Notes under the pieces: generated by a model | Database searches by the model: none | What the model saw: only the letters and a program-made list of their open reading frames with translations | Told to the model about the DNA's origin: nothing | NCBI RefSeq assembly: GCF_025938095.1 | Contig: NZ_JAPCZF010000010.1 | Coordinates: forward strand, 62,001 to 126,000 | DNA: 64,000 bases | Source of the DNA: Novosphingobium sp. JCM 18896 | GTDB taxonomy: Bacteria > Pseudomonadota > Alphaproteobacteria > Sphingomonadales > Sphingomonadaceae | Direction: 5' to 3' | Translations under genes and position numbers: made by a program | Shown here: positions 1 to 64,000 of the stretch, in pieces | Numbering within the stretch: position 1 is the stretch's first letter | Layout of the letters: each line of letters begins with the position of its first letter

Positions 1-7
1 CAGTATA

Positions 8-41
8 TGCAATATCGCAAAATAAATTGCAGTTCAAGCAA
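8..41. promoter_or_regulatory. Operator-like element, copy 1
   Basis: This 34-bp stretch matches 1902-1934 almost base for base with one gap. Both copies share the block TGCAATATC and end in a TTGC-N7-GCAA dyad (here 27-30 and 38-41). The second copy sits in the divergent promoter of the epimerase and dehydrogenase genes, in the same orientation. This copy lies downstream of the XRE regulator and so probably serves a leftward gene beyond the window edge. The natural candidate for binding it is the XRE-cupin regulator encoded at 110-775; that is inference. Confidence 0.6.
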
Positions 42-109
42 GTTTTTATAGACGGGCGAACGGGGGCGCCCGGAGGTTCGAGCCTTCGGACAGAAGCGAG
101 CGGTGCGCG

Positions 110-775
110 TCAGTCTTCCTGAATTGCGGCCCAGCTTTCGGGTGTGAACGTCTGCGTCTCGAACACACCCTCTCGAGCCTGCGGTCCGTGGTAGTAGGTC
201 ACCAGGAGCTCGGCGGGCTGGCCGTGCACCGCGACGGTGCTGTGCCAGACGTTCGCGTCCATGAATACGGCGTCGCCCGTCTCAAGGATCAGCGGGGGCT
301 GGCCTTCGCAGTAAACCACCAGGTCCCCGCGCAGGACATAGATGATCTTCTCGCCGGGATGCCGGACGAATTCCGAATCCCAGACGCTGATCGACTGAAT
401 CGTGCACTGCATGCATTCCAGCGCGCGTTCGGCGTCGGGATCGAAGAGATACTTGGTGTTAAGCTCGCGATAGGCGCTTGCCTTGCGCGTGCGTTCGCGG
501 TCGACCATCAAACGCCTCGAGCCATTATTGCGCGACGGTGAGGGCTCGGCCAGGCTCGGCTCGATCGCTTCTTGATTGCGGGAGATCAGGTCCTCGGGTG
601 CGATTTCCAGCGCCTTCGCCAGCAGCTCGACCTTCTCCAGCGTCAATCCGAGCTGCGTGTTCTCGATGCGCGATAGCGAGGAAGGGGAAATTCCGGTCAG
701 CTCGGACAAGCGATCCAGCGTCATCTTGCGGCGCTTGCGAAGTGTCCGCAGAAGCGCACCGATCGTTTCCGGCAT
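110..775 (-). CDS. XRE-family regulator with C-terminal cupin domain
   Basis: A 221-aa cytoplasmic regulator. Residues about 4-60 form a helix-turn-helix (RTLRKRRKMTLDRLSELTGI, then SPSSLSRIENTQ). Residues about 140-215 form a cupin barrel (HPGEKIIYVLRGDLVVYCEG, then LETGDAVFMDANVWHS), the usual small-ligand sensor in this family. The ATG at 775 is preceded by GAGGG at good spacing; an upstream in-frame start would add 14 residues without an RBS. It lies downstream of the dipeptide epimerase on the same strand, and copies of a shared operator flank the pair, so it probably controls this peptide/amino-acid catabolic locus. The ligand is unknown. Confidence 0.85.
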   Translation of the reverse strand: MPETIGALLRTLRKRRKMTLDRLSELTGISPSSLSRIENTQLGLTLEKVELLAKALEIAPEDLISRNQEAIEPSLAEPSPSRNNGSRRLMVDRERTRKASAYRELNTKYLFDPDAERALECMQCTIQSISVWDSEFVRHPGEKIIYVLRGDLVVYCEGQPPLILETGDAVFMDANVWHSTVAVHGQPAELLVTYYHGPQAREGVFETQTFTPESWAAIQED

Positions 776-893
776 ATTGTACCCTCGAGCCGCCGTTGCT
801 GCGACGTCACCTCTCACGATTCCCTAACCCGTGCGTTCGGTGTTGGCTAGATTGACGGCAAGCGGTTTGCGCGCGGCTTTACGGCGGCGCCGA

Positions 894-1877
894 TCAGCCC
901 CACAGGTCCGCGCCGAATTGGTGGAGCTGGCGGCCGTCGTGCTTTACGCCGCGATGCGCGGGATCCTTGACGATCAGGGGAGCGTCCAGATCGACGACGT
1001 CGCAGATCGACGCGAGGACATAGGCCGGCGCCATGGCCAGTCCCGTCCCGAGCATGCAGCCCACCATGATGCCGAAGCCCCGCTGCCGCGCTGCTTCGGC
1101 CAGGGCGAGCGCCTCGGTCAGGCCGCCGGTCTTGTCCAGCTTAATGTTCACGTACTGGTATCGGCCCTCCAGCCGGTCGAGATCGCTTCGGTCGTGGCAA
1201 GATTCGTCGGCGCAGATCGGAACCGCGCGGCCGTATTCGTCGAGTTGCGGATCGTCCCGTGGCGCGAGTGGCTGTTCGATCATGAAAACCTTGGCATCGG
1301 CCAGCTGCGGAGCGAGGGCATTGAGGCGATCCAGCGTCCACCCGGCGTTGACGTCGACGAACAGCGGGGTGTCTGGCAGGACCGACCGGACCGCGGCCAG
1401 GCATTCGAGGTCGTGCTCGCCGCCGAGCTTGAGCTTGATCGACGATGCGCCGCACAGGCCTGCGGCGAAAGTGGCAGTTTCCTCTGGCGTCATGATGCCG
1501 ATCGTCACATCCGACGGAATGATGCTGGGAGCTTCGAGACCGGCGATGTCCCACACCGATCGGCCGGACAGCTTCGCCTCGACATCCCAGAATGCGCAGT
1601 CGATCGCATTGCGCGCCGACTGCGCGGGAAGAACCTTCTGAAGCGAGGTGCGGTCCAATTCGCCGCTCTCGATCTGCGGGGTGATGGCGGCGATCTCTGC
1701 CAGCGTTGTATCGGCGTCCTGACCATAAATGGCCATGGGGCAGCATTCGCCGCGCCCGACCACGCCCTCATGCGAAAGCTCGACCTCCACGACGTCGAGA
1801 CCCGCGATCGTGCCGAATGCGACGCGGAAGGGCTGGGTGAGCTCGACGTATTTCTTGCGCGCGAGAAGCTTCACCAT
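894..1877 (-). CDS. Dipeptide epimerase (enolase superfamily, Ala-Glu epimerase type)
   Basis: A 327-aa protein of the mandelate racemase/muconate lactonizing enolase fold. Visible family motifs are the KxK catalytic pair (SSIKLKLGG), metal ligands in FVDVNAGW, MIEQPL and CADESCHD, and the opposite-face lysine in VNIKLDKTGG. Enzymes with this pattern epimerise L,L- to L,D-dipeptides such as Ala-Glu, often from murein peptides. The ATG at 1877 has GAGGAT just upstream; the open frame extends further but runs through the operator region. It is divergent from an amino-acid dehydrogenase, which fits a route that frees and deaminates amino acids from peptides. Exact dipeptide specificity cannot be read here. 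Confidence 0.85.
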   Translation of the reverse strand: MVKLLARKKYVELTQPFRVAFGTIAGLDVVEVELSHEGVVGRGECCPMAIYGQDADTTLAEIAAITPQIESGELDRTSLQKVLPAQSARNAIDCAFWDVEAKLSGRSVWDIAGLEAPSIIPSDVTIGIMTPEETATFAAGLCGASSIKLKLGGEHDLECLAAVRSVLPDTPLFVDVNAGWTLDRLNALAPQLADAKVFMIEQPLAPRDDPQLDEYGRAVPICADESCHDRSDLDRLEGRYQYVNIKLDKTGGLTEALALAEAARQRGFGIMVGCMLGTGLAMAPAYVLASICDVVDLDAPLIVKDPAHRGVKHDGRQLHQFGADLWG

Positions 1878-1901
1878 CTGATCCTCAAAAATTGCTGTTT
1901 C

Positions 1902-1934
1902 TGCAATATCTGCTAAAACTTGCATTTCAAGCAA
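1902..1934. promoter_or_regulatory. Operator-like element, copy 2, in divergent promoter
   Basis: This is the second copy of the element at 8-41, placed between the epimerase start (1877) and the dehydrogenase start (1991). It contains TGCAATATC and a TTGC-N7-GCAA dyad at 1920-1923 and 1931-1934. Its position suggests control of both divergent genes by one regulator, most simply the nearby XRE-cupin protein. Confidence 0.6.
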
Positions 1935-1990
1935 AATTATCGGGGCCTGCGCGGAGGCCTGAGATTTCGCCGTGAGTGCAAAAGGAAACA

Positions 1991-3040
1991 ATGATGGTTC
2001 GAACTGCCGCCGAAGACTGCCTTGAGAGCCTACACGTGCTCGACGATGGAGAGACGGGCCTCAAAGGCGTGATCGCCATCCACTCGACGGCGCTGGGGCC
2101 GGCGGCGGGTGGTTGTCGGTTCTGGCGCTACGCGGAGCGCGAGGAACTCATCTCGGATGCCGTTCGCCTGGCTCGCGGCATGAGCTACAAGAATGCTTTG
2201 GCCGGTCTGCCTTTTGGCGGCGGTAAAGCGGTGCTCCTGCGACCCGAGGAGCCCTTCGATCGGGTTGCCTATTTCGCGGCTTTCGGTCGCGCCGTCGCGG
2301 AGCTCGAAGGGCGATACGTTACGGCGGAGGATGTGGGCACCACGGTCGCCGACATGGGTGTGGTACGCGATCAGACGCGGTTCGTGGCAGGTCTCGACGC
2401 CGTCGGCGAACGGGCAGGCGGCGATCCTTCGCCTTGGACGGCACTGGGGGTTTTCGAGAGCATGAAGGCTGCCGGTACGATGCTCGGCATCCCGCTCGGC
2501 GACGCTTGGGTGGCGGTGCAGGGAACGGGCAATGTCGGGGCCGCGCTGTGCCGTCTGCTCGCACGAGAGGGCGCGAAACTGATCGTCGCCGATATCGAGG
2601 AGGAACGCGCTGCCCTGGTCGCCAGGGAACTCGGGGCGGTTCAGGTGAGCGTCGACGAGATTCTTGAGGTGAAATCGGATATCCTGGCTCCCTGCGCGCT
2701 CGGGGCGGTGCTCAATGAGCGCAGCATACCAAGTCTCACGGCCAGGCTCGTTTGCGGCGCGGCCAACAACCAACTCGCCGAGGAGCACCATGGTGACCTG
2801 CTGCGCGGTCGCGGCATCGTCTACGCGCCCGACTATCTCGTGAACGCCGGTGGCATCATCAATGTCTGTGCCGAATACCTGGGCGAGCGCGCAGACGGTG
2901 TTGAAGCGCGCGTCATGGCGATCGCGCCGCGGCTAATAACCGTTCTCGAGCGCGCGCGACACGAAGGCCTCGCGTCAAATCGCGTCGCGGACGAACTCGC
3001 ACGCGCCCAGATCGCCAAGGGCTCCGGACAGGGCGTTTGA
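1991..3040 (+). CDS. Leu/Phe/Val-type amino acid dehydrogenase
   Basis: A 349-aa Glu/Leu/Phe/Val dehydrogenase family member, expected to catalyse NAD-dependent oxidative deamination of a branched-chain or aromatic amino acid. The N-terminal catalytic part shows GPAAGGCRFW, MSYKNALAGLPFGGGKAVL (the active-site lysine follows GGG) and TAEDVGTT. The Rossmann domain begins at AVQGTGNVGAAL, and the C-terminal part has NNQLAEE and NAGGIINV. The ATG at 1991 follows AAAGGA at ideal spacing; a GTG at 1976 is in frame but lacks an RBS. It diverges from the dipeptide epimerase across the shared operator, so the two probably form one peptide-use regulon. Confidence 0.85.
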   Translation: MMVRTAAEDCLESLHVLDDGETGLKGVIAIHSTALGPAAGGCRFWRYAEREELISDAVRLARGMSYKNALAGLPFGGGKAVLLRPEEPFDRVAYFAAFGRAVAELEGRYVTAEDVGTTVADMGVVRDQTRFVAGLDAVGERAGGDPSPWTALGVFESMKAAGTMLGIPLGDAWVAVQGTGNVGAALCRLLAREGAKLIVADIEEERAALVARELGAVQVSVDEILEVKSDILAPCALGAVLNERSIPSLTARLVCGAANNQLAEEHHGDLLRGRGIVYAPDYLVNAGGIINVCAEYLGERADGVEARVMAIAPRLITVLERARHEGLASNRVADELARAQIAKGSGQGV

Positions 3041-3328
3041 ACGTCGGTGCGGCTGGTCATCGGCGGGCCAGCATCAAAAGAAGTTATGGCCACTTCGCCT
3101 CGCCGTTCTGTGCGCCTCGAAAGCGGTCAGGCCTATCGTGAGCAATCGCCGACATTGCCGCCGTTCGACGGTCCCGATCCGCTCTCTGATAGCGTTCCTT
3201 CGTTCACCGAGTTAGAGATTGGCTGTGGGAAATTTCTGCCGTCCACTCGTAACTTGAAGCAGGCAGGAACGGTCGCTCAGTGTGACATCACCAACACTGT
3301 AGCCTATGAAATCGCGCCAACGGCGCCT
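3041..3328. other. Intergenic region before the GNAT-like gene
   Basis: No convincing gene. The frame of the downstream gene is open through most of it, but the encoded stretch looks non-protein-like and its first good starts are at 3329 and 3341. No clear terminator for the dehydrogenase or named promoter was found. Confidence 0.4.
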
Positions 3329-4246
3329 ATGAGCCGGACCATGGCGAATGACGGTTTTTCAGACGATGAGCAATGGACGCGCGCGATCGGTGATGGACTA
3401 ACGCTGCGAGCGACCGAGCGACCGGATTCGCAGCTGCTGGACCACTTTTTTGCCGGTTACGATCGTGCGTTCGTATTGCCGGACGAGCGCGAAACCGTCG
3501 AGGGTTTTCGCGCGTGCCTGGCCATCAATCCCGCTTCTCGCCACCGGTTCGGCCGGGTCCATCGCGAACTGGTCATGACTGTCGATGATGCAGAGGGCGT
3601 GTTGCTGGGTGGCGCCAATTTCCTGGCGACGTGCATCGGCGAGAACGTTGCAGGCCACCCGCCTGTGGCCGTGGCGCTCAACTATGTTTTCGTCGAGCCG
3701 GCGTCTCGCGGGCGCGGCCTCGCCCGGCGCCTGCGAGACGAGGTTGGCCGGCTGGCGAACATAGCAGTTTGTGCGCCCGCGCAAGCGCCGCCACCGGCAC
3801 TGTTCATTGAACAAAATGATCCCTTACGCCTGACAGATACGGAATATGCGGCTGACACCGCCCATGCCGGCATTGATCAGGTCGATCGTCTGGCGATTTG
3901 GGCGCGATTGGGAGCGCAACTGATCGATTTCGCCTATGTCCAGCCTGCCCTTTCAGCCGATCAGGACAGTGATGACGGACTGGCATATGCCGTGATGAAC
4001 GTGCGAGGAGACGGGCTCGACCCCGCTTATTTGCGCGCACATCTTGAGAGTTTTTTCGGCATTTCGGTAATGAAAGGCGGCGAACCTGAAGCCGATCCTG
4101 TCGCGGGGGCGCAACTTCACGCACTTGAAACTCGACTTTATCCTGTGAAACTTCTGCCCATGTTGCCGGCCGTCGAGGCCTTGCGCTCGGTCCCGGCCAG
4201 ACCACAGGGGATTAGCTTGCGGGCTTTTGCTCGGGCGCTAACCTGA
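3329..4246 (+). CDS. GNAT-like N-acetyltransferase domain protein
   Basis: A 305-aa protein. The segment VALNYVFVEPASRGRGLARR (residues about 115-134) is the acetyl-CoA-binding signature of the GNAT fold. The rest has no family I can name, and the protein is longer than a minimal GNAT enzyme. The C-terminal half (residues about 165-305) may be a second, degenerate GNAT-like unit or a partner-binding part. The start could be 3329 or 3341 (MANDGF). It is followed 24 bp later by a 735-aa membrane-tailed protein with a good RBS, so the two look co-transcribed. Substrate unknown. Confidence 0.65.
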   Translation: MSRTMANDGFSDDEQWTRAIGDGLTLRATERPDSQLLDHFFAGYDRAFVLPDERETVEGFRACLAINPASRHRFGRVHRELVMTVDDAEGVLLGGANFLATCIGENVAGHPPVAVALNYVFVEPASRGRGLARRLRDEVGRLANIAVCAPAQAPPPALFIEQNDPLRLTDTEYAADTAHAGIDQVDRLAIWARLGAQLIDFAYVQPALSADQDSDDGLAYAVMNVRGDGLDPAYLRAHLESFFGISVMKGGEPEADPVAGAQLHALETRLYPVKLLPMLPAVEALRSVPARPQGISLRAFARALT

Positions 4247-4270
4247 TTCCCGAGCCGGTGGGAGGGACCG

Positions 4271-6478
4271 ATGGCGGATGAGAGCCAGAATCACTGCGCG
4301 GCCAAAGCGGCCGAAGGGTTCGTCGAACGACGCGGGGTCGAGGATGGGACAGCCTTCTGGACTTTGTCGTTCTACATCAGTCGAGCGCAGGTAGAGGGGA
4401 GCGATCTTGCTCTTCAGTTATACCGCAGCGATTTCAGAACTGACGGCGACGCCGAGGGTGACAAGCAGGCTTTTGACCAATTCGATATCGCGCGCTTCTT
4501 CATTGATCATCCCGATCCCTCGGCACGCGCACGCCACGATGCGGGGCCGCCCCGGGATGACGGCCCCTTTCTCTCGCGCGAGCGCCTGAACTCGGTTCGG
4601 CCGGATTCTGCGACGCGCCAGTTGCGTGAAGCGATCAACCCGCTGTTCAACGATATCGCTGACCGCTCCCGGCTTGGCCGGATCGAGGACGAGCTGTTCG
4701 CGGCAGCCCGGCCGCAGGGCCTGGCATTCGTACTGCCACGCGAGGTTCAATGGTCGACCGAAGGGCAGACCTACACGGTGCCGACCTTTGACCCTGCCGA
4801 CCCGAAGGGCCGCCCACCGCGATATCCGATCCATGTCAGCCGCTTCTGGTATGCGCATAGCAATGGCGCGCTGTCGTGGCATGTAAGCTTCGATGTGCGT
4901 TATCGGAACGCGGCTTTCGACGAGGCATTGGCGCACGGTCTCGTGCCCCATGGTCTGTACCTCCTGTCGTTGATGCAGAAGCTCGCCTACCCCAAGGAGC
5001 GCGAATTGCCGGGAGATGGCCCGACACTGCGCTCGGACGAGTTGTTCGGCCTGTCCATCGCTGTCGGCGAAGGTGATGATGGTCGACTGTTCTGGGATGT
5101 CCTGCGGGACTGGTTTGAAGAAGACGTGCCGCTGCTTGGCGCGATGCATTCGGTCGGCGGCGACCTCGACTTCCACCGACTCTGCCCGTTGGTACCGATC
5201 AACGAGATACCCGGGTTGTTGTGCCAGGACACGCGATCCAGCTTCTTCCTTCAGGACAAGCAGTTTTTTGAACTCATCCAGCCTAAGAATGGTGAGAGCG
5301 GCGCGTTGGTCGAGCGGAGAACCCGGATTCGGGATGCCGAGTTCGGGCACTATCCCGCACTGGTCGATGCTGGCGCAAGCAACGCTCCGGTCACGCGCGA
5401 TCCGAACACGGGGGCGATCGTGCTCGGTCGCGACTATTGGCGTGCGATGCAGCGCGAACCCGAGGGTCTGGGAGAGGCACCGGTCACGGATGCGGCGACC
5501 CGATTGCTCTATCTGTTTCTGGCCGGTTTTAACCAGAACATCATTGACTGGACCAACCAGGAAGCATCGGAGGTCTTGGACAGCCTTGATCCCATTTACC
5601 CCAGATCGGACGAGCAGCTCGAGGAAGGCTTCTTCATCCGTTACGCCAATCCGCGGTGCCTGATCAGCTATGTTCAACGGTCTCGGACGCTCGAAGTGGG
5701 CAATGATTTTATCGGTACTTGTCCCTACGCTTTTCTGATCCATGCGCTCGCCTTGCACAACGAGCGATTGACGCGTGATCAGGAAAAGCTCGCCTTCGCA
5801 GTGGTTGAAAAGGTCAACAGCTTTGTCAAGGAAGCACAGCGGCGGCAGCGTGAAGCGGAGCAGGGAATCGGCGACCTAGTGATGCGCGCAGAGGCGTGGA
5901 TCAACTGGTACCGGATGGCGGCCTTCGAGCTTTTCGATCGGCAACGCTACGCCAACCCGTTTCGATATGACACGGAGCGCGACGTCTTCGGTGAACTCGA
6001 GAAGCTGCGTGGTACGTCCCGCCTGCAGCTCGCTCTCGACAGGGCTTTTGACGCACTCGAGGAAAGCGCCCGCGATCTTGAACGCGTTCGTGTCGGAGCC
6101 GAGCGCGAGGGTGAACGTCGGGCGGATCTGCTACGCTTGGCTCAACAGCAAGAAGCTGATGCGGCCGAGAAGTTGCGAGATCGGAAGATGACAGCGCTGT
6201 TCGGGCTCGTTGGTCTCTCAGGTGTCGGCCAACTAGCATTCAATATCTACGAATACGTTATGCATCCTGTGCGTTCTCAGCAAGGCTGGGGGATCTTTGT
6301 GGAACTGCTGAACGGGCAGCTAGATGCGCGAGATGCAGCACTGATTGTCGTCCAGTCTGTCATAGCCATCGCGTTCATTGCCGGGCTTTCTTGGTACATC
6401 TGGCCTTCAAGCAACAAGGCGAGGAGAACTGATGATGTGGATGCCCCGCCCGGCATCCACATCATCAGTTCAAAATAA
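4271..6478 (+). CDS. Unknown 735-aa protein with coiled coil and two C-terminal TM segments
   Basis: I do not recognise this family. The first ~500 residues look soluble and acidic. Residues about 505-650 are helical and charged, including a probable coiled coil rich in Glu/Arg (near DLERVRVGAEREGERRADLL). Two hydrophobic segments follow (TALFGLVGLSGVGQLAFNIY and IVVQSVIAIAFIAGLSWYIW). This long-helix-then-two-TM outline recalls CorA-like topology, but the GMN signature is absent. The start has GGGAGGGA upstream. The final codons are made by one arm and loop of a 20-bp perfect inverted repeat that runs past the stop. The gene overlaps the convergent GGDEF-EAL gene by 9 bases. Confidence 0.7.
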   Translation: MADESQNHCAAKAAEGFVERRGVEDGTAFWTLSFYISRAQVEGSDLALQLYRSDFRTDGDAEGDKQAFDQFDIARFFIDHPDPSARARHDAGPPRDDGPFLSRERLNSVRPDSATRQLREAINPLFNDIADRSRLGRIEDELFAAARPQGLAFVLPREVQWSTEGQTYTVPTFDPADPKGRPPRYPIHVSRFWYAHSNGALSWHVSFDVRYRNAAFDEALAHGLVPHGLYLLSLMQKLAYPKERELPGDGPTLRSDELFGLSIAVGEGDDGRLFWDVLRDWFEEDVPLLGAMHSVGGDLDFHRLCPLVPINEIPGLLCQDTRSSFFLQDKQFFELIQPKNGESGALVERRTRIRDAEFGHYPALVDAGASNAPVTRDPNTGAIVLGRDYWRAMQREPEGLGEAPVTDAATRLLYLFLAGFNQNIIDWTNQEASEVLDSLDPIYPRSDEQLEEGFFIRYANPRCLISYVQRSRTLEVGNDFIGTCPYAFLIHALALHNERLTRDQEKLAFAVVEKVNSFVKEAQRRQREAEQGIGDLVMRAEAWINWYRMAAFELFDRQRYANPFRYDTERDVFGELEKLRGTSRLQLALDRAFDALEESARDLERVRVGAEREGERRADLLRLAQQQEADAAEKLRDRKMTALFGLVGLSGVGQLAFNIYEYVMHPVRSQQGWGIFVELLNGQLDARDAALIVVQSVIAIAFIAGLSWYIWPSSNKARRTDDVDAPPGIHIISSK
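6426..6471. terminator. 20-bp perfect inverted repeat at convergent gene ends
   Basis: The arms 6426-6445 and 6452-6471 are perfectly complementary with a 6-base loop (CCGCCC). The hairpin lies inside the last codons of the 735-aa gene and touches the stop codon of the convergent gene. Position and stability fit a bidirectional terminator, but a long U-tract is missing on both strands, so it could instead be an mRNA-stabilising or barrier hairpin. Confidence 0.6.
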
Positions 6479-9271
6479 CCCTAGTTTTTCATTAAAGGCA
6501 ATTTTCATCGTCAGATTTGGGGATTGCGCAGGTCGTCCGTAGTAATATCCTTGCGCTTGGTCGCACCCTTGTTCGATCAGCAGCGCCCTCTGGAATTCGT
6601 TTTCGACACCTTCAGCCAAAACTGGTACATTGAGGCTTTTGCCAAGGGCTAGAATTGCCTTGATAATCGCTCTAGCTTCGGGGATTTGCTGCGATTTTAG
6701 CAAAAACGATTTATCGATTTTGATTTTATCAAACGGGAAAGAGTGAAGGGTGTCGAGCGATGAATAGCCCGTCCCGAAGTCGTCCATTGCAATGCTTACC
6801 CCGAGGCCTTTGATCTGCCGGAGAAGGTGGAGAGCCCGCGCCTTGTCGGAAATGATTGCCGTTTCGGTAATTTCAAGTTCCAGCCGCGCCGGCGAAAGAC
6901 CTGTCTCCACGAGCACGCCGCGAATTTGATCGATGAGATCGATCTGTAGCAATTGTACCGCCGACAGGTTGACCGCCACTTTGAGATGCGACGCCCATTC
7001 GCGTGCCTCGAGGCAAGCTTCGCGCAGGACCCAGATGCCGATTGAAAAGATTTCTCCAGTTTCCTCGGCAATGGGAATGAAAACGTCGGGCGAGACCAAT
7101 CCACGTTCGGGATGGTTCCATCGCAGCAGTGCTTCGTAACCGCTGATCGCTCCGGTCTTGAGGTCGTGCTGCGGCTGATAGAGTGCGTACAACTCGCGGT
7201 GCTCAATCGCCTGTCGCAGGTCGTTTGACAGCTGTCGACGCGTACGAGCTACCTCATCCATCTCAGGTTCGTAGTAAGCGACGACCTCGCTCATGCTCGT
7301 CTTGGCACGGTACATGGCGAGATCGGAATTGTTTAGGATCTGCTCCCGGTTGTTTCCGTCATTCGGGAACACAGAGACGCCGATGCTAGCGCCAAGATGG
7401 TAGCGATTCTCGTCGCTTCCCAGTGCCGATGCAAAGCACGTCTCGAGCCTGCCGATGAAGCCGTTAAGTTCGGAACTTTCCTTGAACCGCTTCGCCGCAC
7501 CAAACTCGTCACCTCCGAGCCGCGCTACGATCTCGCCATCGGAAAGCGCGTCGAGCAGCCGTCGCGACAGCAGTTGCAATGCGGCGTCCCCGGCGGCGTG
7601 ACCGCGGGTGTCGTTGATTTCCTTGAATCGATCCAGATCAATGGCCACCACCGCGAGTTTTTGCGAAAAATGGCGCGCCTGATCGATTTCGGCCTCGATC
7701 CACTGATTGAAGCTGGACCGGTTGGGAAGCCCGGTCAGGCTGTCGTGCATCGCCATGTGCGCGATTTTTTTCTCCGATCGGCGGCGCTCGGTAACATCTT
7801 CAAACGTCGACACCCAACCGCCCTCGGCCACAGGCCGGCTGATCATCGATACGACGAGATCGTCGCGATATTCCGCAATTACCGGCGGGAAGGTCGGATC
7901 GGATAAGGCCTGCTTCAATCCGCGTCGAATGTTGTCGATGCGATCCTTCGGAACATCACCATGGAAAGCGGAATTCAGCGCGATGCCGCCGACTTCGTCG
8001 AGCGATATCCCCGGAACACAATCGGCTTCGTTGAGGCCCCAGATCTCTTTGAAGCGCCGATTGACGACGACCAGTCGCTCTTCGGCGTCGAACAGGCAAA
8101 GGCCCTGGTGCATGTTGTCGAGCGCCAGATCGAGATGGGCAGCCATTTCCTGGATCCGGTCCTGATCTTCCTTGAACCGGGTCATGTCGCGAGTAATCTT
8201 GGCGAAGCCTACGTGTTCGCCATTGCTGTTCGCGATACGCTCAATCGCAACGTGTGCCCAGAACCGAGAGCCGTCGCGGCGCATGCGCCAACCCTCGCCA
8301 GTGAACTTTCCAGTGTTCTCCGCGATCGAGAGAGCCCTCGCAGGCAGACCCCGCTCCCGTTCTTCAGGCAAGTAGAACTCGGCCAGTTCCATTCCGACCG
8401 CTTCTTTGGCGGTATAACCTTTCAGGCGTTGGGCGCCCGGATTCCAGTTGGCGACCTTTCCTTCGCGGCTCAGCATGTAAACCGCACAGTCAGTGATGCC
8501 ATTCACCAGGATCGCGAGGTCGCGCTGGCTGGCATGCAGAGCGACGCGTGCCGTGCGGGCCATCGTCAGAATGGAAATGCAAATGGTCAGAAGCGAGATT
8601 GCTCCCCCAGCGACGACCATGGCCATGACGCGTGGCGAGAGAAGGAGCCCCGATTGGGTGTCCAACCGCGCCGGAACCAGGTCGACGCCGGTCATCCCCG
8701 TGAAATGTAATAGAACGACCGAAAGCGTGAGGCAAAGACTGGCGGCCAGGCCACTGCCTTTGCCGTGCCTTTTGAGTGCGAGCATGAAGCCGGGATACAG
8801 CGGTAGAACTGCCAGTATTAGCGATGCTGCAACGTAGCCTGCGTGCCAGTGGATTTCGGCAGGCAGTTCCATCGCGCTCATGCCGAGGTAATGCATCGCT
8901 GCAATGCCGCAGCCTCCGATCACGCTGGCCACTGCGATTCCGGGGCGGTTAGGATAGGCATGGGCGATCGCGAAGCAAATGGCCGTCGCGCTCATCACGA
9001 TCAAAAGGGAGAGAAGGGTCGGCCCGACGTGATAGCCCGCGATAATGCCTGGATCATATCCCAGCAAGGCGACGAAATGGGTAGCCCAGATGCCAAAGCC
9101 GATAATAACGGCTGTCCCGCCGGTCCAGCGCGCGGCGGCCATTCCCGAAAGGTGCCGGGCATGACGCAGTAGCAATACGGTTCCCATTGCCGATATCACA
9201 CAGATCAGCGCTGCCAAGGCGACGAGCGCGTCATCGTGTTTTTCATGGATACAGAGAATTACATCGAGCAC
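6470..9271 (-). CDS. MHYT-PAS-GGDEF-EAL cyclic-di-GMP signalling protein
   Basis: A 933-aa inner-membrane signalling protein. Residues 1-250 hold seven or so TM helices with MHYT repeats (ATHFVALLGY, AAMHYLGMSAM, LLHFTGMTGV), a fold proposed to sense oxygen, CO or NO through copper. Two PAS segments follow (about 245-370 and 375-490). A GGDEF domain comes next with an intact active site (RLGGDEFG), then an EAL domain (YEALLRWNHPERG) with downstream motifs DDFGTGYSSL and KIDKSF. Both catalytic halves look intact, so it may make or break c-di-GMP depending on the signal. It is convergent with the 735-aa gene, and its 5' side faces an IS remnant. Confidence 0.93.
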   Translation of the reverse strand: MLDVILCIHEKHDDALVALAALICVISAMGTVLLLRHARHLSGMAAARWTGGTAVIIGFGIWATHFVALLGYDPGIIAGYHVGPTLLSLLIVMSATAICFAIAHAYPNRPGIAVASVIGGCGIAAMHYLGMSAMELPAEIHWHAGYVAASLILAVLPLYPGFMLALKRHGKGSGLAASLCLTLSVVLLHFTGMTGVDLVPARLDTQSGLLLSPRVMAMVVAGGAISLLTICISILTMARTARVALHASQRDLAILVNGITDCAVYMLSREGKVANWNPGAQRLKGYTAKEAVGMELAEFYLPEERERGLPARALSIAENTGKFTGEGWRMRRDGSRFWAHVAIERIANSNGEHVGFAKITRDMTRFKEDQDRIQEMAAHLDLALDNMHQGLCLFDAEERLVVVNRRFKEIWGLNEADCVPGISLDEVGGIALNSAFHGDVPKDRIDNIRRGLKQALSDPTFPPVIAEYRDDLVVSMISRPVAEGGWVSTFEDVTERRRSEKKIAHMAMHDSLTGLPNRSSFNQWIEAEIDQARHFSQKLAVVAIDLDRFKEINDTRGHAAGDAALQLLSRRLLDALSDGEIVARLGGDEFGAAKRFKESSELNGFIGRLETCFASALGSDENRYHLGASIGVSVFPNDGNNREQILNNSDLAMYRAKTSMSEVVAYYEPEMDEVARTRRQLSNDLRQAIEHRELYALYQPQHDLKTGAISGYEALLRWNHPERGLVSPDVFIPIAEETGEIFSIGIWVLREACLEAREWASHLKVAVNLSAVQLLQIDLIDQIRGVLVETGLSPARLELEITETAIISDKARALHLLRQIKGLGVSIAMDDFGTGYSSLDTLHSFPFDKIKIDKSFLLKSQQIPEARAIIKAILALGKSLNVPVLAEGVENEFQRALLIEQGCDQAQGYYYGRPAQSPNLTMKIAFNEKLGLF

Positions 9272-9369
9272 GGGCTACTCCTTGCTCGTGCAACTAATGC
9301 CTCGAAGGTTAAAAAGGAGATAAGGATAAGAGCCTAGGTGTTCAGTTCCGGCATCTGGTGGATCGGGTT

Positions 9370-9660
9370 TGCAATCTGCCGCTTCGCCGCCTGTCAGGAT
9401 GAAGGCGAGCGGTCGTCCGATGGCATCAGCCAAGCAGTGAAGCTTACTGGTGAACCCGCCCCGCGAGCGGCCAACAGCGCGTCGATGAGTCCCTCTTTCC
9501 CGCCCGCTGCCGAGACGTGAGCGCGGACGGTGGTGCTATCGATGCTGTAGTGGCTGCTGTCTGCCATGATCTAGGCCAGCGTCACGGCCACGGTCTCCCA
9601 GATCCCGGCTTCGCTCCATCGTCGGAACTGGCGATAGATGGTCGTTTGCCGCTGCTCACT
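9370..9660 (-). pseudogene. IS5-family transposase remnant
   Basis: Reading leftward from about 9660, the segments IYRQFRRWSEAGIWETV, SIDSTTVRAHVSAAGG and, after a frame change, GFTSKLHCLADAIGRPLAFI match the IS5 (DDE) transposase pattern. The fragment has an in-frame TAG between the first two segments, a 1-base frameshift after DALLAARG, and lacks both ends of a normal transposase. No terminal inverted repeats were recognised. It is a dead remnant. The rest of 9272-9817 holds no gene I can support. Confidence 0.75.
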
Positions 9661-9817
9661 ACGCATTGGCTTGAACGGCAGCTTTTCGATTTTGCCGATT
9701 GATTCCGAATGTCGTCAAGGTCCAACTGTGCAGCCGTTCGCGCACGATAATTCAGTTAGGCCAAAGGAGCGGCGCACAATCGCTGCTCCCAGCCTGAAAA
9801 GCAAAATCGGGTGCAGT

Positions 9818-10960
9818 TCATCGTGGTAAGCTTGTCACCGCGCGACCAAGCTGAGAGGCTCGTTTGGTGCCGCTCTTCCGATAGCAACGCTGAAGCAAGG
9901 TCTTGACGGTTGCCAGCCCTACCTGGCGATGAGCGGCGACCTCTTCGGCCGATCGGCCTTCCGCCACCAGTATGGCAACATCGGCTTCCGCCGGTGTAAA
10001 TCCATACAGCGCTCGCAAGCGATCAGCTGTGTTGGGAAGGATCTGATCCGGATCGTCGATCAATACGAGAGCATGGGTCAACCCATTCGTCACGAGTGGA
10101 CTGATCGTCAGCCGGTAGGCTGGGCGCCCTGCTGCTCGTTCGACGTGAAGATCCCCGCCGCGCCCACCCGCGTGATGGAGCGCCTCGCCTACCGCACGCG
10201 CTAGGGCGTCGCGCGAAGACGGCGCAACGGCGGATAAACGTTTGCCGGACAACAGCAAGCCATCCTGCCGATCGACGATCGATTCGGCGGCAGGGTTGAC
10301 CAGGATGACCTTGTAGTCAGGCCCGATCGTAATGACAGCGCGTTCCACGTGATCGATGAGCGCCTGCATATGGTTCGCGCGCGTGCGGCCTAGGGAAAGG
10401 GCCTCGTCGACTGCAGCGGCACGGATTAGATGCGGATTGAGAAGGTTGAGGCGCCGGACGTCGTCGGGAGCGAAAGCTTCATCTCGCCAGGCCCGATGCG
10501 TGCCATATGTCAGGAAGCCACCGTCTGGCCGGCGCAACAGTGCACCCGCGCAGTGACCCGTATCGTCACCGAAGCGGCGAATGAAGTCCTGGTAGAAGCG
10601 CGACCGTTCAAATCGATCGCGGCCAGTCAATCCGCCAATGTCGGTGGTGCTGTCATAAATGCCGTGCTCCACCGCAAAATTAGCCCAGACGTCGTCGAGG
10701 TAGATCTGCTGGGCCACATAGGCATCGGTCATCTCGGTAGTGAACCAATTACAGGCGAGGGCGGAGGGCGCGCACCGATCGTCGGTCTTCTGCACCACGC
10801 ACGAACGCGCTCCTGCGCTGCCGGCGATGAGGTCCGGCAAGCGCTTGAACAAGTCTCCCGACGTCGCGCTCTCGTAAATCTCGGCGACAGTATGATGAAG
10901 ATGATCCCGCACAAGACGCTGATTCAATTGAATTGATGCGAAGTCAATTGCCTCGCCCAC
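9818..10960 (-). CDS. LuxR-type transcriptional regulator
   Basis: A 380-aa protein with a C-terminal LuxR/NarL helix-turn-helix (residues about 315-375: GFTPAEADVAILVAEGRSAE, then VGLATVKTLLQRCYRKSG). The long N-terminal region (1-310) appears to contain a PAS-like segment around 200-290 (HVERAVITIGPDYKVILVNP). This layout is common among orphan LuxR regulators in alphaproteobacteria; the signal is unknown. The promoter region 10961-11051 is shared with the divergent outer-membrane barrel gene, which is a plausible target. Confidence 0.8.
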   Translation of the reverse strand: MGEAIDFASIQLNQRLVRDHLHHTVAEIYESATSGDLFKRLPDLIAGSAGARSCVVQKTDDRCAPSALACNWFTTEMTDAYVAQQIYLDDVWANFAVEHGIYDSTTDIGGLTGRDRFERSRFYQDFIRRFGDDTGHCAGALLRRPDGGFLTYGTHRAWRDEAFAPDDVRRLNLLNPHLIRAAAVDEALSLGRTRANHMQALIDHVERAVITIGPDYKVILVNPAAESIVDRQDGLLLSGKRLSAVAPSSRDALARAVGEALHHAGGRGGDLHVERAAGRPAYRLTISPLVTNGLTHALVLIDDPDQILPNTADRLRALYGFTPAEADVAILVAEGRSAEEVAAHRQVGLATVKTLLQRCYRKSGTKRASQLGRAVTSLPR

Positions 10961-11051
10961 GTAATCCGTTTGGTGGACGACGCGGCTGCCTGCTCCGCCT
11001 TATGGGCGCAGCGCACGCTTCACGCGTGACGACAGAATATGGAGGAAGAAT

Positions 11052-11795
11052 ATGGGGAATCTTTTCAAGGCGTCTTTGCTTGCTGCCGCAGTCATCGCGC
11101 CCACCAGCGCCGCTTTCGCCCAGGACTCCGACAAGACCGGCTTCTATGCCAGCGTCAACGCAGGTGTGGCTACGGTCAGCGACGTCGACGTCACCTACTA
11201 TGATGTCGGCGGCACGTTCGGGGGTGCCGGCGCGCAGGACACGGCGTCGGCACGCTTCGATCTCAAGTCAGCTTTCACCGTAGGCGGCACCCTTGGTTAC
11301 GACTTCGGTGCGGTTCGCACCGATATCGAAGTCAGCTATGCGCGCAATAGACTCAACAATCTGACCCTTCGCAGCATCAACGGCGGCGCGGTGCCTGCGC
11401 TTTCGGCTGCTGACCGCCAGGATATCTGCGATTACCTCGAGGCAACGAGCTGCGGTGGCAGCGGCGCGACCTTCAGCGTTCCGGGAAGCCGCGTGCGCCA
11501 GCTCAATGCCATAGCAAACGTCTGGGTGGATCTGCCGATCGGGCCGGTGACGCCCTATGCAGGCGGCGGCGTCGGCGTCGCCGGCTTCGAAGTCGAGGGC
11601 GAAGGTAAGGCCCGTTTCGCTTGGCAGCTTGGCGCCGGTGCAGCGCTGCGCCTTAGCGACCAGATCGAGCTGACCGCCGACTATCGCCACCGCGAAGTGA
11701 ACAAGTTCACCATCGAGTGGGATGCTGTGAGCGGCACCCAGGTGGGCAAGCTGAAGACTGACAGCTTCACGGCAGGCCTTCGCTTCCGCTTCTGA
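11052..11795 (+). CDS. Outer-membrane beta-barrel protein (opacity/OmpX-like)
   Basis: A 247-aa protein with a signal peptide (residues 1-23, cleavage after SAAFA), alternating beta-strand pattern and a C-terminal Phe (GLRFRF), all typical of small outer-membrane barrels. A loop with two Cys (QDICDYLEATSCGG) could form a surface disulfide. The ATG at 11052 has GGAGGAAG just upstream. It is followed at once by a strong hairpin terminator, so it is monocistronic. It is divergent from a LuxR-type regulator. Ligand or role unknown. Confidence 0.85.
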   Translation: MGNLFKASLLAAAVIAPTSAAFAQDSDKTGFYASVNAGVATVSDVDVTYYDVGGTFGGAGAQDTASARFDLKSAFTVGGTLGYDFGAVRTDIEVSYARNRLNNLTLRSINGGAVPALSAADRQDICDYLEATSCGGSGATFSVPGSRVRQLNAIANVWVDLPIGPVTPYAGGGVGVAGFEVEGEGKARFAWQLGAGAALRLSDQIELTADYRHREVNKFTIEWDAVSGTQVGKLKTDSFTAGLRFRF

Positions 11796-11816
11796 TCCTG
11801 GTATCGAAGCGACCCA

Positions 11817-11845
11817 GTGGCGCGCTGCGGGCTACGGCGCGCCAC
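11817..11845 (+). terminator. Hairpin terminator after the barrel gene
   Basis: Perfect 9-bp arms (GTGGCGCGC and GCGCGCCAC) flank an 11-base loop, 21 bases after the stop codon. The T-tract is weak, but position and stability support termination. Confidence 0.7.
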
Positions 11846-12076
11846 TACCCCCTTCGCTCGGTTCGTATCGTTGCGCCGAGGTTTCGCTGGCAATTGCACA
11901 ATCGACGAACGGGGATGATCGGGCCTAGGGAGCTGGCGCTTTCATCCGCTCACTCTGCCCGGGCCGAGGCACGTGTCGTCCTCAGCATCGGCATCCCGCC
12001 TGCCCCAGTTATCGATCTTTCGCAGCTAGCGCGAAAGGCGGCTTTCTAATGCCGGCCATTCCCGCTAAAAAGAGAA

Positions 12077-12094
12077 CCCCGCGAAAACGCGGGG
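12077..12094. terminator. Short perfect GC hairpin
   Basis: Arms CCCCGCG and CGCGGGG with an AAAA loop. It stands alone in the intergenic region with no U-tract. It could terminate an untranslated transcript or be a remnant. Confidence 0.4.
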
Positions 12095-12577
12095 CGAAGG
12101 ATGCTGCTAGGGTTCTGTTCTTGAGTCGCACCGCCATGCGGGGGGTCGTTTGGTGGGGCGGCGATGCGCTGTGCCCTTATCTGTGAGACATGCGCCTCAT
12201 ACAATTGCGCTAGCTATTCCCATTGACCAGCACACCGCTCGCGGGGGGCGGCTCATCCGAATGGTCGTTCATTCGTTGTCTGGTGTTGGATTGCGACCAC
12301 AGCGCATAGCTCTAGCGGTACGGGACCGGTTATTGCCAACTCGGGCAGGAAGTTACCGTCCTACCTACCGATTGTTAGCCTTCGACAGTGCTGCTACACG
12401 GGACCTAAAGGACGATAAACGCCGTCGCTCGTCCAGATAGCCCCGCATGGTCATTTGCTACCCAATAAACTCCCGGAGCAAATAATCTGAATTTGCTGTT
12501 TGCTGCTGCGACCTGATTGCTCCGTCACTCCGGGCGCACTCATGATCGTTCGACTGACGTATTTCTCCGCCGCATGC

Positions 12578-12602
12578 GGAACGGGCGCGATTCCTTGGCG
12601 TT
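12578..12602 (+). promoter_or_regulatory. EcfG-type general stress promoter
   Basis: GGAAC at 12578-12582 and CGTT at 12599-12602 are separated by 16 bases, which matches the alphaproteobacterial EcfG consensus. The predicted transcription start lies about 25 bases before the ATG at 12634, leaving room for the RBS GAGGAAG. The downstream DUF2383 gene belongs to a family typical of stress regulons. Confidence 0.65.
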
Positions 12603-12633
12603 CAAAGGGCTCCCCCAACGCGAGGAAGACCTC

Positions 12634-13086
12634 ATGACGGCAAATGACAAGGACGTGACGGCGCTCAACACGCTGATCGCAACGCTTTTGGACAGCATCG
12701 ACGGCTATCAGAAATCCGCCGGTGATATCGACAACCAGGCGCTCGCCCACAAGTTCAACGCCCGCGCCCGCGAACGCCAGTCGGCGGTAACCAAGCTGCA
12801 GGCTGCGGTCGCGGCCGCGGGCGGGAGGCCTGAGGACGATGGCACGCTGCTCGGCGGGGCGCACCGCGTTTTCCAGAGCCTGAAGGAAACCGTCATGGGC
12901 CGCGACGACAAGGCGATCGTTTCCGAGATCGAGCGCGGCGAGGATTATCTCAAGGGTAAGTTCGAGACGATCCTGGCCGAAGGTGACCTCTCGCCCGCAG
13001 CCCGTACGGCGGCCGACGAAGCCTGGCAGTCGGTCAAGGCCGGTCACGACGAAATGAGCGCGCTCAAGCAATCGATGGGTGCGTAA
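12634..13086 (+). CDS. PA2169-family four-helix-bundle protein (DUF2383)
   Basis: A 150-aa all-helical protein of the DUF2383/PA2169 family (TALNTLIATLLDSIDGYQKS near the start; VMGRDDKAIVSEIERGEDYL in the middle). Members have a ferritin-like helical bundle and appear in general stress regulons; the biochemical role is not established. The ATG at 12634 follows GAGGAAG; an upstream in-frame start would place the N-terminus inside the promoter. It is preceded by an EcfG-type promoter and followed by a 13-bp hairpin terminator. Confidence 0.85.
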   Translation: MTANDKDVTALNTLIATLLDSIDGYQKSAGDIDNQALAHKFNARARERQSAVTKLQAAVAAAGGRPEDDGTLLGGAHRVFQSLKETVMGRDDKAIVSEIERGEDYLKGKFETILAEGDLSPAARTAADEAWQSVKAGHDEMSALKQSMGA

Positions 13087-13093
13087 CGCTCAC

Positions 13094-13123
13094 AAGGTCC
13101 GGGCCCGTCTGGGCTCGGACCTT
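13094..13123 (+). terminator. Hairpin terminator after the DUF2383 gene
   Basis: Arms of 13 bases (13094-13106 and 13111-13123, one G-U pair) with loop GTCT start 8 bases after the stop. This separates the DUF2383 gene from the PRC-barrel gene at transcript level. Confidence 0.75.
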
Positions 13124-13155
13124 AGCGATCTGCGCTGTTGAGAATTGGAGGGATA

Positions 13156-13503
13156 ATGCCGGAAGCCGCAAGACAGCTCGTCGAGGCTGAGATCTCAGAG
13201 CTCGATGTCCGGTCGCGTGATGGTGACAAGCTCGGCCATGTCAAATCGATGCTCGTCGACAAGGCTAGCGGGCAAGCGGTCTATGCCATCCTTAGCCTGG
13301 GCGGTTTCCTGGGCCTCAACAAGAGCTATTACCCCGTACCATTTCAGGTACTAGCTTATGGCGTTGCCGAAGACGATTACGTGCTGACGCTTGATCGACG
13401 CCTCCTTGAAGGGGGGCCGAGTTGGTCGAACAATCCGCCGGATTTCGACCAGGCCTACGCGGACCGCGTCACGAGCTACTATAGCTCCGCGCCGCAGTTC
13501 TGA
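13156..13503 (+). CDS. PRC-barrel domain protein
   Basis: A 115-aa protein whose residues about 10-80 follow the PRC-barrel pattern (LDVRSRDGDKLGHVKSMLVD, GQAVYAILSLGGFLGL, YYPVPFQVL). The family includes RimM-type RNA-binding and membrane-surface stress proteins; bacterial stand-alone members are often stress induced. GGAGG precedes the ATG at 13156. Nine bases separate it from the downstream antiporter, so the two are probably co-transcribed. Confidence 0.85.
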   Translation: MPEAARQLVEAEISELDVRSRDGDKLGHVKSMLVDKASGQAVYAILSLGGFLGLNKSYYPVPFQVLAYGVAEDDYVLTLDRRLLEGGPSWSNNPPDFDQAYADRVTSYYSSAPQF

Positions 13504-13512
13504 CCGCTGGGC

Positions 13513-14826
13513 ATGCTTGGCTTGGTCGCGCCCGAGCCTTACATTCTTTGGCTAACAGGGGCCGGCCTGCTCATTGCCCTGGTGGCGTGGCTGCCTCTGG
13601 CTCTTAAGCGCCGGCCGCTTTCACTGCCGATGATCTGCATCGCGATCGGTGCCGGCATCTTCTCGCTGTCGGATGTCTCGTTGCGGCCCTTGCCGCAGGC
13701 CTATCCGCAGGTCGCCGAGCGACTTACCGAATTCGTCGTCATCATCGCGCTCATGGGCGCTGGATTGAAGCTTGACCGTCCGTTCGCTTGGCGCAGGTGG
13801 GGCGTGACGTGGCGGCTCCTCATCGTCGCGATGCCGCTCAGCATCGGTGCCATCACGCTCCTGGGTGGCCTCGCGCTTGGCCTTGCCTGGACCGCGGCGC
13901 TGCTGCTCGGCGCGAGCTTGGCACCGACCGATCCCGTTCTCGCCGCAGACGTTCAGGTGGGGCCGCCGAGGACCGGCGAAGAAGACGAAGTTCGTTTCGG
14001 CCTGACCTCGGAAGCCGGTTTCAACGACGGCTTTGCCTTTCCCTTCGTCAATCTCGCGATCGCACTCGGATTGTCAGCGGCAAGCGGCAAGCCGTGGCTG
14101 CAGGAATGGGTCCTTCACAGCGTGCTCTGGGAGGTGGCAGCCGGGGTCGGGCTCGGTTGGCTCATCGGCAGGCTGTTCGGCTGGCTGACCTTCAAGGTGC
14201 CTGCAGAAACCAAGCTTGCGAAGACCGGGGACGGCCTCATCGCGATCTCGGCCACCTTCGTGTCTTATGGCGTCACCGAGATCCTCAATTGCTACGGCTT
14301 CCTCGCGGTGTTCGTCACGGCGCTCGCGCTTCGCCGATCGCACCGTGATCACGACTTCAATTACGAGATGCACGCGATCACCGAGCAGGTCGAGCGGCTG
14401 GCGATGATGGTGGTGCTCATCCTGTTTGGCGGCGCCATCGTCGGCGGCCTGCTGCGGCCGCTTCGCTGGGAAGATTGGCTTGTAGCAGGGGGCATCATTC
14501 TCGTCGTTCGGCCGGTCGCCGGAATGGTTGCGCTGACGGGTCTGCGAGCCTCACTTCGGGAAAGGCTGATGCTGGCCTTCTTCGGCATTCGCGGGGTGGG
14601 ATCCTTCTACTATCTCGCCTATGCCATCAATCACTCTGAGGTGACGGAGGCGTCGCGGCTCTGGGCGATCGTCGGCCTCGTTTGCCTGCTGTCGGTCCTT
14701 CTGCATGGGCTGACCGTTACGCCGCTGATGCGCTCGCTCGACCGTAGCCGGGGACGCGATCCCGACGAGGTTGAGGCACCGCCGCCCGGTCTCCAGGGGC
14801 CAGCAGATGAGCAAACGCGGCGCTGA
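13513..14826 (+). CDS. Cation:proton antiporter (CPA1/NhaP type)
   Basis: A 437-aa integral membrane protein with about 12 hydrophobic segments. The segment LAPTDPVLAADVQVG matches the conserved TDP motif region of CPA1 antiporters, and SEAGFNDGFAFPFVNLA the conserved ND-type ion-binding helix. It should exchange Na+ or K+ for protons across the inner membrane. The polar C-terminal tail is short. It follows the PRC-barrel gene closely. Confidence 0.85.
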   Translation: MLGLVAPEPYILWLTGAGLLIALVAWLPLALKRRPLSLPMICIAIGAGIFSLSDVSLRPLPQAYPQVAERLTEFVVIIALMGAGLKLDRPFAWRRWGVTWRLLIVAMPLSIGAITLLGGLALGLAWTAALLLGASLAPTDPVLAADVQVGPPRTGEEDEVRFGLTSEAGFNDGFAFPFVNLAIALGLSAASGKPWLQEWVLHSVLWEVAAGVGLGWLIGRLFGWLTFKVPAETKLAKTGDGLIAISATFVSYGVTEILNCYGFLAVFVTALALRRSHRDHDFNYEMHAITEQVERLAMMVVLILFGGAIVGGLLRPLRWEDWLVAGGIILVVRPVAGMVALTGLRASLRERLMLAFFGIRGVGSFYYLAYAINHSEVTEASRLWAIVGLVCLLSVLLHGLTVTPLMRSLDRSRGRDPDEVEAPPPGLQGPADEQTRR

Positions 14827-14931
14827 ATGCGACCTCGATAGTCACTGGCGACCCTCGATCGTGTCCCGGTCCGTGCGCGATCCTACATGGTCGCTGCCAC
14901 TAGTGGGCTTGACGAATCTCTCGACTCAAGA

Positions 14932-14946
14932 GAACATAATGAGAAC
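14932..14946 (+). promoter_or_regulatory. LexA (SOS) box upstream of imuA
   Basis: GAAC at 14932-14935 and GAAC at 14943-14946 are separated by exactly 7 bases, the alphaproteobacterial LexA consensus GAAC-N7-GAAC. A TTGACG -35-like element at 14909-14914 puts the box over the -10 region, ideal for repression. The imuA start is 18 bases downstream. Confidence 0.85.
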
Positions 14947-14963
14947 GAACGAGTCGTTATCCC

Positions 14964-15749
14964 ATGAACACATCCGCCCTCCCTCGGCCCTCGGCCGATC
15001 TATCTGCTTTGCGCGAACAAGTCGCGAGCTGCCCTCGGGCGCCGCGCACCGTTTTGCCGTTCGGCATTGCGGCGCTCGACGATATTCTCGCCGATGGCGG
15101 CCTAAACGGCGCGGGTCTCCACGAGATCGCCGGCCAGTCCGCCACGCTCAACGATGACGCTGCAACCACGCTGTTTGCCGCAGGTATCGCTGCTCGCTTC
15201 GCTTCTGAACGCGGTGCAGACGTGCTGTGGGCGGCGACCACCTTCGACCTCTATGCGCCGGGTCTCGAGCAAGCCGGTCTCGCGCCTGATCGCGTGCTCT
15301 ATGGCGAAGGAAGAAAGGATCGCGACGTTCTGGCCATGGCCGAAGATGCGCTGCGCTATGGTACGCTTGCTTGCGTCGTGGCCGAAGTCAAAGCCGCCGA
15401 CATGACGGCGACGCGCCGGCTCCAGCTCGCGGCGTCTGACAGCGACACCCCGATCCTGCTCTACCGACGGCACCGGTCAAGAGGGCGCTGCCCGATGACC
15501 GCCCCGTCGGCGGCCATGACGCGCTGGCGGATCGGCTGTCTTGCATCCGAGCGTCCGCCCTGGGCCGGGCTTGGACGACCACGCTGGCAGATTGAGCTCG
15601 TGCGCCAGCGTAATGGCAAATTCTTCACACTCGAACTGGAGGCGTGCGATGCACAGGGTCGCCTCGCTCTTCCTGCCGCACCTGGAAATCGAACGGCATC
15701 GCCGCGCTCGACGGTCGCGACGGAACGAGCGGTCACTCACGCCGCTTGA
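14964..15749 (+). CDS. imuA: ImuA, SulA/RecA-like SOS mutagenesis accessory protein
   Basis: A 261-aa RecA-like protein (residues about 25-190: PFGIAALDDILADGGLNGAG, LHEIAGQ, GADVLWAATTFDLYAPGL). It lacks a full Walker A, as usual for ImuA. With ImuB and DnaE2 it forms the SOS-induced mutasome for error-prone translesion synthesis. It overlaps imuB by about 100 bases and is controlled by a LexA box. The C-terminal ~60 residues fall in the overlap and look low-complexity. Confidence 0.92.
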   Translation: MNTSALPRPSADLSALREQVASCPRAPRTVLPFGIAALDDILADGGLNGAGLHEIAGQSATLNDDAATTLFAAGIAARFASERGADVLWAATTFDLYAPGLEQAGLAPDRVLYGEGRKDRDVLAMAEDALRYGTLACVVAEVKAADMTATRRLQLAASDSDTPILLYRRHRSRGRCPMTAPSAAMTRWRIGCLASERPPWAGLGRPRWQIELVRQRNGKFFTLELEACDAQGRLALPAAPGNRTASPRSTVATERAVTHAA

Positions 15750-17478
15750 ACCGGTCCAGTTCAGTCCGCGTTTCCCGACGCCGATCGACGACAACCCGGG
15801 CGAGTGCTCGGTGCCGCGGGGCGGGGGATGGAGGCCTGGCGCCCGCTGGGCGCGGCAAGACGGACTATCACGCAGACCTTCTCAGGCAGAGCTCGACGCA
15901 CTGCCGGCGCACCAGCGCCCATCGATGCGCGAGATGGGCCGCCGCAGCGAGCACGCCGACCATCCATTCCGGGCGATGCCTCCCGACGAGGGGGGCGGGC
16001 AGATCGTTGCCTTCGGTGCGCCTGTCGCGATTGTGCTCGCGCGGCGGCCGACGGTGCTCGTCATACGGACCGGCCAGCGCGACGTCGTATCGGCCGCCTG
16101 CCCACTCGCGCAGTCGCTGGGACTGACGCGCGGCATGGCCGCGGCCCATGCGCGGGCGCTTGTCGCCGACCTCGAAGTCCAAGACGCCGAGCCCGAGGCG
16201 GACATAGTCTTCCTCGACCGACTGGCGCGGCACGCGGCGCGGCAGTGGACGCCGACCGCCTGCGTCTCGGGCCCGGATGGTCTGTGGTTCGACTTGACGG
16301 GCAGCACCCACCTGTTCGGCGGTGAAGAGCGCTTCTGCCGACGGTTGCTCGCCTTTCTCGCTCGGCTCGGGTTCTCGGCGCGCATTGCGATCGCCGGCAC
16401 GCCTGGCGCTGCCCATGCGCTCGCGCGATTTGGACGCGAGATAATCACCCTCCTCGAGCCGGGACGTGAGGCCGAGGCGATCGCCGAGCTGCCGCTCACC
16501 GCGCTGCGGCTCGAACCTGGCGCGCTGCAATCCGCGGCGAGGTTCGGCCTCGAACGCGTGGCCGACCTCTATCCAATGCCGCGCGGACCGTTGGCGCGGC
16601 GCCTAGGGCTCAAGACGGTGGAGCGCTTAGACCAGGCGCGCGGCAGTCTTGCCGAGCCGATCGTGCCGGTCGTACCGCGCGACGCGCCGCAGGTGGGTCG
16701 CCAGCTGCTCGAGCCGGTTGGCACGCCCGAGAGCATTGCGCAAGTCATCGGCGACCTAGTCGCCGATCTCGTCGCAGCGCTACGCACGCAAGGCCTCGGC
16801 GCGCGCACGGTCCTGCTTACTTGCGAACGAGTGGATGGCGAGGCACAGCGGCTCGTCGTGGGCGCATCGCGGGCGACGCGCGACGAACAGCACCTGATGC
16901 GCATGTTCGCGCTCAAGATGGGCGAGCTCGATCCTGGCCTCGGCATCGAGACGATGGGGCTCGCCGCGCCGCACTGTGAGCCGCTCGGCGCGCAGGCCGT
17001 GGGCGCGCTGCTCGAGGCTCGCGGGCAAAGGAGGGACATCGCTTCTCTGGTCGATCAGCTCACGGCGCGCGTGGGATCATCGGCGCTGTTTCGGATCTCG
17101 TCGGAAGAGAGCGACGTTCCCGAACGCGCTGCGCGGCGCATAGCGCCGTTGGATCTGGCCAAAGGCTGGCCGCAGTGGAAGCGGCCGGCGCGTTTGTTGA
17201 GGCGTCCCGAGGCGCTGTCCAACGTGCTTGCGCTCATGCCCGATCATCCGCCGCGCCGGTTCACATGGCGGCGCCAGGACTATCGCGTGGTCGCCGGCGA
17301 CGGCCCCGAGCGCATCCACGGCGAATGGTGGCGCAATGATCGGGAAATGTGGGCGGTGCGCGACTACTTCCGGGTCGAGGCCGAAGGAGGGCTGAGGTTC
17401 TGGGTCTTCCGCCGCGGCGACGCGGTCGAAGAGTCGACCGGCGATCTTTCCTGGTACATGCACGGGGTCTTCGGTTGA
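15649..17478 (+). CDS. imuB: ImuB, inactive Y-family polymerase of the SOS mutasome
   Basis: A 609-aa DinB/UmuC-like protein. Residues 1-40 give [19 protein letters not shown], then an insertion, then the palm and finger region ([20 protein letters not shown] near 220). In this family the catalytic acidic residues are missing; the protein works as a beta-clamp-binding hub that brings in DnaE2. I chose the ATG at 15649, inside imuA, because the family N-terminus begins there. Its TGA shares the A with the dnaE2 ATG, showing translational coupling. Confidence 0.92.
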
Positions 17479-20400
17479 TGGCGACCTATGTCGAACTCCA
17501 GGTCGCAAGCCACTTCTCGTTTCTGCGCGGCGCCTCCTCGCCCGAGGAGCTATTCGCTGCCGCGGCCCTGCTCGGCCATTCCGCGCTGGGGCTCAGCGAC
17601 TGGAGCACGGTCGCCGGAATCGTGCGCGGGTGGGACGGACAGAAGGCCACGGGCGTGCGCATGATCCCCGGTGCGCGCGTCGATCTAACCGATGGGCGGG
17701 CGCTGCTTCTGTATCCGCAAAACCGGGCGGCCTGGTCGCGGCTCACGCGGCTGCTGTCACTTGGCAAGGGGCGCGGCGGCAAAGGACGCTGCATTCTCGG
17801 TTGGCCCGACGTCTCAGCCCACGCCGAGGACATGGTGGCTATTCTCGTGCCGGATATGCCTGACGCGGCGGTCGAGGCGCAATTGTGCGATCTGGTCTTA
17901 GTTTTCGGGCGGCGAGGCTATCTGGCACTTAGTCTGCGGCGGCGCCCCGACGACGGCGAGCGCCTCTATCGGCTCGACGCCCTCGCACGCGCCGCCGGGG
18001 TGCGCAGCGTCGCGACCGGCGACGTGCTCTATCACAGCGCGGAGCGACGCCCGCTGCAGGACGTGGTCAGCGCTATCCGGGAGAAATGTACGATCGATGC
18101 GCTCGGTTTTCGCCGGGAGCGCTTCCTCGATCGCGACCTTAAGTCGCCCGCAGAAATGGAGCGACGCTTCGCCGCCTATCCTGACGCGATCCAAGCGAGC
18201 GCTGATATCGCGCGGCAATGCACTTTCGACCTCGGCGAGATCCAGTATCAGTACCCCTACGAGCAGGTCATGGAAGGTCGCAGCGCGCAGCAGGCACTCG
18301 CCATGCTGACCGAGGAAGCGGCGCGAGATCGGTTCGGCGACGCCGTGCCGGCCCGCTACCGCCAGCAGATCGATCACGAACTCGGCCTTATCGAGCAGCT
18401 TGGCTACGCGCCCTATTTCCTGACCGTCAACGCGATCGTCGCCGAGAGTCGTAGGCGCGGGATCCTCTGTCAGGGGCGCGGCTCGGCCGCGAACAGCTGT
18501 GTGTGCTACCTCCTCGGGATCACGTCGATCGATCCGATCCAACATGAGCTCCTGTTCGAGCGCTTCGTTTCGGGCGAACGGCGCGAACCGCCGGACATCG
18601 ACGTCGATTTCGAGCATGAGCGCCGCGAGGAAATCATCCAGTGGATCTACGAGACCTACGGTCGCGACCGCTCGGCGCTGACCGCCGTTGTCACCCGCTA
18701 CCGTACGCGCGGCGCCGTGGCCGAAGTCGGCAAGGCGCTTGGCCTGCCGCGCGATCTCACCAAGATGCTGACGGGTCTTGTCTGGGGCTGGTCGATGGAC
18801 GGCATTGCCCAGGAACAGATCGAAAGCCTCAATCTCAACGCGCAAGACCACCGTCTCAAGCTGACACTGGAACTTGCGCGCCAGCTGATCGGCACGCCGC
18901 GGCACCTCTCCCAACATCCGGGCGGTTTCGTGCTCACGCAGGAGCGCCTCGACGATCTCGTGCCGATCGAGCCGGCGCGCATGGTCGACCGCCAGATCAT
19001 CGAGTGGGACAAGGACGATATCGACGCGCTCAAGTTCATGAAAGTCGATGTCCTGGGGCTCGGCATGCTCGGCTGCATGAACCGCGCCTTCAATCTCCTC
19101 GAGCAGGAGAAGGGTATCAAGGTCACAATGGCGGACCTCCAGGACGACGATCCCGCGGTCTACGCGATGATCCAGAAAGCTGACACGCTCGGCGTCTTCC
19201 AGATCGAGAGCCGCGCACAGATGTCGATGCTCCCGCGCATGAAGCCGCGAGAATTCTACGATCTCGTCATCGAGGTGGCGATCGTGCGGCCCGGCCCGAT
19301 CCAGGGCGACATGGTTCATCCCTACCTTCGGCGACGCGAAGGCAAGGAGAAGCCCGAGTATCCCAAGCCCGAACTGCGCGCCGTGCTCGAAAAGACGCTC
19401 GGCGTGCCGCTCTTCCAGGAGCAGGCGATGAAGGTCGCAATCGTCGGCGCGGGCTTCACGCCGGTCGAGGCGGACCAGCTGCGCAGGGCGATGGCTACTT
19501 TCAAGCTCACGGGCGGCGTCAGTCACTTCTACGACAAGCTCGTGGGCGGCATGATTCAGCGTGGCTATCCCAAGGACTTCGCCGAGCGTACCTTCAAGCA
19601 GATCGAGGGCTTTGGCTCCTACGGCTTCCCCGAGAGCCACGCGGCGTCCTTCGCTAAGATCGCCTATGCGTCTTGCTGGATGAAGCACCACCATCCTGAC
19701 GTATTCTGCGCCGCGCTGCTTAACGCCCAGCCCATGGGGTTCTACGCGCCGGCTCAGATCGTTCGCGATGCGCGCGAGCACGGTGTTGAGGTGCGCCCGG
19801 TCTCGATCAATCACAGCCACTGGGATTGCACGCTCGAAGAGACGAATGGTCGCTATCTCGCCGTGCGTCTGGGCTTGCGACAGGTGAGGGGACTCGCCAA
19901 CATTCACGGTGCCGCCATCGTGGCAGCGCGGGGGCCAGCGGCCTACGAAACAGTCGAAGAGGTCTGGCGGCGGGCCGGCGTCCCAACCGCGGCGATCGAG
20001 CGGCTTGCCGAGGCCGATGCGTTTCATTGCCTGTCAGAGGATCGGCGCCAGGGCCTGTGGAAGGTCAAAGGCTTGGGTGAGGCGCCGCTGCCCCTATTTG
20101 CCGCCGCCGATGCACGCGCCGAGCACGGACGAGGCTGGTTCTCGCCCGAGGGACGTGAGCCGCCCGTCAATCTCAAACCACTCACAGCCGGCCGCGAAGT
20201 GGTCGAGGACTATCGCTCGCTGCAACTGTCGCTGCGCGGCCATCCGTTGCAATTCCTGCGCTCCGAACTCGACCACCAGCGGATTGTGCGATGCGCGGAC
20301 CTGGCCACGATCCGTGATGGCCGCAACGTCGAGGTCGCCGGCGTCATTCTCGTGCGCCAGCGGCCGGGATCCGCGAAAGGCGTACTTTTCGTCACGATCG

Positions 20401-20750
20401 AGGACGAGACCGGCTGCGCGCAGGGCATCCTTTGGCCCAAGAAGTTCGAGATTTACCGGCGCCAGATCATGTCTGCCTCCATGATCGCAATGAGAGGACG
20501 ACTGCAACGAGAAGGCGAGGTTACTCACGTCATCTGTGACCGCATCGTCGACCATGACGCCATGCTCCGCTCGATTGGCCGCATGGACTTCTCGGTTATG
20601 CCGGGGAGGGGGGACGGCGCGACGAATGGCGGTGGGCCAGATCCGCGCGATCCTGCCTTCCCGCGCGGCCGGACGCTGGCTGCGCCGTCCTTCAGGGCGG
20701 TGGACGAGCAGGACGAGATTGTCCGCATTCGCAGCCATGACTTCCACTGA
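17478..20750 (+). CDS. dnaE2: DnaE2, error-prone DNA polymerase III alpha
   Basis: A 1090-aa C-family polymerase. Residues 1-220 are the PHP domain ([20 protein letters not shown]). The palm motif [17 protein letters not shown] carries catalytic aspartates. [16 protein letters not shown] and [15 protein letters not shown] are conserved polymerase blocks, and the C-terminal part has an OB fold ([20 protein letters not shown]). It copies damaged DNA after SOS induction. The start at 17478 overlaps the imuB stop. The C-terminal end overlaps a 90-aa gene by 14 bases. Confidence 0.95.
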
Positions 20751-21009
20751 TGCCAGGGCGCGCGTCAACGGGACAATCGAGCGCGCACTCAATGTCCTGA
20801 GAGAAGCGGCGGCGGAGAAGGGCACAGTTCAGACGCGCGGCGTCGCGCTCGCGCTCTGGGTGCTGCGCGGCCGCTGCCCGGACGACTGGCTGGTCTCCTT
20901 TTGGGAGGCGGCGGGGTCTGAGCACGACATTGGCCGCAGCCAAGGGCTGCACGCAGCTTACAACGGGATCGTGCGCCAAGTGCGCATGCAAGGCGGTCTA
21001 GACCGGTAG
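20737..21009 (+). CDS. Unknown 90-aa protein coupled to dnaE2
   Basis: A small, mostly helical protein with no family I recognise ([40 protein letters not shown]). The ATG lies inside the dnaE2 end, so it would be translated from the SOS operon transcript. A strong hairpin follows 71 bases later, so it is the last gene of the operon if real. Codon use resembles neighbours. Function unknown. Confidence 0.6.
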
Positions 21010-21447
21010 TCGTCGTTCGCTTGGTGCCATCGGCGCGCGGATCGACAAGGATAGCGGAGTGAAGTGGTTCAGCTACCCAATGGGACCAGGGGCTAGGTCG
21101 TCCCCGGTCCCAAAGGTTATAGGAACTGATCTCAGGCGTAGATCAGTGTGGGTAAGAACGACGTTCGGCGTGGCTTATTAAGCTTGTGTTGACCATAAAA
21201 ATGCCGACCCGGACTCGGTCCCCTGACATGGCTAGCGCAGCGCCAGCTCAGGCTTTGGCCAATCCTTTCGGGAGCTGGACGAGATGCCGCCGATGGCCTT
21301 TGTTCCAATTATGTTCTAGATCGACGGGATCGCCGAGTCGCCAAGCGAAACAGACGATATGGGCGGGACGATTAGTCGCGAAAGCATCATCGCCGGCGAG
21401 GTGCTGGGTTCACGCAAGGCAATCGTTACAGAACGTTGGAGACCGGA
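21010..21447. other. Intergenic region after the SOS operon
   Basis: It holds the operon terminator at 21081-21112 and then about 330 bases without a supportable gene before the 123-aa gene. No named promoter seen. Confidence 0.5.
21081..21112 (+). terminator. Hairpin terminator of the imuA-imuB-dnaE2 operon
   Basis: Arms TGGGACC-A-GGGG and CCCC-GGTCCCA pair perfectly apart from one bulged A, with a 9-base loop. It follows the last gene of the SOS operon. Confidence 0.7.
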
Positions 21448-21819
21448 ATGGCAAAGGACCTTGAAGTGCCAATGGAGCTGTTCAGCTCCATTCCCGAGGA
21501 TGCCGACGAATTTACCAAGCGATACATGCGCGCCCACACCGTAATCCAATCGGCGTTCTTCTCGCTGGGCGATCTAGATGTGTCGCCAGGCGAAGCTACG
21601 CTGGGCTACGCCGAACTCGAGAACATTCTTTGCATGGCCCAGGCCATGCTGATCGCCGGCGATGATTGCCTCAAGACCAAACGCGACGTGCGCTTGCGCG
21701 CTGAGGAGCATGCCAAGATCGTCCGCAGCGCCGCCGAGATGCTGAAAGAGGCGGGCGATCGTCAGGCGATCGACCTGCTCGACATGATGCGCCTGCGCAA
21801 ATCCAGCCCCACGAATTGA
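21448..21819 (+). CDS. Hypothetical 123-aa helical protein
   Basis: I do not recognise a family. The protein is acidic and helical (EDADEFTKRYMRAHTVIQSA, then LGYAELENILCMAQAMLIAG, then HAKIVRSAAEMLKEAGDRQA). The ATG at 21448 was chosen over an upstream GTG-type start at 21436. The next gene begins 6 bases after its stop, so the two look like an operon. Confidence 0.6.
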   Translation: MAKDLEVPMELFSSIPEDADEFTKRYMRAHTVIQSAFFSLGDLDVSPGEATLGYAELENILCMAQAMLIAGDDCLKTKRDVRLRAEEHAKIVRSAAEMLKEAGDRQAIDLLDMMRLRKSSPTN

Positions 21820-21825
21820 AGCACA

Positions 21826-22152
21826 ATGGACTATTCTGATTTTGACGACGAGATCGCGGCGGTCGCTGCGGCGCAGGTGATCCGTATGGTCGATGCAGGC
21901 GCGGTTCCTGGGTCTGACGGGCGCAGTCCCGATGCCGTGATGGAAGGGATAATCCTCGGCTTGGCGATGGTCATCGAGCAGGCCCCCCAATGCCGCACTA
22001 AGCGAGGGCTCCGACACATCAGTGGGGGATATGGCAGGCTACTCGTCCAGCGTGCCCAGCAGTTCCGTGCCGCGTTCGAGCAGACCGGCGTTCATCCGAT
22101 CATGCACATGCACGAGGATGAAGCCGGGCGAGGATCCTCAAGGCTGAACTGA
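21826..22152 (+). CDS. Hypothetical 108-aa protein
   Basis: No family recognised. The N-terminal half is helical (DDEIAAVAAAQVIRMVDAGA, EGIILGLAMVIEQAPQ). The C-terminus is His/Glu rich (HPIMHMHEDEAG). It follows the 123-aa gene by 6 bases and is followed by a strong hairpin, marking the end of a two-gene unit. Confidence 0.55.
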   Translation: MDYSDFDDEIAAVAAAQVIRMVDAGAVPGSDGRSPDAVMEGIILGLAMVIEQAPQCRTKRGLRHISGGYGRLLVQRAQQFRAAFEQTGVHPIMHMHEDEAGRGSSRLN

Positions 22153-22171
22153 TCCCCGCGAACAAAAAGAA

Positions 22172-22203
22172 GGCCGCCGCGGGCGGGGAACTGCGGCGGC
22201 CTA
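22172..22203. terminator. Hairpin terminator between convergent units
   Basis: Ten-base perfect arms (AGGCCGCCGC and GCGGCGGCCT) with a 12-base loop, 20 bases after the rightward two-gene unit. It could serve both strands, since a leftward operon ends at 22290. Confidence 0.7.
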
Positions 22204-22289
22204 GCCAATCGATTCAGGCTCTTTACGTCCAGAAAAGCTACTCGGCGCCGTTCTTGGCGTAATAGCTGTCGCGTCCGCTTTGGCAGCAT

Positions 22290-22541
22290 TCAGCGCTGTT
22301 CGTGATGGCGCAGACCAATCGTGCTTTGCTCACTATTCACTTGCCCGGCCGCGGCGAGGGGGCCGTTGATGAACCTGCGCCACTGCGTGAAGAAGTTTTC
22401 GTCGTCTGGCCCGTCTGCAGGTTCGCGCAGGGCGCTTTCGACATCGTCCATTTGCGGCGCCTCCATCTTGCCTTTTGGTTCAGCACCTTCCGCGAGCGGC
22501 AATGTTCCGAAACTTATGCCGCAATCGGCCTGGTCGCCCAC
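22290..22541 (-). CDS. Hypothetical 83-aa acidic protein
   Basis: A possible third gene of a leftward operon behind the DUF3606 gene. It starts with GTG at 22541 and is acidic in the middle (MEAPQMDDVESALREPADGP). No family recognised and no strong RBS, so the exact start and even coding status are uncertain. Confidence 0.4.
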   Translation of the reverse strand: MGDQADCGISFGTLPLAEGAEPKGKMEAPQMDDVESALREPADGPDDENFFTQWRRFINGPLAAAGQVNSEQSTIGLRHHEQR

Positions 22542-22563
22542 GTAGTCGCCGATCGCCGCCTCG

Positions 22564-22692
22564 CTACTGCCCTGGTGCGTTTTCTTGGGGCGGCTTTACG
22601 TTCTCTGGAAGCGCATCGCGATCACCTTCTGCTGGCGCCTGGGCGGGGGCGGGCTTTGGCTTTTCGCTCTCGTTCGGCGTCTCCGTCTCCAT
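22564..22692 (-). CDS. Hypothetical 42-aa Pro/Glu-rich peptide
   Basis: A short frame beginning METETPNESEKPKPAPAQAP, starting 2 bases after the DUF3606 stop codon. The tight spacing suggests translational coupling. Low complexity makes the function unreadable. Such small charged peptides often follow DUF3606 genes in stress operons, but that is inference. Confidence 0.4.
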   Translation of the reverse strand: METETPNESEKPKPAPAQAPAEGDRDALPENVKPPQENAPGQ

Positions 22693-22694
22693 GG

Positions 22695-22877
22695 TCACGC
22701 CTTCAACGCCTGCACCGCTTCATCGAGCTTTTCGCGGCTGTTGCCATGCTGCTCGATCAGGCGCTCCGCCTGCTCCATGGAAATTCCATGTTTGTCGGCG
22801 AAATGACGAACCTCGTATTCCTCGCCGCCTGCTACAAACTGTCGGTCACGGCCCTGCTTGGTCTTGTCGTCAGACAT
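22695..22877 (-). CDS. DUF3606 domain protein
   Basis: A 60-aa protein matching DUF3606 (FVAGGEEYEVRHFADKHGIS, then MEQAERLIEQHGNSREKLDE). The family is small, helical and often stress induced; its biochemistry is unknown. The ATG at 22877 has AGGAGAG upstream. A GGAAC-N17-GTT element at 22901-22925 on the same strand fits EcfG control. Confidence 0.85.
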   Translation of the reverse strand: MSDDKTKQGRDRQFVAGGEEYEVRHFADKHGISMEQAERLIEQHGNSREKLDEAVQALKA

Positions 22878-22900
22878 GTTGATCTCTCCTTTGATCAATC

Positions 22901-22925
22901 AACAAGTTCGCCGGGCCGGCGTTCC
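22901..22925 (-). promoter_or_regulatory. EcfG-like promoter of the DUF3606 operon
   Basis: Read leftward, GGAAC (22925-22921) is followed after 17 bases by GTT (22903-22901). This is close to GGAAC-N16/17-CGTT and lies at a sensible distance from the DUF3606 start. It is a weaker match than the one at 12578. Confidence 0.5.
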
Positions 22926-22984
22926 GCTCAAAAGGTGAATTGAATCGTTGACTCGATGAATGGCGAGAACCGACCCTCGCTGGC

Positions 22985-23661
22985 ATGTGCAATCGCAAGC
23001 ATCAGAGCGAGAAGGCGGTATCGTTGTGGCTCGACGCTCACGACGTACAGGGTGATATCGACTTCACCGACCGTCCGGCTCAGATCTTTCCGACGGGTAA
23101 AAAGACCGCGCGGCACGGCTTGGTCGTCAGGCGCGAGACCGCGGGCAATCGTCCGCTCATCGCCGAGTGGATGGAATGGGGTTTCCCGCACCAGGTGCCG
23201 GGCAAGCGTCCCGGTGTCATGCTCGACACTTTCGTCACGAACGCCAGGCATCTCCACTATCCGCTGTGGCGCGATACATTCGCTGACCCAGTTCACCGTT
23301 GCCTCGTGCCGTTCACGCATTTCGCAGAGCCGCATCCCGAGCGGGGCAAGGGCGACGATGGCCTGCCAAAGCAAGCCTGGTTCTGCCTTCCCAATCAGCC
23401 CGTGGGCGTCTTTGCTGGCCTATGGACCGAGACGCCCCGCGGCCGGGCCTACGCGTTCGCAACCTGTCAGCCCAACGAGATCGTGGCGCCCATCCATCCC
23501 AAAGCCATGCCGGCGATCTTGCTGCCGAGCGAATGGGAACGTGGCTGGAGGGTGACGCCAAAACGGCGAAGGCGCTCATCCGACCCTACGAGGGACCGAT
23601 GGACGTGCAGATCACGACCCCGCGGCTTTCTGACGGCGGCGCTCTCGATCTCGTGCTATAA
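22985..23661 (+). pseudogene. SRAP (YedK/HMCES-type) protein with a frameshift
   Basis: The N-terminal half is a clear SOS-response-associated peptidase family protein: catalytic Cys2 (MCNRKH), then FVTNARHLHYPLWR, RCLVPFTHFAEP and GVFAGLW, then PKAMPAILLPSEWER. This family forms a covalent link with abasic sites in single-stranded DNA. At about 23540 one base appears missing: the frame then continues in the next register as WLEGDAKTAKALIRPYEGPM and stops at 23661, which restores the usual family C-terminus. Read without correction, the frame runs to 23725 with an unrelated Arg-rich tail. It is a recent pseudogene or a sequencing error. The active-site half is intact. Confidence 0.8.
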
Positions 23662-23991
23662 GGTGACGGCACCGGCTCTGCGCCTCGGCCCCGATGGGGC
23701 CGCTCAGCGAGTGGCGGCAATTTGAAACCTCGCGCTTGCGTAGCCGAGCACCAACCAGGCATCTCGCCCCCGCAGGAAATGCTGGCGCTCTTCAGCGCTA
23801 TCGGCCTCCTTGGCCGCTCGATCACACATCACTGCCTGCTTGAAATAAAACAGAAAATGGTGGTTGTTCATGACGGCAGGAACGTCCTGAGCTGGATGTC
23901 TGTTCCTGCCTGAAGCTGTTCGCGCCGCCGCCTACGGGGCTAGGTTTTCTGCGGGCTGGCTTTGATGCTCGAGTAACTGAAAATTGTCAGA
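23662..23991. other. Intergenic region with a 9-bp inverted repeat
   Basis: No supportable gene. A 63-aa frame at 23722-23913 has no RBS and no recognisable features. GGCAGGAAC (23875-23883) and GTTCCTGCC (23902-23910) form an inverted repeat around 18 bases, of unknown role. Confidence 0.4.
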
Positions 23992-24025
23992 GACCACGGG
24001 AACGCGCCATCGCATTCCCGTGGTC
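23992..24025 (-). terminator. Hairpin terminator after mucR
   Basis: Eleven-base arms (GACCACGGGAA and TTCCCGTGGTC) with a 12-base loop lie 9 bases beyond the leftward stop codon at 24034. Confidence 0.75.
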
Positions 24026-24033
24026 GAGATTTA

Positions 24034-24678
24034 TCAGGCTTTGGTTTCCGGCTCTACCGGGGCCACTTTTGGTGCTGCGGTCTTCTTAACGGCCGCCGGC
24101 TTCGCCGCCGCTGACTTTGTCGATGGCGACTTCGTCGATTTGGCTTTCGCCGATGCGGGCTTGGCCGCTGCCTTCGCCGCGGGCTTAACGGCACTCGCCT
24201 TTGCTTCAGTCGGAGAAGCAGTCTTCGCGACGGGCGCAGTCGTCCCGGGCTTGCGCCCCAGACCGAGCTTCTTTGCCGTCTCGCGTCGAAATGCGGCATA
24301 GTTCTCAGCCACCATCGGGTAGTCGGCTTTGAGATTGTAGCGGGCGCGATACTCGGCGGGCGTGAGGCCATGCGTCGAGAGGTGCCGTTTCAGCGTCTTG
24401 TAAGGCTTGCCGTCGATCATCGAGATGATGTGATCTTTAGAGCTGAGCGATTTGCGCACACCGACGGCGGGCGTATGCTCTGCGACTACGGCAGCTTCCT
24501 CCTCGGCGGTCCCCTGCGATCCAGAAAGGGCTGATACCGCGCCGTGCATCTTCTGCAGGAACGACGGAACTTCCTCCGCCGAGGCTCGGGTGTTGGGATT
24601 TCCCAGCCACGCAATGGTGAGTTCAGTCGCGAGTTCGAGAAGATTGGCTTCACCAGTCGAGGTGGGATCATCTGCCAT
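24034..24678 (-). CDS. MucR/Ros-family regulator with histone-like tail
   Basis: A 214-aa nucleoid-associated regulator. The Ros/MucR DNA-binding core is residues about 70-140 (SSKDHIISMIDGKPYKTLKR, HLSTHGLTPAEYRARYNLKA, DYPMVAENY). The two cysteines of the classical zinc finger are not present at their usual places, whereas the histidines (RHLSTH) remain. Ros homologues that fold without zinc are known. After residue 145 comes a 65-residue Ala/Lys/Pro tail (AKAAAKPASAKAKSTKSPST) resembling histone H1-like tails. MucR proteins silence AT-rich and horizontally acquired DNA. The ATG at 24678 was preferred over an upstream start. Confidence 0.9.
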   Translation of the reverse strand: MADDPTSTGEANLLELATELTIAWLGNPNTRASAEEVPSFLQKMHGAVSALSGSQGTAEEEAAVVAEHTPAVGVRKSLSSKDHIISMIDGKPYKTLKRHLSTHGLTPAEYRARYNLKADYPMVAENYAAFRRETAKKLGLGRKPGTTAPVAKTASPTEAKASAVKPAAKAAAKPASAKAKSTKSPSTKSAAAKPAAVKKTAAPKVAPVEPETKA

Positions 24679-25148
24679 CAATTTGCCTTTCGTGATTGGT
24701 AACCGGATTGGACGAGACGCCCTAGTCCGCAAATTCTGACGAAGCTGTTACCGGTGAAATCGGGTTTCTGCCAAGCAATGAATTCACGGAAGATCACTGC
24801 GGCGCGAACGGAAAGCCCGTAAGATTCTACCCCGACCGGTGGTTTTATTTCGTTTTTTTGCCGATCGAAGGGCAGCGACAGTCGACGATGATAATCGTTC
24901 ACATCGGCGTTTTTGTATCACTTGGTGAAGGTTCGCAAATCCAGCGGTTCATTCGGTGCCAGGATGAAGAGAACGCGTCGATCGTGGCGATCCGCCTCGG
25001 ATGAGCTCTGCCAAATTTGACATGCAAGACCGAGACGCGACTTTGCGGACCGGCGGTGCAGAGTGGCTAAAGGAACACTTCGACTTCAAGCACACTCGAC
25101 CCTGCGATTTGGTCGTCGTAGCATCGCTGCGACGCAGATGGAGGCACT
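24679..25148. other. mucR upstream region
   Basis: A 470-bp stretch with no supportable gene. It is relatively AT-rich near 24840-24920 compared with its surroundings, which would suit autoregulation by MucR, since the family prefers AT-rich sites. No discrete operator identified. Confidence 0.4.
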
Positions 25149-25349
25149 GTGATTTCGCGAGACCAGGAATTGTGGGCGTGCGCGCTATGGGTGGAGAAAC
25201 AGCATGGTGAGGCGGGTCCGAGCTTCATAGGGGAGAAGATCAAACGCCTGGCGCTCGAGGGAGATTTCGAAGGCGTAGCGACCTGGCGCGCGATTGCCGA
25301 TCGCTATGACACGCTGGTTGACGGGGTAGCTGGCGCCGCTCGCCAATGA
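25149..25349 (+). CDS. Small conserved-type protein (DUF6961-like)
   Basis: A 66-aa protein (SRDQELWACALWVEKQHGEA, then GPSFIGEKIKRLALEGDFEG, then TWRAIADRYDTLVDG). The layout resembles a small family common in sphingomonads, recalled as DUF6961; function unknown. It starts with GTG behind GGAGG. Its last 66 bases recur at 25848-25913. Confidence 0.6.
   Translation: MISRDQELWACALWVEKQHGEAGPSFIGEKIKRLALEGDFEGVATWRAIADRYDTLVDGVAGAARQ
25284..25349 (+). repeat. Duplicated gene tail, copy A
   Basis: This segment, from TGGCGCGCGAT to the stop, matches 25848-25913 at 57 of 66 positions. Differences fall mainly at third codon positions, which suggests both copies evolved under coding constraint. 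Confidence 0.8.
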
Positions 25350-25372
25350 AGGGGGTGCAGACTACAACCTCG

Positions 25373-25813
25373 TCAGGCGATCTTGCGGCAGACATGGCCC
25401 CGCCAATAACGCTCCCAGCGCAGCGCCCAGCCGCCGGCGACCATCGCGCAGGAAAGATCAACCGCTCTCGGCGTCGTACACCAGGCTACCGTGCGAGAAC
25501 CACCGGCACTGCCAACTGATTGGCACCTCAGCCCACTTCCGCGGACCAGACGATGACCGTCGCGGCTTTGGCCTAATGGCTGACCCACCAGCCGCGCGAG
25601 CGCGTCACGCGATACTGCCGCATCGACGGTCGGGCAGGGCTGACCCTGCCGGCAAGTGCCGTCTATCTCTCGAGCAGCGATGCCGGCAAGTCGTACGCGC
25701 GGCCCTTCCGCGCACCAGATCAGGCCGTCACCGTCCCAAACGTGGGTCGGAGTACAGATGAAGGTGCCACCGGCAGGGATGATTGCCGCTGCGGCTAGGG
25801 CAAGAAGAGACAT
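25373..25813 (-). CDS. Thermonuclease-like (SNase) secreted protein
   Basis: A 146-aa protein with a short signal peptide (MSLLALAAAAIIPAGG) and a staphylococcal-nuclease-like core (HVWDGDGLIWCAEGPRVRLA, GIAAREIDG). It has six or more cysteines, in keeping with a periplasmic location. The RL..I...E pattern resembles the SNase active-site region, but the full catalytic set is not certain. The ATG at 25813 overlaps, in the palindrome CATG, an opposite-strand ATG that begins the truncated copy of the neighbouring small gene. An upstream start at 25843 is possible. A paralogue is at 33623. Confidence 0.7.
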   Translation of the reverse strand: MSLLALAAAAIIPAGGTFICTPTHVWDGDGLIWCAEGPRVRLAGIAAREIDGTCRQGQPCPTVDAAVSRDALARLVGQPLGQSRDGHRLVRGSGLRCQSVGSAGGSRTVAWCTTPRAVDLSCAMVAGGWALRWERYWRGHVCRKIA

Positions 25814-25913
25814 GAGTTCCCTGAAGTTTGTGGCCGACAACAATAGCTGGCGCGCGATCTGCGATCGCTATGATGCGCTGGTTGACGGCGTAGCTGGCGC
25901 TGCTCGTAAATGA
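25812..25913 (+). pseudogene. Truncated copy of the DUF6961-like gene
   Basis: A 33-aa frame (MSSLKFVADN, then NSWRAICDRYDALVDGVAGA) whose last 66 bases (25848-25913) are 86% identical to the end of the gene at 25149. The N-terminal two thirds of the family are missing. It flanks the thermonuclease-like gene on the other side from the intact copy. Confidence 0.6.
25848..25913 (+). repeat. Duplicated gene tail, copy B
   Basis: This 66-bp segment matches 25284-25349 at 57 of 66 positions and keeps the same stop codon. It ends the truncated frame at 25812-25913. Confidence 0.8.
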
Positions 25914-26012
25914 AATGCTTACCAGGTTGTCAGCGGCTCTCATGCGGCCGCCAACATCGCGTCAGGGTAGGGCGCAGAGAACCACTGTTCGCCAGCGCCG
26001 TTATATCTCCGC

Positions 26013-26605
26013 ATGGAGAGAAAAATGTCGCAGGATCCCGCTTGGGTCTCCGTCTCGGAATTCATGCGCTCGCCCAGCATGCGGCTCGGCGGTCCCGGCG
26101 AGTGCGCGCTTGGTCCGCCGAATGCTCCAGCCGCTTGATTGGCAGCGGATCCGCGTGCTGGTCGAATACGGACCAGGCACTGGCCGCTTCACTTTCGAGG
26201 CGCCGAAAACGCATGCGCCGCGACGCAGCTCTACTGGCGATCGAGACCGGGGAGGGCTTTGTCGAAGCCCTACGGGAACGCTGCGACGATCGGCGCCTCA
26301 TCGTCGTCCAAGGATCCGCGCGCGACGTCAATCACCACCTTGCAGAGCGCGGTTTGCTCGAAGCTGACTCTATCCTCTCTGGCTTGCCTTTCTCTACACT
26401 CGAGGCGGACGAAGCGGGGGCGATCATGCGCGAGACGGCGCGAGCATTGTCGCAGCGCGGCACGTTTGCGGGCTACCAGATGCGCTCGGCCATTCGCCCG
26501 TTGCTGAGACGCCATTTCGCCAGCCTGCGTTCCAGCTATGAATGGTGGAACATTCCTCCCTGCCATCTTTATTGGGCGACGGGGAAGCGGCAGGGTTCGA
26601 TATGA
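26013..26605 (+). pseudogene. SAM-dependent methyltransferase (phospholipid N-methyltransferase-like) with two frameshifts
   Basis: Reassembling three frames gives a full-length protein: MSQDPAWVSVSEFMRSPSM in frame one; GSAVPASARLVRRMLQPLDW and the SAM motif EYGPGTGRF in frame two; then MRRDAALLAIETGEGF, ILSGLPFSTLEADEAG and YEWWNIPPCHLYWA in frame three. The family includes phospholipid N-methyltransferases. The first shift (two bases lost) is at 26081/26082; the second (one extra A) is in the AAAA run at 26206-26209. Because nothing else is degraded, the lesions are recent or are sequencing errors. GAGAGAAAA precedes the inner ATG. Confidence 0.75.
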
Positions 26606-26645
26606 GCGGCAAGCGAGATTGCGGCATGAGGAGGCAGACCCAAGG

Positions 26646-26837
26646 ATGTTCGACGCGCGGTTGCTGATCTGTCTGATTGGACGTCATCTCCCGTCGAATA
26701 CCTCGATCACGCGAGGCAAGCGGGGCGGCGATCTGTCGGCGCTGTGCGAGAGATGCGGCACGCCGGTCGAGCGCTCGGGGAGCGGGCGCTGGCGAGCGCT
26801 TGGACCTATCTACGACGAAAGCGGTCCCGTGTCCTGA
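26646..26837 (+). CDS. Small CxxC protein, hypothetical
   Basis: A 63-aa protein with one CxxC knuckle (ALCERCGTPVERSGSGRWRA) after a hydrophobic start (MFDARLLICLIGRHLP). A single knuckle with a nearby Cys could bind metal, possibly as a dimer. No RBS of note (CAAGG, close). Function unknown. Confidence 0.45.
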   Translation: MFDARLLICLIGRHLPSNTSITRGKRGGDLSALCERCGTPVERSGSGRWRALGPIYDESGPVS

Positions 26838-26926
26838 TCAGTTCCGGCTCCGCGCTCTCGTACACGCCAAGCCGCGAAGCGGAGGGCAGGCTGAACAGCG
26901 ACCTGTTCGCCTCAGTGAGACGTCGC

Positions 26927-26952
26927 GGAACGGAATCATGTCCGTTCGCGTT
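26927..26952 (+). promoter_or_regulatory. EcfG-like promoter match
   Basis: GGAAC at 26927-26931 and CGTT at 26949-26952 with a 17-base spacer. Roughly one such match is expected by chance in a window of this size on both strands, so the case rests on the terminator about 50 bases downstream. Confidence 0.4.
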
Positions 26953-26959
26953 AAATTGA

Positions 26960-27033
26960 TTGTCCGCCCTGTTGAGGAAGCTCGCAGGGATGGTCAGAGG
27001 GAGCTCCGGACCAGTCGCCGGGGCTCCCTTTTC
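26960..27033 (+). ncRNA. Candidate ~75-nt stress-induced small RNA
   Basis: The transcript expected from the EcfG-like promoter would start near 26960 and end at the hairpin with TTTT at 27033. Inside it, CCCTG and CAGGG can form a first stem around a purine-rich loop containing GAGGA. No known RNA family was recognised. The existence of the transcript is inferred. Confidence 0.35.
26999..27033 (+). terminator. Intrinsic terminator with U-tract
   Basis: GGGAGCTCCGG (26999-27009) pairs with CCGGGGCTCCC (27018-27028) with one T-G pair and an 8-base loop, followed directly by TTTTC. It is one of the few hairpins here with a T-run. Confidence 0.75.
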
Positions 27034-27112
27034 ATATTCACCGATTACAATCGCGCCTCGGGGGCGACGGGTCAGCTTCAGCTCTCCACTTTGCCTTCGA
27101 TAGAGTCGCGGG

Positions 27113-27140
27113 TGACACTTTACCGGCAGGCAAAGTGTCA
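27113..27140. promoter_or_regulatory. Perfect dyad TGACACTTT-N10-AAAGTGTCA
   Basis: Nine-base perfect arms around a 10-base spacer, 134 bases before the winged-helix-like gene at 27274. The moderate AT content and spacing look more like a dimer-binding operator than a terminator. The protein at 27274 may bind it. Confidence 0.5.
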
Positions 27141-27273
27141 TTGTCGACAAAGCGCAACTGAGGCCATGATTTGGGTGGGAAGGGGATTCACATGATTCCC
27201 GAAATGTGCTGTGTTTCTTCCCGTTATGTTTGTGACTGCGATCGAACCTTCACCCCGGCCGAGAAGCAGCGAG

Positions 27274-27795
27274 ATGTCGCAGCTCCTGGCGAGGCTGGCG
27301 CAGATCAGCACTCGGCCTCGCTATGCATTCATGCTCCTGAGCCTGATCGCTGAGATCGCGGGGCGAGACGGACGCGCCGGTCCGCATGTCGTCCAGGGCA
27401 ATGCGTCGATGCTACTGCGCGATTGGCTCTGCGACGCACTCACTCCCATGGGTGGCCGAGACCCGAAGCGCGTTGCGCTGACAGAACGGGTTCGTGAGGA
27501 GTTTGCCGGGCAGGGCAGACTTCCTGGCGATGCCGAAGAGGCTCGCACCCTCATCGACGACGAGGTGCGCGACCGCGTCAGAACCTCGGGCAAGACCAAT
27601 CTCAGCCGTGCCGTTACCGAGCTCGTCAAAGCCGGTCTGCTCCAGCGGCACTATGAGGGCTACCGCGTCGATCACCCCAACCGCGGCGCTCAGCGCCATG
27701 CGGTCTACACGCTTACGGGTTTGGCGCGCTGCCTGCTTGCGCGTCAGGCGCCGCCATCCGCTCGACCTGCACGGCAGGGTGAATTGGCCTTCTGA
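27274..27795 (+). CDS. Hypothetical protein with winged-helix-like C-terminus
   Basis: A 173-aa protein. Residues about 100-155 (SGKTNLSRAVTELVKAGLLQ, then RHYEGYRVDHPNRGAQRHAV, then YTLTG) read as a winged helix: recognition helix, then a two-strand wing. The N-terminal half is helical (PRYAFMLLSLIAEIAGRDGR). No family name is certain. The ATG at 27274 was chosen; an earlier in-frame start at 27211 exists. The operator-like dyad at 27113-27140 lies upstream. Confidence 0.55.
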   Translation: MSQLLARLAQISTRPRYAFMLLSLIAEIAGRDGRAGPHVVQGNASMLLRDWLCDALTPMGGRDPKRVALTERVREEFAGQGRLPGDAEEARTLIDDEVRDRVRTSGKTNLSRAVTELVKAGLLQRHYEGYRVDHPNRGAQRHAVYTLTGLARCLLARQAPPSARPARQGELAF

Positions 27796-28050
27796 TTGCC
27801 GGCATTGTGAGCGCGCTCGGGCTCTTACGACGAGAACATAGCCAAGTTAGCGAGTTTACAGAAAAACGATAAACTCACCTAACCTGTCTATGGGTCGACG
27901 CCGTGCTCCCTTCGGCAGGCAAGCATCAGCCACAAAAACGTGCATTGGGTGTGAGCCATTGTCCTCGGCCGACTTGGGCATTTGCAGGATAAATGCGAGG
28001 TCGCGCCGATGCACTCATCCGCATCCCTTAGCGAAACGCATCCCGATCAC

Positions 28051-28091
28051 TTCCCAAAATGGGAAATATCGCTTGCTTCCCAAATTGGGAA
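28051..28091. promoter_or_regulatory. Tandem palindromic operators of higBA
   Basis: TTCCCAAAATGGGAA (28051-28065) and TTCCCAAATTGGGAA (28077-28091) are two copies of one palindrome, 26 bp apart. The second lies exactly between the -35 and -10 hexamers. This is the expected layout for autorepression by HigA, the antitoxin. Confidence 0.8.
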
Positions 28092-28101
28092 ATGGCATAT
28101 T
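28073..28101 (+). promoter_or_regulatory. higBA promoter
   Basis: TTGCTT (28073-28078), a 17-base spacer and CATATT (28096-28101). The predicted transcription start falls at or next to the GTG start codon at 28108, which suggests a leaderless mRNA. Confidence 0.6.
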
Positions 28102-28107
28102 GTTGGG

Positions 28108-28410
28108 GTGAGGATAATTGCTCGCTCAACTATCGATTCCTATGCCGTTCGGCATCCGCTGACGAAGGCATCATTGGATCACTGGGTCTTGGTGGCTCGC
28201 TCGGCCAAATGGAAATCGACCAGCGAAGTCCAGGCTGCCTTCTCTAAAGCCAAGGCACTCAATGGCGAAAGGGTCCGTTTTGAAGTGGCTGGCGGCAATC
28301 ATCGGATGATCGTCGCGTTCCGCTTCGATCTGCAAATCGCCTTCGTCAAATTCATCGGCACGCACGCGAACTATGACCGCGTCGATGCTCTAACCGTCAG
28401 CCAATTTTGA
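28108..28410 (+). CDS. higB: HigB-family mRNA interferase toxin
   Basis: A 100-aa RelE-superfamily toxin of the HigB type: RIIARSTIDSYAVRHP, SEVQAAFSKAKALNGERVRF, then GGNHRMIVAFRFDLQIAFVK and FIGTHANYDRVDA. Such toxins cut mRNA on the ribosome. The GTG start sits 6 bases past the -10 hexamer with no room for an RBS. The toxin gene comes first and the antitoxin gene follows after 5 bases, the order usual for higBA. Confidence 0.88.
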   Translation: MRIIARSTIDSYAVRHPLTKASLDHWVLVARSAKWKSTSEVQAAFSKAKALNGERVRFEVAGGNHRMIVAFRFDLQIAFVKFIGTHANYDRVDALTVSQF

Positions 28411-28415
28411 GGTGT

Positions 28416-28796
28416 ATGGAAATGACTGATGTCGCAATTCGCCCAATTAGGAACGACGACGATCATCGCGCCGCTCTCCACACGATTGAAAGCCTCTGGG
28501 ATGCCGAGCCGGGCACCGAAGACTTCGACCGGCTCGACCTGATGACTACGCTGGTAGAGGCCTATGAAGCGAAACGTTGGCCCGTTGCCGATCTCGACCC
28601 TATCGAGGCCATCGAGACGGCGCTCGAGAGCGGCGAGCATGACCGGCGCGAGTTGGCAATGCTGATCGGTGATAACCGAGTGTCGGAGGTCCTCGGCCGT
28701 CATCGGGCCTTGTCGCTATCGATGATCCGGAAGATTGAAGCTGCATGGCATCTGCCCGCGTCGGTTCTGATCCGTGAGTATCAACTCGCGCGGTAG
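28416..28796 (+). CDS. higA: HigA-family antitoxin
   Basis: A 126-aa antitoxin of the COG5499 type. Residues 1-70 are the toxin-binding part (LWDAEPGTEDFDRLDLMTTL, then VEAYEAKRWP). Residues about 75-120 form the helix-turn-helix (RRELAMLIGDNRVSEVLGRH, then LSLSMIRKIEAAWHLPASVL). It should bind the two palindromes upstream. ATG at 28416 or 28422; GAGG lies just before. Confidence 0.88.
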   Translation: MEMTDVAIRPIRNDDDHRAALHTIESLWDAEPGTEDFDRLDLMTTLVEAYEAKRWPVADLDPIEAIETALESGEHDRRELAMLIGDNRVSEVLGRHRALSLSMIRKIEAAWHLPASVLIREYQLAR

Positions 28797-29079
28797 CCGT
28801 CGCCGATCGGCACCACGATGTGGCGTACGTAGACGCTCGGGTTGAGCTTCGGCCTCGCAGATGGCGAGTAGCACACAGAGCTAATGGCGCATGGGTTTCA
28901 CAACGACTCGCAAAGTCTGAAGACCACCGCCTAACCTTTTGAACTTTAACATAATCTTTGTTATCATTCCGACATGATGTAAGCGCAACTTAGAGATGTC
29001 ACATTCCGCAGCAGTCCCTTTAATCTCCGGAATGCTGGCGAACTTTACTGCCGTTGCCTTCGTCTCGCTCTACCCTCAC
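28797..29079. other. Intergenic region between higA and uvrA
   Basis: No gene recognised. The stretch 28930-28990 is AT-rich. The flanking genes converge, but no clear hairpin terminator was found. Confidence 0.4.
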
Positions 29080-31737
29080 CTATAGCGCTGCCTTGAGATA
29101 AGGCGCGGTCACGCTGCTTTCCGTTTCGGCGACGTGATGTGGCACGCCGCTAGCAAGAATGCGCCCACCCTCCTCCCCGGCCCCTGGTCCTAGATCGATG
29201 ACCCAATCGACCTGTGCGACGGCGCGCATGTCATGCTCGACCACCACGATCGTATTGCCGACATCGACAAGACCCTGCAGGTGCCGCATCAGCCGATCCG
29301 CGTCGGACGGGTGCAGCCCCGATGTCGGCTCGTCGAGAATGTAGATTGTGTTGCCCCGCTGCGCGCGTTGCAGCTCGGTCGCGAGCTTGATCCGCTGCGC
29401 CTCGCCGCCCGACAATTCCGTCGCCGGCTGCCCGAGCCGCAGATAGCCGAGGCCGATTTCCCGCAGCACATCGAGCGAGCGCATGACGGATGCCTCGCTT
29501 GCGAAGAAGTCGCACGCTTCGTCCACCGTCAGTTCAAGCACCTGAGCGATGTTGCGGCCGTTCCATTCGACTTCGAGCGTCTGCGGATTGTAGCGACTGC
29601 CGTGGCAGGTCGAGCAAGGCGCATAGACGCTCGGCAGGAACAGCAGCTCCACCATGACGAAGCCCTCGCCCTCACACACCGGGCAGCGGCCCTGCGCGAC
29701 GTTGAACGAGAACCTGCCCGGCCTGTAGTGGCGCCGGCGGGCAAGCGGCGTGTCGGCGAAGATCTTGCGGACATGATCGAACAGGCCGCTGTAGGTGGCG
29801 AGGTTCGAGCGCGGGGTGCGGCCGATCGGCCGCTGATCGACCCGCACTAGCCTTCGGACATACTCCATGCCCGCCACGATGCGGCCTTCGGTATCCTCCT
29901 GCGCGACATCGAGAAGCGGATCGACCTCATCCTCTTCAACGGCCGCCGAGCCGCCGAGCTGTTCCGCGACAAGCTCCGGTAGCGCCTGGCTGACCAGACT
30001 GGATTTGCCCGATCCGGACACGCCTGTGACGGCGGTGAAGCAGCCAATGGGAAGCTCGACGTCGAGGCCGTGAAGATTGTTGCGCGTCACGCCTTCGAGA
30101 CGAAGCCATGCTTTGGCTTCTCGCGGGGTCCGATCATGGGCGACGGGCTCTGCGAACAGATAGCGGCGCGTGATCGATGCCTCGACATCGGCCAGTCCCG
30201 CGAGCGGCCCGCTGTAAAGCACTTCGCCGCCCTTTTCGCCGGCACCCGGGCCGACATCGACCAGCCATTCCGCATGGCGGATGACGTCGAGATCATGTTC
30301 GACGACAAACAGCGAGTTGCCCGCCGCCTTCAGCCGCTGAAGGATGGTCAGCAGGGCTTCGCCGTCTGCCGGGTGCAGCCCCGCCGATGGCTCGTCCAGC
30401 ACATAGACCACGCCGAAGAGCTGCGACGACAATTGTGTGGCGAGGCGCAGGCGTTGCAGCTCCCCGGAGGAGAGCGTCGGCGTGCTGCGGTCGAGCGAGA
30501 TATAGCCAAGGCCAAGATCGATCAGCGGTTCGAGCCGTTCGAGCAATTCGCAGGCTAGACGCTGCGCGGCGACCCGCTTTTCATCGGAAAGATTGGGCGT
30601 GCGGCGCACGTCAGGCGCAGCCTTATGTGCCGAACCTCCCGCCGCGACCCGTTGTTCGACCGCCGCATCGCGGGCCGCCTTGCCGAGAACATGGCCCTTC
30701 GGGGCCGCGGCGCCCCCATATTCGCCATGCGCGACCGGCGTGAGCAAGTCCCGGAGCTTCAGCACCGTCAGGTCGCCGAACTCGGCGATGTCTAGGCCCG
30801 CGAACTTCACGGACAGGGCCTCGCGCTTCAGCCGCTTGCCGTCGCACGTCGGGCAATCGCGGCCGATGATATATTGCGAGACGCGCTTCTTCATCAGCGC
30901 GCTTTTCGTGTTGGCGAAGGTCTCCAGCACATAGCGGCGCGCGCCGGTAAAGGTGCCCTGGTAGCTTGGTTCCATGCGGCGCTTGAGGGCAACGCGCGTC
31001 TGTTCGGGCGTCAGGCCCGCATAGACCGGCACCGTCGGCGCCTCGTCGGTAAAGAGAATCCAGTCGCGATCCTTCTTCGGCAGATCGCGCCACGGCGTGT
31101 CGACGTCATAGCCGAGCGACACGAGGATATCGCGCAGGTTCTGGCCATGCCATGCGGCCGGCCAAGCGGCGACAGCGCGTTCCCGGATCGTCAGCGTATC
31201 GTCGGGCACCATCGTCTCTTCGGTCGCGTCATACACCCGCCCGATGCCGTGGCAGGTCGGGCAGGCGCCCGCGACCGTGTTGGGGGAGAAATCCTCCGCA
31301 AAGAGCATCGGCTGATTGCGCGGATATTCGCCGACGCGCGAGTATAGCATCCGCACGAGGCTGGAGAGCGTCGTCACGCTACCGACCGAGGACCGCGCGT
31401 TAGCCGAGCCGCGCTGTTGCTGCAGGGCGACCGCAGGCGGCAATCCGTCGATCGCGTCGACCTCCGGCACGCCGGCCTGGTCGATCAGGCGGCGCGCATA
31501 GGGCGCGACCGATTCCAGATATCGGCGCTGCGCTTCGGCATAGAGGGTGCCGAAGACGAGGCTCGATTTACCCGAGCCCGATATGCCGGTGAACACCACG
31601 AAGGCGTCGCGCGGCACATCGACGTCGATATTCTTGAGGTTGTTCTGACGCGCGCCGCGGACCTGCACATAAGGGGGAGGCCCCGCATGGTCAGCGTTGG
31701 AGCCCGTTGCCTTGGAAGGTATAACCTTTTGCTTCAT
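29080..31737 (-). CDS. Class II UvrA-like ABC ATPase
   Basis: An 885-aa double-ABC protein: Walker A sites GISGSGKSSL and GVSGSGKSSL, signatures SSGELQRLRLATQL and LSGGEAQRIKLATEL, and Walker B with YVLDEPSAGLHP and YILDEPTSGLHP. A zinc module is visible (CPVCEGEGF and CSTCHG). The UvrB-binding domain and first zinc CxxC pair of classical UvrA are missing: Walker A is followed quickly by the signature insertion, then CPTCHGIG. This is the UvrA2/DrrC class, linked to drug or damage resistance rather than core excision repair. ATG at 31737; upstream frame is not protein-like. Confidence 0.9.
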   Translation of the reverse strand: MKQKVIPSKATGSNADHAGPPPYVQVRGARQNNLKNIDVDVPRDAFVVFTGISGSGKSSLVFGTLYAEAQRRYLESVAPYARRLIDQAGVPEVDAIDGLPPAVALQQQRGSANARSSVGSVTTLSSLVRMLYSRVGEYPRNQPMLFAEDFSPNTVAGACPTCHGIGRVYDATEETMVPDDTLTIRERAVAAWPAAWHGQNLRDILVSLGYDVDTPWRDLPKKDRDWILFTDEAPTVPVYAGLTPEQTRVALKRRMEPSYQGTFTGARRYVLETFANTKSALMKKRVSQYIIGRDCPTCDGKRLKREALSVKFAGLDIAEFGDLTVLKLRDLLTPVAHGEYGGAAAPKGHVLGKAARDAAVEQRVAAGGSAHKAAPDVRRTPNLSDEKRVAAQRLACELLERLEPLIDLGLGYISLDRSTPTLSSGELQRLRLATQLSSQLFGVVYVLDEPSAGLHPADGEALLTILQRLKAAGNSLFVVEHDLDVIRHAEWLVDVGPGAGEKGGEVLYSGPLAGLADVEASITRRYLFAEPVAHDRTPREAKAWLRLEGVTRNNLHGLDVELPIGCFTAVTGVSGSGKSSLVSQALPELVAEQLGGSAAVEEDEVDPLLDVAQEDTEGRIVAGMEYVRRLVRVDQRPIGRTPRSNLATYSGLFDHVRKIFADTPLARRRHYRPGRFSFNVAQGRCPVCEGEGFVMVELLFLPSVYAPCSTCHGSRYNPQTLEVEWNGRNIAQVLELTVDEACDFFASEASVMRSLDVLREIGLGYLRLGQPATELSGGEAQRIKLATELQRAQRGNTIYILDEPTSGLHPSDADRLMRHLQGLVDVGNTIVVVEHDMRAVAQVDWVIDLGPGAGEEGGRILASGVPHHVAETESSVTAPYLKAAL

Positions 31738-32412
31738 TTCAACATTCCTGGCAAAATCGCGCGCCTGACCCAGCCACATCACAGTCGGATGGCCGATACA
31801 AACCGTCCTACTGGCGACGAACCCCTTCTGTTTGTTGTTCGTCTCCGCTATTGAACGCATCCAACGGACGCTGTTCCTTCTCGGCATCAGGTCGCAAAGT
31901 TCATAGAGATTTTTGCAGAACGCCTCCGAGTGAACCGAAGGTTCTTCGGAGGGGAATTGTTCCGATGCCAGCTTGCGGACCGAGGACGAAGGGGTGACGT
32001 CGTTCCTTTCGTTGAACTCGATCTGGCGATGACCGCTATGGAATGTCAGCATATTTTGCTGGCAGCGACCGCAACCCGTCAGCCGATCTTCTCAGCCAGA
32101 TTCACCCTGCAGGCCACGAGCCCCATTCCGGTGGGTTTCAGCGACGACGCCTACGGGGCCCCGCCATAAAGAAATGGCTCCAGACGGGAGCCTGGAGCCA
32201 TCAAGATTATGAAGACCACTCTCTTGCGAAAACGGTCATCACGGGTCGCTACGCCCTTCTAGCGCGACGAACCGAGTCGAACTTGTATAAACTCGACAAT
32301 CTCAAGATTGGACATATCGCGCGCAGGGCCCGTTTCGTCGTCACCCTAGATGAGAAGTTAAATTCCGGTTTACCATTTGACCGTAGCCGCCTCCTTCCCG
32401 TTCGAAGGAGTG
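31738..32412. other. Long intergenic region upstream of uvrA2
   Basis: 675 bp without a supportable gene. It contains a perfect 10-bp hairpin at 32174-32201. The divergent promoters of the UvrA-like gene and the 116-aa gene should lie here, but no hexamers are convincing. Confidence 0.4.
32174..32201. terminator. Perfect 10-bp hairpin
   Basis: ATGGCTCCAG and CTGGAGCCAT with an 8-base loop. It stands in an intergenic region with no adjacent upstream gene on either strand, so the transcript it would end is not obvious. Confidence 0.45.
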
Positions 32413-32763
32413 ATGATGCATCAGGCAATCCGCGACGAAATCATGGAAGCCCTCGCCAACCAGCTTCCGAAAATCGTGTTCAAAGACGGTGCTATGGAAA
32501 TGCTGCTGACCGACGATGCCGAGGGCACCGTGCCAGCCATGCGTATCGTCGCCATGATCGAAGCGCATCGGCGCGGCGAGGATATGGATGCCGCCCGAGA
32601 CGCATTCAAACCCAAATACGCTCTGGAAATGTCCGTATCCGAACGGATGACCCGGTGTATCTCGGTCTTCAAGTATATACACGAGTGGAAGAGCATTCGA
32701 GCCGCCAGCTTGCGCGAGGCCCAATCGCGGGGGCCGGGACCCGGACGCCCGAAGAAGAGATAG
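32413..32763 (+). CDS. Hypothetical 116-aa protein
   Basis: No family recognised. Helical, with an N-terminal MMHQAIRDEIMEALANQLPK and a basic end (GPGPGRPKKR). GAAGGAG precedes the double ATG (32413 or 32416). A second small gene follows 26 bases after its stop. Confidence 0.55.
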   Translation: MMHQAIRDEIMEALANQLPKIVFKDGAMEMLLTDDAEGTVPAMRIVAMIEAHRRGEDMDAARDAFKPKYALEMSVSERMTRCISVFKYIHEWKSIRAASLREAQSRGPGPGRPKKR

Positions 32764-32789
32764 TTCAGCATCTGGCGGAGGCCGCGGGC

Positions 32790-32981
32790 ATGGATGAGAA
32801 CGACGAACGGGTTTACATGATCTTCGGTACGGATCAGCTCGGCGACCAACACGTTTTCGCGACATGCGACGAGACCCGAGCGTTGCTGGCATATCGGGAC
32901 TTCGCTTCGCGCTACGAAGTGGTGCGAGGCAACGAGGCGATCTATAACGCCGCGTTATCCAAGGTCGGTCACGCCACCTGA
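32790..32981 (+). CDS. Hypothetical 63-aa protein
   Basis: A compact frame (MDENDERVYMIFGTDQLGDQ, then HVFATCDETRALLAYRDFAS). The alternating beta and helix pattern looks protein-like, but no family is recognised and the RBS is weak. It lies just after the 116-aa gene. Confidence 0.45.
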   Translation: MDENDERVYMIFGTDQLGDQHVFATCDETRALLAYRDFASRYEVVRGNEAIYNAALSKVGHAT

Positions 32982-33039
32982 AATATGCCTTCCGATTGTT
33001 GAGGTGCCATCCCATAAGCTGGACCTCACCACGGGAAAT

Positions 33040-33309
33040 ATGCGTATCCCTGTAATGCTGACCCTCGCACTGGCGCTGACTGCGTGTGGCGATAAAACCG
33101 AAGAGCCGGCTCCCGCTCAGACGAGATCGCAAGCTGATATCCTGAGCCGGGCCAATCCGCCCGTTGGCTTTTCGGAACAGTATGAGGATGAGAAGCAAGA
33201 GTGCGAAAAGTTGAAAGACCCCAACAAGAAAGCCCTCTGCATCAGCGAAGCTCAAGCTCGACTTCATGAGCGTGATGCAGTCAAGATGAAATCTCCCGTG
33301 AAGCCCTAA
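33040..33309 (+). CDS. Small lipoprotein
   Basis: An 89-aa predicted lipoprotein: signal MRIPVMLTLALALTACGDK with lipobox LTAC. The mature part is charged (YEDEKQECEKLKDPNKKALC) with two Cys that could pair. An upstream in-frame start at 33004 was rejected because the signal peptide begins at 33040. A large hairpin follows the stop. Confidence 0.65.
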   Translation: MRIPVMLTLALALTACGDKTEEPAPAQTRSQADILSRANPPVGFSEQYEDEKQECEKLKDPNKKALCISEAQARLHERDAVKMKSPVKP

Positions 33310-33622
33310 CTCTGCTCCGAGCGGCCCTCACTAAATAGTTCTGCCGAACTATGGAGGGGGCCGCTTATGCCGCGCCTGAAGCTATTAACCAAACTCAAGC
33401 ACTGGTGCTCTAGCACTCTGGAAGAAACTAATCGACTGGACGAAAGCGAACGCGCTTTACCTTACCGCGCTGTCGGTGCTCGCCAAAGCCCTCGGCATCT
33501 TGGCACCTGATAAGGCCACCGCTCCGAGGGATCAGTTCACTGCATTTTCGAGTTCCCAGTCTAATGGCTCAAGCAATCGGCACTGTGGAACCAACGCGAT
33601 CGCCATCTATATCAGATCGTCC
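33310..33622. other. Intergenic region with a nested hairpin
   Basis: Holds the terminator-like hairpin at 33320-33365. A 47-codon frame from 33367 is too weak to call. Confidence 0.4.
33320..33365 (+). terminator. Nested hairpin after the lipoprotein gene
   Basis: An outer stem (AGCGGCCCTC with GAGGGGGCCGCT) encloses an inner perfect stem (ATAGTTC-TGCC-GAACTAT). It begins 10 bases after the stop and is followed by TTATG, so it probably ends the lipoprotein transcript. Confidence 0.6.
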
Positions 33623-34039
33623 ATGCGCTTCCCCCTCATCCTCACCGCCTTGGTTGCCAGCGCGTGGGCGTCGCCCGCGCTCGCCGATCCGTGTGAAGGT
33701 GCGCTGCCATCAGCGGGAATGACCTTCTCGGGTGTCGTCCGCTATGTCGGCGATGGCGACGGCCTGTGCGTCGGCCCCGCTGGCCGTCCCGATCGCTGGA
33801 TCGAAATCCGGCTCGCGGACTTCTACGCGCCCGAGTTGAATGAGCCGGGTGGCATCGCCGCCAAGCGCCGTCTCGAACGGCTCGCGATGGGAAAGGTGCT
33901 GAGCTGTCACGCCGGGCGGCGCAGCTATGATCGCGTCGTCGCGACCTGCATGCTGGCCGGGCGTCCACTGGGCTCCCTCCTGCGTGCCGCCGGCGGCGTC
34001 GAGGGTGGCCGGGACGGCCGCGGTGAACGCTATGCTTGA
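33623..34039 (+). CDS. Thermonuclease-like (SNase) secreted protein
   Basis: A 138-aa protein with a signal peptide (MRFPLILTALVASAWASPAL, cleavage near ALA). The core reads SGVVRYVGDGDGLCVG, then WIEIRLADFYAPELNEPGG and AAKRRLERLAMGKVLSC, as in SNase/thermonuclease proteins. Its 3' end overlaps the alkB-like gene by 8 bases, so the two are coupled. A paralogue is at 25373. Confidence 0.75.
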   Translation: MRFPLILTALVASAWASPALADPCEGALPSAGMTFSGVVRYVGDGDGLCVGPAGRPDRWIEIRLADFYAPELNEPGGIAAKRRLERLAMGKVLSCHAGRRSYDRVVATCMLAGRPLGSLLRAAGGVEGGRDGRGERYA

Positions 34040-34601
34040 CCTGTTCGACGCGCCGGCCGTCGCTGGCCTCGCGATGCACGGTGACATCATCTCGGAGGCT
34101 GAGGAAGCCGCGCTGATTGCGCATATCGACGATACCGGCCTCAGCCCGTTTCGCTTTCAGCAGTGGACAGGCAAGCGGCTGACGCGGTCCTATGGCTGGA
34201 GCTACGATTTCGCGACAGGCGCGTTCGCGCCGACCGACCCAATGCCCGACTGGCTCGATGGCATCCGGCAACGCGCAGCTGGCTTCGCCAATCTCGATCC
34301 TAGCCAGCTCGTGCAAGCGCTGCTGATCCGCTACGGTCCCGGTGCCGGGATCGGATGGCACAGGGATCGTCCGGTATTTGAGCATGTCGTCGGCATCTCG
34401 CTCGGGCATGCGGCTACCCTGCGGCTGCGCCGACGGAGCGACCGCGGATTCGAGCGGGCCAGGGTCGATCTCGCACCGCGCTCGATCTATCATCTGTCCG
34501 GCGAAGTACGGCACCAATGGGAGCACAGCATCGCGCCCATGGATCATCCGAGATGGTCGATCACATTCCGGAGCCTTGCCGGCCAGAGCGGTAGGGCATG
34601 A
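34032..34601 (+). CDS. alkB: AlkB-type 2-oxoglutarate/Fe(II) dioxygenase
   Basis: A 189-aa dioxygenase. The iron ligands are visible in WHRDRP (HxD) and RHQWEHSI (distal His), and the 2-oxoglutarate Arg region in RWSITFRSL. The substrate-side loop includes RSYGWSYDF. AlkB proteins remove methyl groups from N1-methyladenine and N3-methylcytosine. The ATG at 34032 lies within the upstream gene; its TGA overlaps the ATG of the next gene. The gene name is by family; it could be another AlkB homologue. Confidence 0.85.
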   Translation: MLDLFDAPAVAGLAMHGDIISEAEEAALIAHIDDTGLSPFRFQQWTGKRLTRSYGWSYDFATGAFAPTDPMPDWLDGIRQRAAGFANLDPSQLVQALLIRYGPGAGIGWHRDRPVFEHVVGISLGHAATLRLRRRSDRGFERARVDLAPRSIYHLSGEVRHQWEHSIAPMDHPRWSITFRSLAGQSGRA

Positions 34602-34933
34602 GCAAGCGCGCCTATCCGACAACACCTGACGGGCGATATTTTGTGGTTCGTGGGCGACTGTGGCGGGCGAGCAATCCGGACCTCGAATCCGATGTGCGCG
34701 AACGTCTTGTGCATGAATTGATGACCGCCCGCCGCGCGGTCGGTCTTGCCAAGCGAAGCGGCGATCGTGCGGCGGAAACCGAGGCTCACGAAGCGGTCGA
34801 TCGCGCCAAGATCGCGCTCGGCGAACGCGGCCCGGTCTGGTGGGATGATGGGACCCCGGATCTCAATCGCCATCTCGCGCGAACCGGACCCTATGCAGAC
34901 TGGTATGCGGACCTGCCGGAGGACGAGCGCTAG
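34598..34933 (+). CDS. Conserved-type 111-aa protein downstream of alkB
   Basis: No named family. The pattern (TTPDGRYFVVRGRLWRASNP, then LVHELMTARRAVGLAKRSGD, then RGPVWWDDGTPDLNRH) looks like a well-folded small protein that I associate with alkB neighbourhoods in this group. ATGA overlap with alkB shows coupling. It overlaps the convergent exonuclease gene by 4 bases. Confidence 0.65.
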   Translation: MSKRAYPTTPDGRYFVVRGRLWRASNPDLESDVRERLVHELMTARRAVGLAKRSGDRAAETEAHEAVDRAKIALGERGPVWWDDGTPDLNRHLARTGPYADWYADLPEDER

Positions 34934-35727
34934 GCCTTCCGCCGTCGCCGCGCCTTGTCAGCGAGGTCGATCCATACCGGCGCATGGTCGCTGGTCTTGT
35001 CCCAGCTACGCGGTCGGCGATCCACTTCGGCGGCAACAAGCCGCGCGGCAGCCTTTGGATTCAGCAGGATGTGATCGATGCGCAGGCCGGCATCCCGCTC
35101 GAACGAGTTCCGCCAGTATTTCCAGAAGGTGTAGATGTGCTCGCCGGGATGTAGCTCGCGAAGTGCATCGGTCCAGCCTTGCCCGATCAGGCGCGCATAG
35201 GCTTCGCGGACTTCGGGCGCGAACAGAGCGTCGTTGCGCCAGCGCTCAGGGACATATACGTCGAGGTCGGTCGGTATGACATTGAAGTCGCCCGCGATCA
35301 CGACGGGAGCGTCTAGTGATACGAGGCCGGCAAGATGGTCGTGCAGGCGCTCGAACCACCGCAGCTTGTAGTCGAATTTTGACCCCGGTCGGGGATTGCC
35401 GTTGGGCAGATAGAGACCGGCTATCAGCACCCCCTTCACCGCCGCTTCGATGTAGCGGCTCTGTTCGTCATCAGGTGCGCCGGGAAGTCCGCGGCGGGTC
35501 TCGTGGATTTCGCCGACCCGGCTGAGAATCGCGACGCCGTTCCAGCTCTTCTGCCCATGCCAGATCGCATCATAGCCGAGATCACGGATTGCCGCCTCGG
35601 GGAAGCTCGCGTCGGGCGCCTTCAATTCCTGCAAGCAGACGACATCCGGCTCAGCCAGTTCCAGCCAACGCAGCAGCAGGGTCAGGCGTCCGTTGATGCC
35701 GTTCACATTGTAGGTCGCGATCTTCAA
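34930..35727 (-). CDS. xth: Exodeoxyribonuclease III (AP endonuclease)
   Basis: A 265-aa Mg-dependent nuclease of the ExoIII family: KIATYNVNGINGRL (metal-binding Asn), CLQELKAPD (catalytic Glu), IAGDFNVIP (Asp/Asn), and DKTSDHAPVWID (catalytic His). It cuts at abasic sites and degrades 3' ends. The family N-terminus suggests a TTG start at 35727; a second TTG at 35757 would add 10 residues. It is convergent with the alkB group. Confidence 0.92.
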   Translation of the reverse strand: MKIATYNVNGINGRLTLLLRWLELAEPDVVCLQELKAPDASFPEAAIRDLGYDAIWHGQKSWNGVAILSRVGEIHETRRGLPGAPDDEQSRYIEAAVKGVLIAGLYLPNGNPRPGSKFDYKLRWFERLHDHLAGLVSLDAPVVIAGDFNVIPTDLDVYVPERWRNDALFAPEVREAYARLIGQGWTDALRELHPGEHIYTFWKYWRNSFERDAGLRIDHILLNPKAAARLVAAEVDRRPRSWDKTSDHAPVWIDLADKARRRRKA

Positions 35728-36247
35728 TCTGAGGTAGTCCAGGTCAGTCGTCGACAATTGCCTTCATGATTTCAACGCATGGGAGGGGAAAGCCTTCCCC
35801 TGACGGTCAGCCGAATTGTTCCCGTATCACTATCGCTGGGGCCGACCCCGGCAACCCACCAAACGGCACGCGGACTATGGTCAACGCGCTTCTGGCGCTG
35901 CCCCCCCCGACAATCGTCGCTCATGGTAAGCCGACACGGTCACTTATTGCGACTCGTTCGCATTTTGGCTCAAATAAGGCACAGATGGGCGGACGGCCGC
36001 ACGCAAAACCAATAAAATCTGGGACTTGCTAGGATACTAGCTCCAGATTGGCGGCGTCGACGCTTGGATCAAACACTTCGAGTTGGGATTATGGCGCTCA
36101 AGTGATCTGTAACGCCGGTATATGCCTTAGAGAATGGTTATATCTCGATATGACATTGCCCCATTCGCCCGCCCTTCCCGAACTATCGGCACTGATTGGC
36201 TCGACCTTTATTACATACTTAAATTGATTTGAGACCGAGGCAGGAAC
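35728..36247. other. Intergenic region
   Basis: 520 bp with no supportable gene, RNA or strong hairpin. Frames at 35766-36032 lack RBS and protein-like composition. The local AT content is higher near 36120-36230, where the promoter of the 68-aa gene probably lies. Confidence 0.4.
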
Positions 36248-36454
36248 ATGACCGTTCAACTCGGCGACCTACGAATCCTCATGGCTGCGCATGCCCACTT
36301 TGAACTCACTGAAAGCGTAGAAGGTCTGCAGATCGACGAACTCGAAACTGTCTGCGCACGCGTCCTGGCTAGCGATCCGGTCGAACCTTTGGCCTTTCGC
36401 TTGCGGCGGATCATCGAGCATGCTCGCGAGATCCAATTCATCGATCGCGATTGA
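36248..36454 (+). CDS. Hypothetical 68-aa protein
   Basis: A small acidic protein (TVQLGDLRILMAAHAHFELT, then DELETVCARVLASDPVEPLA). GAGGCAGGA precedes the ATG. It lies just upstream of a GntR-like regulator gene. Function unknown. Confidence 0.55.
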   Translation: MTVQLGDLRILMAAHAHFELTESVEGLQIDELETVCARVLASDPVEPLAFRLRRIIEHAREIQFIDRD

Positions 36455-36495
36455 AGCCCCCCTTCCGCCGCACCTGACTTGTGTTATCGAGGCGC

Positions 36496-37179
36496 ATGCA
36501 CTTCGCCGACGACGTCCAATCCCTCTACACGGCGGCTGCGCAGCACCTTCGGGTGAGCGACAAGCCGAAGCTCGAGGCGCTGAAGCTGCGCGTCGCTCGC
36601 GCGAAGATATATGACAATCCGATCACTCACTCGGCGCTCGCTGCGCTGTTGAATGTCTCCCAGGAAGAGGCCGACACCCACTTTGACGATCTTCGCGCTG
36701 CGGGATTTATCGAAAGCCATTTTACCCATTTTGCCTGGACGAGATTTGATCCGGTCAACCGCACGCGGAGTCTGGCGGCTCTAGGCATGATCGAGGCGAA
36801 CGTGGCGCTGCGCTGTCGCTACCTCGACATGCAACCGATGGTCCCAGCCCTGGATAAGCTTGTTGCCGAAATCGTGGCTCATTCTGCAAAAAATGATCTG
36901 CTGGAGGCATGCCTTACGACCCAGCGCCTATTTCTCGCTCTGGTCGCCGGGATGAACGCACCCGACCTCTTTCGCGAGTATGCATCACTAGCAAAGGCCG
37001 GCCTCACCTACGCATGGTCAGCCTCGTTGCAGGACGGTGTCGCCACGGAATTCAGTCAAAAGATGGTCGACTTGGTCTCGGCTCTAAAGCGGCGCGACGG
37101 AGTCTCCGCAGCACAGGGAGCAACCTATCTGCGATCCTTATCAGACAAGGCCGTGCTGGCGGTCCCGCTATCCACCTAA
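36496..37179 (+). CDS. GntR/FCD-like regulator
   Basis: A 227-aa protein with an N-terminal winged helix (residues about 15-70: LKLRVARAKIYDNPITHSAL, then LLNVSQEEADTHFDDLRAAG) and a helical C-terminal region like the FCD ligand-binding domain (LDKLVAEIVAHSAKNDLLEA). Similarity is weak, so the family call is moderate. It converges with a second GntR-like gene, overlapping it by 4 bases. Next to the conjugation operon, it is a possible transfer regulator. Confidence 0.55.
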   Translation: MHFADDVQSLYTAAAQHLRVSDKPKLEALKLRVARAKIYDNPITHSALAALLNVSQEEADTHFDDLRAAGFIESHFTHFAWTRFDPVNRTRSLAALGMIEANVALRCRYLDMQPMVPALDKLVAEIVAHSAKNDLLEACLTTQRLFLALVAGMNAPDLFREYASLAKAGLTYAWSASLQDGVATEFSQKMVDLVSALKRRDGVSAAQGATYLRSLSDKAVLAVPLST

Positions 37180-37964
37180 ACGGCTATCGGAGTGATGCTC
37201 CCGACGTTTCTGTCCGCGGGCAGAAACGGCGGATAAAAGGGGTGGGACAGCGCCAACAAGCGCCCACGAATATCGGGCTCGCGGATTTCCAAGCGACCGG
37301 CGAGTTCGTCCTCGTCAAAGCGAAATGGCAGACCTGCCGACGCGCTTGAACTATAGGCTTCGCGCAGCTCATCGAAGATGCCGACCTGGCGCTTTCTGAA
37401 GCCTCTAAGACCTCCCTCTAGCCACTCGAGATTGGCTGCGACGAGCTTGCGCACCGACTTGCGAGGGTTAGGTGCTGTCGTCAGGATCAGCCAAACGATG
37501 CGATGATAGACCTGCGGGATTAGCCTGTGCGCAACAGAAGCGACCGTCGGCCGATCACCGGCGCCGAAGAGCTCACGGAACCAGTCCATCGCGAGTAGGA
37601 AGAACGTTTCGTCCAGCGGGTCTGTAGCCATGAGCTCGGCCGAAATGCGCTGCATGCTGTCGAGCCGCGGCCCCTTTTCGATCAGCACGCGAGCGGCACA
37701 GGTCTCGACAAAAACCTCAAGTCGGTCCGTGCACTCGAGGACGTTTTCCAGCGACCAGGCCGCGACGGAGTAGCTCCTCTGATGTTTCTTCAGATAGCCA
37801 TCGGTAGCGAGCGCATTGAGAACGCCCATTGTCGCGGAATTCGTGAGGCTTGTCGCGTCGGAGAGAGCTTTAGTGACGAGGCGCTCGCCCGGAGCGTATT
37901 TGTTCGAAAGAATCCCCCGGCGAAGATCGAGATATAGCGCGAGCTGTAGTTCCTGCGGGGGCAT
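37176..37964 (-). CDS. GntR-family regulator (FCD-like)
   Basis: A 262-aa protein. Residues about 10-70 form a GntR-like winged helix (LRRGILSNKYAPGERLVTKA, LTNSATMGVLNALATDGYLK). A helical C-terminal domain follows (DRLEVFVETCAARVLIEKGP, then FRELFGAGDRPTVASVAHRL). The ATG at 37964 was preferred over an upstream start at 38018. It diverges from the small membrane protein at 38109 and points away from the conjugation genes; it may control them from the flank. Confidence 0.65.
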   Translation of the reverse strand: MPPQELQLALYLDLRRGILSNKYAPGERLVTKALSDATSLTNSATMGVLNALATDGYLKKHQRSYSVAAWSLENVLECTDRLEVFVETCAARVLIEKGPRLDSMQRISAELMATDPLDETFFLLAMDWFRELFGAGDRPTVASVAHRLIPQVYHRIVWLILTTAPNPRKSVRKLVAANLEWLEGGLRGFRKRQVGIFDELREAYSSSASAGLPFRFDEDELAGRLEIREPDIRGRLLALSHPFYPPFLPADRNVGSITPIAV

Positions 37965-38108
37965 CAGCGCCTCTGAGTTAGGTACTGTTGCGTAGACCGC
38001 GCAGCGTCTCAAGCGCAAGACGTTCTATCGATCGTTTGCTTAGATTTCCGCGCTTTCCCTAGCGTTTCTGCATGCCACATGGTATCCTTTGGCCAAAGGA
38101 GTTGAAGC

Positions 38109-38309
38109 ATGTCCTTCCCGTACGACGGATCTCAGGAAGGTAACGGCCTTGGGTTGTTGTTCGATGACGAAAGCCGTCAGCGCATTAATGAAAATCTTAT
38201 AGGGCCTAGCGAGGAAAACAAAGCTCCCAAAAGCCCACTCCAGCTTTTCGCTTTCCTATTAGGTGTGGGCGTCGTTGCCTTCGTGATGCTTTACGGAACA
38301 CTGTTTTAG
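38109..38309 (+). CDS. Small single-TM protein
   Basis: A 66-aa protein: acidic N-terminal half (DDESRQRINENLIGPSEENK) then one TM helix (LQLFAFLLGVGVVAFVMLYG). AAAGGAG precedes the ATG. Its stop overlaps the end of traG by 4 bases on the opposite strand. Possible entry exclusion or regulatory peptide, but that is speculation. Confidence 0.6.
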   Translation: MSFPYDGSQEGNGLGLLFDDESRQRINENLIGPSEENKAPKSPLQLFAFLLGVGVVAFVMLYGTLF

Positions 38310-41119
38310 GGCTTACGGTCCTTTTCACGGAACCAGTTTAGATTCGATCTGTCATCTGTATTTCGGCTCAGATCGGAAGCTCCTTGAACCGCTCCAGTGC
38401 GATTGGCTTCTGATGCAGCACGTCTTCCTTCAATCGAACCTTTCCCCGATCTGATCTCCCCTGCCACCTCATCCTGGAATTGCTTGAAGGCGGAATCATT
38501 TCCTCCACCTCGGGGCCCGGTTGTGCCGCCGAGGCTGCCGCGCAGGTCCGCTTCAGTAAAGTCACTGGGCGCCTGCACCGGCCCCCGCAACTCCGTCGGC
38601 GGGACCAGTTCATCGCGTACCGGCTCCATAATATGATCGACGTAGTCCTTGGCTATGCGGTCCACGATCATGTCGCGGGCGCGCATTTGCGTCGGGCTCA
38701 AATCTACCGCCTGGAGCGAAGGCGCACCCAGAGCTCTGAATTCGGCGCTGTTGGCGTATTCCTGATATCGGCTCGCCACGATCTGAGACAGATCCTGGCT
38801 CACCTGCATCCCTCCACCTTCACGCATTGTCCAGGTGGTTCCAAGCGAACGGGAAGCCTCCTCGATCTCGGCAAGCTGCCGATCGATAGACCGAATTTCC
38901 TCGACCGTCTTATCGCGAAAAGTTCGACTTTCCGAATATCCTTCGTTGCGCGAGAAGCTGCCGCTGCGCGAGTAGGCTTCCTCGTTTAGTCGGTTGTCCT
39001 CCGTATGGTCCTCGCCTCTGCGGTGGCTCTCTCCCGAACTTGTGTTCGACCGGTCACTTCGGGCCTGTGAAGTGCCGTTGGTGAAAAAGACGCCATCCCA
39101 CGCATCTTTGCTCAAACTGCCGCCCGCACTAGCGCTGCCCGTGCCCGATCCTCCTTGCGAACCCCTACCCGGCGCTCCGCCCTTTTGAGTACCCAAGGAA
39201 CCGCCGACGGACCATTGCGTCCCTGTCCCTGATTTATACTGGTCTTGCGTCCCGCGGCTGCTCTCGACCGTTTGCCCGATGTCTCGCGATGTCCCGACCT
39301 GATCGGAAGCTCCCTGAGACTTGCTATAGCTTTCCCCCTGGCTCGCGGTGCTACCATGCCCGGTGGACGCCTCAGAACCGCTCGACGATCGGAAACCACT
39401 CGCCTGGCTGAACCCGGCACGCTCCAGCGCTGCAACGCGCTCGGACCGCGAGTTAGTGAGCGCCGTGCGCCGGGTCTCCAACTCTGCCGCCGCCTCGCTG
39501 ACCTCGGCCATTGTCGAGCGCGACACAGTTGGAGTGAACCCTAGGCTGCTCATGCCGCCACGGTTGTCGTAAACGGTGGTGCCATCGGCCGTTTGACCAA
39601 ACTGCGTGCCGTTGTCGTTGACGAAGGTCGAACGGCCAAAGCCGCTCGTGAAGGCAGAAGCCGTATTCCAGTGATCACGCTGGACGACGTTACCGGTGAG
39701 ATTCTGGTAGCTGAGATTGCCGTAGGAGTAATTGCCCGTGGTCCGCTCGATCGCGGCCGCTTCTGCGGCCGATTGCGCCGGCGCCAGCATCGAAGTCGCC
39801 TGGCTCGAGATTGTCAGCGCCCCCTTTGCGAGCCCGCCAGCGAGGAACGGGATGGACATCATGAGGAAGCCGGCGATCGTCGCCGTATCAGCGTTCACGG
39901 CATCGATGCTCTCGATCGTCGCCATGGTGATGCCGCCCGGCGCGGCCGCGGCCATGGAAGCCTCCTCGCGCCCCATGATGAACATATGAAGGACCGCATA
40001 GAGTGGACCCCACGCCGCGAGATAGAAGAACCCGGTCAGATAGCCCTTCAACGCGCCGACGACGGTCTGCGGCATCAGGAACAGCGGAAAGATCACCGGG
40101 AACATCGCGTAGAAAACGACCACAAGCACGATGTTCAGGAGCGGCACCCAGGTCATCGCCTGCTGGGCGATCGACGTGTAAGTGTTCTTCGCCTGTGTCT
40201 CGGCGCGCATCATGGCAAAGGTATCGCCGTCCGCTGATGACAGGTTCGCCCGCGCCTCCAGAAAGGCATCGGTCAGGGCCCGCTGCTGAAATATCTGGCC
40301 TGCCGTCTGGGTGCTGCCGTGGAACTGAGCTGCCACTGCCGGCAGGTCTGCCTCCAGCTTCGCTTTCGCGGCGGCCTGCGTCAGGTTCGGGAAGATGCTC
40401 GGAGCCGTGCGGCCAAGCTCCTCATCTGTCTTGGCGGGTACACCTGCGGCCGAGGACAGAGCGGTGTAGGCAGTGGCGCAGGTTCGGATTTCGGTGGTGC
40501 CGTCGTCATTCCAGTAGGACATGGCGCGCGCCGGCGACCCCGGGCCCATGTCGATGAGGATGTCGTTCGAGTTCATGACGTCCGACGGGTCCTTCTGACC
40601 GAGCAGGAAATCGTAGAACAGGCACTGCTTGAAATACTCGGTGAGGTTCGTTCGCACCCGCGGGTCGCGGAACTTGAAGTCCTTCGTCTTGTCGTAGAGC
40701 CGGGCGCCGTAGATGATGCCGTTGGTGCGGTACTCCAGCGCATCGGGCATGACGAAAACCGTTTCGGCCTGCTCCGTCAGCCAGTCTCCGATCTGGCTCG
40801 TGAACGACGCGATCGATGCAAGGCCTATCGGCACGTTGGCAACCACTGCCGGTGCCAGGCCGGGGTTGATCCGATCGGTCACTTTCACGCTCGTGGTCGG
40901 GACGATGAGGATACCGTACATCAGCGTCGCTGATAGGAACCAGTGGAACCAGGCCTTCCAGTTGAGGCTGAAAGCGACGACCAGCAGCACGTAGGCGAGA
41001 CCCATCACCATCGTGACCTGGATCAGGGAGCGGAAGCCCCCTCCTCCGGTCCAGGACGCGACGGCGTTGAGGACGTTGACGATGTACTCGCCGCCACCGA
41101 TGGTGAAGATCTCCAGCAT
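38306..41119 (-). CDS. traG: TraG, F-type mating-pair stabilisation protein
   Basis: A 937-aa inner-membrane protein of the TraG_N family. TM segments are visible near residues 30-80 (LIQVTMVMGLAYVLLVVAFS) and 320-440 (LLNIVLVVVFYAMFPVIFPL). The C-terminal half is periplasmic, with a Ser/Gly/Gln-rich stretch at about 560-720 that is unusually low in complexity. TraG stabilises mating pairs and helps pilus assembly; in F its C-terminal part takes part in entry exclusion. It is the last gene of the leftward transfer operon. Confidence 0.9.
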   Translation of the reverse strand: MLEIFTIGGGEYIVNVLNAVASWTGGGGFRSLIQVTMVMGLAYVLLVVAFSLNWKAWFHWFLSATLMYGILIVPTTSVKVTDRINPGLAPAVVANVPIGLASIASFTSQIGDWLTEQAETVFVMPDALEYRTNGIIYGARLYDKTKDFKFRDPRVRTNLTEYFKQCLFYDFLLGQKDPSDVMNSNDILIDMGPGSPARAMSYWNDDGTTEIRTCATAYTALSSAAGVPAKTDEELGRTAPSIFPNLTQAAAKAKLEADLPAVAAQFHGSTQTAGQIFQQRALTDAFLEARANLSSADGDTFAMMRAETQAKNTYTSIAQQAMTWVPLLNIVLVVVFYAMFPVIFPLFLMPQTVVGALKGYLTGFFYLAAWGPLYAVLHMFIMGREEASMAAAAPGGITMATIESIDAVNADTATIAGFLMMSIPFLAGGLAKGALTISSQATSMLAPAQSAAEAAAIERTTGNYSYGNLSYQNLTGNVVQRDHWNTASAFTSGFGRSTFVNDNGTQFGQTADGTTVYDNRGGMSSLGFTPTVSRSTMAEVSEAAAELETRRTALTNSRSERVAALERAGFSQASGFRSSSGSEASTGHGSTASQGESYSKSQGASDQVGTSRDIGQTVESSRGTQDQYKSGTGTQWSVGGSLGTQKGGAPGRGSQGGSGTGSASAGGSLSKDAWDGVFFTNGTSQARSDRSNTSSGESHRRGEDHTEDNRLNEEAYSRSGSFSRNEGYSESRTFRDKTVEEIRSIDRQLAEIEEASRSLGTTWTMREGGGMQVSQDLSQIVASRYQEYANSAEFRALGAPSLQAVDLSPTQMRARDMIVDRIAKDYVDHIMEPVRDELVPPTELRGPVQAPSDFTEADLRGSLGGTTGPRGGGNDSAFKQFQDEVAGEIRSGKGSIEGRRAASEANRTGAVQGASDLSRNTDDRSNLNWFREKDRKP

Positions 41120-41130
41120 AGCAAAGTCTC

Positions 41131-42558
41131 CTAGTTGAGCCCTTGCGCCGCGGCGCTCGAACGGAACGAGAGCGCGGCCGACATCTGCGGCGATATCGAG
41201 TTGCGCAGCGTGCGCTCGAGAAAGACCGCCCGGTCGACGTAGGTCTGCGTGCGAACCAGGCGTTCGTTCAGCTTGTAGCTGTAGCCGTCGAGCACCTTGC
41301 TCACATTCTGCAGCTGCTCACGCCATTGCGCGAGCGTCGCCTCGTCCGCTTCGTTGAACGAGCCCTGCGCTTTCTGGACGTAGCCGTAAAACTCCTGGAC
41401 GATCTGCTCGAGCATATCGACGGCGACGATCTCGGCGAGACCCTGGATATCGGCTTGGGTCATACCGCCCATCTGCGCGGCCGCGTTGACGGTGATGATC
41501 TTGTAGAGCGGCACGCTAGTGCCCCCAAGGATCCCCACCTCTTCTGCGGTCAGCGCCTCGTTCGAACGGACCTTGGCCGCCATCGAGGTGATCAATGCGG
41601 CAATGCGCGGTTGAAGAGCCTGCGTCGGCGTGATCGTCACCGTGCCGCTGGGGCTCGGCTCCAGACACTCATTGGTCTCGTTGCAGCGCAGGACCGGCGT
41701 ATCCGAGGTGCCGAGCAGAAGCGCCTGGATCAGCTCGCGGTTGCCCTGCCCCACATATCGGACCGTGCCCGAGCCCTCATCGCTTTCGGCGCGCTGGTAG
41801 ATGATCGTGCCCACCAGCGACATCAGGTACTCCTTGAACTCGCGCGAGAACGAAGGGTAGCTCTTGTTCAGCATGTGCCACGTGTAGTTGTATGACTTCG
41901 AGGGGATCGTCTCGTCGCCGTTCTTCTCCAGGATCTCCGCGCGTTCGCCGCCAGCGTTGCAATCCTGGCGGGCTTTGGCCCAGTCGGTTGCAAAGCCCTG
42001 GCTATTGGCGATCGCCTTGCAGACTTCGGAATCGCGCCCCTGGCTCTCGCCCCAGAGGCCTGCGACCAAGCCCTGCGCGGCCTCGCACGACGAGATGTTC
42101 ATCTGATTGAGCTTCTCGACCTTCTGCGCCATCTCCTCGATGGTCTGCGAGATCTGCGGACTGATCGACTTGATCGCGAGCTGGAAGGCGAAGCCCAGCG
42201 CGTTGCTGGCGACGCCCTTCAGCATCGCAACGATCTGGTCTGTGTTGATGAACGAGAACGAGCCGCCGAAAATATCGATGCCGCCGCAGCCGGCTTTCAC
42301 GCTTGGCAGTTGGATATTGATCGGGTTCACCTGCTTGTTCTTGAAGCGAGCCCACACCCCGCCGCCTGTGTAATAGCCGGCCGACTGACCTTCGAAGGCG
42401 GTCGGGCCATAGGCATTGCCGGCGCCACCCATGTCGTTGAAGAAGTCGTTGAGCTCGGTGCCCACGTTCGCATGCGCCTGCACAACGGCAAGCTGCGAGA
42501 CGGCGATTGCGCTCAGGGTAAGGCCGATGCGCTCACGCCACTTGAGTTGCCGCGCCAT
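41131..42558 (-). CDS. traH: TraH, F-type pilus assembly protein
   Basis: A 475-aa periplasmic protein with a signal peptide (residues 1-30, ending VQAHA). Family motifs: FNDMGGAGNAYGPTAFEGQS, GGVWARFKNKQVNPINIQLP, KAGCGGIDIFGGSFSFINTD. TraH works with TraF and TraU in pilus extension. ATG shares one base with the traF stop. The C-terminal part is helical (residues 370-475). Confidence 0.93.
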   Translation of the reverse strand: MARQLKWRERIGLTLSAIAVSQLAVVQAHANVGTELNDFFNDMGGAGNAYGPTAFEGQSAGYYTGGGVWARFKNKQVNPINIQLPSVKAGCGGIDIFGGSFSFINTDQIVAMLKGVASNALGFAFQLAIKSISPQISQTIEEMAQKVEKLNQMNISSCEAAQGLVAGLWGESQGRDSEVCKAIANSQGFATDWAKARQDCNAGGERAEILEKNGDETIPSKSYNYTWHMLNKSYPSFSREFKEYLMSLVGTIIYQRAESDEGSGTVRYVGQGNRELIQALLLGTSDTPVLRCNETNECLEPSPSGTVTITPTQALQPRIAALITSMAAKVRSNEALTAEEVGILGGTSVPLYKIITVNAAAQMGGMTQADIQGLAEIVAVDMLEQIVQEFYGYVQKAQGSFNEADEATLAQWREQLQNVSKVLDGYSYKLNERLVRTQTYVDRAVFLERTLRNSISPQMSAALSFRSSAAAQGLN

Positions 42559-43409
42559 CAGTAGTCACTCCCGGGCTGCGTTTGCGTAAGGGTGAAGATG
42601 CGGTCCATGACCTCGTCGGCGGCCATCAGGCCGTAGCCGATCGGGATGGGCTTCTTGGTCAGAGTGTCGAAGAGGACCAGCGCGGGCACTTGGTTACCTG
42701 TCAGACCCATGCGCTCGTACTGCCCGGTGTTGACCGCGTAGCGAGGGAAGACATCGTTGGCCCCGCCATCCATCGACACGGCCAGGACCTCGAGACCATA
42801 TTGATCGGAGATCGATCGCACGATCGGCGCGAAGACGCGACAGGCCGAACATCCCGACGAGTAGAAGTAAAATACGCCGTAGCGCTGCGACAGCTCCTGC
42901 ATCGTCGTTGCCTTCGCCGCTTTGCGATCGGCCATCCACGTTTGCTTGCCAAGGGAGTTGATCGGTCGCTCGAGCGTGTAGTCGAGATCCGGATTTTGCC
43001 AGACGGTCCGGCCCCAAACGTCCGCGAAGGTTGACGCGCGATCAAGCTGCTCGCGCTGGAAGCGCATATAGGAGGCGAGGTTCTCCGAGGTCGGCTGAAG
43101 GATCGCACGCGCCTTCAATTCCTCCAGCTGCTCACTGATCGCGGCCAATTGCTTGGCCGCCGGAACACGAGGCGCAGCGACCGACGCCGCGGCCTCACGC
43201 GCCTTGTCGGGATCGCAGTAGAACCAGCTGCCGAGCTTTCGCTGCTCGCAATAGAACGCATCGCGCGGTCCGCGCGCGGGCGGAGCGGCAGCCTCGGCAT
43301 CGGATATTCCCGGCTCGGCCGGAGCGCTCTGCGCGACTGCCGCGAACGGCGAGGCTATCTGCGAGAAGAGAGCAAGAACCACGGGGACTACAAGGCGAGG
43401 CTTACGCAT
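42558..43409 (-). CDS. traF: TraF, F-type pilus assembly thioredoxin-like protein
   Basis: A 283-aa periplasmic protein with a signal peptide (MRKPRLVVPVVLALFSQIAS). The C-terminal thioredoxin fold carries an intact CxxC (YSSGCSACRVFAPIV), so unlike F-plasmid TraF it may be redox active. The upstream region has a Cys-containing linker (FYCEQRKLGSWFYCDPDKAR). Overlaps its neighbours by 1 and 8 bases. Confidence 0.92.
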   Translation of the reverse strand: MRKPRLVVPVVLALFSQIASPFAAVAQSAPAEPGISDAEAAAPPARGPRDAFYCEQRKLGSWFYCDPDKAREAAASVAAPRVPAAKQLAAISEQLEELKARAILQPTSENLASYMRFQREQLDRASTFADVWGRTVWQNPDLDYTLERPINSLGKQTWMADRKAAKATTMQELSQRYGVFYFYSSGCSACRVFAPIVRSISDQYGLEVLAVSMDGGANDVFPRYAVNTGQYERMGLTGNQVPALVLFDTLTKKPIPIGYGLMAADEVMDRIFTLTQTQPGSDY

Positions 43410-43776
43410 GGCGCGTCTCCTTGATGAGGTTGAGAAGGCTGAGGATCATCGGCGTGTTGAGAAGACCGAGACCGCGATCGATCATGCGAATGCAGCCGCC
43501 GTAGAGCGTCGCCACTGCATTGATGCCCTCGCTGGTGAGGCCGTAGCCGCAAAGCGTCTCGCCGCCGCGCCGCACGAGCCCGCGCATGGCCATGCTGTCG
43601 AGCGCGGCGGCGACTTCGGCAGGCCGAACCTGGCGAAGGAACCAGTCGGAGAGCACTTCCTGCAGCTCTTCGTCCGTGGCGATGACCTGACGCGAGATCG
43701 CGCTCGCCACGGCGAACTCGAAAACCGTGAGGTCAGGAAACGGTCGATTGTCGAGCATTCTGACGACATTGCTCAC
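43402..43776 (-). CDS. Winged-helix-like protein inside the transfer operon
   Basis: A 124-aa protein starting with GTG at 43776, overlapping the traN stop (GTGA). Residues about 35-85 (DEELQEVLSDWFLRQVRPAE, then ALDSMAMRGLVRRGGETLCG, then YGLTSEG) resemble a winged helix: two helices, a recognition helix and a wing. The C-terminal ~30 residues are helical. It is not a standard F-type Tra protein. It could be a DNA-binding regulator or an assembly factor. Confidence 0.6.
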   Translation of the reverse strand: MSNVVRMLDNRPFPDLTVFEFAVASAISRQVIATDEELQEVLSDWFLRQVRPAEVAAALDSMAMRGLVRRGGETLCGYGLTSEGINAVATLYGGCIRMIDRGLGLLNTPMILSLLNLIKETRHA

Positions 43777-45599
43777 TTCGGCGTCCCCCCGTGCAGCCGG
43801 TAGTATTCTTCGATCTTCTCCTGGATCTCGATCGAGGTCTGGATCTCGTCGGGCACTTTCGCGGCGTCGATGAACTCGTTGTAGACCTCGGTGAAATCCA
43901 TCCTCGACAGATCGAGCCTCTGGAATTCTTCGGGCGAAAACCCCTTGCAGTCGGGCGTCTTGGGCGTGCCCCATGACTTGCCGAGCTGACTGCGACCCTG
44001 TTCCTGGATGATGCGGCTGAGCTTGCTCTCGAAGCAGCAATAGTTGCGCGTTTTCGATATGCAGACGCCGAGGACCTTGTCCGAGCAGTAAGTGCCGACA
44101 TAGTGGCACAGGCCCATGCGGTCCTTGACGTCGAGCATCATCTCCTCGCCGCTACACATGAACATGGTGAGGAATGGCGTCGCGAGTGCGGCGATCGCCG
44201 CCGGACCTCCGGCAAGCGCAGCCCCGCCGGCGGCCGTGGTGAGAAGTCCCGAGGTCTTGCCCGCGCAGCAGTTGACGAGGCCGAAGACAGGCTTGTGACA
44301 GCCGGCCTTTTCGCCGTTGAATAGGGTCAAGGTGGCCGGATCGAACTGGTCGCGCACATCGCCCATGGCGTGGAGCGCGACCATCGCGTCCTTGAACTCG
44401 GTCGAGGCCTCGCGCTCGACCTGGGTGCATTCGCCGTTGATGCAGTAGAGGTCGCTGCCGCAGATGTAGGCGGGAGGCGAAGCTGTCGAGGCGTCAGGCG
44501 TCGTGCAGCGAAACACTCTGTCGTAGACGTTGCAGCTGCCGTCCTCGTTCTGGCTCAGGCACTCGTTGTGATCGAACTGGCAATTGGACTTGGCCTCGAG
44601 GCTGGAACAATCGTTGGCCGCCCGGCGATGCGGACATTGATAGGTTTGCGCCCAAGCCCAGCAAGGCTGAGTGACCGCGACACCATTGATCACGCGGGTC
44701 ACCGGATCACTGTCGGTGCAAACCTCGCCGCCTTCGATTTTGCAGTCAGGATTGGTGCGGGCCGCGCAGTATTCCTCGCTGCGCGTGATCACTGGCGGCG
44801 ACGCGGTTTCCGAGCGGGAGGACCAGAACTGGCCGGTCGCAGGATCGATGCCTGTCCAAACCGGGTTGCCACTGAGGCCGCTGATCTCGCGCGTGCACTC
44901 GATGATCTCTGGCGAGTAGTCGGTGTCCTTGCAGTTGCCCGTCGGGCTCCAGCCATAACGCCGAAGCTCCGAACAATAGCCAAAGGTGCCGATCGCGCGG
45001 CAGGTGCCGTCGGCGCGCGGCCCAGCAAATCCGCCGCTGTTCACGTATGGCCCTGCGGTCGCGGCGTAATAGATGTAGGTCGACGTCTTCTCGACGGTGA
45101 CGCTCAGGGATGCGCGACAGGTCTGCGGAACCCAGTAGATCTCGTCGCCCTGATTGCAGCTCTCATAGTAGACGGAGTCCTTGGCGCCCGTTCCCGGAAG
45201 CGGCTCGCAACCGGCCTGGGCGCCGCCCACGGCGACGTCGGTGCCGAGATAGGTCTCAGGATTATCCTCGACCGTCTTGGCGGCTGACAGGTCGATCGTG
45301 GAGGGATCGAACTCGGGCCGCGCCGGGTCGATCACGACATTGTAGTTGGGATCGCTGTAACGCGCGCTGACGCCCGCATCCGCGAGGCCTTCCTCGTCCT
45401 CGAGGTATTTGGAAACGTCCAAATTGGTTCCGCCGTAACCAGGCACACCAGTTTCCGCGCCGCTTTGCAGAACCGTGCCGGCAGACCCGTCGCGGACCGA
45501 CTTGGCGAGATCTTCCCCCTCCCTCGCGATTGCGTTTTGCGCAGAGGCGTTCGAGGACAACAGCGCGCTGGCGCATAGGAATGAGAGCCAGAGCCTCAC
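43773..45599 (-). CDS. traN: TraN, Cys-rich outer-membrane mating-pair protein
   Basis: A 608-aa Cys-rich protein with a signal peptide (residues 1-20, ending NASA). More than 30 cysteines lie in motifs such as GCEPLPGTGAKDSVYYESCN and CWAWAQTYQCPHRRAANDC. The C-terminal part has the TraN signature (DRMGLCHYVGTYCSDKVLGV, then SKTRNYCCFESKLSRIIQEQ, GRSQLGKSWG). TraN binds recipient surface receptors. Confidence 0.93.
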   Translation of the reverse strand: MRLWLSFLCASALLSSNASAQNAIAREGEDLAKSVRDGSAGTVLQSGAETGVPGYGGTNLDVSKYLEDEEGLADAGVSARYSDPNYNVVIDPARPEFDPSTIDLSAAKTVEDNPETYLGTDVAVGGAQAGCEPLPGTGAKDSVYYESCNQGDEIYWVPQTCRASLSVTVEKTSTYIYYAATAGPYVNSGGFAGPRADGTCRAIGTFGYCSELRRYGWSPTGNCKDTDYSPEIIECTREISGLSGNPVWTGIDPATGQFWSSRSETASPPVITRSEEYCAARTNPDCKIEGGEVCTDSDPVTRVINGVAVTQPCWAWAQTYQCPHRRAANDCSSLEAKSNCQFDHNECLSQNEDGSCNVYDRVFRCTTPDASTASPPAYICGSDLYCINGECTQVEREASTEFKDAMVALHAMGDVRDQFDPATLTLFNGEKAGCHKPVFGLVNCCAGKTSGLLTTAAGGAALAGGPAAIAALATPFLTMFMCSGEEMMLDVKDRMGLCHYVGTYCSDKVLGVCISKTRNYCCFESKLSRIIQEQGRSQLGKSWGTPKTPDCKGFSPEEFQRLDLSRMDFTEVYNEFIDAAKVPDEIQTSIEIQEKIEEYYRLHGGTPK

Positions 45600-46336
45600 G
45601 GATGCTTCGCCAGGTTCGCGAGCGCCACGCGCGCCGCTGGAGCACCAGGCCCTTCCCCTGCCGCGAATGTCTGTAAGGCGTAGTTTAGCGTGACGTTGCC
45701 GGCGATGCGATCATGGGGCGGCGGCGGTGTCACACAGTCAAGCTGGTCGCACGGCTCAAAGCTGCTCGAGGCGGCGACGATCGTCGGTACGCGATCAACC
45801 TTGAATGACCGGAACAAACGCGGATCGATCGTGATGTTGGCCGCGTCTTTCTGCTCGACCGCCTTGGCCAGCAGCGCCACGAAGGGCTGGGCGCCGCCTT
45901 GCGAAAACCCGCGGAACACGACGATACCGCCTGCCTTGGTGGTATCGAGGATCGTGCGGCGCAGAGAATCCTCAGGCATCGACAGGCTGACGAAGGCGAT
46001 CACCAGTGGCGTCGACTTGGGACCTGCGAGGTTGCCCTTGGCGCCGGCCACCATGGCGTCAAGGTCGATCGGTCCGTCCTTGTTGCCGCCGGCGATACCG
46101 GAGACGTCGAGATCGGCGACCCGATTGTAGGCATCGTCAACCACGGATTGGGCGGCCTGCGCCTGCGGCTCGCCCTGCCCCTTCACGAAATCGACGAGCG
46201 CCTGTGCTTCTGCCTGGGCCGCCTCCCCGCGCTTTTCGAGCGCCTGCAGGTCGAGGCCTTCGATGGTCTGGGCAAGCGCGGCGCTGACCAAGCCCACAGC
46301 CAGGATGCCGCCGAAGGTCAGAATGGATTTACGCAT
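45596..46336 (-). CDS. trbC: TrbC, F-type pilin assembly protein
   Basis: A 246-aa periplasmic protein with a signal peptide (ending SAALA). The TrbC-type domain spans about 105-215 (PLVIAFVSLSMPEDSLRRTI, then TTKAGGIVVFRGF, then ITIDPRLFRSFKVDRVPTIV). In F the TraW and TrbC proteins act together. Stop overlaps the traN start by 4 bases. Confidence 0.9.
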   Translation of the reverse strand: MRKSILTFGGILAVGLVSAALAQTIEGLDLQALEKRGEAAQAEAQALVDFVKGQGEPQAQAAQSVVDDAYNRVADLDVSGIAGGNKDGPIDLDAMVAGAKGNLAGPKSTPLVIAFVSLSMPEDSLRRTILDTTKAGGIVVFRGFSQGGAQPFVALLAKAVEQKDAANITIDPRLFRSFKVDRVPTIVAASSSFEPCDQLDCVTPPPPHDRIAGNVTLNYALQTFAAGEGPGAPAARVALANLAKHP

Positions 46337-46346
46337 GTCGGTGTCC

Positions 46347-47351
46347 TCACAGCACGCAGCAATTGCGCTTGCGCCAGAGCAGGAAGCCCATGTCCTCGCC
46401 CTTCACGGGATAGGTGCGCGCGGCGCGGGGAAACAGGACCGAGCCACCGATCGGCGAGCAAGCCTCGCGGCCCGACACCATTGGCGTCGGATTGACCTGC
46501 TGGAGGCGGTACTGGCTCTTCTTGAGGATCGGCATGACGTACTTGCCGCACAGGGCCTTGGAGCCCATCGTCCCCCAGCCCAGGGCTTGCCGATGCATCT
46601 TGTAGACCATGCGCTCGGCCGCCAGGCGCCCCGACTGGGTGAGGCCTACACTCGCGCCGATGTTGCCATTCAGCGGGTACATTGAGCCCTGGCAGCCCGA
46701 GCACCAGAAGAGCTCGTTCAGCGGGAGCGCCGCGGTCGAGGCAACGCAGTCGGCGGCACAGGCTGCCTGAGCCAACGGATTGGCAAAGATCAGGGCTTCG
46801 GGATTGATGAGCGTGGTAAGCGTATCGTCCTGCCAGAGCGGGTCGATCTCGGTCATATAGGCGACATCGAAGCTCGCCTGCTCAAAGCACAGGAAATCGG
46901 TGAGGATCTCCATCCAGTAAAGGAGCGGGTAGACGTAGTAGTGGACGTGATACTTGGCCGTGTCCGTACCGCCATTGGAGCCCGTATTCGCGGCATAACC
47001 GCCGCCCATCGAGAGCCCCGGGTTGAGCTTGATCCCACCAAGGTTGGGAAAGCAAAACGGCTTGGTCGTGACGTCGATCAGTCGCGCGGGCTCCCAGAAA
47101 CCCATGGCGATCCCGATCCGCGGAGGTGAACTGCAGACGCAGACCGGGGAGGCGGGATTGCTGGGGTCAGAGCGCGACGAAGGCCAGATCTTGAGCCCGC
47201 CGACCGATAGCGGGAACATGCAGCCCCAGCAGACGTCGGTGATCGGGTTTACGAACGATCCCGAGCAACTCGCGGACGGGATTTGCGCCTTCGCAGCACC
47301 CGGCAGGAAGAGAAAGAGCGCGAGGGCGAATTGCAGGAGCCACTTATTCAT
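46347..47351 (-). CDS. traU: TraU, F-type pilus assembly protein
   Basis: A 334-aa periplasmic protein with a signal peptide (ending GAAKA) and the Cys-rich TraU core (NPITDVCWGCMFPLSVGGLK, then CVCSSPPRIGIAMGFWEPAR, then TKPFCFPNLGGI). The C-terminal motif RKRNCCVL ends the protein. It overlaps the 88-aa orf by 8 bases. Confidence 0.93.
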   Translation of the reverse strand: MNKWLLQFALALFLFLPGAAKAQIPSASCSGSFVNPITDVCWGCMFPLSVGGLKIWPSSRSDPSNPASPVCVCSSPPRIGIAMGFWEPARLIDVTTKPFCFPNLGGIKLNPGLSMGGGYAANTGSNGGTDTAKYHVHYYVYPLLYWMEILTDFLCFEQASFDVAYMTEIDPLWQDDTLTTLINPEALIFANPLAQAACAADCVASTAALPLNELFWCSGCQGSMYPLNGNIGASVGLTQSGRLAAERMVYKMHRQALGWGTMGSKALCGKYVMPILKKSQYRLQQVNPTPMVSGREACSPIGGSVLFPRAARTYPVKGEDMGFLLWRKRNCCVL

Positions 47352-47610
47352 CGTCCGACCTTCCCGACATCAGGTGGTCGTCATCCGCGGCGTTCTTCGC
47401 CCGTATCCAAATGCCGCCCTGGACCACTATGAACACGGCGAGGCCCACGAGCATGCTGAGCGCGACCGGCCCAGCGATCGCGCTCCAGAACAGCGTCATG
47501 ACGCCAAGGGTGACCATCGCGGCGATCAATCGGAAGCGAGCGGTGCGCAGCGCACCTGTTTCCGGAGCGGCCATCGGCACCGGCATGTGCCTTGTCAGCC
47601 AGGCCTTCAT
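47344..47610 (-). CDS. Small membrane protein in the transfer operon
   Basis: An 88-aa protein with two TM helices (FRLIAAMVTLGVMTLFWSAI and PVALSMLVGLAVFIVVQGGI) and an acidic end. It lies between traW and traU with 4- and 8-base overlaps. No standard F-type name fits with certainty. Confidence 0.7.
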   Translation of the reverse strand: MKAWLTRHMPVPMAAPETGALRTARFRLIAAMVTLGVMTLFWSAIAGPVALSMLVGLAVFIVVQGGIWIRAKNAADDDHLMSGRSDDE

Positions 47611-48263
47611 GCGCCCTTCCCCTGGTTCAGCGCGGCTTCGCGAACGATCAGGATCTTATCCTTCTGCTCGACCGAGGCGGGGGTGTGCTCGATACCGAAC
47701 TTGGCCGTCAGCGAGCCTGCCTGGTCGAAGTAGAAGCGGCGCTGCTTCGCCTTCATGAGATCGAAGGGCGAGCCCTTCACCATGATGATCTTGGTCTTGA
47801 GATCGTCGCCCTGCCGCACGGCCCAGTTCACCTGCGCCGGATCGTCGCCGTCGATGAAGAGGAGCTTCTGCGACAGGGAGATTTTGTCGAGCGGGTTGAT
47901 CCGCTGGCCAGCAGCTGCGATCAGATTGCCCTTGTGATCGCGAATGTCGTTCTCAATCGTGATGGCCGGATCAAACTCCCAGGTCCGATCTTCAACGGCA
48001 GCGGTGATGCCGGCAACGGGCACGGGCCGCATGACATGCGCCTTCACCTTTTCCGCAAACCGGGCATTGAGCTCGTCGAGCCTGCCGTTTGCCTGGGCAC
48101 GGGCAAGCTTGGCGCGGATAACCTCGAGAAGGTCAGGCTCGGCCACCGGCCAGGCCTCCCCGATCTGCCCATGGTCGACCGCGCGCGCCGGGCTTTGCCA
48201 AGGTAGAAGTGTACCGCTGATCGCGCCAACGACACCGGCGAGGACGAATGGAAGGATCTTCAC
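47607..48263 (-). CDS. traW: TraW, F-type pilus assembly protein
   Basis: A 218-aa protein with a signal peptide (KILPFVLAGVVGAISGTLLP) and family segments YPVAEPDLLEVI-like (WPVAEPDLLEVIRAKL), RTWEFDPAITIENDIRDHKG and GQRINPLDKISLSQKLLFID. The GTG at 48263 shares GTGA with the upstream stop. TraW and TrbC act together in periplasmic pilus assembly. Confidence 0.9.
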   Translation of the reverse strand: MKILPFVLAGVVGAISGTLLPWQSPARAVDHGQIGEAWPVAEPDLLEVIRAKLARAQANGRLDELNARFAEKVKAHVMRPVPVAGITAAVEDRTWEFDPAITIENDIRDHKGNLIAAAGQRINPLDKISLSQKLLFIDGDDPAQVNWAVRQGDDLKTKIIMVKGSPFDLMKAKQRRFYFDQAGSLTAKFGIEHTPASVEQKDKILIVREAALNQGKGA

Positions 48264-48793
48264 AGGATCGGCCTCCCCACCCCCGCAATGCGGTTGCCGC
48301 AAACAAAGCTGATCGCAGCGTAGCGACTGTCGAAGCCGTCCTTGTGATCCGTGCCGGCGAAGACGCAGCCGCGGGGAATGATGCCGACTGGCCCCGGAGC
48401 GAGCGCGTCGCCGCGCCGCGTGAGAGGCTTTAGCCGCGCTACCCTCTGGCCGTTGACCAGGACGTCGTTGCCCTCGCGGCTGACGACATCGCCCGGAATC
48501 CCGTAGGCGATCTTCGCGAAGGGCGAGGGATGCTCGCCGAAGTATTTGCGCACCAGCGGATCACGGCCCGGATTGAAGATGACGTATTCCCCGCGGGAGG
48601 GAAACCGGCCCGCTTCGACGAGAAACGCCCAGTTCGGGAGAGACTCGCTCTCGTTGATCATCAGGGCGTGCGCGCTGCTCCAGCTCGACAGGCTCTGCAG
48701 AGCCAGAGCGGCCACTGCCAGTAGGCCGATAGCCGCAAGTCTTTTGCCAAAGCCGTGCCCGCCGCGCGGAAGCGCTGTCTCACTGCGGGTTGC
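48260..48793 (-). CDS. S26-family signal peptidase (TraF-type pilin maturase)
   Basis: A 177-aa inner-membrane peptidase: one TM helix (FGKRLAAIGLLAVAALALQS), the catalytic-Ser region (NESESLPNWAFLVEAG) and the general-base Lys region (FAKIAYGIPGDVV), then DGFDSRYAAIS. RP4 TraF of this family removes a C-terminal piece of pilin and cyclises it. I chose the GTG at 48793, inside trbI; an ATG at 48847 is possible. Gene name left blank to avoid confusion with F-type traF. Confidence 0.85.
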   Translation of the reverse strand, partial: ATRSETALPRGGHGFGKRLAAIGLLAVAALALQSLSSWSSAHALMINESESLPNWAFLVEAGRFPSRGEYVIFNPGRDPLVRKYFGEHPSPFAKIAYGIPGDVVSREGNDVLVNGQRVARLKPLTRRGDALAPGPVGIIPRGCVFAGTDHKDGFDSRYAAISFVCGNRIAGVGRPIL

Positions 48794-49373
48794 CACCGGC
48801 GGCTCCCATCGGGTCGAGGGACGAAATCGCAGGCGCTGCATGATCACCGTTGGCGGAGAGGTAGGCCTGCATGTCCTGCTGGACCGGCGTTGCCACCGCG
48901 ACCTTGGGCATCGGCACCTTCGCGTAGACGGCGCGCTTCACCTGCGCGGTGATGTCGGGAATGTCGCCGCCGATCACGGCTTCGTTGACCAGAATCAAGC
49001 GCCCCGACTTGCCAACGGCAGCAACGGCCTTGTCGAGTTCGGACATGAATCGCGTGGTCGCCGCAGCGGCCACCTGATCCTCATTTCCCGAGCGAGCCTG
49101 CAGCTGAAGGTACTCGGTGACGAGACCCTGCAGTTGCAGCTTCACCAGTTGGCGCTCGGGCTTCTCCGGCGTGACGATGGTCTTGGTGACCCAAGCTCCC
49201 CAGCAGACCACGCCGATCAGCGCGCCGACCGTCAGGACCTGGCGAAGGTCCACCCTGCCCTTCCCCGTCTTGCGAGTCACACCGCCGTTCGAACCCTGCC
49301 GGGGAACTTGTTTAGACCCGGAGCCTGCAATGGTGGAGCCCTGTTGGCTCGTTCCGTCAGTTGGGTCAGTCAT
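48780..49373 (-). CDS. trbI: TrbI, F-type transfer protein
   Basis: A 197-aa inner-membrane protein with one N-terminal TM (VLTVGALIGVVCWGAWVTKT) and a periplasmic region with the TrbI pattern (FMSELDKAVAAVGKSGRLIL, then NEAVIGGDIPDITAQVKRAV). It influences pilus retraction in F. It overlaps the 112-aa orf by 8 bases and the peptidase by 14. Confidence 0.85.
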   Translation of the reverse strand: MTDPTDGTSQQGSTIAGSGSKQVPRQGSNGGVTRKTGKGRVDLRQVLTVGALIGVVCWGAWVTKTIVTPEKPERQLVKLQLQGLVTEYLQLQARSGNEDQVAAAATTRFMSELDKAVAAVGKSGRLILVNEAVIGGDIPDITAQVKRAVYAKVPMPKVAVATPVQQDMQAYLSANGDHAAPAISSLDPMGAAGGNPQ

Positions 49374-49704
49374 CGGCGCTTTCCTTCAGAAGGGCCTGCA
49401 TCAGGGAGTGACAGCGAAAGAAGCCGGTCCCGCAGAAGGCCAAGGAGACCGTCCACAGCAGGATCAGGTCGAACTGGTGCTGGCGCTCGGGGCCGGCAGC
49501 GAGATAGCGGGGTGCGAGATTGGCGAGTTGATGCATCGCGCCCTCGATCGACAGGCCGCCGATGAAGAGCGTGGCAAGGGTGAGGACGCCCAGCGCGACC
49601 ATCGCGTTGACGAGAACCCACCCTGAGACACGCAGTCCCGTTGCCAGGACGCCCTGCCAGATCAGCCGGGGCGGCGCGGATCGCTGAAGCGGCACGGTAA
49701 TCAT
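49366..49704 (-). CDS. Small membrane protein downstream of traC
   Basis: A 112-aa protein with two or three hydrophobic segments (VLVNAMVALGVLTLATLFIG, FDLILLWTVSLAFCGTGFF). Overlaps traC by 4 bases and trbI by 8. Not assigned to a standard F-type name. Confidence 0.7.
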   Translation of the reverse strand: MITVPLQRSAPPRLIWQGVLATGLRVSGWVLVNAMVALGVLTLATLFIGGLSIEGAMHQLANLAPRYLAAGPERQHQFDLILLWTVSLAFCGTGFFRCHSLMQALLKESADD

Positions 49705-52265
49705 TCCGCCGCCTCCAGCATCTCCTCAGAGGGCCGAATGCGATCGGGGAATGCCACGATCTCTATCGCTTCGGCGACCGACAGGCCCTGGTGAACCAGC
49801 GCCTCGATCCGCGCGAACACGTCGGGGCTCGAGGAGTAGAGTGTGCCCGAATAGGCATCGAGTACGAGACGGCACACCGTCTCGGTCTCCGGTCCGCGGA
49901 TCAAGAGATCGGAATACTCGATACCGTTGCGCTTGAGCGACCGCAGCAGCGTCTCGGTGTAGGAGGTCATGTCGAAGCGGTCGGACTTGCGAAAGTCCGA
50001 GATCGTCTCCGCCTTCTGCTGGAGGATCACGAACCAGTCGGAATTCTCCAATGCCGCGCGGCTGCCATCGGACTTGTAATAGTCGTTGATCGACTGCGTC
50101 GCGGTGATGAGCGAAGCTCCGTATTTGCGGCAGGTGCGCGAGTAGGTCTCGACGAAGTCGGCCATCGCGCCGCCCTTGAGCATCTGCCAGGCCTCATCGA
50201 TCAGCAGCGCCTTGGGTATCGAGCGGCTCATGCGCCGCATCGTCTGCGAGGCGACGAACATAATTGAGGTCAGGACGACGCTGCGCAGTTCCTCGCGCGA
50301 CGAAAGGTCCGAAAGCTCGAAGACCGTCAGATCGGCCGAGAGGTCGAGATTGCTCTCACCGAGGAAAAAGCGGCCGTAGGTGCCCTCGCTCGAGAAAGGC
50401 AGCAGCGACATGGCAAGATCGACCGCGGCGACATGCTCGTTGGTCCGCAGCGAGGCGATGACGTGGTCGACGGTACCGTCGCGCTGGTGCTCGTTCCAAA
50501 CGGCGTTGACCGCCTGGTCGATCAGGCCGCGCTCAGTATCGTTGAGCCGGTTTTCATAGCGCGCCATCTGCGACACGATTGCTTTCAGCATTGCGAGGCA
50601 GTCGACGAGGTAATCCTCATCCTCTTCGGCTAGATCGATGTCGATCATACGGAAGGGGTTGATCGAAATGCCCGAGGACAGCTTGAACTCGGTGAACGTG
50701 CCGCCCAGCGCTTTGGCCATGTGCTCGAACGAGCGGCCATCATCGATGACGATCGTCTTGGCCCGCACGCCGGCAAGGCTCGCGGTGAGGTCCTGCAGGA
50801 AGACCGACTTACCCGAGCCCGACTTGCCCGCGATCGCGACGTTGTGGTTGCCCGCCTTGTTCTGGAAGGGCGACCAGAACTGCGGCTGACCGCGCCGGCC
50901 GATGAACATCACGTGCGGGATGTGCCCGCCGACGTACTCGCCCTGCAGCGGCGCGATCGCCGCCACATTCGTCGACAGCATCGTGCGGAACCGCTTCATG
51001 CGCTCGAGGTCCGCCTGCAGGCCGTCCGCGATCATCAGCGGGAAGTGAGACATGAAGGCAGGAAGCTGGATGTGGGTCTCGTCGATGAGATCCCAACCCG
51101 CCGCCTTGTAGAGGCCCTTGATCGAACGTTCGGCCGTTTCCGCCGTGCCGCGCGGAGCGATGATCGAAACCGAATAGTAGCAGCGGATCAGCTTCTCGCC
51201 GCTTTTCACCCGCTCCTGCACCGCGCGCCATTCGGCCGCCTGGTCGCGCAGCTTGGGGACGAGCTTCACCCCCTGCCCTTCGGACAGCGACTGCGTACGC
51301 ACGAACTTGCGACCGGCTTTCGATTCCGAGCTCTCGACACCGGGCGTCACGCCGCAGACCGACTGCAGGGTCGGGCACGGCAAGCAGAGCTTGGGATTGA
51401 AGATATCGCCAATCGTCTTCTGGGTATCCCAGGGTGCCCAGCGATCCGGAAAGTTGCGGATCGACATCGTGCGCACGTCGAAGCGCTCGGGGACATAGTC
51501 CTCGAACTCAGGTACGCCATCGACGTCTGAGCCCGTCGGCCGCAGCGACTGCGAGTGCAGCAGCAGGCGATCCTTCTCGACGTGCGTCACGAGATCGCGG
51601 CGCACGCATTGTTCATTGATGGGATCGAAGCGGTTGTACCCGGGTGCGTCATCACCCGCGCCTGTCGACGGCGACAGGATCTCGTCGAAGAAACGGATCA
51701 GGTGAACCGGCTCGAGGATCCGCACGGGAACGTTGATGGAATCGAGCGCCGAGATGAGCGCATCGCGCATGGTGACGAGATCATCGAGCCTGATGCCCGA
51801 GCCGTCAGGCGCGCCGACCGAAAACAGCACGCGGAAGTTGCGCAGATAGAACGGCCCATCGCTCGCCAGCGACTTCCAGGCGCCGCCGCGCAGCTTGTCC
51901 GCCCGGTGGCGCGCCAGGGTCGAAAACACTCCGCCCGCCTCAAGGCGTGGTAGCACCCACTCGGTGAGCTTCTCGGCAATGCGCGGGCTCGAGTAGTTGA
52001 CGATGCTAAACGCCGTGCCGGGCAGCAGTATGTCCGAGAAGATGGTGCCGATGATGTCTGCCGTTCGCTCGTCGCCGCCGAGCATCGGCGCCAGCTCGAG
52101 CACGAAGCCCTTCGAGCGGACCTGGTAGAAGATCTTCCGGTCCTCATCGAAGGACCGGTAGCCGAGGTAATGCGAGAGCATTGGCACGGCTGCGGGGCGC
52201 GCGCGCACCTCGGGCTTACGCGCATCGCCCAGAACCATCTCGCGAAGATTGTCTAGCAAGCCCAT
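49701..52265 (-). CDS. traC: TraC, F-type T4SS ATPase (VirB4-like)
   Basis: An 854-aa VirB4-class ATPase: TraC N-terminal domain (residues about 20-260), Walker A GKSGSGKSVFLQDL, Walker B KALLIDEAWQML, and later motif ITATQSINDYYKSD. It powers pilus assembly from the inner membrane. A Cys cluster (CLPCPTLQSVCG) is seen near residue 290-300. The C-terminus is acidic. Confidence 0.94.
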   Translation of the reverse strand: MGLLDNLREMVLGDARKPEVRARPAAVPMLSHYLGYRSFDEDRKIFYQVRSKGFVLELAPMLGGDERTADIIGTIFSDILLPGTAFSIVNYSSPRIAEKLTEWVLPRLEAGGVFSTLARHRADKLRGGAWKSLASDGPFYLRNFRVLFSVGAPDGSGIRLDDLVTMRDALISALDSINVPVRILEPVHLIRFFDEILSPSTGAGDDAPGYNRFDPINEQCVRRDLVTHVEKDRLLLHSQSLRPTGSDVDGVPEFEDYVPERFDVRTMSIRNFPDRWAPWDTQKTIGDIFNPKLCLPCPTLQSVCGVTPGVESSESKAGRKFVRTQSLSEGQGVKLVPKLRDQAAEWRAVQERVKSGEKLIRCYYSVSIIAPRGTAETAERSIKGLYKAAGWDLIDETHIQLPAFMSHFPLMIADGLQADLERMKRFRTMLSTNVAAIAPLQGEYVGGHIPHVMFIGRRGQPQFWSPFQNKAGNHNVAIAGKSGSGKSVFLQDLTASLAGVRAKTIVIDDGRSFEHMAKALGGTFTEFKLSSGISINPFRMIDIDLAEEDEDYLVDCLAMLKAIVSQMARYENRLNDTERGLIDQAVNAVWNEHQRDGTVDHVIASLRTNEHVAAVDLAMSLLPFSSEGTYGRFFLGESNLDLSADLTVFELSDLSSREELRSVVLTSIMFVASQTMRRMSRSIPKALLIDEAWQMLKGGAMADFVETYSRTCRKYGASLITATQSINDYYKSDGSRAALENSDWFVILQQKAETISDFRKSDRFDMTSYTETLLRSLKRNGIEYSDLLIRGPETETVCRLVLDAYSGTLYSSSPDVFARIEALVHQGLSVAEAIEIVAFPDRIRPSEEMLEAAE

Positions 52266-52272
52266 CTTCGTT

Positions 52273-52905
52273 TCACTCCGGCGAGGGGAAAGAGGCAGCC
52301 TGTCGGCGCGCGCGTGTCGTCAGCTTGGCATCGACGTCTGCCTTGATGCGATCGACGGCGGTTTCGGCCGGCTGAGGGCCGCCCTGCGCGTTTGCGGCAA
52401 GGGCCGGCGCGGCGGGGGGAGGCGCGTTCTCGGAGACCAATACCGGCGCGCTCTGTGCTGCCGAGAGCAGGCCCTTTGCCTCCTGGCGGCCGCGCGATCG
52501 GCTTGCGAGCTCGACGCTGCTCGCCGTCCGGCCCGGCAGGCCGACATCGGTCGTTACCGATCGGCGCTGGTGCGTGACCCCGGCCACGTCCGTGTAGCCC
52601 GGGAAAATGACGCTGAGCTTGTACGCCTGGTTCTGCGCCGCAAGCACGCCCTCGGCATTGGCCATCCGGCCGCGGCCTCCATCACCATCATCGACCTTGT
52701 ACGGGCCAGTTGGCGTCATCAGTTCCTGGGCATCAGCCCGGGTGATCTCGGACAAGGCCGTATCGTCGATCGCAGTCGAGGGCGCGCAGATCCCGTCAGG
52801 CGCTTCGCACCGGAACGAGCCGTTGATGTTGGTGCCGAACGAGGCACAGCCCGAGGTTGCTGCGAGCATGCCGACGAGGAGCGCGGGAAAAAGGGCGCGG
52901 CGCAT
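52273..52905 (-). CDS. traV: TraV, outer-membrane lipoprotein of the T4SS core
   Basis: A 210-aa lipoprotein: signal and lipobox MLAATSGCASF, then the TraV Cys motif (FRCEAPDGICAPS). The C-terminal region is Ala/Pro rich. TraV anchors the TraB/TraK core complex in the outer membrane. ATG overlaps the dsbC-like stop by one base. Confidence 0.9.
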   Translation of the reverse strand: MRRALFPALLVGMLAATSGCASFGTNINGSFRCEAPDGICAPSTAIDDTALSEITRADAQELMTPTGPYKVDDGDGGRGRMANAEGVLAAQNQAYKLSVIFPGYTDVAGVTHQRRSVTTDVGLPGRTASSVELASRSRGRQEAKGLLSAAQSAPVLVSENAPPPAAPALAANAQGGPQPAETAVDRIKADVDAKLTTRARRQAASFPSPE

Positions 52906-53717
52906 CAGTTCGCCCCCTTCAGCCAGGACTCCAGGAACTCGCGCGGCCGGTAGCCTTGGACAACCGCACCATCGCTGCGCACGATCACCGGCGTTCCAGT
53001 GAAGCCGTTCTTGCGCGCGAACTCCTCGTTGGCATCGAGGCCGCTCGTGTCGCACTTGCCCGCCGGCGGCAGGGCCGCGCCGCCATAGGCCTGCGCAAGG
53101 GCGCGGGGCTTATCGGCGGAGCAGATCACCGCGTCTGAGATCGAACGCGTACCAAGGACCGAAATCGGGCGCTCGATCACTCGCACGTTCATGCCGGCCA
53201 GGGTTTCGTGGAGGCGGTTGCAGTAGCCGCAGCGGAAGTCGCTGAAGACGGTGACCGTTTGGGTGCCCGATCCGTAGCTGACAGCCCCCGAGGCCGGCAG
53301 TCCCGCAAGCGAGACCTTCTGCGCAACGCCGCCACCCACTTGCGCAGGCCGCGCCGGCGATGGCGCGGCCTGCGCCCCGCCCTGAGGCTGAGGGCTGGCA
53401 GCTCCGCCGACGAGTGTTTCAGGGCTGATCTCGAGAAGCCGGGCGGCCGTGAGGTCCTGCCGCGTCTCCATATCGTAGACCCGCCCGATCACGAGATACC
53501 GGCCCGAGGGATCGGTGTAGAAGAGGTTGTTGCCGGCCTGGACTTCGCACAGACCCGAGATCTTCCCGCATTTGACTGCCGTCAGCGGCGTCTTGGGCAA
53601 GCGAGTGGCAAGTGCCTTGGTCAGCGACGCATCGGCGTCGACGGTTGCGGCATAGAGAGCGCCGCCGCCGGCCACGATGGCGAGCGCAGCTGCGCCCGCA
53701 AGAATTACCTCACGCAT
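52905..53717 (-). CDS. DsbC/TrbB-type thiol-disulfide isomerase
   Basis: A 270-aa periplasmic protein: signal or anchor (ILAGAAALAIVAGGGALYAA), N-terminal dimerisation part (about 25-95), Pro/Gln-rich linker, and a thioredoxin fold with FSDFRCGYCNRLHETL (CGYC) and cis-Pro GTPVIV. It probably folds the Cys-rich TraN, TraU and TraH. It has a second Cys pair in the N-terminal part (KCGKISGLCE). Confidence 0.9.
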   Translation of the reverse strand: MREVILAGAAALAIVAGGGALYAATVDADASLTKALATRLPKTPLTAVKCGKISGLCEVQAGNNLFYTDPSGRYLVIGRVYDMETRQDLTAARLLEISPETLVGGAASPQPQGGAQAAPSPARPAQVGGGVAQKVSLAGLPASGAVSYGSGTQTVTVFSDFRCGYCNRLHETLAGMNVRVIERPISVLGTRSISDAVICSADKPRALAQAYGGAALPPAGKCDTSGLDANEEFARKNGFTGTPVIVRSDGAVVQGYRPREFLESWLKGAN

Positions 53718-53725
53718 GGATCACC

Positions 53726-55048
53726 TCAGTTTCGAATGAAGGTTCCGTCGAGGAAAACGACCTCGACGTTGGCGCCGGTCGGCATTTCGATGACCGGCTG
53801 ATATTGCTCGGCACGCTCGATCAGATAGTTCGAGACGGTGTCGCCCGCGGTCGATACGCCCTCGCCTAACCCGCCCTTGAGGATGTCACCGGTGCTGAGT
53901 TGGTCGCGCTTCCCATCGACGCTGACGTTGGCGCCCTGGAAGATCGAGTTGGTGTTCGCCGTGAAACCGCGCCCGAAACCACCGGCAAGTCCGGCGAGGA
54001 ACGCCTGGCCGATGAGACCGCCTTCGCGGCTGACCACCCTGCCCCTCAGACCCACTTTACCGCCAAACGAGATGAAGCCCTTCACCTCGGAGACCGCATA
54101 TCGGCCCCCCGGCTGCGGGCAGGTCATCCGCTGCAGCTTCACGTAGACTTTCTCGGAAGAAAGATCGCCGTAGGCAGCGCCATTCACCATGCAGCCCTGC
54201 ACGCGCGTCCGCAGCAGCTTGCCGTCCGAAAAGACCGATCGCGCAGGGCCGGTGATACGCAGCAGCACCGGCAGCGGATCGCCCTGACTGCGGACGTTGG
54301 TCGCCGCGTCCACGCCGACTACGACCTTGGCCTGCGCCATCGAATTGGGCGGAAGGTAATTCGGGCTGTCGGTGAACACGGCCGCCTGCTTGCCGCCTGC
54401 TTCGATCCGCCTGGCGTCGCCCGTGGGGGCCGCAGCCCCGGCAGGTCCTGCACCGAACGACACGAGCTTGACCTCGTTCGCCCTCGACATCGGGCCTGCG
54501 CCCGGCACGCCCATAGCTCGGGCAGCCGCGGCGGCACCGGGTGCAGAAGCCTCGGTTCGGGGCCCGGGTCCCCTGGCTATCTGCTGTTTGAGCTGCTGGT
54601 TCTCGCGTTCGTAGGCGTCGAGCACGCGGGTCGCGTCCGCCTTCATCTGCTCGTTTTCCTGGCGAAGCGCCTGTACTTCGCTCTGAACCTGATCGACCTT
54701 GCCTACCGCGGTCTGGACGCCCTTGAGCTGATTGGTCTGCGCGATCTGCTGGTGGTCGTACATCGTCATCCAATCACGATCGGCGATCTGCCGGTTCATG
54801 ATGGCGTCGGTCGAGACCTCGACCTTGTCGTCGCCTTCCTTGGTGGCGAGTTCCTGCTCCTTGCCGTCGCTACCCAGCACGTACCACATGGCTGCGATGC
54901 CGATGAGGCCGCCACCACCGTAGAGGATGAGCCTCTGCCGCTTCTCGGTCGCCGAATTCTCGGCGATCATGCCGGCATCGTCGAGACTGTCGTGAGCCTC
55001 GCCCAGCTGCTCGTCGACGTTCTTATGTTTGCGCTTGAAGATATCCAT
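53726..55048 (-). CDS. traB: TraB, T4SS core scaffold (VirB10-like)
   Basis: A 440-aa protein: one TM (LILYGGGGLIGIAAMWYVLG), a coiled coil at about 100-160 (QTAVGKVDQVQSEVQALRQE), a Pro/Ala linker and a C-terminal beta-barrel-type region (VLLRITGPARSVFSDGKLLR, then AVSEVKGFISFGGKVGLRGR). It spans the periplasm to TraK/TraV. The ATG at 55048 overlaps the traK stop. Confidence 0.93.
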   Translation of the reverse strand: MDIFKRKHKNVDEQLGEAHDSLDDAGMIAENSATEKRQRLILYGGGGLIGIAAMWYVLGSDGKEQELATKEGDDKVEVSTDAIMNRQIADRDWMTMYDHQQIAQTNQLKGVQTAVGKVDQVQSEVQALRQENEQMKADATRVLDAYERENQQLKQQIARGPGPRTEASAPGAAAAARAMGVPGAGPMSRANEVKLVSFGAGPAGAAAPTGDARRIEAGGKQAAVFTDSPNYLPPNSMAQAKVVVGVDAATNVRSQGDPLPVLLRITGPARSVFSDGKLLRTRVQGCMVNGAAYGDLSSEKVYVKLQRMTCPQPGGRYAVSEVKGFISFGGKVGLRGRVVSREGGLIGQAFLAGLAGGFGRGFTANTNSIFQGANVSVDGKRDQLSTGDILKGGLGEGVSTAGDTVSNYLIERAEQYQPVIEMPTGANVEVVFLDGTFIRN

Positions 55049-55857
55049 TACAGGTCTCCCGCAGGCACGACGACATAGGCGCCGGTGGCTTGGCCGGGTT
55101 GAAGTGAGGCGTTGGAAATGCTGACCGCGATGGCGCCCTGCGAGGCGATCAGCTCATCGGTCACGACCATCGGCTCTTTGCCGGTGTTCTCGATCCGCAG
55201 GACCTTTCCGGCCATCGACAGCCCGTCGTATTCGCTGATGAGCTGGACTTTGAGATTGCCGACATTGACCGGAGTGCGGGGCTCGTCGCGGATTTCGAAT
55301 CCGTCGAGCGGCTTCTGCTCAAACATCGCGCGGACCAGACTGACCGCTTGCTGGTCGAGAGGCACGTTCGGCCTTATCGCAGCACTCCCCGCCTGGGGTT
55401 TCGCAGGCCTCGCCATATCGGCGTTCGTGACGAAGACCTGCTTGGCCTCGCTGCCGCTGACCTTGCAGACGAACTTGTAGACGAACCCCTTCTGCGTCGT
55501 GCCGAAGAACGAGATTGTCGGGCGCGTGTAGCCCTCGGGAACAGAGATATAGATGTCGCCGCGGGTGGGCTCGTTGACGATGCCGAAATCCTCAGTTGCA
55601 ACACCGGTCGTCACCTTGGACACCGACGCGAACTGGTCGTCCTTGAGCGAGATCCGCGTGAGATCCTGCTTGGAGGCATCGCAGTCGACGGCGCCGTTGT
55701 CCGTGGCCGTGACACTCTGGTCGGCATAGGCTGGTGCGGCTGTCATCAGCCCGGCGCCGAGCAGAAGCGCGCCCAGGCACCGTTTGGTGAAACAATCGAT
55801 CGTCGAGAGGAGCGTGACGCCCGAGGCGATCTCGCAGGCTGCTGCCATATCAGTCAT
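55048..55857 (-). CDS. traK: TraK, T4SS outer-core secretin-like protein (VirB9-like)
   Basis: A 269-aa periplasmic protein with a signal peptide ending in PAYA. The body follows the TraK pattern (DLTRISLKDDQFASVSKVTT, then GDIYISVPEGYTRPTISFFG, then LRIENTGKEPMVVTDELIAS). The ATG at 55857 overlaps the traE stop by 8 bases; an earlier ATG at 55890 is possible. Confidence 0.88.
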   Translation of the reverse strand: MTDMAAACEIASGVTLLSTIDCFTKRCLGALLLGAGLMTAAPAYADQSVTATDNGAVDCDASKQDLTRISLKDDQFASVSKVTTGVATEDFGIVNEPTRGDIYISVPEGYTRPTISFFGTTQKGFVYKFVCKVSGSEAKQVFVTNADMARPAKPQAGSAAIRPNVPLDQQAVSLVRAMFEQKPLDGFEIRDEPRTPVNVGNLKVQLISEYDGLSMAGKVLRIENTGKEPMVVTDELIASQGAIAVSISNASLQPGQATGAYVVVPAGDL

Positions 55858-56422
55858 AGGGGGTGTCCTTGTCGTTCTTGACCACGACACCGAAGCCGCG
55901 AAGTTTGAGGCTCAAGCCCTCGTACTTCCACGCGAACTTGAAGACGCGGTTCTCTCGGCGCACGTCGCGCGAGGCGACCACGGTGTGGAGCACACCGCCG
56001 ACTTCACTGGTCAGGGCCTCAGTATCGACGCGGATCCAGTCGATGGTCACGAATTGGGTGACCTGGGATCCCTCCTGATCTTTCAGGATGCCCATGAGCT
56101 TCGATTTGAGCGGCCCCCGCGCTTCGGGCGCGGTGATTTCGAGGATGGAATCCATCCAGTACTGGAGGGTCTCAGGCGAACGGTTGAGAGCGAGCTGCGC
56201 GGCATCGCGCGTCACGGCCTCCAAGTAGTCCTTCGAGACCCCGGACGATGAGATCGCCATCTTGAAAGGCACGACCGGCTGCAAGATGACTTCGCGGTCG
56301 CGGCTCGATGCCATCGTCACCAGGGCGAAGCACAAAATCGCAAGCACCAGGCAGGCGATCGCGAGAAGGTTACGTTGCTTGAGCGCGCGCTGCGACTGCT
56401 CGTGTGCGAAGGAAAGATCCAT
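55850..56422 (-). CDS. traE: TraE, T4SS inner-membrane protein (VirB8-like)
   Basis: A 190-aa protein: N-terminal TM (LLAIACLVLAILCFALVTMA) and periplasmic domain (SKDYLEAVTRDAAQLALNRS, then SQVTQFVTIDWIRVDTEALT). One base separates it from the end of traL. Confidence 0.92.
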   Translation of the reverse strand: MDLSFAHEQSQRALKQRNLLAIACLVLAILCFALVTMASSRDREVILQPVVPFKMAISSSGVSKDYLEAVTRDAAQLALNRSPETLQYWMDSILEITAPEARGPLKSKLMGILKDQEGSQVTQFVTIDWIRVDTEALTSEVGGVLHTVVASRDVRRENRVFKFAWKYEGLSLKLRGFGVVVKNDKDTPYD

Positions 56423-56423
56423 A

Positions 56424-56708
56424 TCAGCCCGCCATGACCCGAAGGTGAGAAGGCGGAGCGACCTTTAGACCGAAGAACCCACCGGGCAGATGCCAGTAGG
56501 CGTAGTGCAATACCCAATACATTGATCGCCCGGCACGGAGTTTGCGATAACCGAACCAAGAGCCAATTGAGATGACGAGCCCGATCACGACGTGTTGAGC
56601 CAGGATGCCCCACGCGAATGGGATGACCATCACGAGGAACTCGTCCAGGGTCCAGAAACCGATGAGTTCGGGATCGTCGAGGTGCTTGGGAATACTGTAC
56701 TGGTCCAT
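56424..56708 (-). CDS. traL: TraL, pilus assembly membrane protein
   Basis: A 94-aa protein, MDQYSIPKHLDDPELIGFWT, with two TM segments (LVMVIPFAWGILAQHVVIGL and a second helix to FGYRK). Matches the usual TraL size and order between the pilin gene and traE. Confidence 0.9.
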   Translation of the reverse strand: MDQYSIPKHLDDPELIGFWTLDEFLVMVIPFAWGILAQHVVIGLVISIGSWFGYRKLRAGRSMYWVLHYAYWHLPGGFFGLKVAPPSHLRVMAG

Positions 56709-56766
56709 AGGTCGCCCCAACCTGTGTGGGGAGCCGCCGGACGTCCGGCGGCTCATTCTCGTGGAC

Positions 56767-57093
56767 TCAGATCGTCGCGGTGACGGTCGAGGTGACGATC
56801 GGGATACCCGTGCCCGCGCCAACACCGACGCCGACGGGGATCGCGACCTGGCCGAGCGAGAAGCGGCCCGAGGCGAGGCCCACGATACCGCCGGCGAGCG
56901 ACAGCACGGTGATGATCTTGCCACCCGAACCCTCGAGGAAGCCGGTGAACTGCGTCAGCGCCGTGTCGAACGTAGCGTCCGTGCCTGCGAGAGCGGCCTC
57001 GGCGCCCAGAACGCTGGCGGCAGCAACCGCTGCGGCCGCGAGCGCAACTTTGCTGGCGACATTGCCCGCAAGACTCGTCTTGAGAGACTTCAT
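56767..57093 (-). CDS. traA: F-type pilin precursor (TraA-like)
   Basis: A 108-aa prepilin: a long leader (MKSLKTSLAGNVASKVALAA to AEAALA), then a short mature pilin with two hydrophobic stretches (GGKIITVLSLAGGIVGLASG and QVAIPVGVGVGAGTGIPIVT). Size and position, first in the operon, fit TraA. An RP4-type S26 peptidase in the same operon may process it. GGAA precedes the ATG at 57093. Gene name by role and position, not strong sequence identity. Confidence 0.8.
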   Translation of the reverse strand: MKSLKTSLAGNVASKVALAAAAVAAASVLGAEAALAGTDATFDTALTQFTGFLEGSGGKIITVLSLAGGIVGLASGRFSLGQVAIPVGVGVGAGTGIPIVTSTVTATI

Positions 57094-57526
57094 TGCTATT
57101 CCCTTCCATGGTGATGTGCGCACAGGCGCCATACGAGGAAGGCAAATCGCGAATGCGGCAGCAACGCCTATTCAATTATTCTCGGAACATTTTGGTGCAT
57201 CGATGCTCTTAACTTGCAACGATTTGCATTTAACTGGTCGACCGGTGTCGATTCGTACACCAGGCAATGTACGAAACGACACCAACTGGTGACAAAACGA
57301 CATCAGCGGATGGACAAATCGACACCGCCCGGTGCCAATTCGACACCAGGCGGGGATCAAAACGACACCACCCGGTGGCAAATCGACACCAGCGATTTTG
57401 CCTTTGACGCCGACGGCTGACGGGACTCGGCACGCCTCGCCTATCATCGCATTTAACGGATCAGGCGGTTCACCGCGGGCGCCGGCGCTGATAGGCCGAC
57501 ACATCGTCAATTTAGAAAGATTCGAT
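57094..57526. other. Pilin-operon upstream region with repeat array
   Basis: No protein gene supported; frames crossing the repeats on both strands are artefacts of periodicity. The pilin operon promoter must lie between 57094 and the array. Confidence 0.6.
57254..57404. repeat. Iteron-like array of seven 21-23-bp repeats
   Basis: Units beginning CG(A/T)ACACC or CGACATC start at 57254, 57277, 57298, 57320, 57341, 57363 and 57384, so the spacing is 23, 21, 22, 21, 22, 21. Four contain a CACC-N4-GGTG or CATC-N4-GATG dyad; the CATC/GATG unit changes both half-sites together, so the symmetry is conserved. Spacing of two helical turns puts all sites on one face of the DNA. It could be a replication iteron set, a transfer operator array or part of an oriT. 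No Rep gene is in view. Confidence 0.8.
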
Positions 57527-57898
57527 GTGAGCGGCCCAGAGGCAGCCAAGATCGTCTATCACCGGCTGAGGCTCAACGATGAGGCATTCGCCATCACCGT
57601 GCGGGCTATTGGTACCCTGAGCCTGGCCAGCCGGAAGTATGAAACGCTGGCGTCGCTCGTGACCCACGTTTGCGAAACTTACGAGATAATTCCCCAATCC
57701 GCGCTCAAGGATCTGCTCTCGCTGGGCAAAACTGGCGGCGACGTGAAGGCGTTTCTGAGGGTTCCGAATGCGACGCAGGCGGCATTTGAACGGTTTCGAG
57801 CACTTGGCGCGGAAGCCGTGGGTCCCTCCTTCCGCGTGCCCGAGGCTATTCTTCTTTGTTGCCTGATCGTGGCCCCTCTCAATCAAAGGTTGCCGTAG
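57527..57898 (+). CDS. Hypothetical 123-aa protein beside the repeat array
   Basis: A helical protein (SGPEAAKIVYHRLRLNDEAF, then YETLASLVTHVCETYEIIPQ, then LKDLLSLGKTGGDVKAFLRV). I chose GTG at 57527 behind AGAAAGA; the open frame extends upstream into the repeats, where it is not protein-like. It is divergent from the pilin operon and could bind the array, but no DNA-binding motif is certain. Confidence 0.5.
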   Translation: MSGPEAAKIVYHRLRLNDEAFAITVRAIGTLSLASRKYETLASLVTHVCETYEIIPQSALKDLLSLGKTGGDVKAFLRVPNATQAAFERFRALGAEAVGPSFRVPEAILLCCLIVAPLNQRLP

Positions 57899-57959
57899 CG
57901 CTTCCATTCACTCATAGAATGTGCCCACATGCTGAAAGTGACGACTGAGGCGGGTGGCT

Positions 57960-58514
57960 ATGGGCGAAATTTCGGCTTTTCGATTTGACGATGGATGCCC
58001 GGGAGATCGGCGAGATCACCCTCTTGCAGGCACGGCCGAGATCATACGGCGCGTGATCATCGACAAAGCCATCCCGCTTCGGGAGCTTCAGCGCCTTGGC
58101 GTAATCTCCGAGCGAACGCGCCGAAGCTTTGATGAGAAACTCCTGAGCGGCCGGATCAGCATCGTCGAGCTGAATCGTCTGTGCGATCACCTGGAGATCG
58201 ACATGGTGCGCGCGATGGTCGCCGTCCTGCTCTTGCGCAATCCCATGGCCTACTTCGAAACCGTCTGCGAAGTCGTCGCCGCCTACGCGGAAGAATCCTC
58301 CATCGCGATGCACGAGCAAATTTCAGCGGTGAGCGGCGACTTTGGCCCAATCCGTCGGAACCTCGTCCAAGCGCACGCCACGAAACTTACCCGCGACATC
58401 CTCGACCATCAGGAGCGCGCGATGAAGGCCGGCGAAGAGGCGTTCCTCGACGCCATGGTACGAGGCGAGAAAGCACTGAAACAGCAGGGAACCACGGAGT
58501 ATCGACGCAGCTAA
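57960..58514 (+). CDS. Hypothetical 184-aa protein
   Basis: No family recognised. Residues about 35-75 (DKAIPLRELQRLGVISERTR, then SFDEKLLSGRISIVELNRLC) could be a helix-turn-helix. The C-terminal half is helical and charged (TKLTRDILDHQERAMKAGEE). GAGG precedes the ATG at 57960 by 9 bases. It lies between the transfer genes and the defence island. Confidence 0.55.
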   Translation: MGEISAFRFDDGCPGDRRDHPLAGTAEIIRRVIIDKAIPLRELQRLGVISERTRRSFDEKLLSGRISIVELNRLCDHLEIDMVRAMVAVLLLRNPMAYFETVCEVVAAYAEESSIAMHEQISAVSGDFGPIRRNLVQAHATKLTRDILDHQERAMKAGEEAFLDAMVRGEKALKQQGTTEYRRS

Positions 58515-58644
58515 CCGAGCGGCTGCCCTTGATGGACTATCCGGAATGTCTGCTTCAGAGCGCGGATGGTGAAGAGTTGCCGTTCCAGCCAGCGGACGCC
58601 AAACGTCAGGCGCTTTCGCTCAATGAGCCGGCTGTACTGCGGCG

Positions 58645-59556
58645 TCAGCGTTCCCAGGGCCCGCCGGGACCCCAGCGCGCAGTGAAAGTCGTGCTTCGAA
58701 CGATGGCCGTCACCGGCGCCATAACCAAGTGTTCGATTTGGGCTTGCACGTCCGGAAACGGCTCCGGGGCGAGCGCGATCTCCGTTCGCTTCAGGAATGC
58801 TGCCCATTGGCCCTGCTTCTCTGCAGCATAGGCCGTCGTGAGCGCGGCGGGCGTCTCTCGTGGCAGAACGGTCTGCCGACGCTCGAAAGTCGCGGCGATG
58901 GCGCGCGCCAACGTCGGCCCGTCAAACGCGAAGGTGTTGGCGATGGCCCACAGGTCGTAAAAGTCCTTGAGGCGCGTGTTGATCATATCAAGCGCTACCA
59001 TCGCCTGGAATTTCTCGGCGACCACGGTCTCGGGCGGGTAAGCGCGCAACTGCGCCCTCGGCTGATCGAGCAGCGAAGGATACTCGATCTCGACCGGCGC
59101 CGGCGTCACCGCATCGCCGTACCCTATGTCAACATGCATTGGCAGGCGTGCGCCGGCGAGCTCGGCGAGAAAATCGATGCGCACCCCTGCATATTCGTCC
59201 TCAGCTCGCGCGCTCTCGGCTTTCAAGGTCTCGGGCCGAAACACTATGCCGTCGTCCTCGACATCCACGGTGAGGATATCCTGAAATACGGAAATCAGCT
59301 TTTCAGGCGCGTTCTCGCCGGCGCCGAGGAGGTCGAGGTCGCCGGTCGCCCGGTAGGGCGCATCCGCCCACAGGCTGAACAACATCGCGCCCTTGAGGAT
59401 GAAGCGATCGCGATGCGGCGAACGGCCAAGCCGGTACAGGAGCCGCTCGATCACATAGCGTGTCATTAGGAGCTGCGCGTTCTCACGCCGTTCGCGCGCG
59501 CGGGACACCAGGCGGTCGCGCACCGAAACCGCAATGTTCTTCAGCGCACGGCTCAC
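58645..59556 (-). CDS. AbiEii/AbiGii-family nucleotidyltransferase toxin
   Basis: A 303-aa toxin of the type IV AbiE system. The nucleotidyltransferase core shows FILKGAMLFSLWADAPYRAT and GDLDLLGAG (the GS/D-x-D-like motif in its AbiEii form), then HVDIGYGDAV and VAEKFQAMVALDMINTRLKD (Lys/Asp motif). The family nucleotidylates tRNA or other targets and causes abortive infection. GTG start at 59556 shares GTGA with the antitoxin stop. Gene ends in basic, low-complexity residues. Confidence 0.9.
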   Translation of the reverse strand: MSRALKNIAVSVRDRLVSRARERRENAQLLMTRYVIERLLYRLGRSPHRDRFILKGAMLFSLWADAPYRATGDLDLLGAGENAPEKLISVFQDILTVDVEDDGIVFRPETLKAESARAEDEYAGVRIDFLAELAGARLPMHVDIGYGDAVTPAPVEIEYPSLLDQPRAQLRAYPPETVVAEKFQAMVALDMINTRLKDFYDLWAIANTFAFDGPTLARAIAATFERRQTVLPRETPAALTTAYAAEKQGQWAAFLKRTEIALAPEPFPDVQAQIEHLVMAPVTAIVRSTTFTARWGPGGPWER

Positions 59557-60161
59557 GCCATTGCTTCCAGATAGGGACGTATCACCGACTGCACCCGATC
59601 GATCTCGGCATAGCGATATATCCGGGCGAGGTCTGGCCGCGGGCGCGTTTTCACGAAGTCGCGCAGCGCCTCGATCGCAACATCGATCCCGATCTTGTTG
59701 CGATGCTTGAAGCAGTCGGCGACCGTCTTTGCCGGATCGGTAATACGCACCGACACACCGTCGATGCTGTGTGCTTCGATGCCGGCTGTGAGCGCTTCGC
59801 CGCTCGCGCGCACGATCTTGAGCGCGATCGAGGGATTGACCGGCGCCCAATCCTTCTGTCCCAGCAGTATCCAAACCGCGTGAGGCGTCTGCGTGGTCAG
59901 CTCATGGAATTGCAGTGCCGAGAGTAGGCAGATGACGCCGCGCGGCTGAATGCGGACAGCTTCCGCGAGGCTCGTGCCGGCATCGGTGGGCGCGTCCGCG
60001 AGCTTGTAGAGCCCGCGCCCTACCTGCTGCAGGATGCCTTCATCGCGTAGGCGCTGGATCGTCGCGCGCGTGACCCCGACCGCATCGAAATCGCGGCCGC
60101 GTGCGATGCCAAACTGGCGGGCGACTTCGAGCGCTCGTTCCTTGTGACTCGCCGTTTCCAT
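59553..60161 (-). CDS. AbiEi-family antitoxin/transcriptional repressor
   Basis: A 202-aa antitoxin: N-terminal winged helix (ARGRDFDAVGVTRATIQRLR, then DEGILQQVGRGLYKLA) and the AbiEi C-terminal region (ICLLSALQFHELTTQTPHAV, then ITDPAKTVADCFKHRNKIG). It neutralises AbiEii without direct binding and represses the operon through inverted repeats. ATG at 60161. The operator IR lies just upstream. Confidence 0.92.
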   Translation of the reverse strand: METASHKERALEVARQFGIARGRDFDAVGVTRATIQRLRDEGILQQVGRGLYKLADAPTDAGTSLAEAVRIQPRGVICLLSALQFHELTTQTPHAVWILLGQKDWAPVNPSIALKIVRASGEALTAGIEAHSIDGVSVRITDPAKTVADCFKHRNKIGIDVAIEALRDFVKTRPRPDLARIYRYAEIDRVQSVIRPYLEAMA

Positions 60162-60172
60162 GCTGGTGATAT

Positions 60173-60208
60173 AATTCCTCGGTATTTATAAGCAATGACC
60201 AAGGAATT
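60173..60208. promoter_or_regulatory. abiE operator inverted repeat
   Basis: AATTCCTCGGT (60173-60183) and ACCAAGGAATT (60198-60208) form an 11-base inverted repeat with one mismatch, 14 bases apart, 11 bases upstream of the AbiEi start. It lies in the divergent promoter shared with the three-gene operon at 60245, so AbiEi could control both. Confidence 0.7.
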
Positions 60209-60244
60209 GTATCGCGCATCGCGCTGCTGTGTTAACGCTGCCGC

Positions 60245-61054
60245 ATGACGGGATCAGGTTCCTTTTCCGAACGCCACGGCTTTCAAGGGGGCGACGCCGC
60301 GATCACGATTCGTGAGGACGCTCCCGAGGAAGTCCGTGCCGCCGTATTGATGCTAGGATATGCCGCTGGCCTCGGCCCAAGCGCAATGCGTGACCTTGTT
60401 TGCGAAGTCCTGTTGAAGCGGCCGGATCAGAACAATTGGTCACCAAGCAATATCGAACGCGAAGTCCATGGACTCATCGACGATGCGCCTTGGTACAAGA
60501 TCTACGACATCGCCGAGCGCGTTTACGCTGCTATCGGGCGGGACGACTACACCGGCACGCGGCAGGGGGACTATGCTCGGCGCCTGACCCAGCTTTTCCG
60601 CGAACTGGGCGTCGGTTGGCAGATGGACGATGGCCGCATTGTCGTTCGCGGGTCAGAAGCCTTTACCCTGGCGACCCGTGATGCGGTCTCGATCATGCAG
60701 CAAGCAGGCAAGCCGACGGCGGCAAACGAGGTCCATGAAGCCCTGAAGGACATTTCCCGCCGACCCGCCGCGGATGTCACCGGCGCGATCCAACACGCCA
60801 TGGCCGCGCTTGAATGCGTCGCGCGGGAAATCGACAATAGCTCGGACACGCTTGGAAAGATCATCGGGCGGTTAGGCGTTCCCGCGCCACTGGACGGCGC
60901 GCTGCACCAGCTTTGGGGCTTCGCCTCGCAACAGGGCCGCCATATCCAGGAAGGACGTGACCCCACTTTCGAGGAAGCCGAGCTGGTGGTGACGGTCGCA
61001 TCGGCTGTCAGCGTCTATCTTCTACGCCGTCATGCGCGCGGTGTAGCAACGTGA
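60245..61054 (+). CDS. AbiJ N-terminal-domain-type protein, candidate defence sensor/effector
   Basis: A 269-aa protein starting FSERHGF (AbiJ_NTD4-like), with downstream family features (WSPSNIEREVHGLIDDAPWY, then KIYDIAERVYAAIG). The C-terminal half (from about 160) is helical: RPAADVTGAIQHAMAALECV, then AREIDNSSDTLGKIIGRLGV, recalling Abi-associated helical (HEPN-like) domains. AbiJ-type proteins take part in abortive infection. Its stop overlaps the next start (GTGA), and the divergent AbiE operon lies beyond the shared operator. The exact domain name is from memory. Confidence 0.7.
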   Translation: MTGSGSFSERHGFQGGDAAITIREDAPEEVRAAVLMLGYAAGLGPSAMRDLVCEVLLKRPDQNNWSPSNIEREVHGLIDDAPWYKIYDIAERVYAAIGRDDYTGTRQGDYARRLTQLFRELGVGWQMDDGRIVVRGSEAFTLATRDAVSIMQQAGKPTAANEVHEALKDISRRPAADVTGAIQHAMAALECVAREIDNSSDTLGKIIGRLGVPAPLDGALHQLWGFASQQGRHIQEGRDPTFEEAELVVTVASAVSVYLLRRHARGVAT

Positions 61055-61974
61055 CATCTTCCAATCCTCCCGCGAAACACCATTACATCCCGGAGTTCTT
61101 GCTCGCGCAGTGGGCGGTGAATGAGGGCAAACTCTGGCGTTTCCTCAGCTCAATCCCCGGCAAGATCGTCGAAAAGGCCGTGGCTCCGGCTGAGATCGGA
61201 TATGAGAAATACCTCTACGAGACGCCGGGTCTACCTCCGGAGCAAGCCCAGCAGATCGAGCAATATTTCATGTCCCCGCTCGATTCCATGGCGGCCGACG
61301 CCCACAAGCTCTTGCTTGCGGGCAAGGCCCACAAAATGCCGCAGAAGGAGCGAAGCGCATGGAGTCGCTTCGTTATGTCACTGTGGTTCCGCACGCCGGC
61401 AGGGTTGGCCTATTTCAAGGAAGCCATGGGCTTGATCCTCAAAGCCCGCGATGAGCCGCTGAACGCACGATACGACGAGGTAAAGCAGGACGGCTATCCC
61501 GATACCTTGGAAGACGTCATTGCCATGCTCGGGCCGGAGTTTTCTGAGCAAATTGCAATGCGGCTGTTCCGCAAGATGAGCGACGACCCGAAGAACGGGC
61601 TGCGGCTCAACAACATGCAGTGGTTCGTTCTCGAAGCGGCCGGCCGACCGTTGCTGATCTCCGACGCCGCCCTTCAGCACTCGCAGGCACCGATCTTCTC
61701 GCACAATGGCTACATCACGCTTCCGATCGCGCCCGAAAAGCTGTTCGTCGCGGTCAATCAGATCGCTGTAGCCCAGGCGATCGACGCAATTCCGCGTCGC
61801 GACCTCGTCGGGCAAGTCAACCGTGCCGTCGTTCGGCGCGCCGCCATTTTCGTCGGCGCGCCCGATCGGTCGCAAGACACCTTCATCCGCGACAATTTCG
61901 GAAAGGATGAAAATCACACGCTGATACGCGGCCTGGCCGAGAAGTATCGCATCGATGCGGGCGCGTCCGCATGA
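61051..61974 (+). CDS. DUF4238 domain protein
   Basis: A 307-aa protein with the DUF4238 start (KHHYIPEFLLAQWAVNEGKL) and the later signature QWFVLEAAGRPLLISDAALQ. The family is found in defence neighbourhoods; a nuclease role has been suggested but not settled. GTG start at 61051 inside the AbiJ-like stop; its own stop overlaps the ATG of the third gene. Confidence 0.85.
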   Translation: MTSSNPPAKHHYIPEFLLAQWAVNEGKLWRFLSSIPGKIVEKAVAPAEIGYEKYLYETPGLPPEQAQQIEQYFMSPLDSMAADAHKLLLAGKAHKMPQKERSAWSRFVMSLWFRTPAGLAYFKEAMGLILKARDEPLNARYDEVKQDGYPDTLEDVIAMLGPEFSEQIAMRLFRKMSDDPKNGLRLNNMQWFVLEAAGRPLLISDAALQHSQAPIFSHNGYITLPIAPEKLFVAVNQIAVAQAIDAIPRRDLVGQVNRAVVRRAAIFVGAPDRSQDTFIRDNFGKDENHTLIRGLAEKYRIDAGASA

Positions 61975-62804
61975 CCGGCCGCGCCAACCTCATAGACGTG
62001 TGGAACGTCGAAACCTTCGACCCGGAGCTGCGCGGCGATCTCGACGCTCACGCCGAGCTATTTCACGATTATTTCGTCACATCGCGGCGACAGTGGCTTG
62101 AACGTGAAGCCTCCGATCATACCGGCCCCTGTCCGCGCAATCCTCATGCCGGCGAATTCATCTGGGTAACCGAACACATCATGGGCTTGATGGAGAAACG
62201 GACGATCCGAGCCTGGCACTATACGCGCATGACCGACGCCGAGATCGACTCCATCCGCAAAACCGGAATCTACCTCTCGACCCTGAACACCATTCGCGAG
62301 CGCTTCGACAGGCAGGTCGCTGTCGGCACATTCGCCCAGGACATCGCCGATCGGCTTTTCGCCGATAGCCCGTTTCAGCACGAGCAACTCGGATCGAGAT
62401 CCGACAAGTTCTGGATGGTCTCGCATCCCCTCGAGATCGAGGACAGTGGCGTTGAGCTGCTGCTCGAAAGCTGGGGCGGCGAATCCGCCTATTTCTGGCA
62501 GCGCGATCCGGCCCTCCAAGCGCTCCTCAAGACGATCGGCCGACCACGAGTGCTGGAAATCGCGATGCCGCTCATCCATTCTCGTCACGCCTACTCGGCG
62601 GCGGAATCTGTCGTAGCGACCTATGCGCGGACGCTCGATTGCCGCCCTGACAAGGAGGCGTTCGACCTATATACGCATCAACCTCTGACTGCTGATCATC
62701 TGCTCGCCGTCCACAGTGATGGCGAAGCGAGCTTCGCTGCCATGGCGCGCGGCTATCCGGTGGGCTACGTCGATGTCGGCTTTGCTGGCGCCTTCGACGA
62801 GTAA
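61971..62804 (+). CDS. Unknown 277-aa protein, third gene of the candidate defence operon
   Basis: No certain family. The segment RAWHYTRMTDAEIDSIRKTG, then IYLSTL, and later ESWGGESAYFWQ, resembles the HYT...LS...GGE layout of some ADP-ribosyltransferase-fold proteins, but this is a weak visual match. It overlaps the DUF4238 gene by 4 bases. A short convergent gap separates it from the HEPN-like gene. Confidence 0.55.
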   Translation: MTGRANLIDVWNVETFDPELRGDLDAHAELFHDYFVTSRRQWLEREASDHTGPCPRNPHAGEFIWVTEHIMGLMEKRTIRAWHYTRMTDAEIDSIRKTGIYLSTLNTIRERFDRQVAVGTFAQDIADRLFADSPFQHEQLGSRSDKFWMVSHPLEIEDSGVELLLESWGGESAYFWQRDPALQALLKTIGRPRVLEIAMPLIHSRHAYSAAESVVATYARTLDCRPDKEAFDLYTHQPLTADHLLAVHSDGEASFAAMARGYPVGYVDVGFAGAFDE

Positions 62805-62817
62805 CGCCATCACGCCA

Positions 62818-63357
62818 CTACAATAGTCCGTGTTTGTCCAGAAACGGCGCGACCGTGTCGGATAAAGGTTTGCCCGGACAGATCATCGAAAAAGCCGTGA
62901 GCGCGTGGATGATGGCGCCGTCCGGGTTGAAATCGCTTTCGTCGAGCGTCGCCAGCGGGTCGCGCTGAGCGTGTTTCAGAAAATTGAACGGCCGAATGAT
63001 ATAGCCGATCAGGTTGCGTCGTTCATCGGCGGTCAGGTTTATGGTGAGGTCTCCGGCTTCCTTGACTTCACCCGCCTCGATGCCGCCGATGACCTTGGCG
63101 ATCAGCGAGTCCATCTCGGCATTGGTCGGCAAGGTGATCGGCTCGCCCTTGATCTTGGCCGATGCGGCGGCGAAGACCCCGAGTTTGAGAACCTTCGCAA
63201 TATAGTCATCACCGGACTTCTCGATCAGCTCGCGCAACAGGTTCAGTGCCGACGAGGCTACTACGTGGATCGCGAGCGGGTCATCGCCGCGATCTGACAT
63301 CGCGATGGCGCTGACAATCATCCGTTCCGCTGCAGTCGGTTTGTCGATAGCTAACAC
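62818..63357 (-). CDS. HEPN-like hypothetical protein
   Basis: A 179-aa helical protein. The segment RPFNFLKHAQRDPLATLDES follows a pattern known from uncharacterised helical proteins with an NF(L/F)KHA.RDP motif, and PLAIHVVASSALNLLRELIE is a helix typical of them. HEPN-like identity is an inference. GTG at 63357. It diverges from the PD-(D/E)xK-like gene at 63403 with only 45 bases between, so it may be a regulatory partner. Confidence 0.6.
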   Translation of the reverse strand: MLAIDKPTAAERMIVSAIAMSDRGDDPLAIHVVASSALNLLRELIEKSGDDYIAKVLKLGVFAAASAKIKGEPITLPTNAEMDSLIAKVIGGIEAGEVKEAGDLTINLTADERRNLIGYIIRPFNFLKHAQRDPLATLDESDFNPDGAIIHALTAFSMICPGKPLSDTVAPFLDKHGLL

Positions 63358-63402
63358 GCGGCGATTCCTTTGAGCTTCAACACGCTCTCGCTAAGTAGAC
63401 AT

Positions 63403-64000
63403 ATGTTCGCTGTCGATCCTTCAGAAATCCAACATCTGGATGGGCTGCAATTGGTCCGGTTGCTGCGCGTCTTGCTCTATGCCGAAGCCCGGAAGGCCGA
63501 TGTTCCGCTGCGAAACGTCGATGTACCCCTTCAAATTACCATCGCGGACGGTGGCCAGGACGCGATCGTCCAATGGCAGGATGGTGAGGAGGCCACCGAC
63601 TATTTTCCCGGGCGTGACGTCGTATTCCAGTGCAAGGCCACCGATCACGGCGACGCGCAGTGGAAGAAAGAGGTTTGGACGAAAAAGTCGCAGCGCAAGA
63701 GAGTCAAAGTTCTGAATGAGGCCGTCGCTGCGGTGCTCGAACGCGGTGGCAGCTACGTCGGCGTAACGGCCACACCGCTCGTTGGCTCCAAAGCTGATGA
63801 TCGCGCTGCGGCAATCAAAGAAGGCATCCGCGCGGCGGGCGGCGATCCGGCGAAGCTGGCCGCGGTTCAGGTCTATGACGGCAACAAACTTGCCGCATGG
63901 GCAAGTTCACACCCCGCTGTCGCTCTGTGGGTGAAGGAGCAAAAAGCCGGCGTCCCGTTCGCGGGCTTCGCAACCCTCGATCAGTGGGGCAAGCGCGCTG
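63403..64000 (+). CDS. PD-(D/E)xK-like nuclease-domain protein, 5' part only
   Basis: An open frame from ATG at 63403 to the window edge (199 codons seen). Residues about 15-80 carry the outline of a restriction-endonuclease-like fold: E28 in LLYAEARK, D49-D53 in ADGGQDAIVQW, and QxK at 76-78 in VVFQCKA, followed by a basic helix (QWKKEVWTKKSQRKR). The combination DGG.D and FQ(C)KA is typical of N-terminal nuclease domains of large defence proteins, including STAND/NACHT ATPases. What follows beyond residue 199 cannot be seen. Function as a defence effector is an inference from motif and neighbours. Confidence 0.7.
   Translation, partial: MFAVDPSEIQHLDGLQLVRLLRVLLYAEARKADVPLRNVDVPLQITIADGGQDAIVQWQDGEEATDYFPGRDVVFQCKATDHGDAQWKKEVWTKKSQRKRVKVLNEAVAAVLERGGSYVGVTATPLVGSKADDRAAAIKEGIRAAGGDPAKLAAVQVYDGNKLAAWASSHPAVALWVKEQKAGVPFAGFATLDQWGKRA

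Follow-up and report, generated by a model that had tools for sequence, protein, structure and literature searches.

The pilin locus and its repeat array

The window analysed here is a stretch of 64,000 nucleotides from Novosphingobium sp. JCM 18896 and forms part of a 138,592-base contig in a genome of 5.3 Mb. Its minus strand carries an F-type transfer operon (38306-57132) with Pfam matches for TraC, TraU, TrbC, TraN, TraF, TraH and TraG. The pilin gene of this operon (56767-57132, minus strand), whose match to the TrbC/VirB2 family falls slightly under the Pfam cut-off, is followed in the annotated relatives by traL, traE, traK and traB. The repeat array occupies the space between the leftward pilin operon and two rightward genes, p1 (57527-57898, plus strand) and p2 (57954-58514, plus strand). 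Of the 20 plasmid relatives with annotation, 11 have a gene for a lytic or SLT-type transglycosylase behind the p1/p2 region. In the window, a type IV toxin-antitoxin pair, made of an AbiEii nucleotidyltransferase toxin and an AbiEi-type antitoxin, lies directly behind p2 on the minus strand (58645-60161). It is adjoined by genes for a protein with an AbiJ N-terminal domain and then a DUF4238 protein (60245-61974, plus strand), and it is possible that these genes and the Abi pair make up a small defence cluster. A UvrA-like paralogue of 990 amino acids with ABC and UvrA DNA-binding domains is also encoded near the transfer region (29080-32052, minus strand). The only Rep_3 match and the only TrwC relaxase match of the genome lie on another contig, C26, near positions 90784 and 147400.

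The array (57244-57398, no strand assigned) was recognized by its sequence, by repeat finding and by comparison with shuffles, and it comprises seven units on the plus strand and one inverted unit on the pilin side. Counted from the pilin, the units read CACC-AGGC-AATG (57258-57269), CACC-AACT-GGTG (57280-57291), CATC-AGCG-GATG (57301-57312), CACC-GCCC-GGTG (57323-57334), CACC-AGGC-GGGG (57344-57355), CACC-ACCC-GGTG (57366-57377) and CACC-AGCG-ATTT (57387-57398). Each CACC or CATC core starts at the first of these coordinates, and the steps from core to core are 22, 21, 22, 21, 22 and 21 bp, with a mean of 21.5 bp, or two helical turns. CGA directly precedes six of the seven cores (CGACACC or CGACATC). 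The initial annotation had seen CACC-N4-GGTG in most units, which was overstated: the pattern is exact in three of seven (57280, 57323 and 57366), and the units at 57258, 57344 and 57387, with degenerate right halves, have a single good half each. The joint change of both half-sites to CATC and GATG in one unit, also pointed out there, is real, and the unit at 57301 is the sole CATC-N4-GATG match in the window.

Chance is a poor explanation for this row. The array scored 99.4, whereas none of 2000 shuffles exceeded 66.4 with any period of 12-33 bp allowed, and Tandem Repeats Finder also detected it, with periods of 21 and 43. CGACAYC occurs seven times on the two strands of the 560 nt upstream of the pilin gene, while 5000 dinucleotide shuffles gave a mean of 0.27 and a maximum of 5. 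The seven-unit array with two-turn spacing that had been annotated at 57254-57404 is thus confirmed far above the shuffles, and the inverted half-unit GGTGTCG (57244-57250, CGACACC on the minus strand) falls outside that interval. Our array finder centred the units on the other dyad of the row, with GGTG and CACC around an AT-rich centre, and either dyad is compatible with the sequence as the true centre. Elsewhere in the genome, matches to the window motif with one mismatch are mainly due to chance (59 forward and 43 reverse, compared to 50 and 51 for the reversed control). Flanking the array, GCATTTAAC stands at 57226-57246 and again at 57449-57469, with 76% identity over 21 nt; these copies could be sites for p1 or could have arisen by chance.

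Arrays at related pilin loci

Relatives of the pilin come from the sphingomonads and their order. Of 197 pilin records, two were discarded for insufficient length and the rest were collapsed wherever their upstream regions were identical, which left 141 distinct loci. A finder for symmetric motifs placed a palindrome array with a period of 20-23 bp in 85 of them above all 60 dinucleotide shuffles of the same locus, and detected none in the other 56. Control periods of 15-18, 25-28 and 30-33 bp passed in 9, 9 and 22 of the 141 loci, judged against shuffle maxima computed for 20-23 bp. A simpler self-alignment test put 67 of the 141 above 20 shuffles, and 65 still passed 20 shuffles when steps of 12-33 bp were left free. 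With this freedom, 266 of 431 steps in the passing loci measured 20-23 bp, compared to 3249 of 17793 in the shuffles. Given this excess of steps and the results of the finder over the 141 loci, spacing by two turns, or about 21 bp, characterizes the family as a whole. The median array has five units. Palindromic units in many of these loci also fit the selection for symmetry proposed in the initial annotation, to the extent allowed by a finder that itself favours symmetric units. Four sub-significant loci (L100, L101, L104 and L110) contain a pair of GGTAATTTTTTTACC-like copies at a distance of about 20 bp, so that 85 of 141 may be an undercount.

The layout is shared and the motif is not. The 85 arrays fall into about 36 motif classes at a similarity of 0.6, and into 31 to 47 at other thresholds. 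Their motifs include GACACC, GGGAC..GTCCC, GGGGCA..TGCCCC, TTTCCC..GGGAAA, GTGTAA..TTACAC, ACCACGTGGT, TGCGCA and CGCGAC..GTCGCG, among others, and those of L046 and L048 come closest to that of the window. By blastn, the DNA of the window array had no match in the plasmid collection, and a search of 118 genomes returned its own locus only, as would be expected if the motif changes fast.

The occurrence of arrays across replicons bears on two of the possible functions. In one of them, which had been raised in the initial annotation, the repeats are plasmid iterons bound by a replication initiator. Consecutive repeats of 21-22 bp are typical of iterons, the array at L013 has a gene for a replication initiator at a distance of about 1.5 kb, and repC is near at L216, though no array was detected at that locus. 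However, significant arrays also stand on contigs of 1.16-3.2 Mb (L077, L114, L155 and, at 3.2 Mb, L080), and the motif follows the helix-turn-helix (HTH) domain of p2, as described below. With the four initiator families tried, no initiator gene was found beside the repeats: PF10134, PF03428 and PF07042 had no match in the genome, although the control of one of these searches matched nowhere, and PF01051 matched only on C26. We consider an iteron function highly improbable.

In the other, the array is a centromere-like site for segregation or positioning, a tethering element that would tune transfer. The model for this is plasmid R388, in which StbA binds the stbDRs, 9-bp repeats arranged in two groups of five around the promoter of the stb operon next to oriT, and in which stbA is described as affecting both stability and transfer (PMC3098194). 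An array upstream of the gene for its binding protein, in a transfer region, is a layout shared with our locus, where p2 is the proposed binder. In contrast, the stbDRs are described as direct repeats spaced by 2 bp (PMC3098194), whereas the repeats here are two-turn palindromes beside a pilin gene. A plasmid centromere would also be unneeded on the contigs of 1.16-3.2 Mb, and this function appears improbable to us, if less so than that of iterons.

Which protein the motif follows

Two candidates for reading the array are encoded next to it. By the criterion of its domain, p2 is a regulator with an HTH of the Cro/C1 (XRE) type. This assignment draws on family models and on a structure model, in which p2 is predicted to consist of helices only and to combine a Cro/C1 HTH with a long helix at its C-terminus. 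Taken alone, the p2 of the window stays under the Pfam cut-off (HTH_26, E 0.06), but HTH_31, HTH_3 and HTH_26 each match 13 of 53 p2 members at E of at most 0.1, with a best value of 4.1e-06, and a p2 profile finds the restriction-modification controller C.BclI at 2.2e-04. Nothing useful apart from these HTH models was found in the family libraries. The structure matches are weak (VIA Z at most 7.7; all Foldseek E values above 0.5, with no match at 0.001 or better), and the closest proteins are XRE proteins such as ClgR, HipB and restriction-modification controllers; the XRE protein 5woq_C, for example, aligned with Z 7.4 and an rmsd of 2.3 over 73 residues. p2 is present in 135 of the 141 loci. 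By tblastn it was found in 11 plasmid records, compared to 86 for the pilin. Its profile matched 72 of 196 genomes of the order, but many of these matches were weak and covered the HTH only, and they were not used further.

p1 is predicted to be a tandem ribbon-helix-helix protein, similar to TraY of plasmid F in position and perhaps in fold. Its AlphaFold2 model (mean pLDDT 90.8) has strands at residues 9-16 and 73-80 and helices at 18-35, 41-51, 57-66, 81-98 and 104-115, so that the chain would contain the strand-helix-helix element twice, as in F TraY, with an extra helix between the halves. In VIA, the six top matches fell on chains from the F relaxosome entries 9f10, 9f0x, 9f0y, 9f0z, 9f12 and 9f11 (Z 6.0-6.9), and the sequence of F TraY matches 18 chains named TraY across these entries, for example 9f0x_E. 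The best of them reached Z 6.9 with an rmsd of 3.6-3.7 over 93-95 residues, where a Z below 8 may mean a common arrangement only, and the best Foldseek E value was 0.13. No sequence homology of p1 to TraY was detected (hhalign probability 0.4%), nor any meaningful match of p1 in the family-model libraries. p1 is present in 87 of the 141 loci, and it is probably a transfer accessory that travels with the switch in most of them. In L079 and L146 there is room for a gene of its size, and no p1 match was found in it.

The possible resemblance to TraY makes p1 a rival reader, in which case the array would be a TraY-type operator or an element of the relaxosome or oriT. p1 stands where traY stands in F, its best structural matches are chains identified as TraY by sequence, and F TraY is described as binding in a train of two direct molecules and one inverted molecule (PMC12117103). 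The loci without p1 argue against such a role. Significant arrays occur in 67 of the 87 loci with p1, and also in 16 of the 48 loci that have p2 and lack p1; two further p1-less arrays counted at first were dropped, L091 because the sequence ends before p1 would be visible and L095 because p2 had no match. Eight of the 11 relatives that carry such p1-less loci have no p1 match anywhere. In L049, L155 and L089, all without p1, p2 directly adjoins the array, and at L049 the array has six units with the consensus TGAGC..GCTCA exactly 21 bp apart.

Covariation between motif and protein gave a second line of evidence. The tests used the 83 significant arrays with p2, thinned to 57, 42 or 15 loci, and omitted the 20 of 87 p1-bearing loci with non-significant arrays; the HTH of p2 was taken as residues 38-80. 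Whole proteins were indecisive, because motif similarity correlated equally with the identity of p1 (0.62) and of p2 (0.61) over 45 loci and the two identities correlated with each other at 0.87. Within p2, the parts differed. The HTH identity correlated with the motif at 0.55 over 57 loci, and its partial correlation was 0.41 when the C-terminus was controlled for (0 of 1000 permutations), compared to 0.06 for the C-terminus given the HTH. In the 42 p1-bearing loci, the HTH kept 0.36 given both the C-terminus and p1, while p1 fell from 0.57 to 0.24 given both parts of p2, so that p1 may contribute to some extent. In 15 loci without p1, the values were 0.33 for the HTH (1 of 1000 permutations) and 0.05 for the C-terminus.

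These figures also speak to a further possibility, in which the covariation reflects shared descent of the whole module and a host protein or another plasmid protein reads the array. The high correlation between p1 and p2 indicates that parts of the module travel together. However, shared descent should favour the C-terminus of p2 as much as the HTH, both overall and in the p1-less loci, and it did not. We regard this explanation as very unlikely.

At the level of single residues, the HTH columns covaried with the motif more than the rest of p2 (Mann-Whitney p between 1.1e-4 and 4.2e-4, a test that treats columns as independent). On average, the HTH columns also have the higher conservation, and in the p1-less subset of 16 loci the excess was not significant (p 0.14). 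The top columns were E72, R43, S65, E61 and E53. Since neither columns nor locus pairs are independent, all these p-values are rough. For p1, the predicted DNA contact columns showed no covariation: sets of six random columns did equally well in 1552 of 2000 draws and, after correction, in 1985 of 2000. This comparison was made without the half-period shift of the motif; the wider shift was used for the whole-protein comparisons and the column rankings. The six columns were chosen by alignment to Arc. Reading of the array through these columns was rejected as a candidate after this comparison, and none of the six was among the 16 p1 columns listed as best with the wider motif shift.

Particular HTH sequences recur with particular motifs. 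ERTRR pairs with GACACC or GACGCC (the window, L046 and L048), K(S/T)RLG with GGGGC or GGGAC, RRQLG with GCCC..GGGC, and HRxx(F/L)(F/Y)ERI with CCA-N2-TGG. RxxLHK pairs with TTTCCC, including the p1-less locus L155 (TTCCC..GGGAA) and, more weakly, L182. As a held-out check we used 14 further plasmid loci, 11 of them significant, from which two copies of training loci were dropped. For the remaining nine, the training locus closest in HTH took ranks 15, 19, 2, 2, 1, 3, 1, 10 and 3 of 83 by motif similarity. The mean rank of 6.2 was not reached in 20000 random rank sets, a null that ignores relatedness among the training loci. In one of the nine, L215, the HTH is identical to that of its training neighbour, and at two held-out loci with arrays, L208 and L218, no p1 is annotated. 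The outcome was mixed when p1-less loci were matched to the p1-bearing locus with the nearest HTH, which was seldom close (ranks 33, 36, 15, 13, 10, 4, 5, 31, 7, 17, 17, 9, 14, 32 and 5 of 42).

Because the motif tracks the HTH of the adjacent p2 and the array stands upstream of an F-type transfer operon, a transfer operator is the best supported of the three functions in the initial annotation, and this inference is drawn from sequence comparison. Reading by p1 seems unlikely to us, as the p2 HTH predicts the motif better, although p1 identity does correlate with it. The array could also be an oriT element: p1 has the position of TraY and perhaps its fold. However, p1 is not the protein that the array follows best, and the sole genome match of PF08751, the TrwC-type relaxase, is on C26 and not on the contig of the transfer operon.

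A proposed switch for transfer and its changing code

We suggest that the array is the operator of the divergent regulator p2, which would fill it cooperatively and thereby switch both the pilin/transfer operon and the genes of p2 itself. We give this reading a probability of about 0.7, on the strength of sequence patterns and their covariation. Dimers of p2 would sit on neighbouring palindromes along the same helical face and stabilize each other's binding, and the array might therefore fill or empty over a narrow range of p2. Its occupancy would then control the pilin/transfer operon together with p2's own genes. The cooperative filling is suggested by the same-face spacing and by analogy with Rco of plasmid pLS20.

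RcoLS20 of this Bacillus plasmid is an Xre regulator described as binding cooperatively to several motif copies at divergent conjugation promoters, with seven copies in operator OII and four in OI (PMC4207663). The likeness to our locus lies in the regulator family, the divergent promoters for regulator and conjugation genes, the multi-copy operators and the cooperative binding that we propose. The pLS20 operators differ in that they are described as looped, with 8 bp motifs in two clusters separated by 75 bp (PMC4207663), whereas the window has a single, evenly phased two-turn palindrome array before an F-type operon, with a motif that varies among lineages. Plasmid F, with the order transglycosylase, traM, traJ, traY, traA, traL, traE, traK and traB, resembles the locus in the transglycosylase gene at the edge and in the tandem ribbon-helix-helix gene beside the pilin gene, followed by traL, traE, traK and traB. 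However, traJ and traM occupy the place of p2, traY is co-directional with traA whereas p1 is divergent, and no match between the sequences of p1 and TraY was detected. The restriction-modification controllers C.BclI, C.AhdI and C.Esp1396I are among the top Foldseek matches of the p2 HTH (E above 0.5), and the titles of such entries speak of a tetramer on its operator and of OL and OR operator complexes. Points of difference are the long helical C-terminus of p2 and the arrays here, with their median of five units.

In the proposed p2 operator, repression that can be lifted, an ON/OFF switch of conjugation, seems more likely than activation. XRE regulators are mostly repressors. The best sigma70-like promoter match towards the pilin in the window, a consensus match alone (9 of 12), lies inside the array (57266-57295, minus strand), which favours repression. 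Over the 85 arrays, the best match was below the array in 43, inside it in 25 and at its edge in 17, and no conserved promoter position was found among them (5 of 85 at p of at most 0.1, with 30 shuffles each), so that the relatives allow no inference on repression or activation.

Each part of this system is of a known kind; what is unusual is that the architecture of the array stays fixed while the recognition code changes rapidly. Regulator and operator would shift their specificity jointly, which would give different switches in different lineages. Tentatively, we propose a hypervariable regulator-operator pair: in the conjugation systems of one order, the array architecture would have stayed fixed while the HTH and the operator code changed repeatedly, perhaps insulating transfer systems in the same cell, so that a newcomer would be silenced or not by the resident. 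Among genomes with at least two loci, some pairs have clearly different significant arrays (G050, G152, G067 and the JRVC and VNIM assemblies), the pair in G033 shares a motif class and that in G005 has similar motifs; such co-resident pairs are too few to test insulation. In the titles and abstract beginnings of the open-licence literature, including that on regulator-operator coevolution in conjugation, we found no description of the array and no account of how such transfer operons are regulated in sphingomonads. With the paired arrays and HTH sequences, it can be tested how a Cro/C1 HTH comes to recognize a different motif and whether switches private to each transfer system keep those in the same cell apart. 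If the proposal is true, these loci would form a natural library from which to read the code by which HTH domains recognize DNA.
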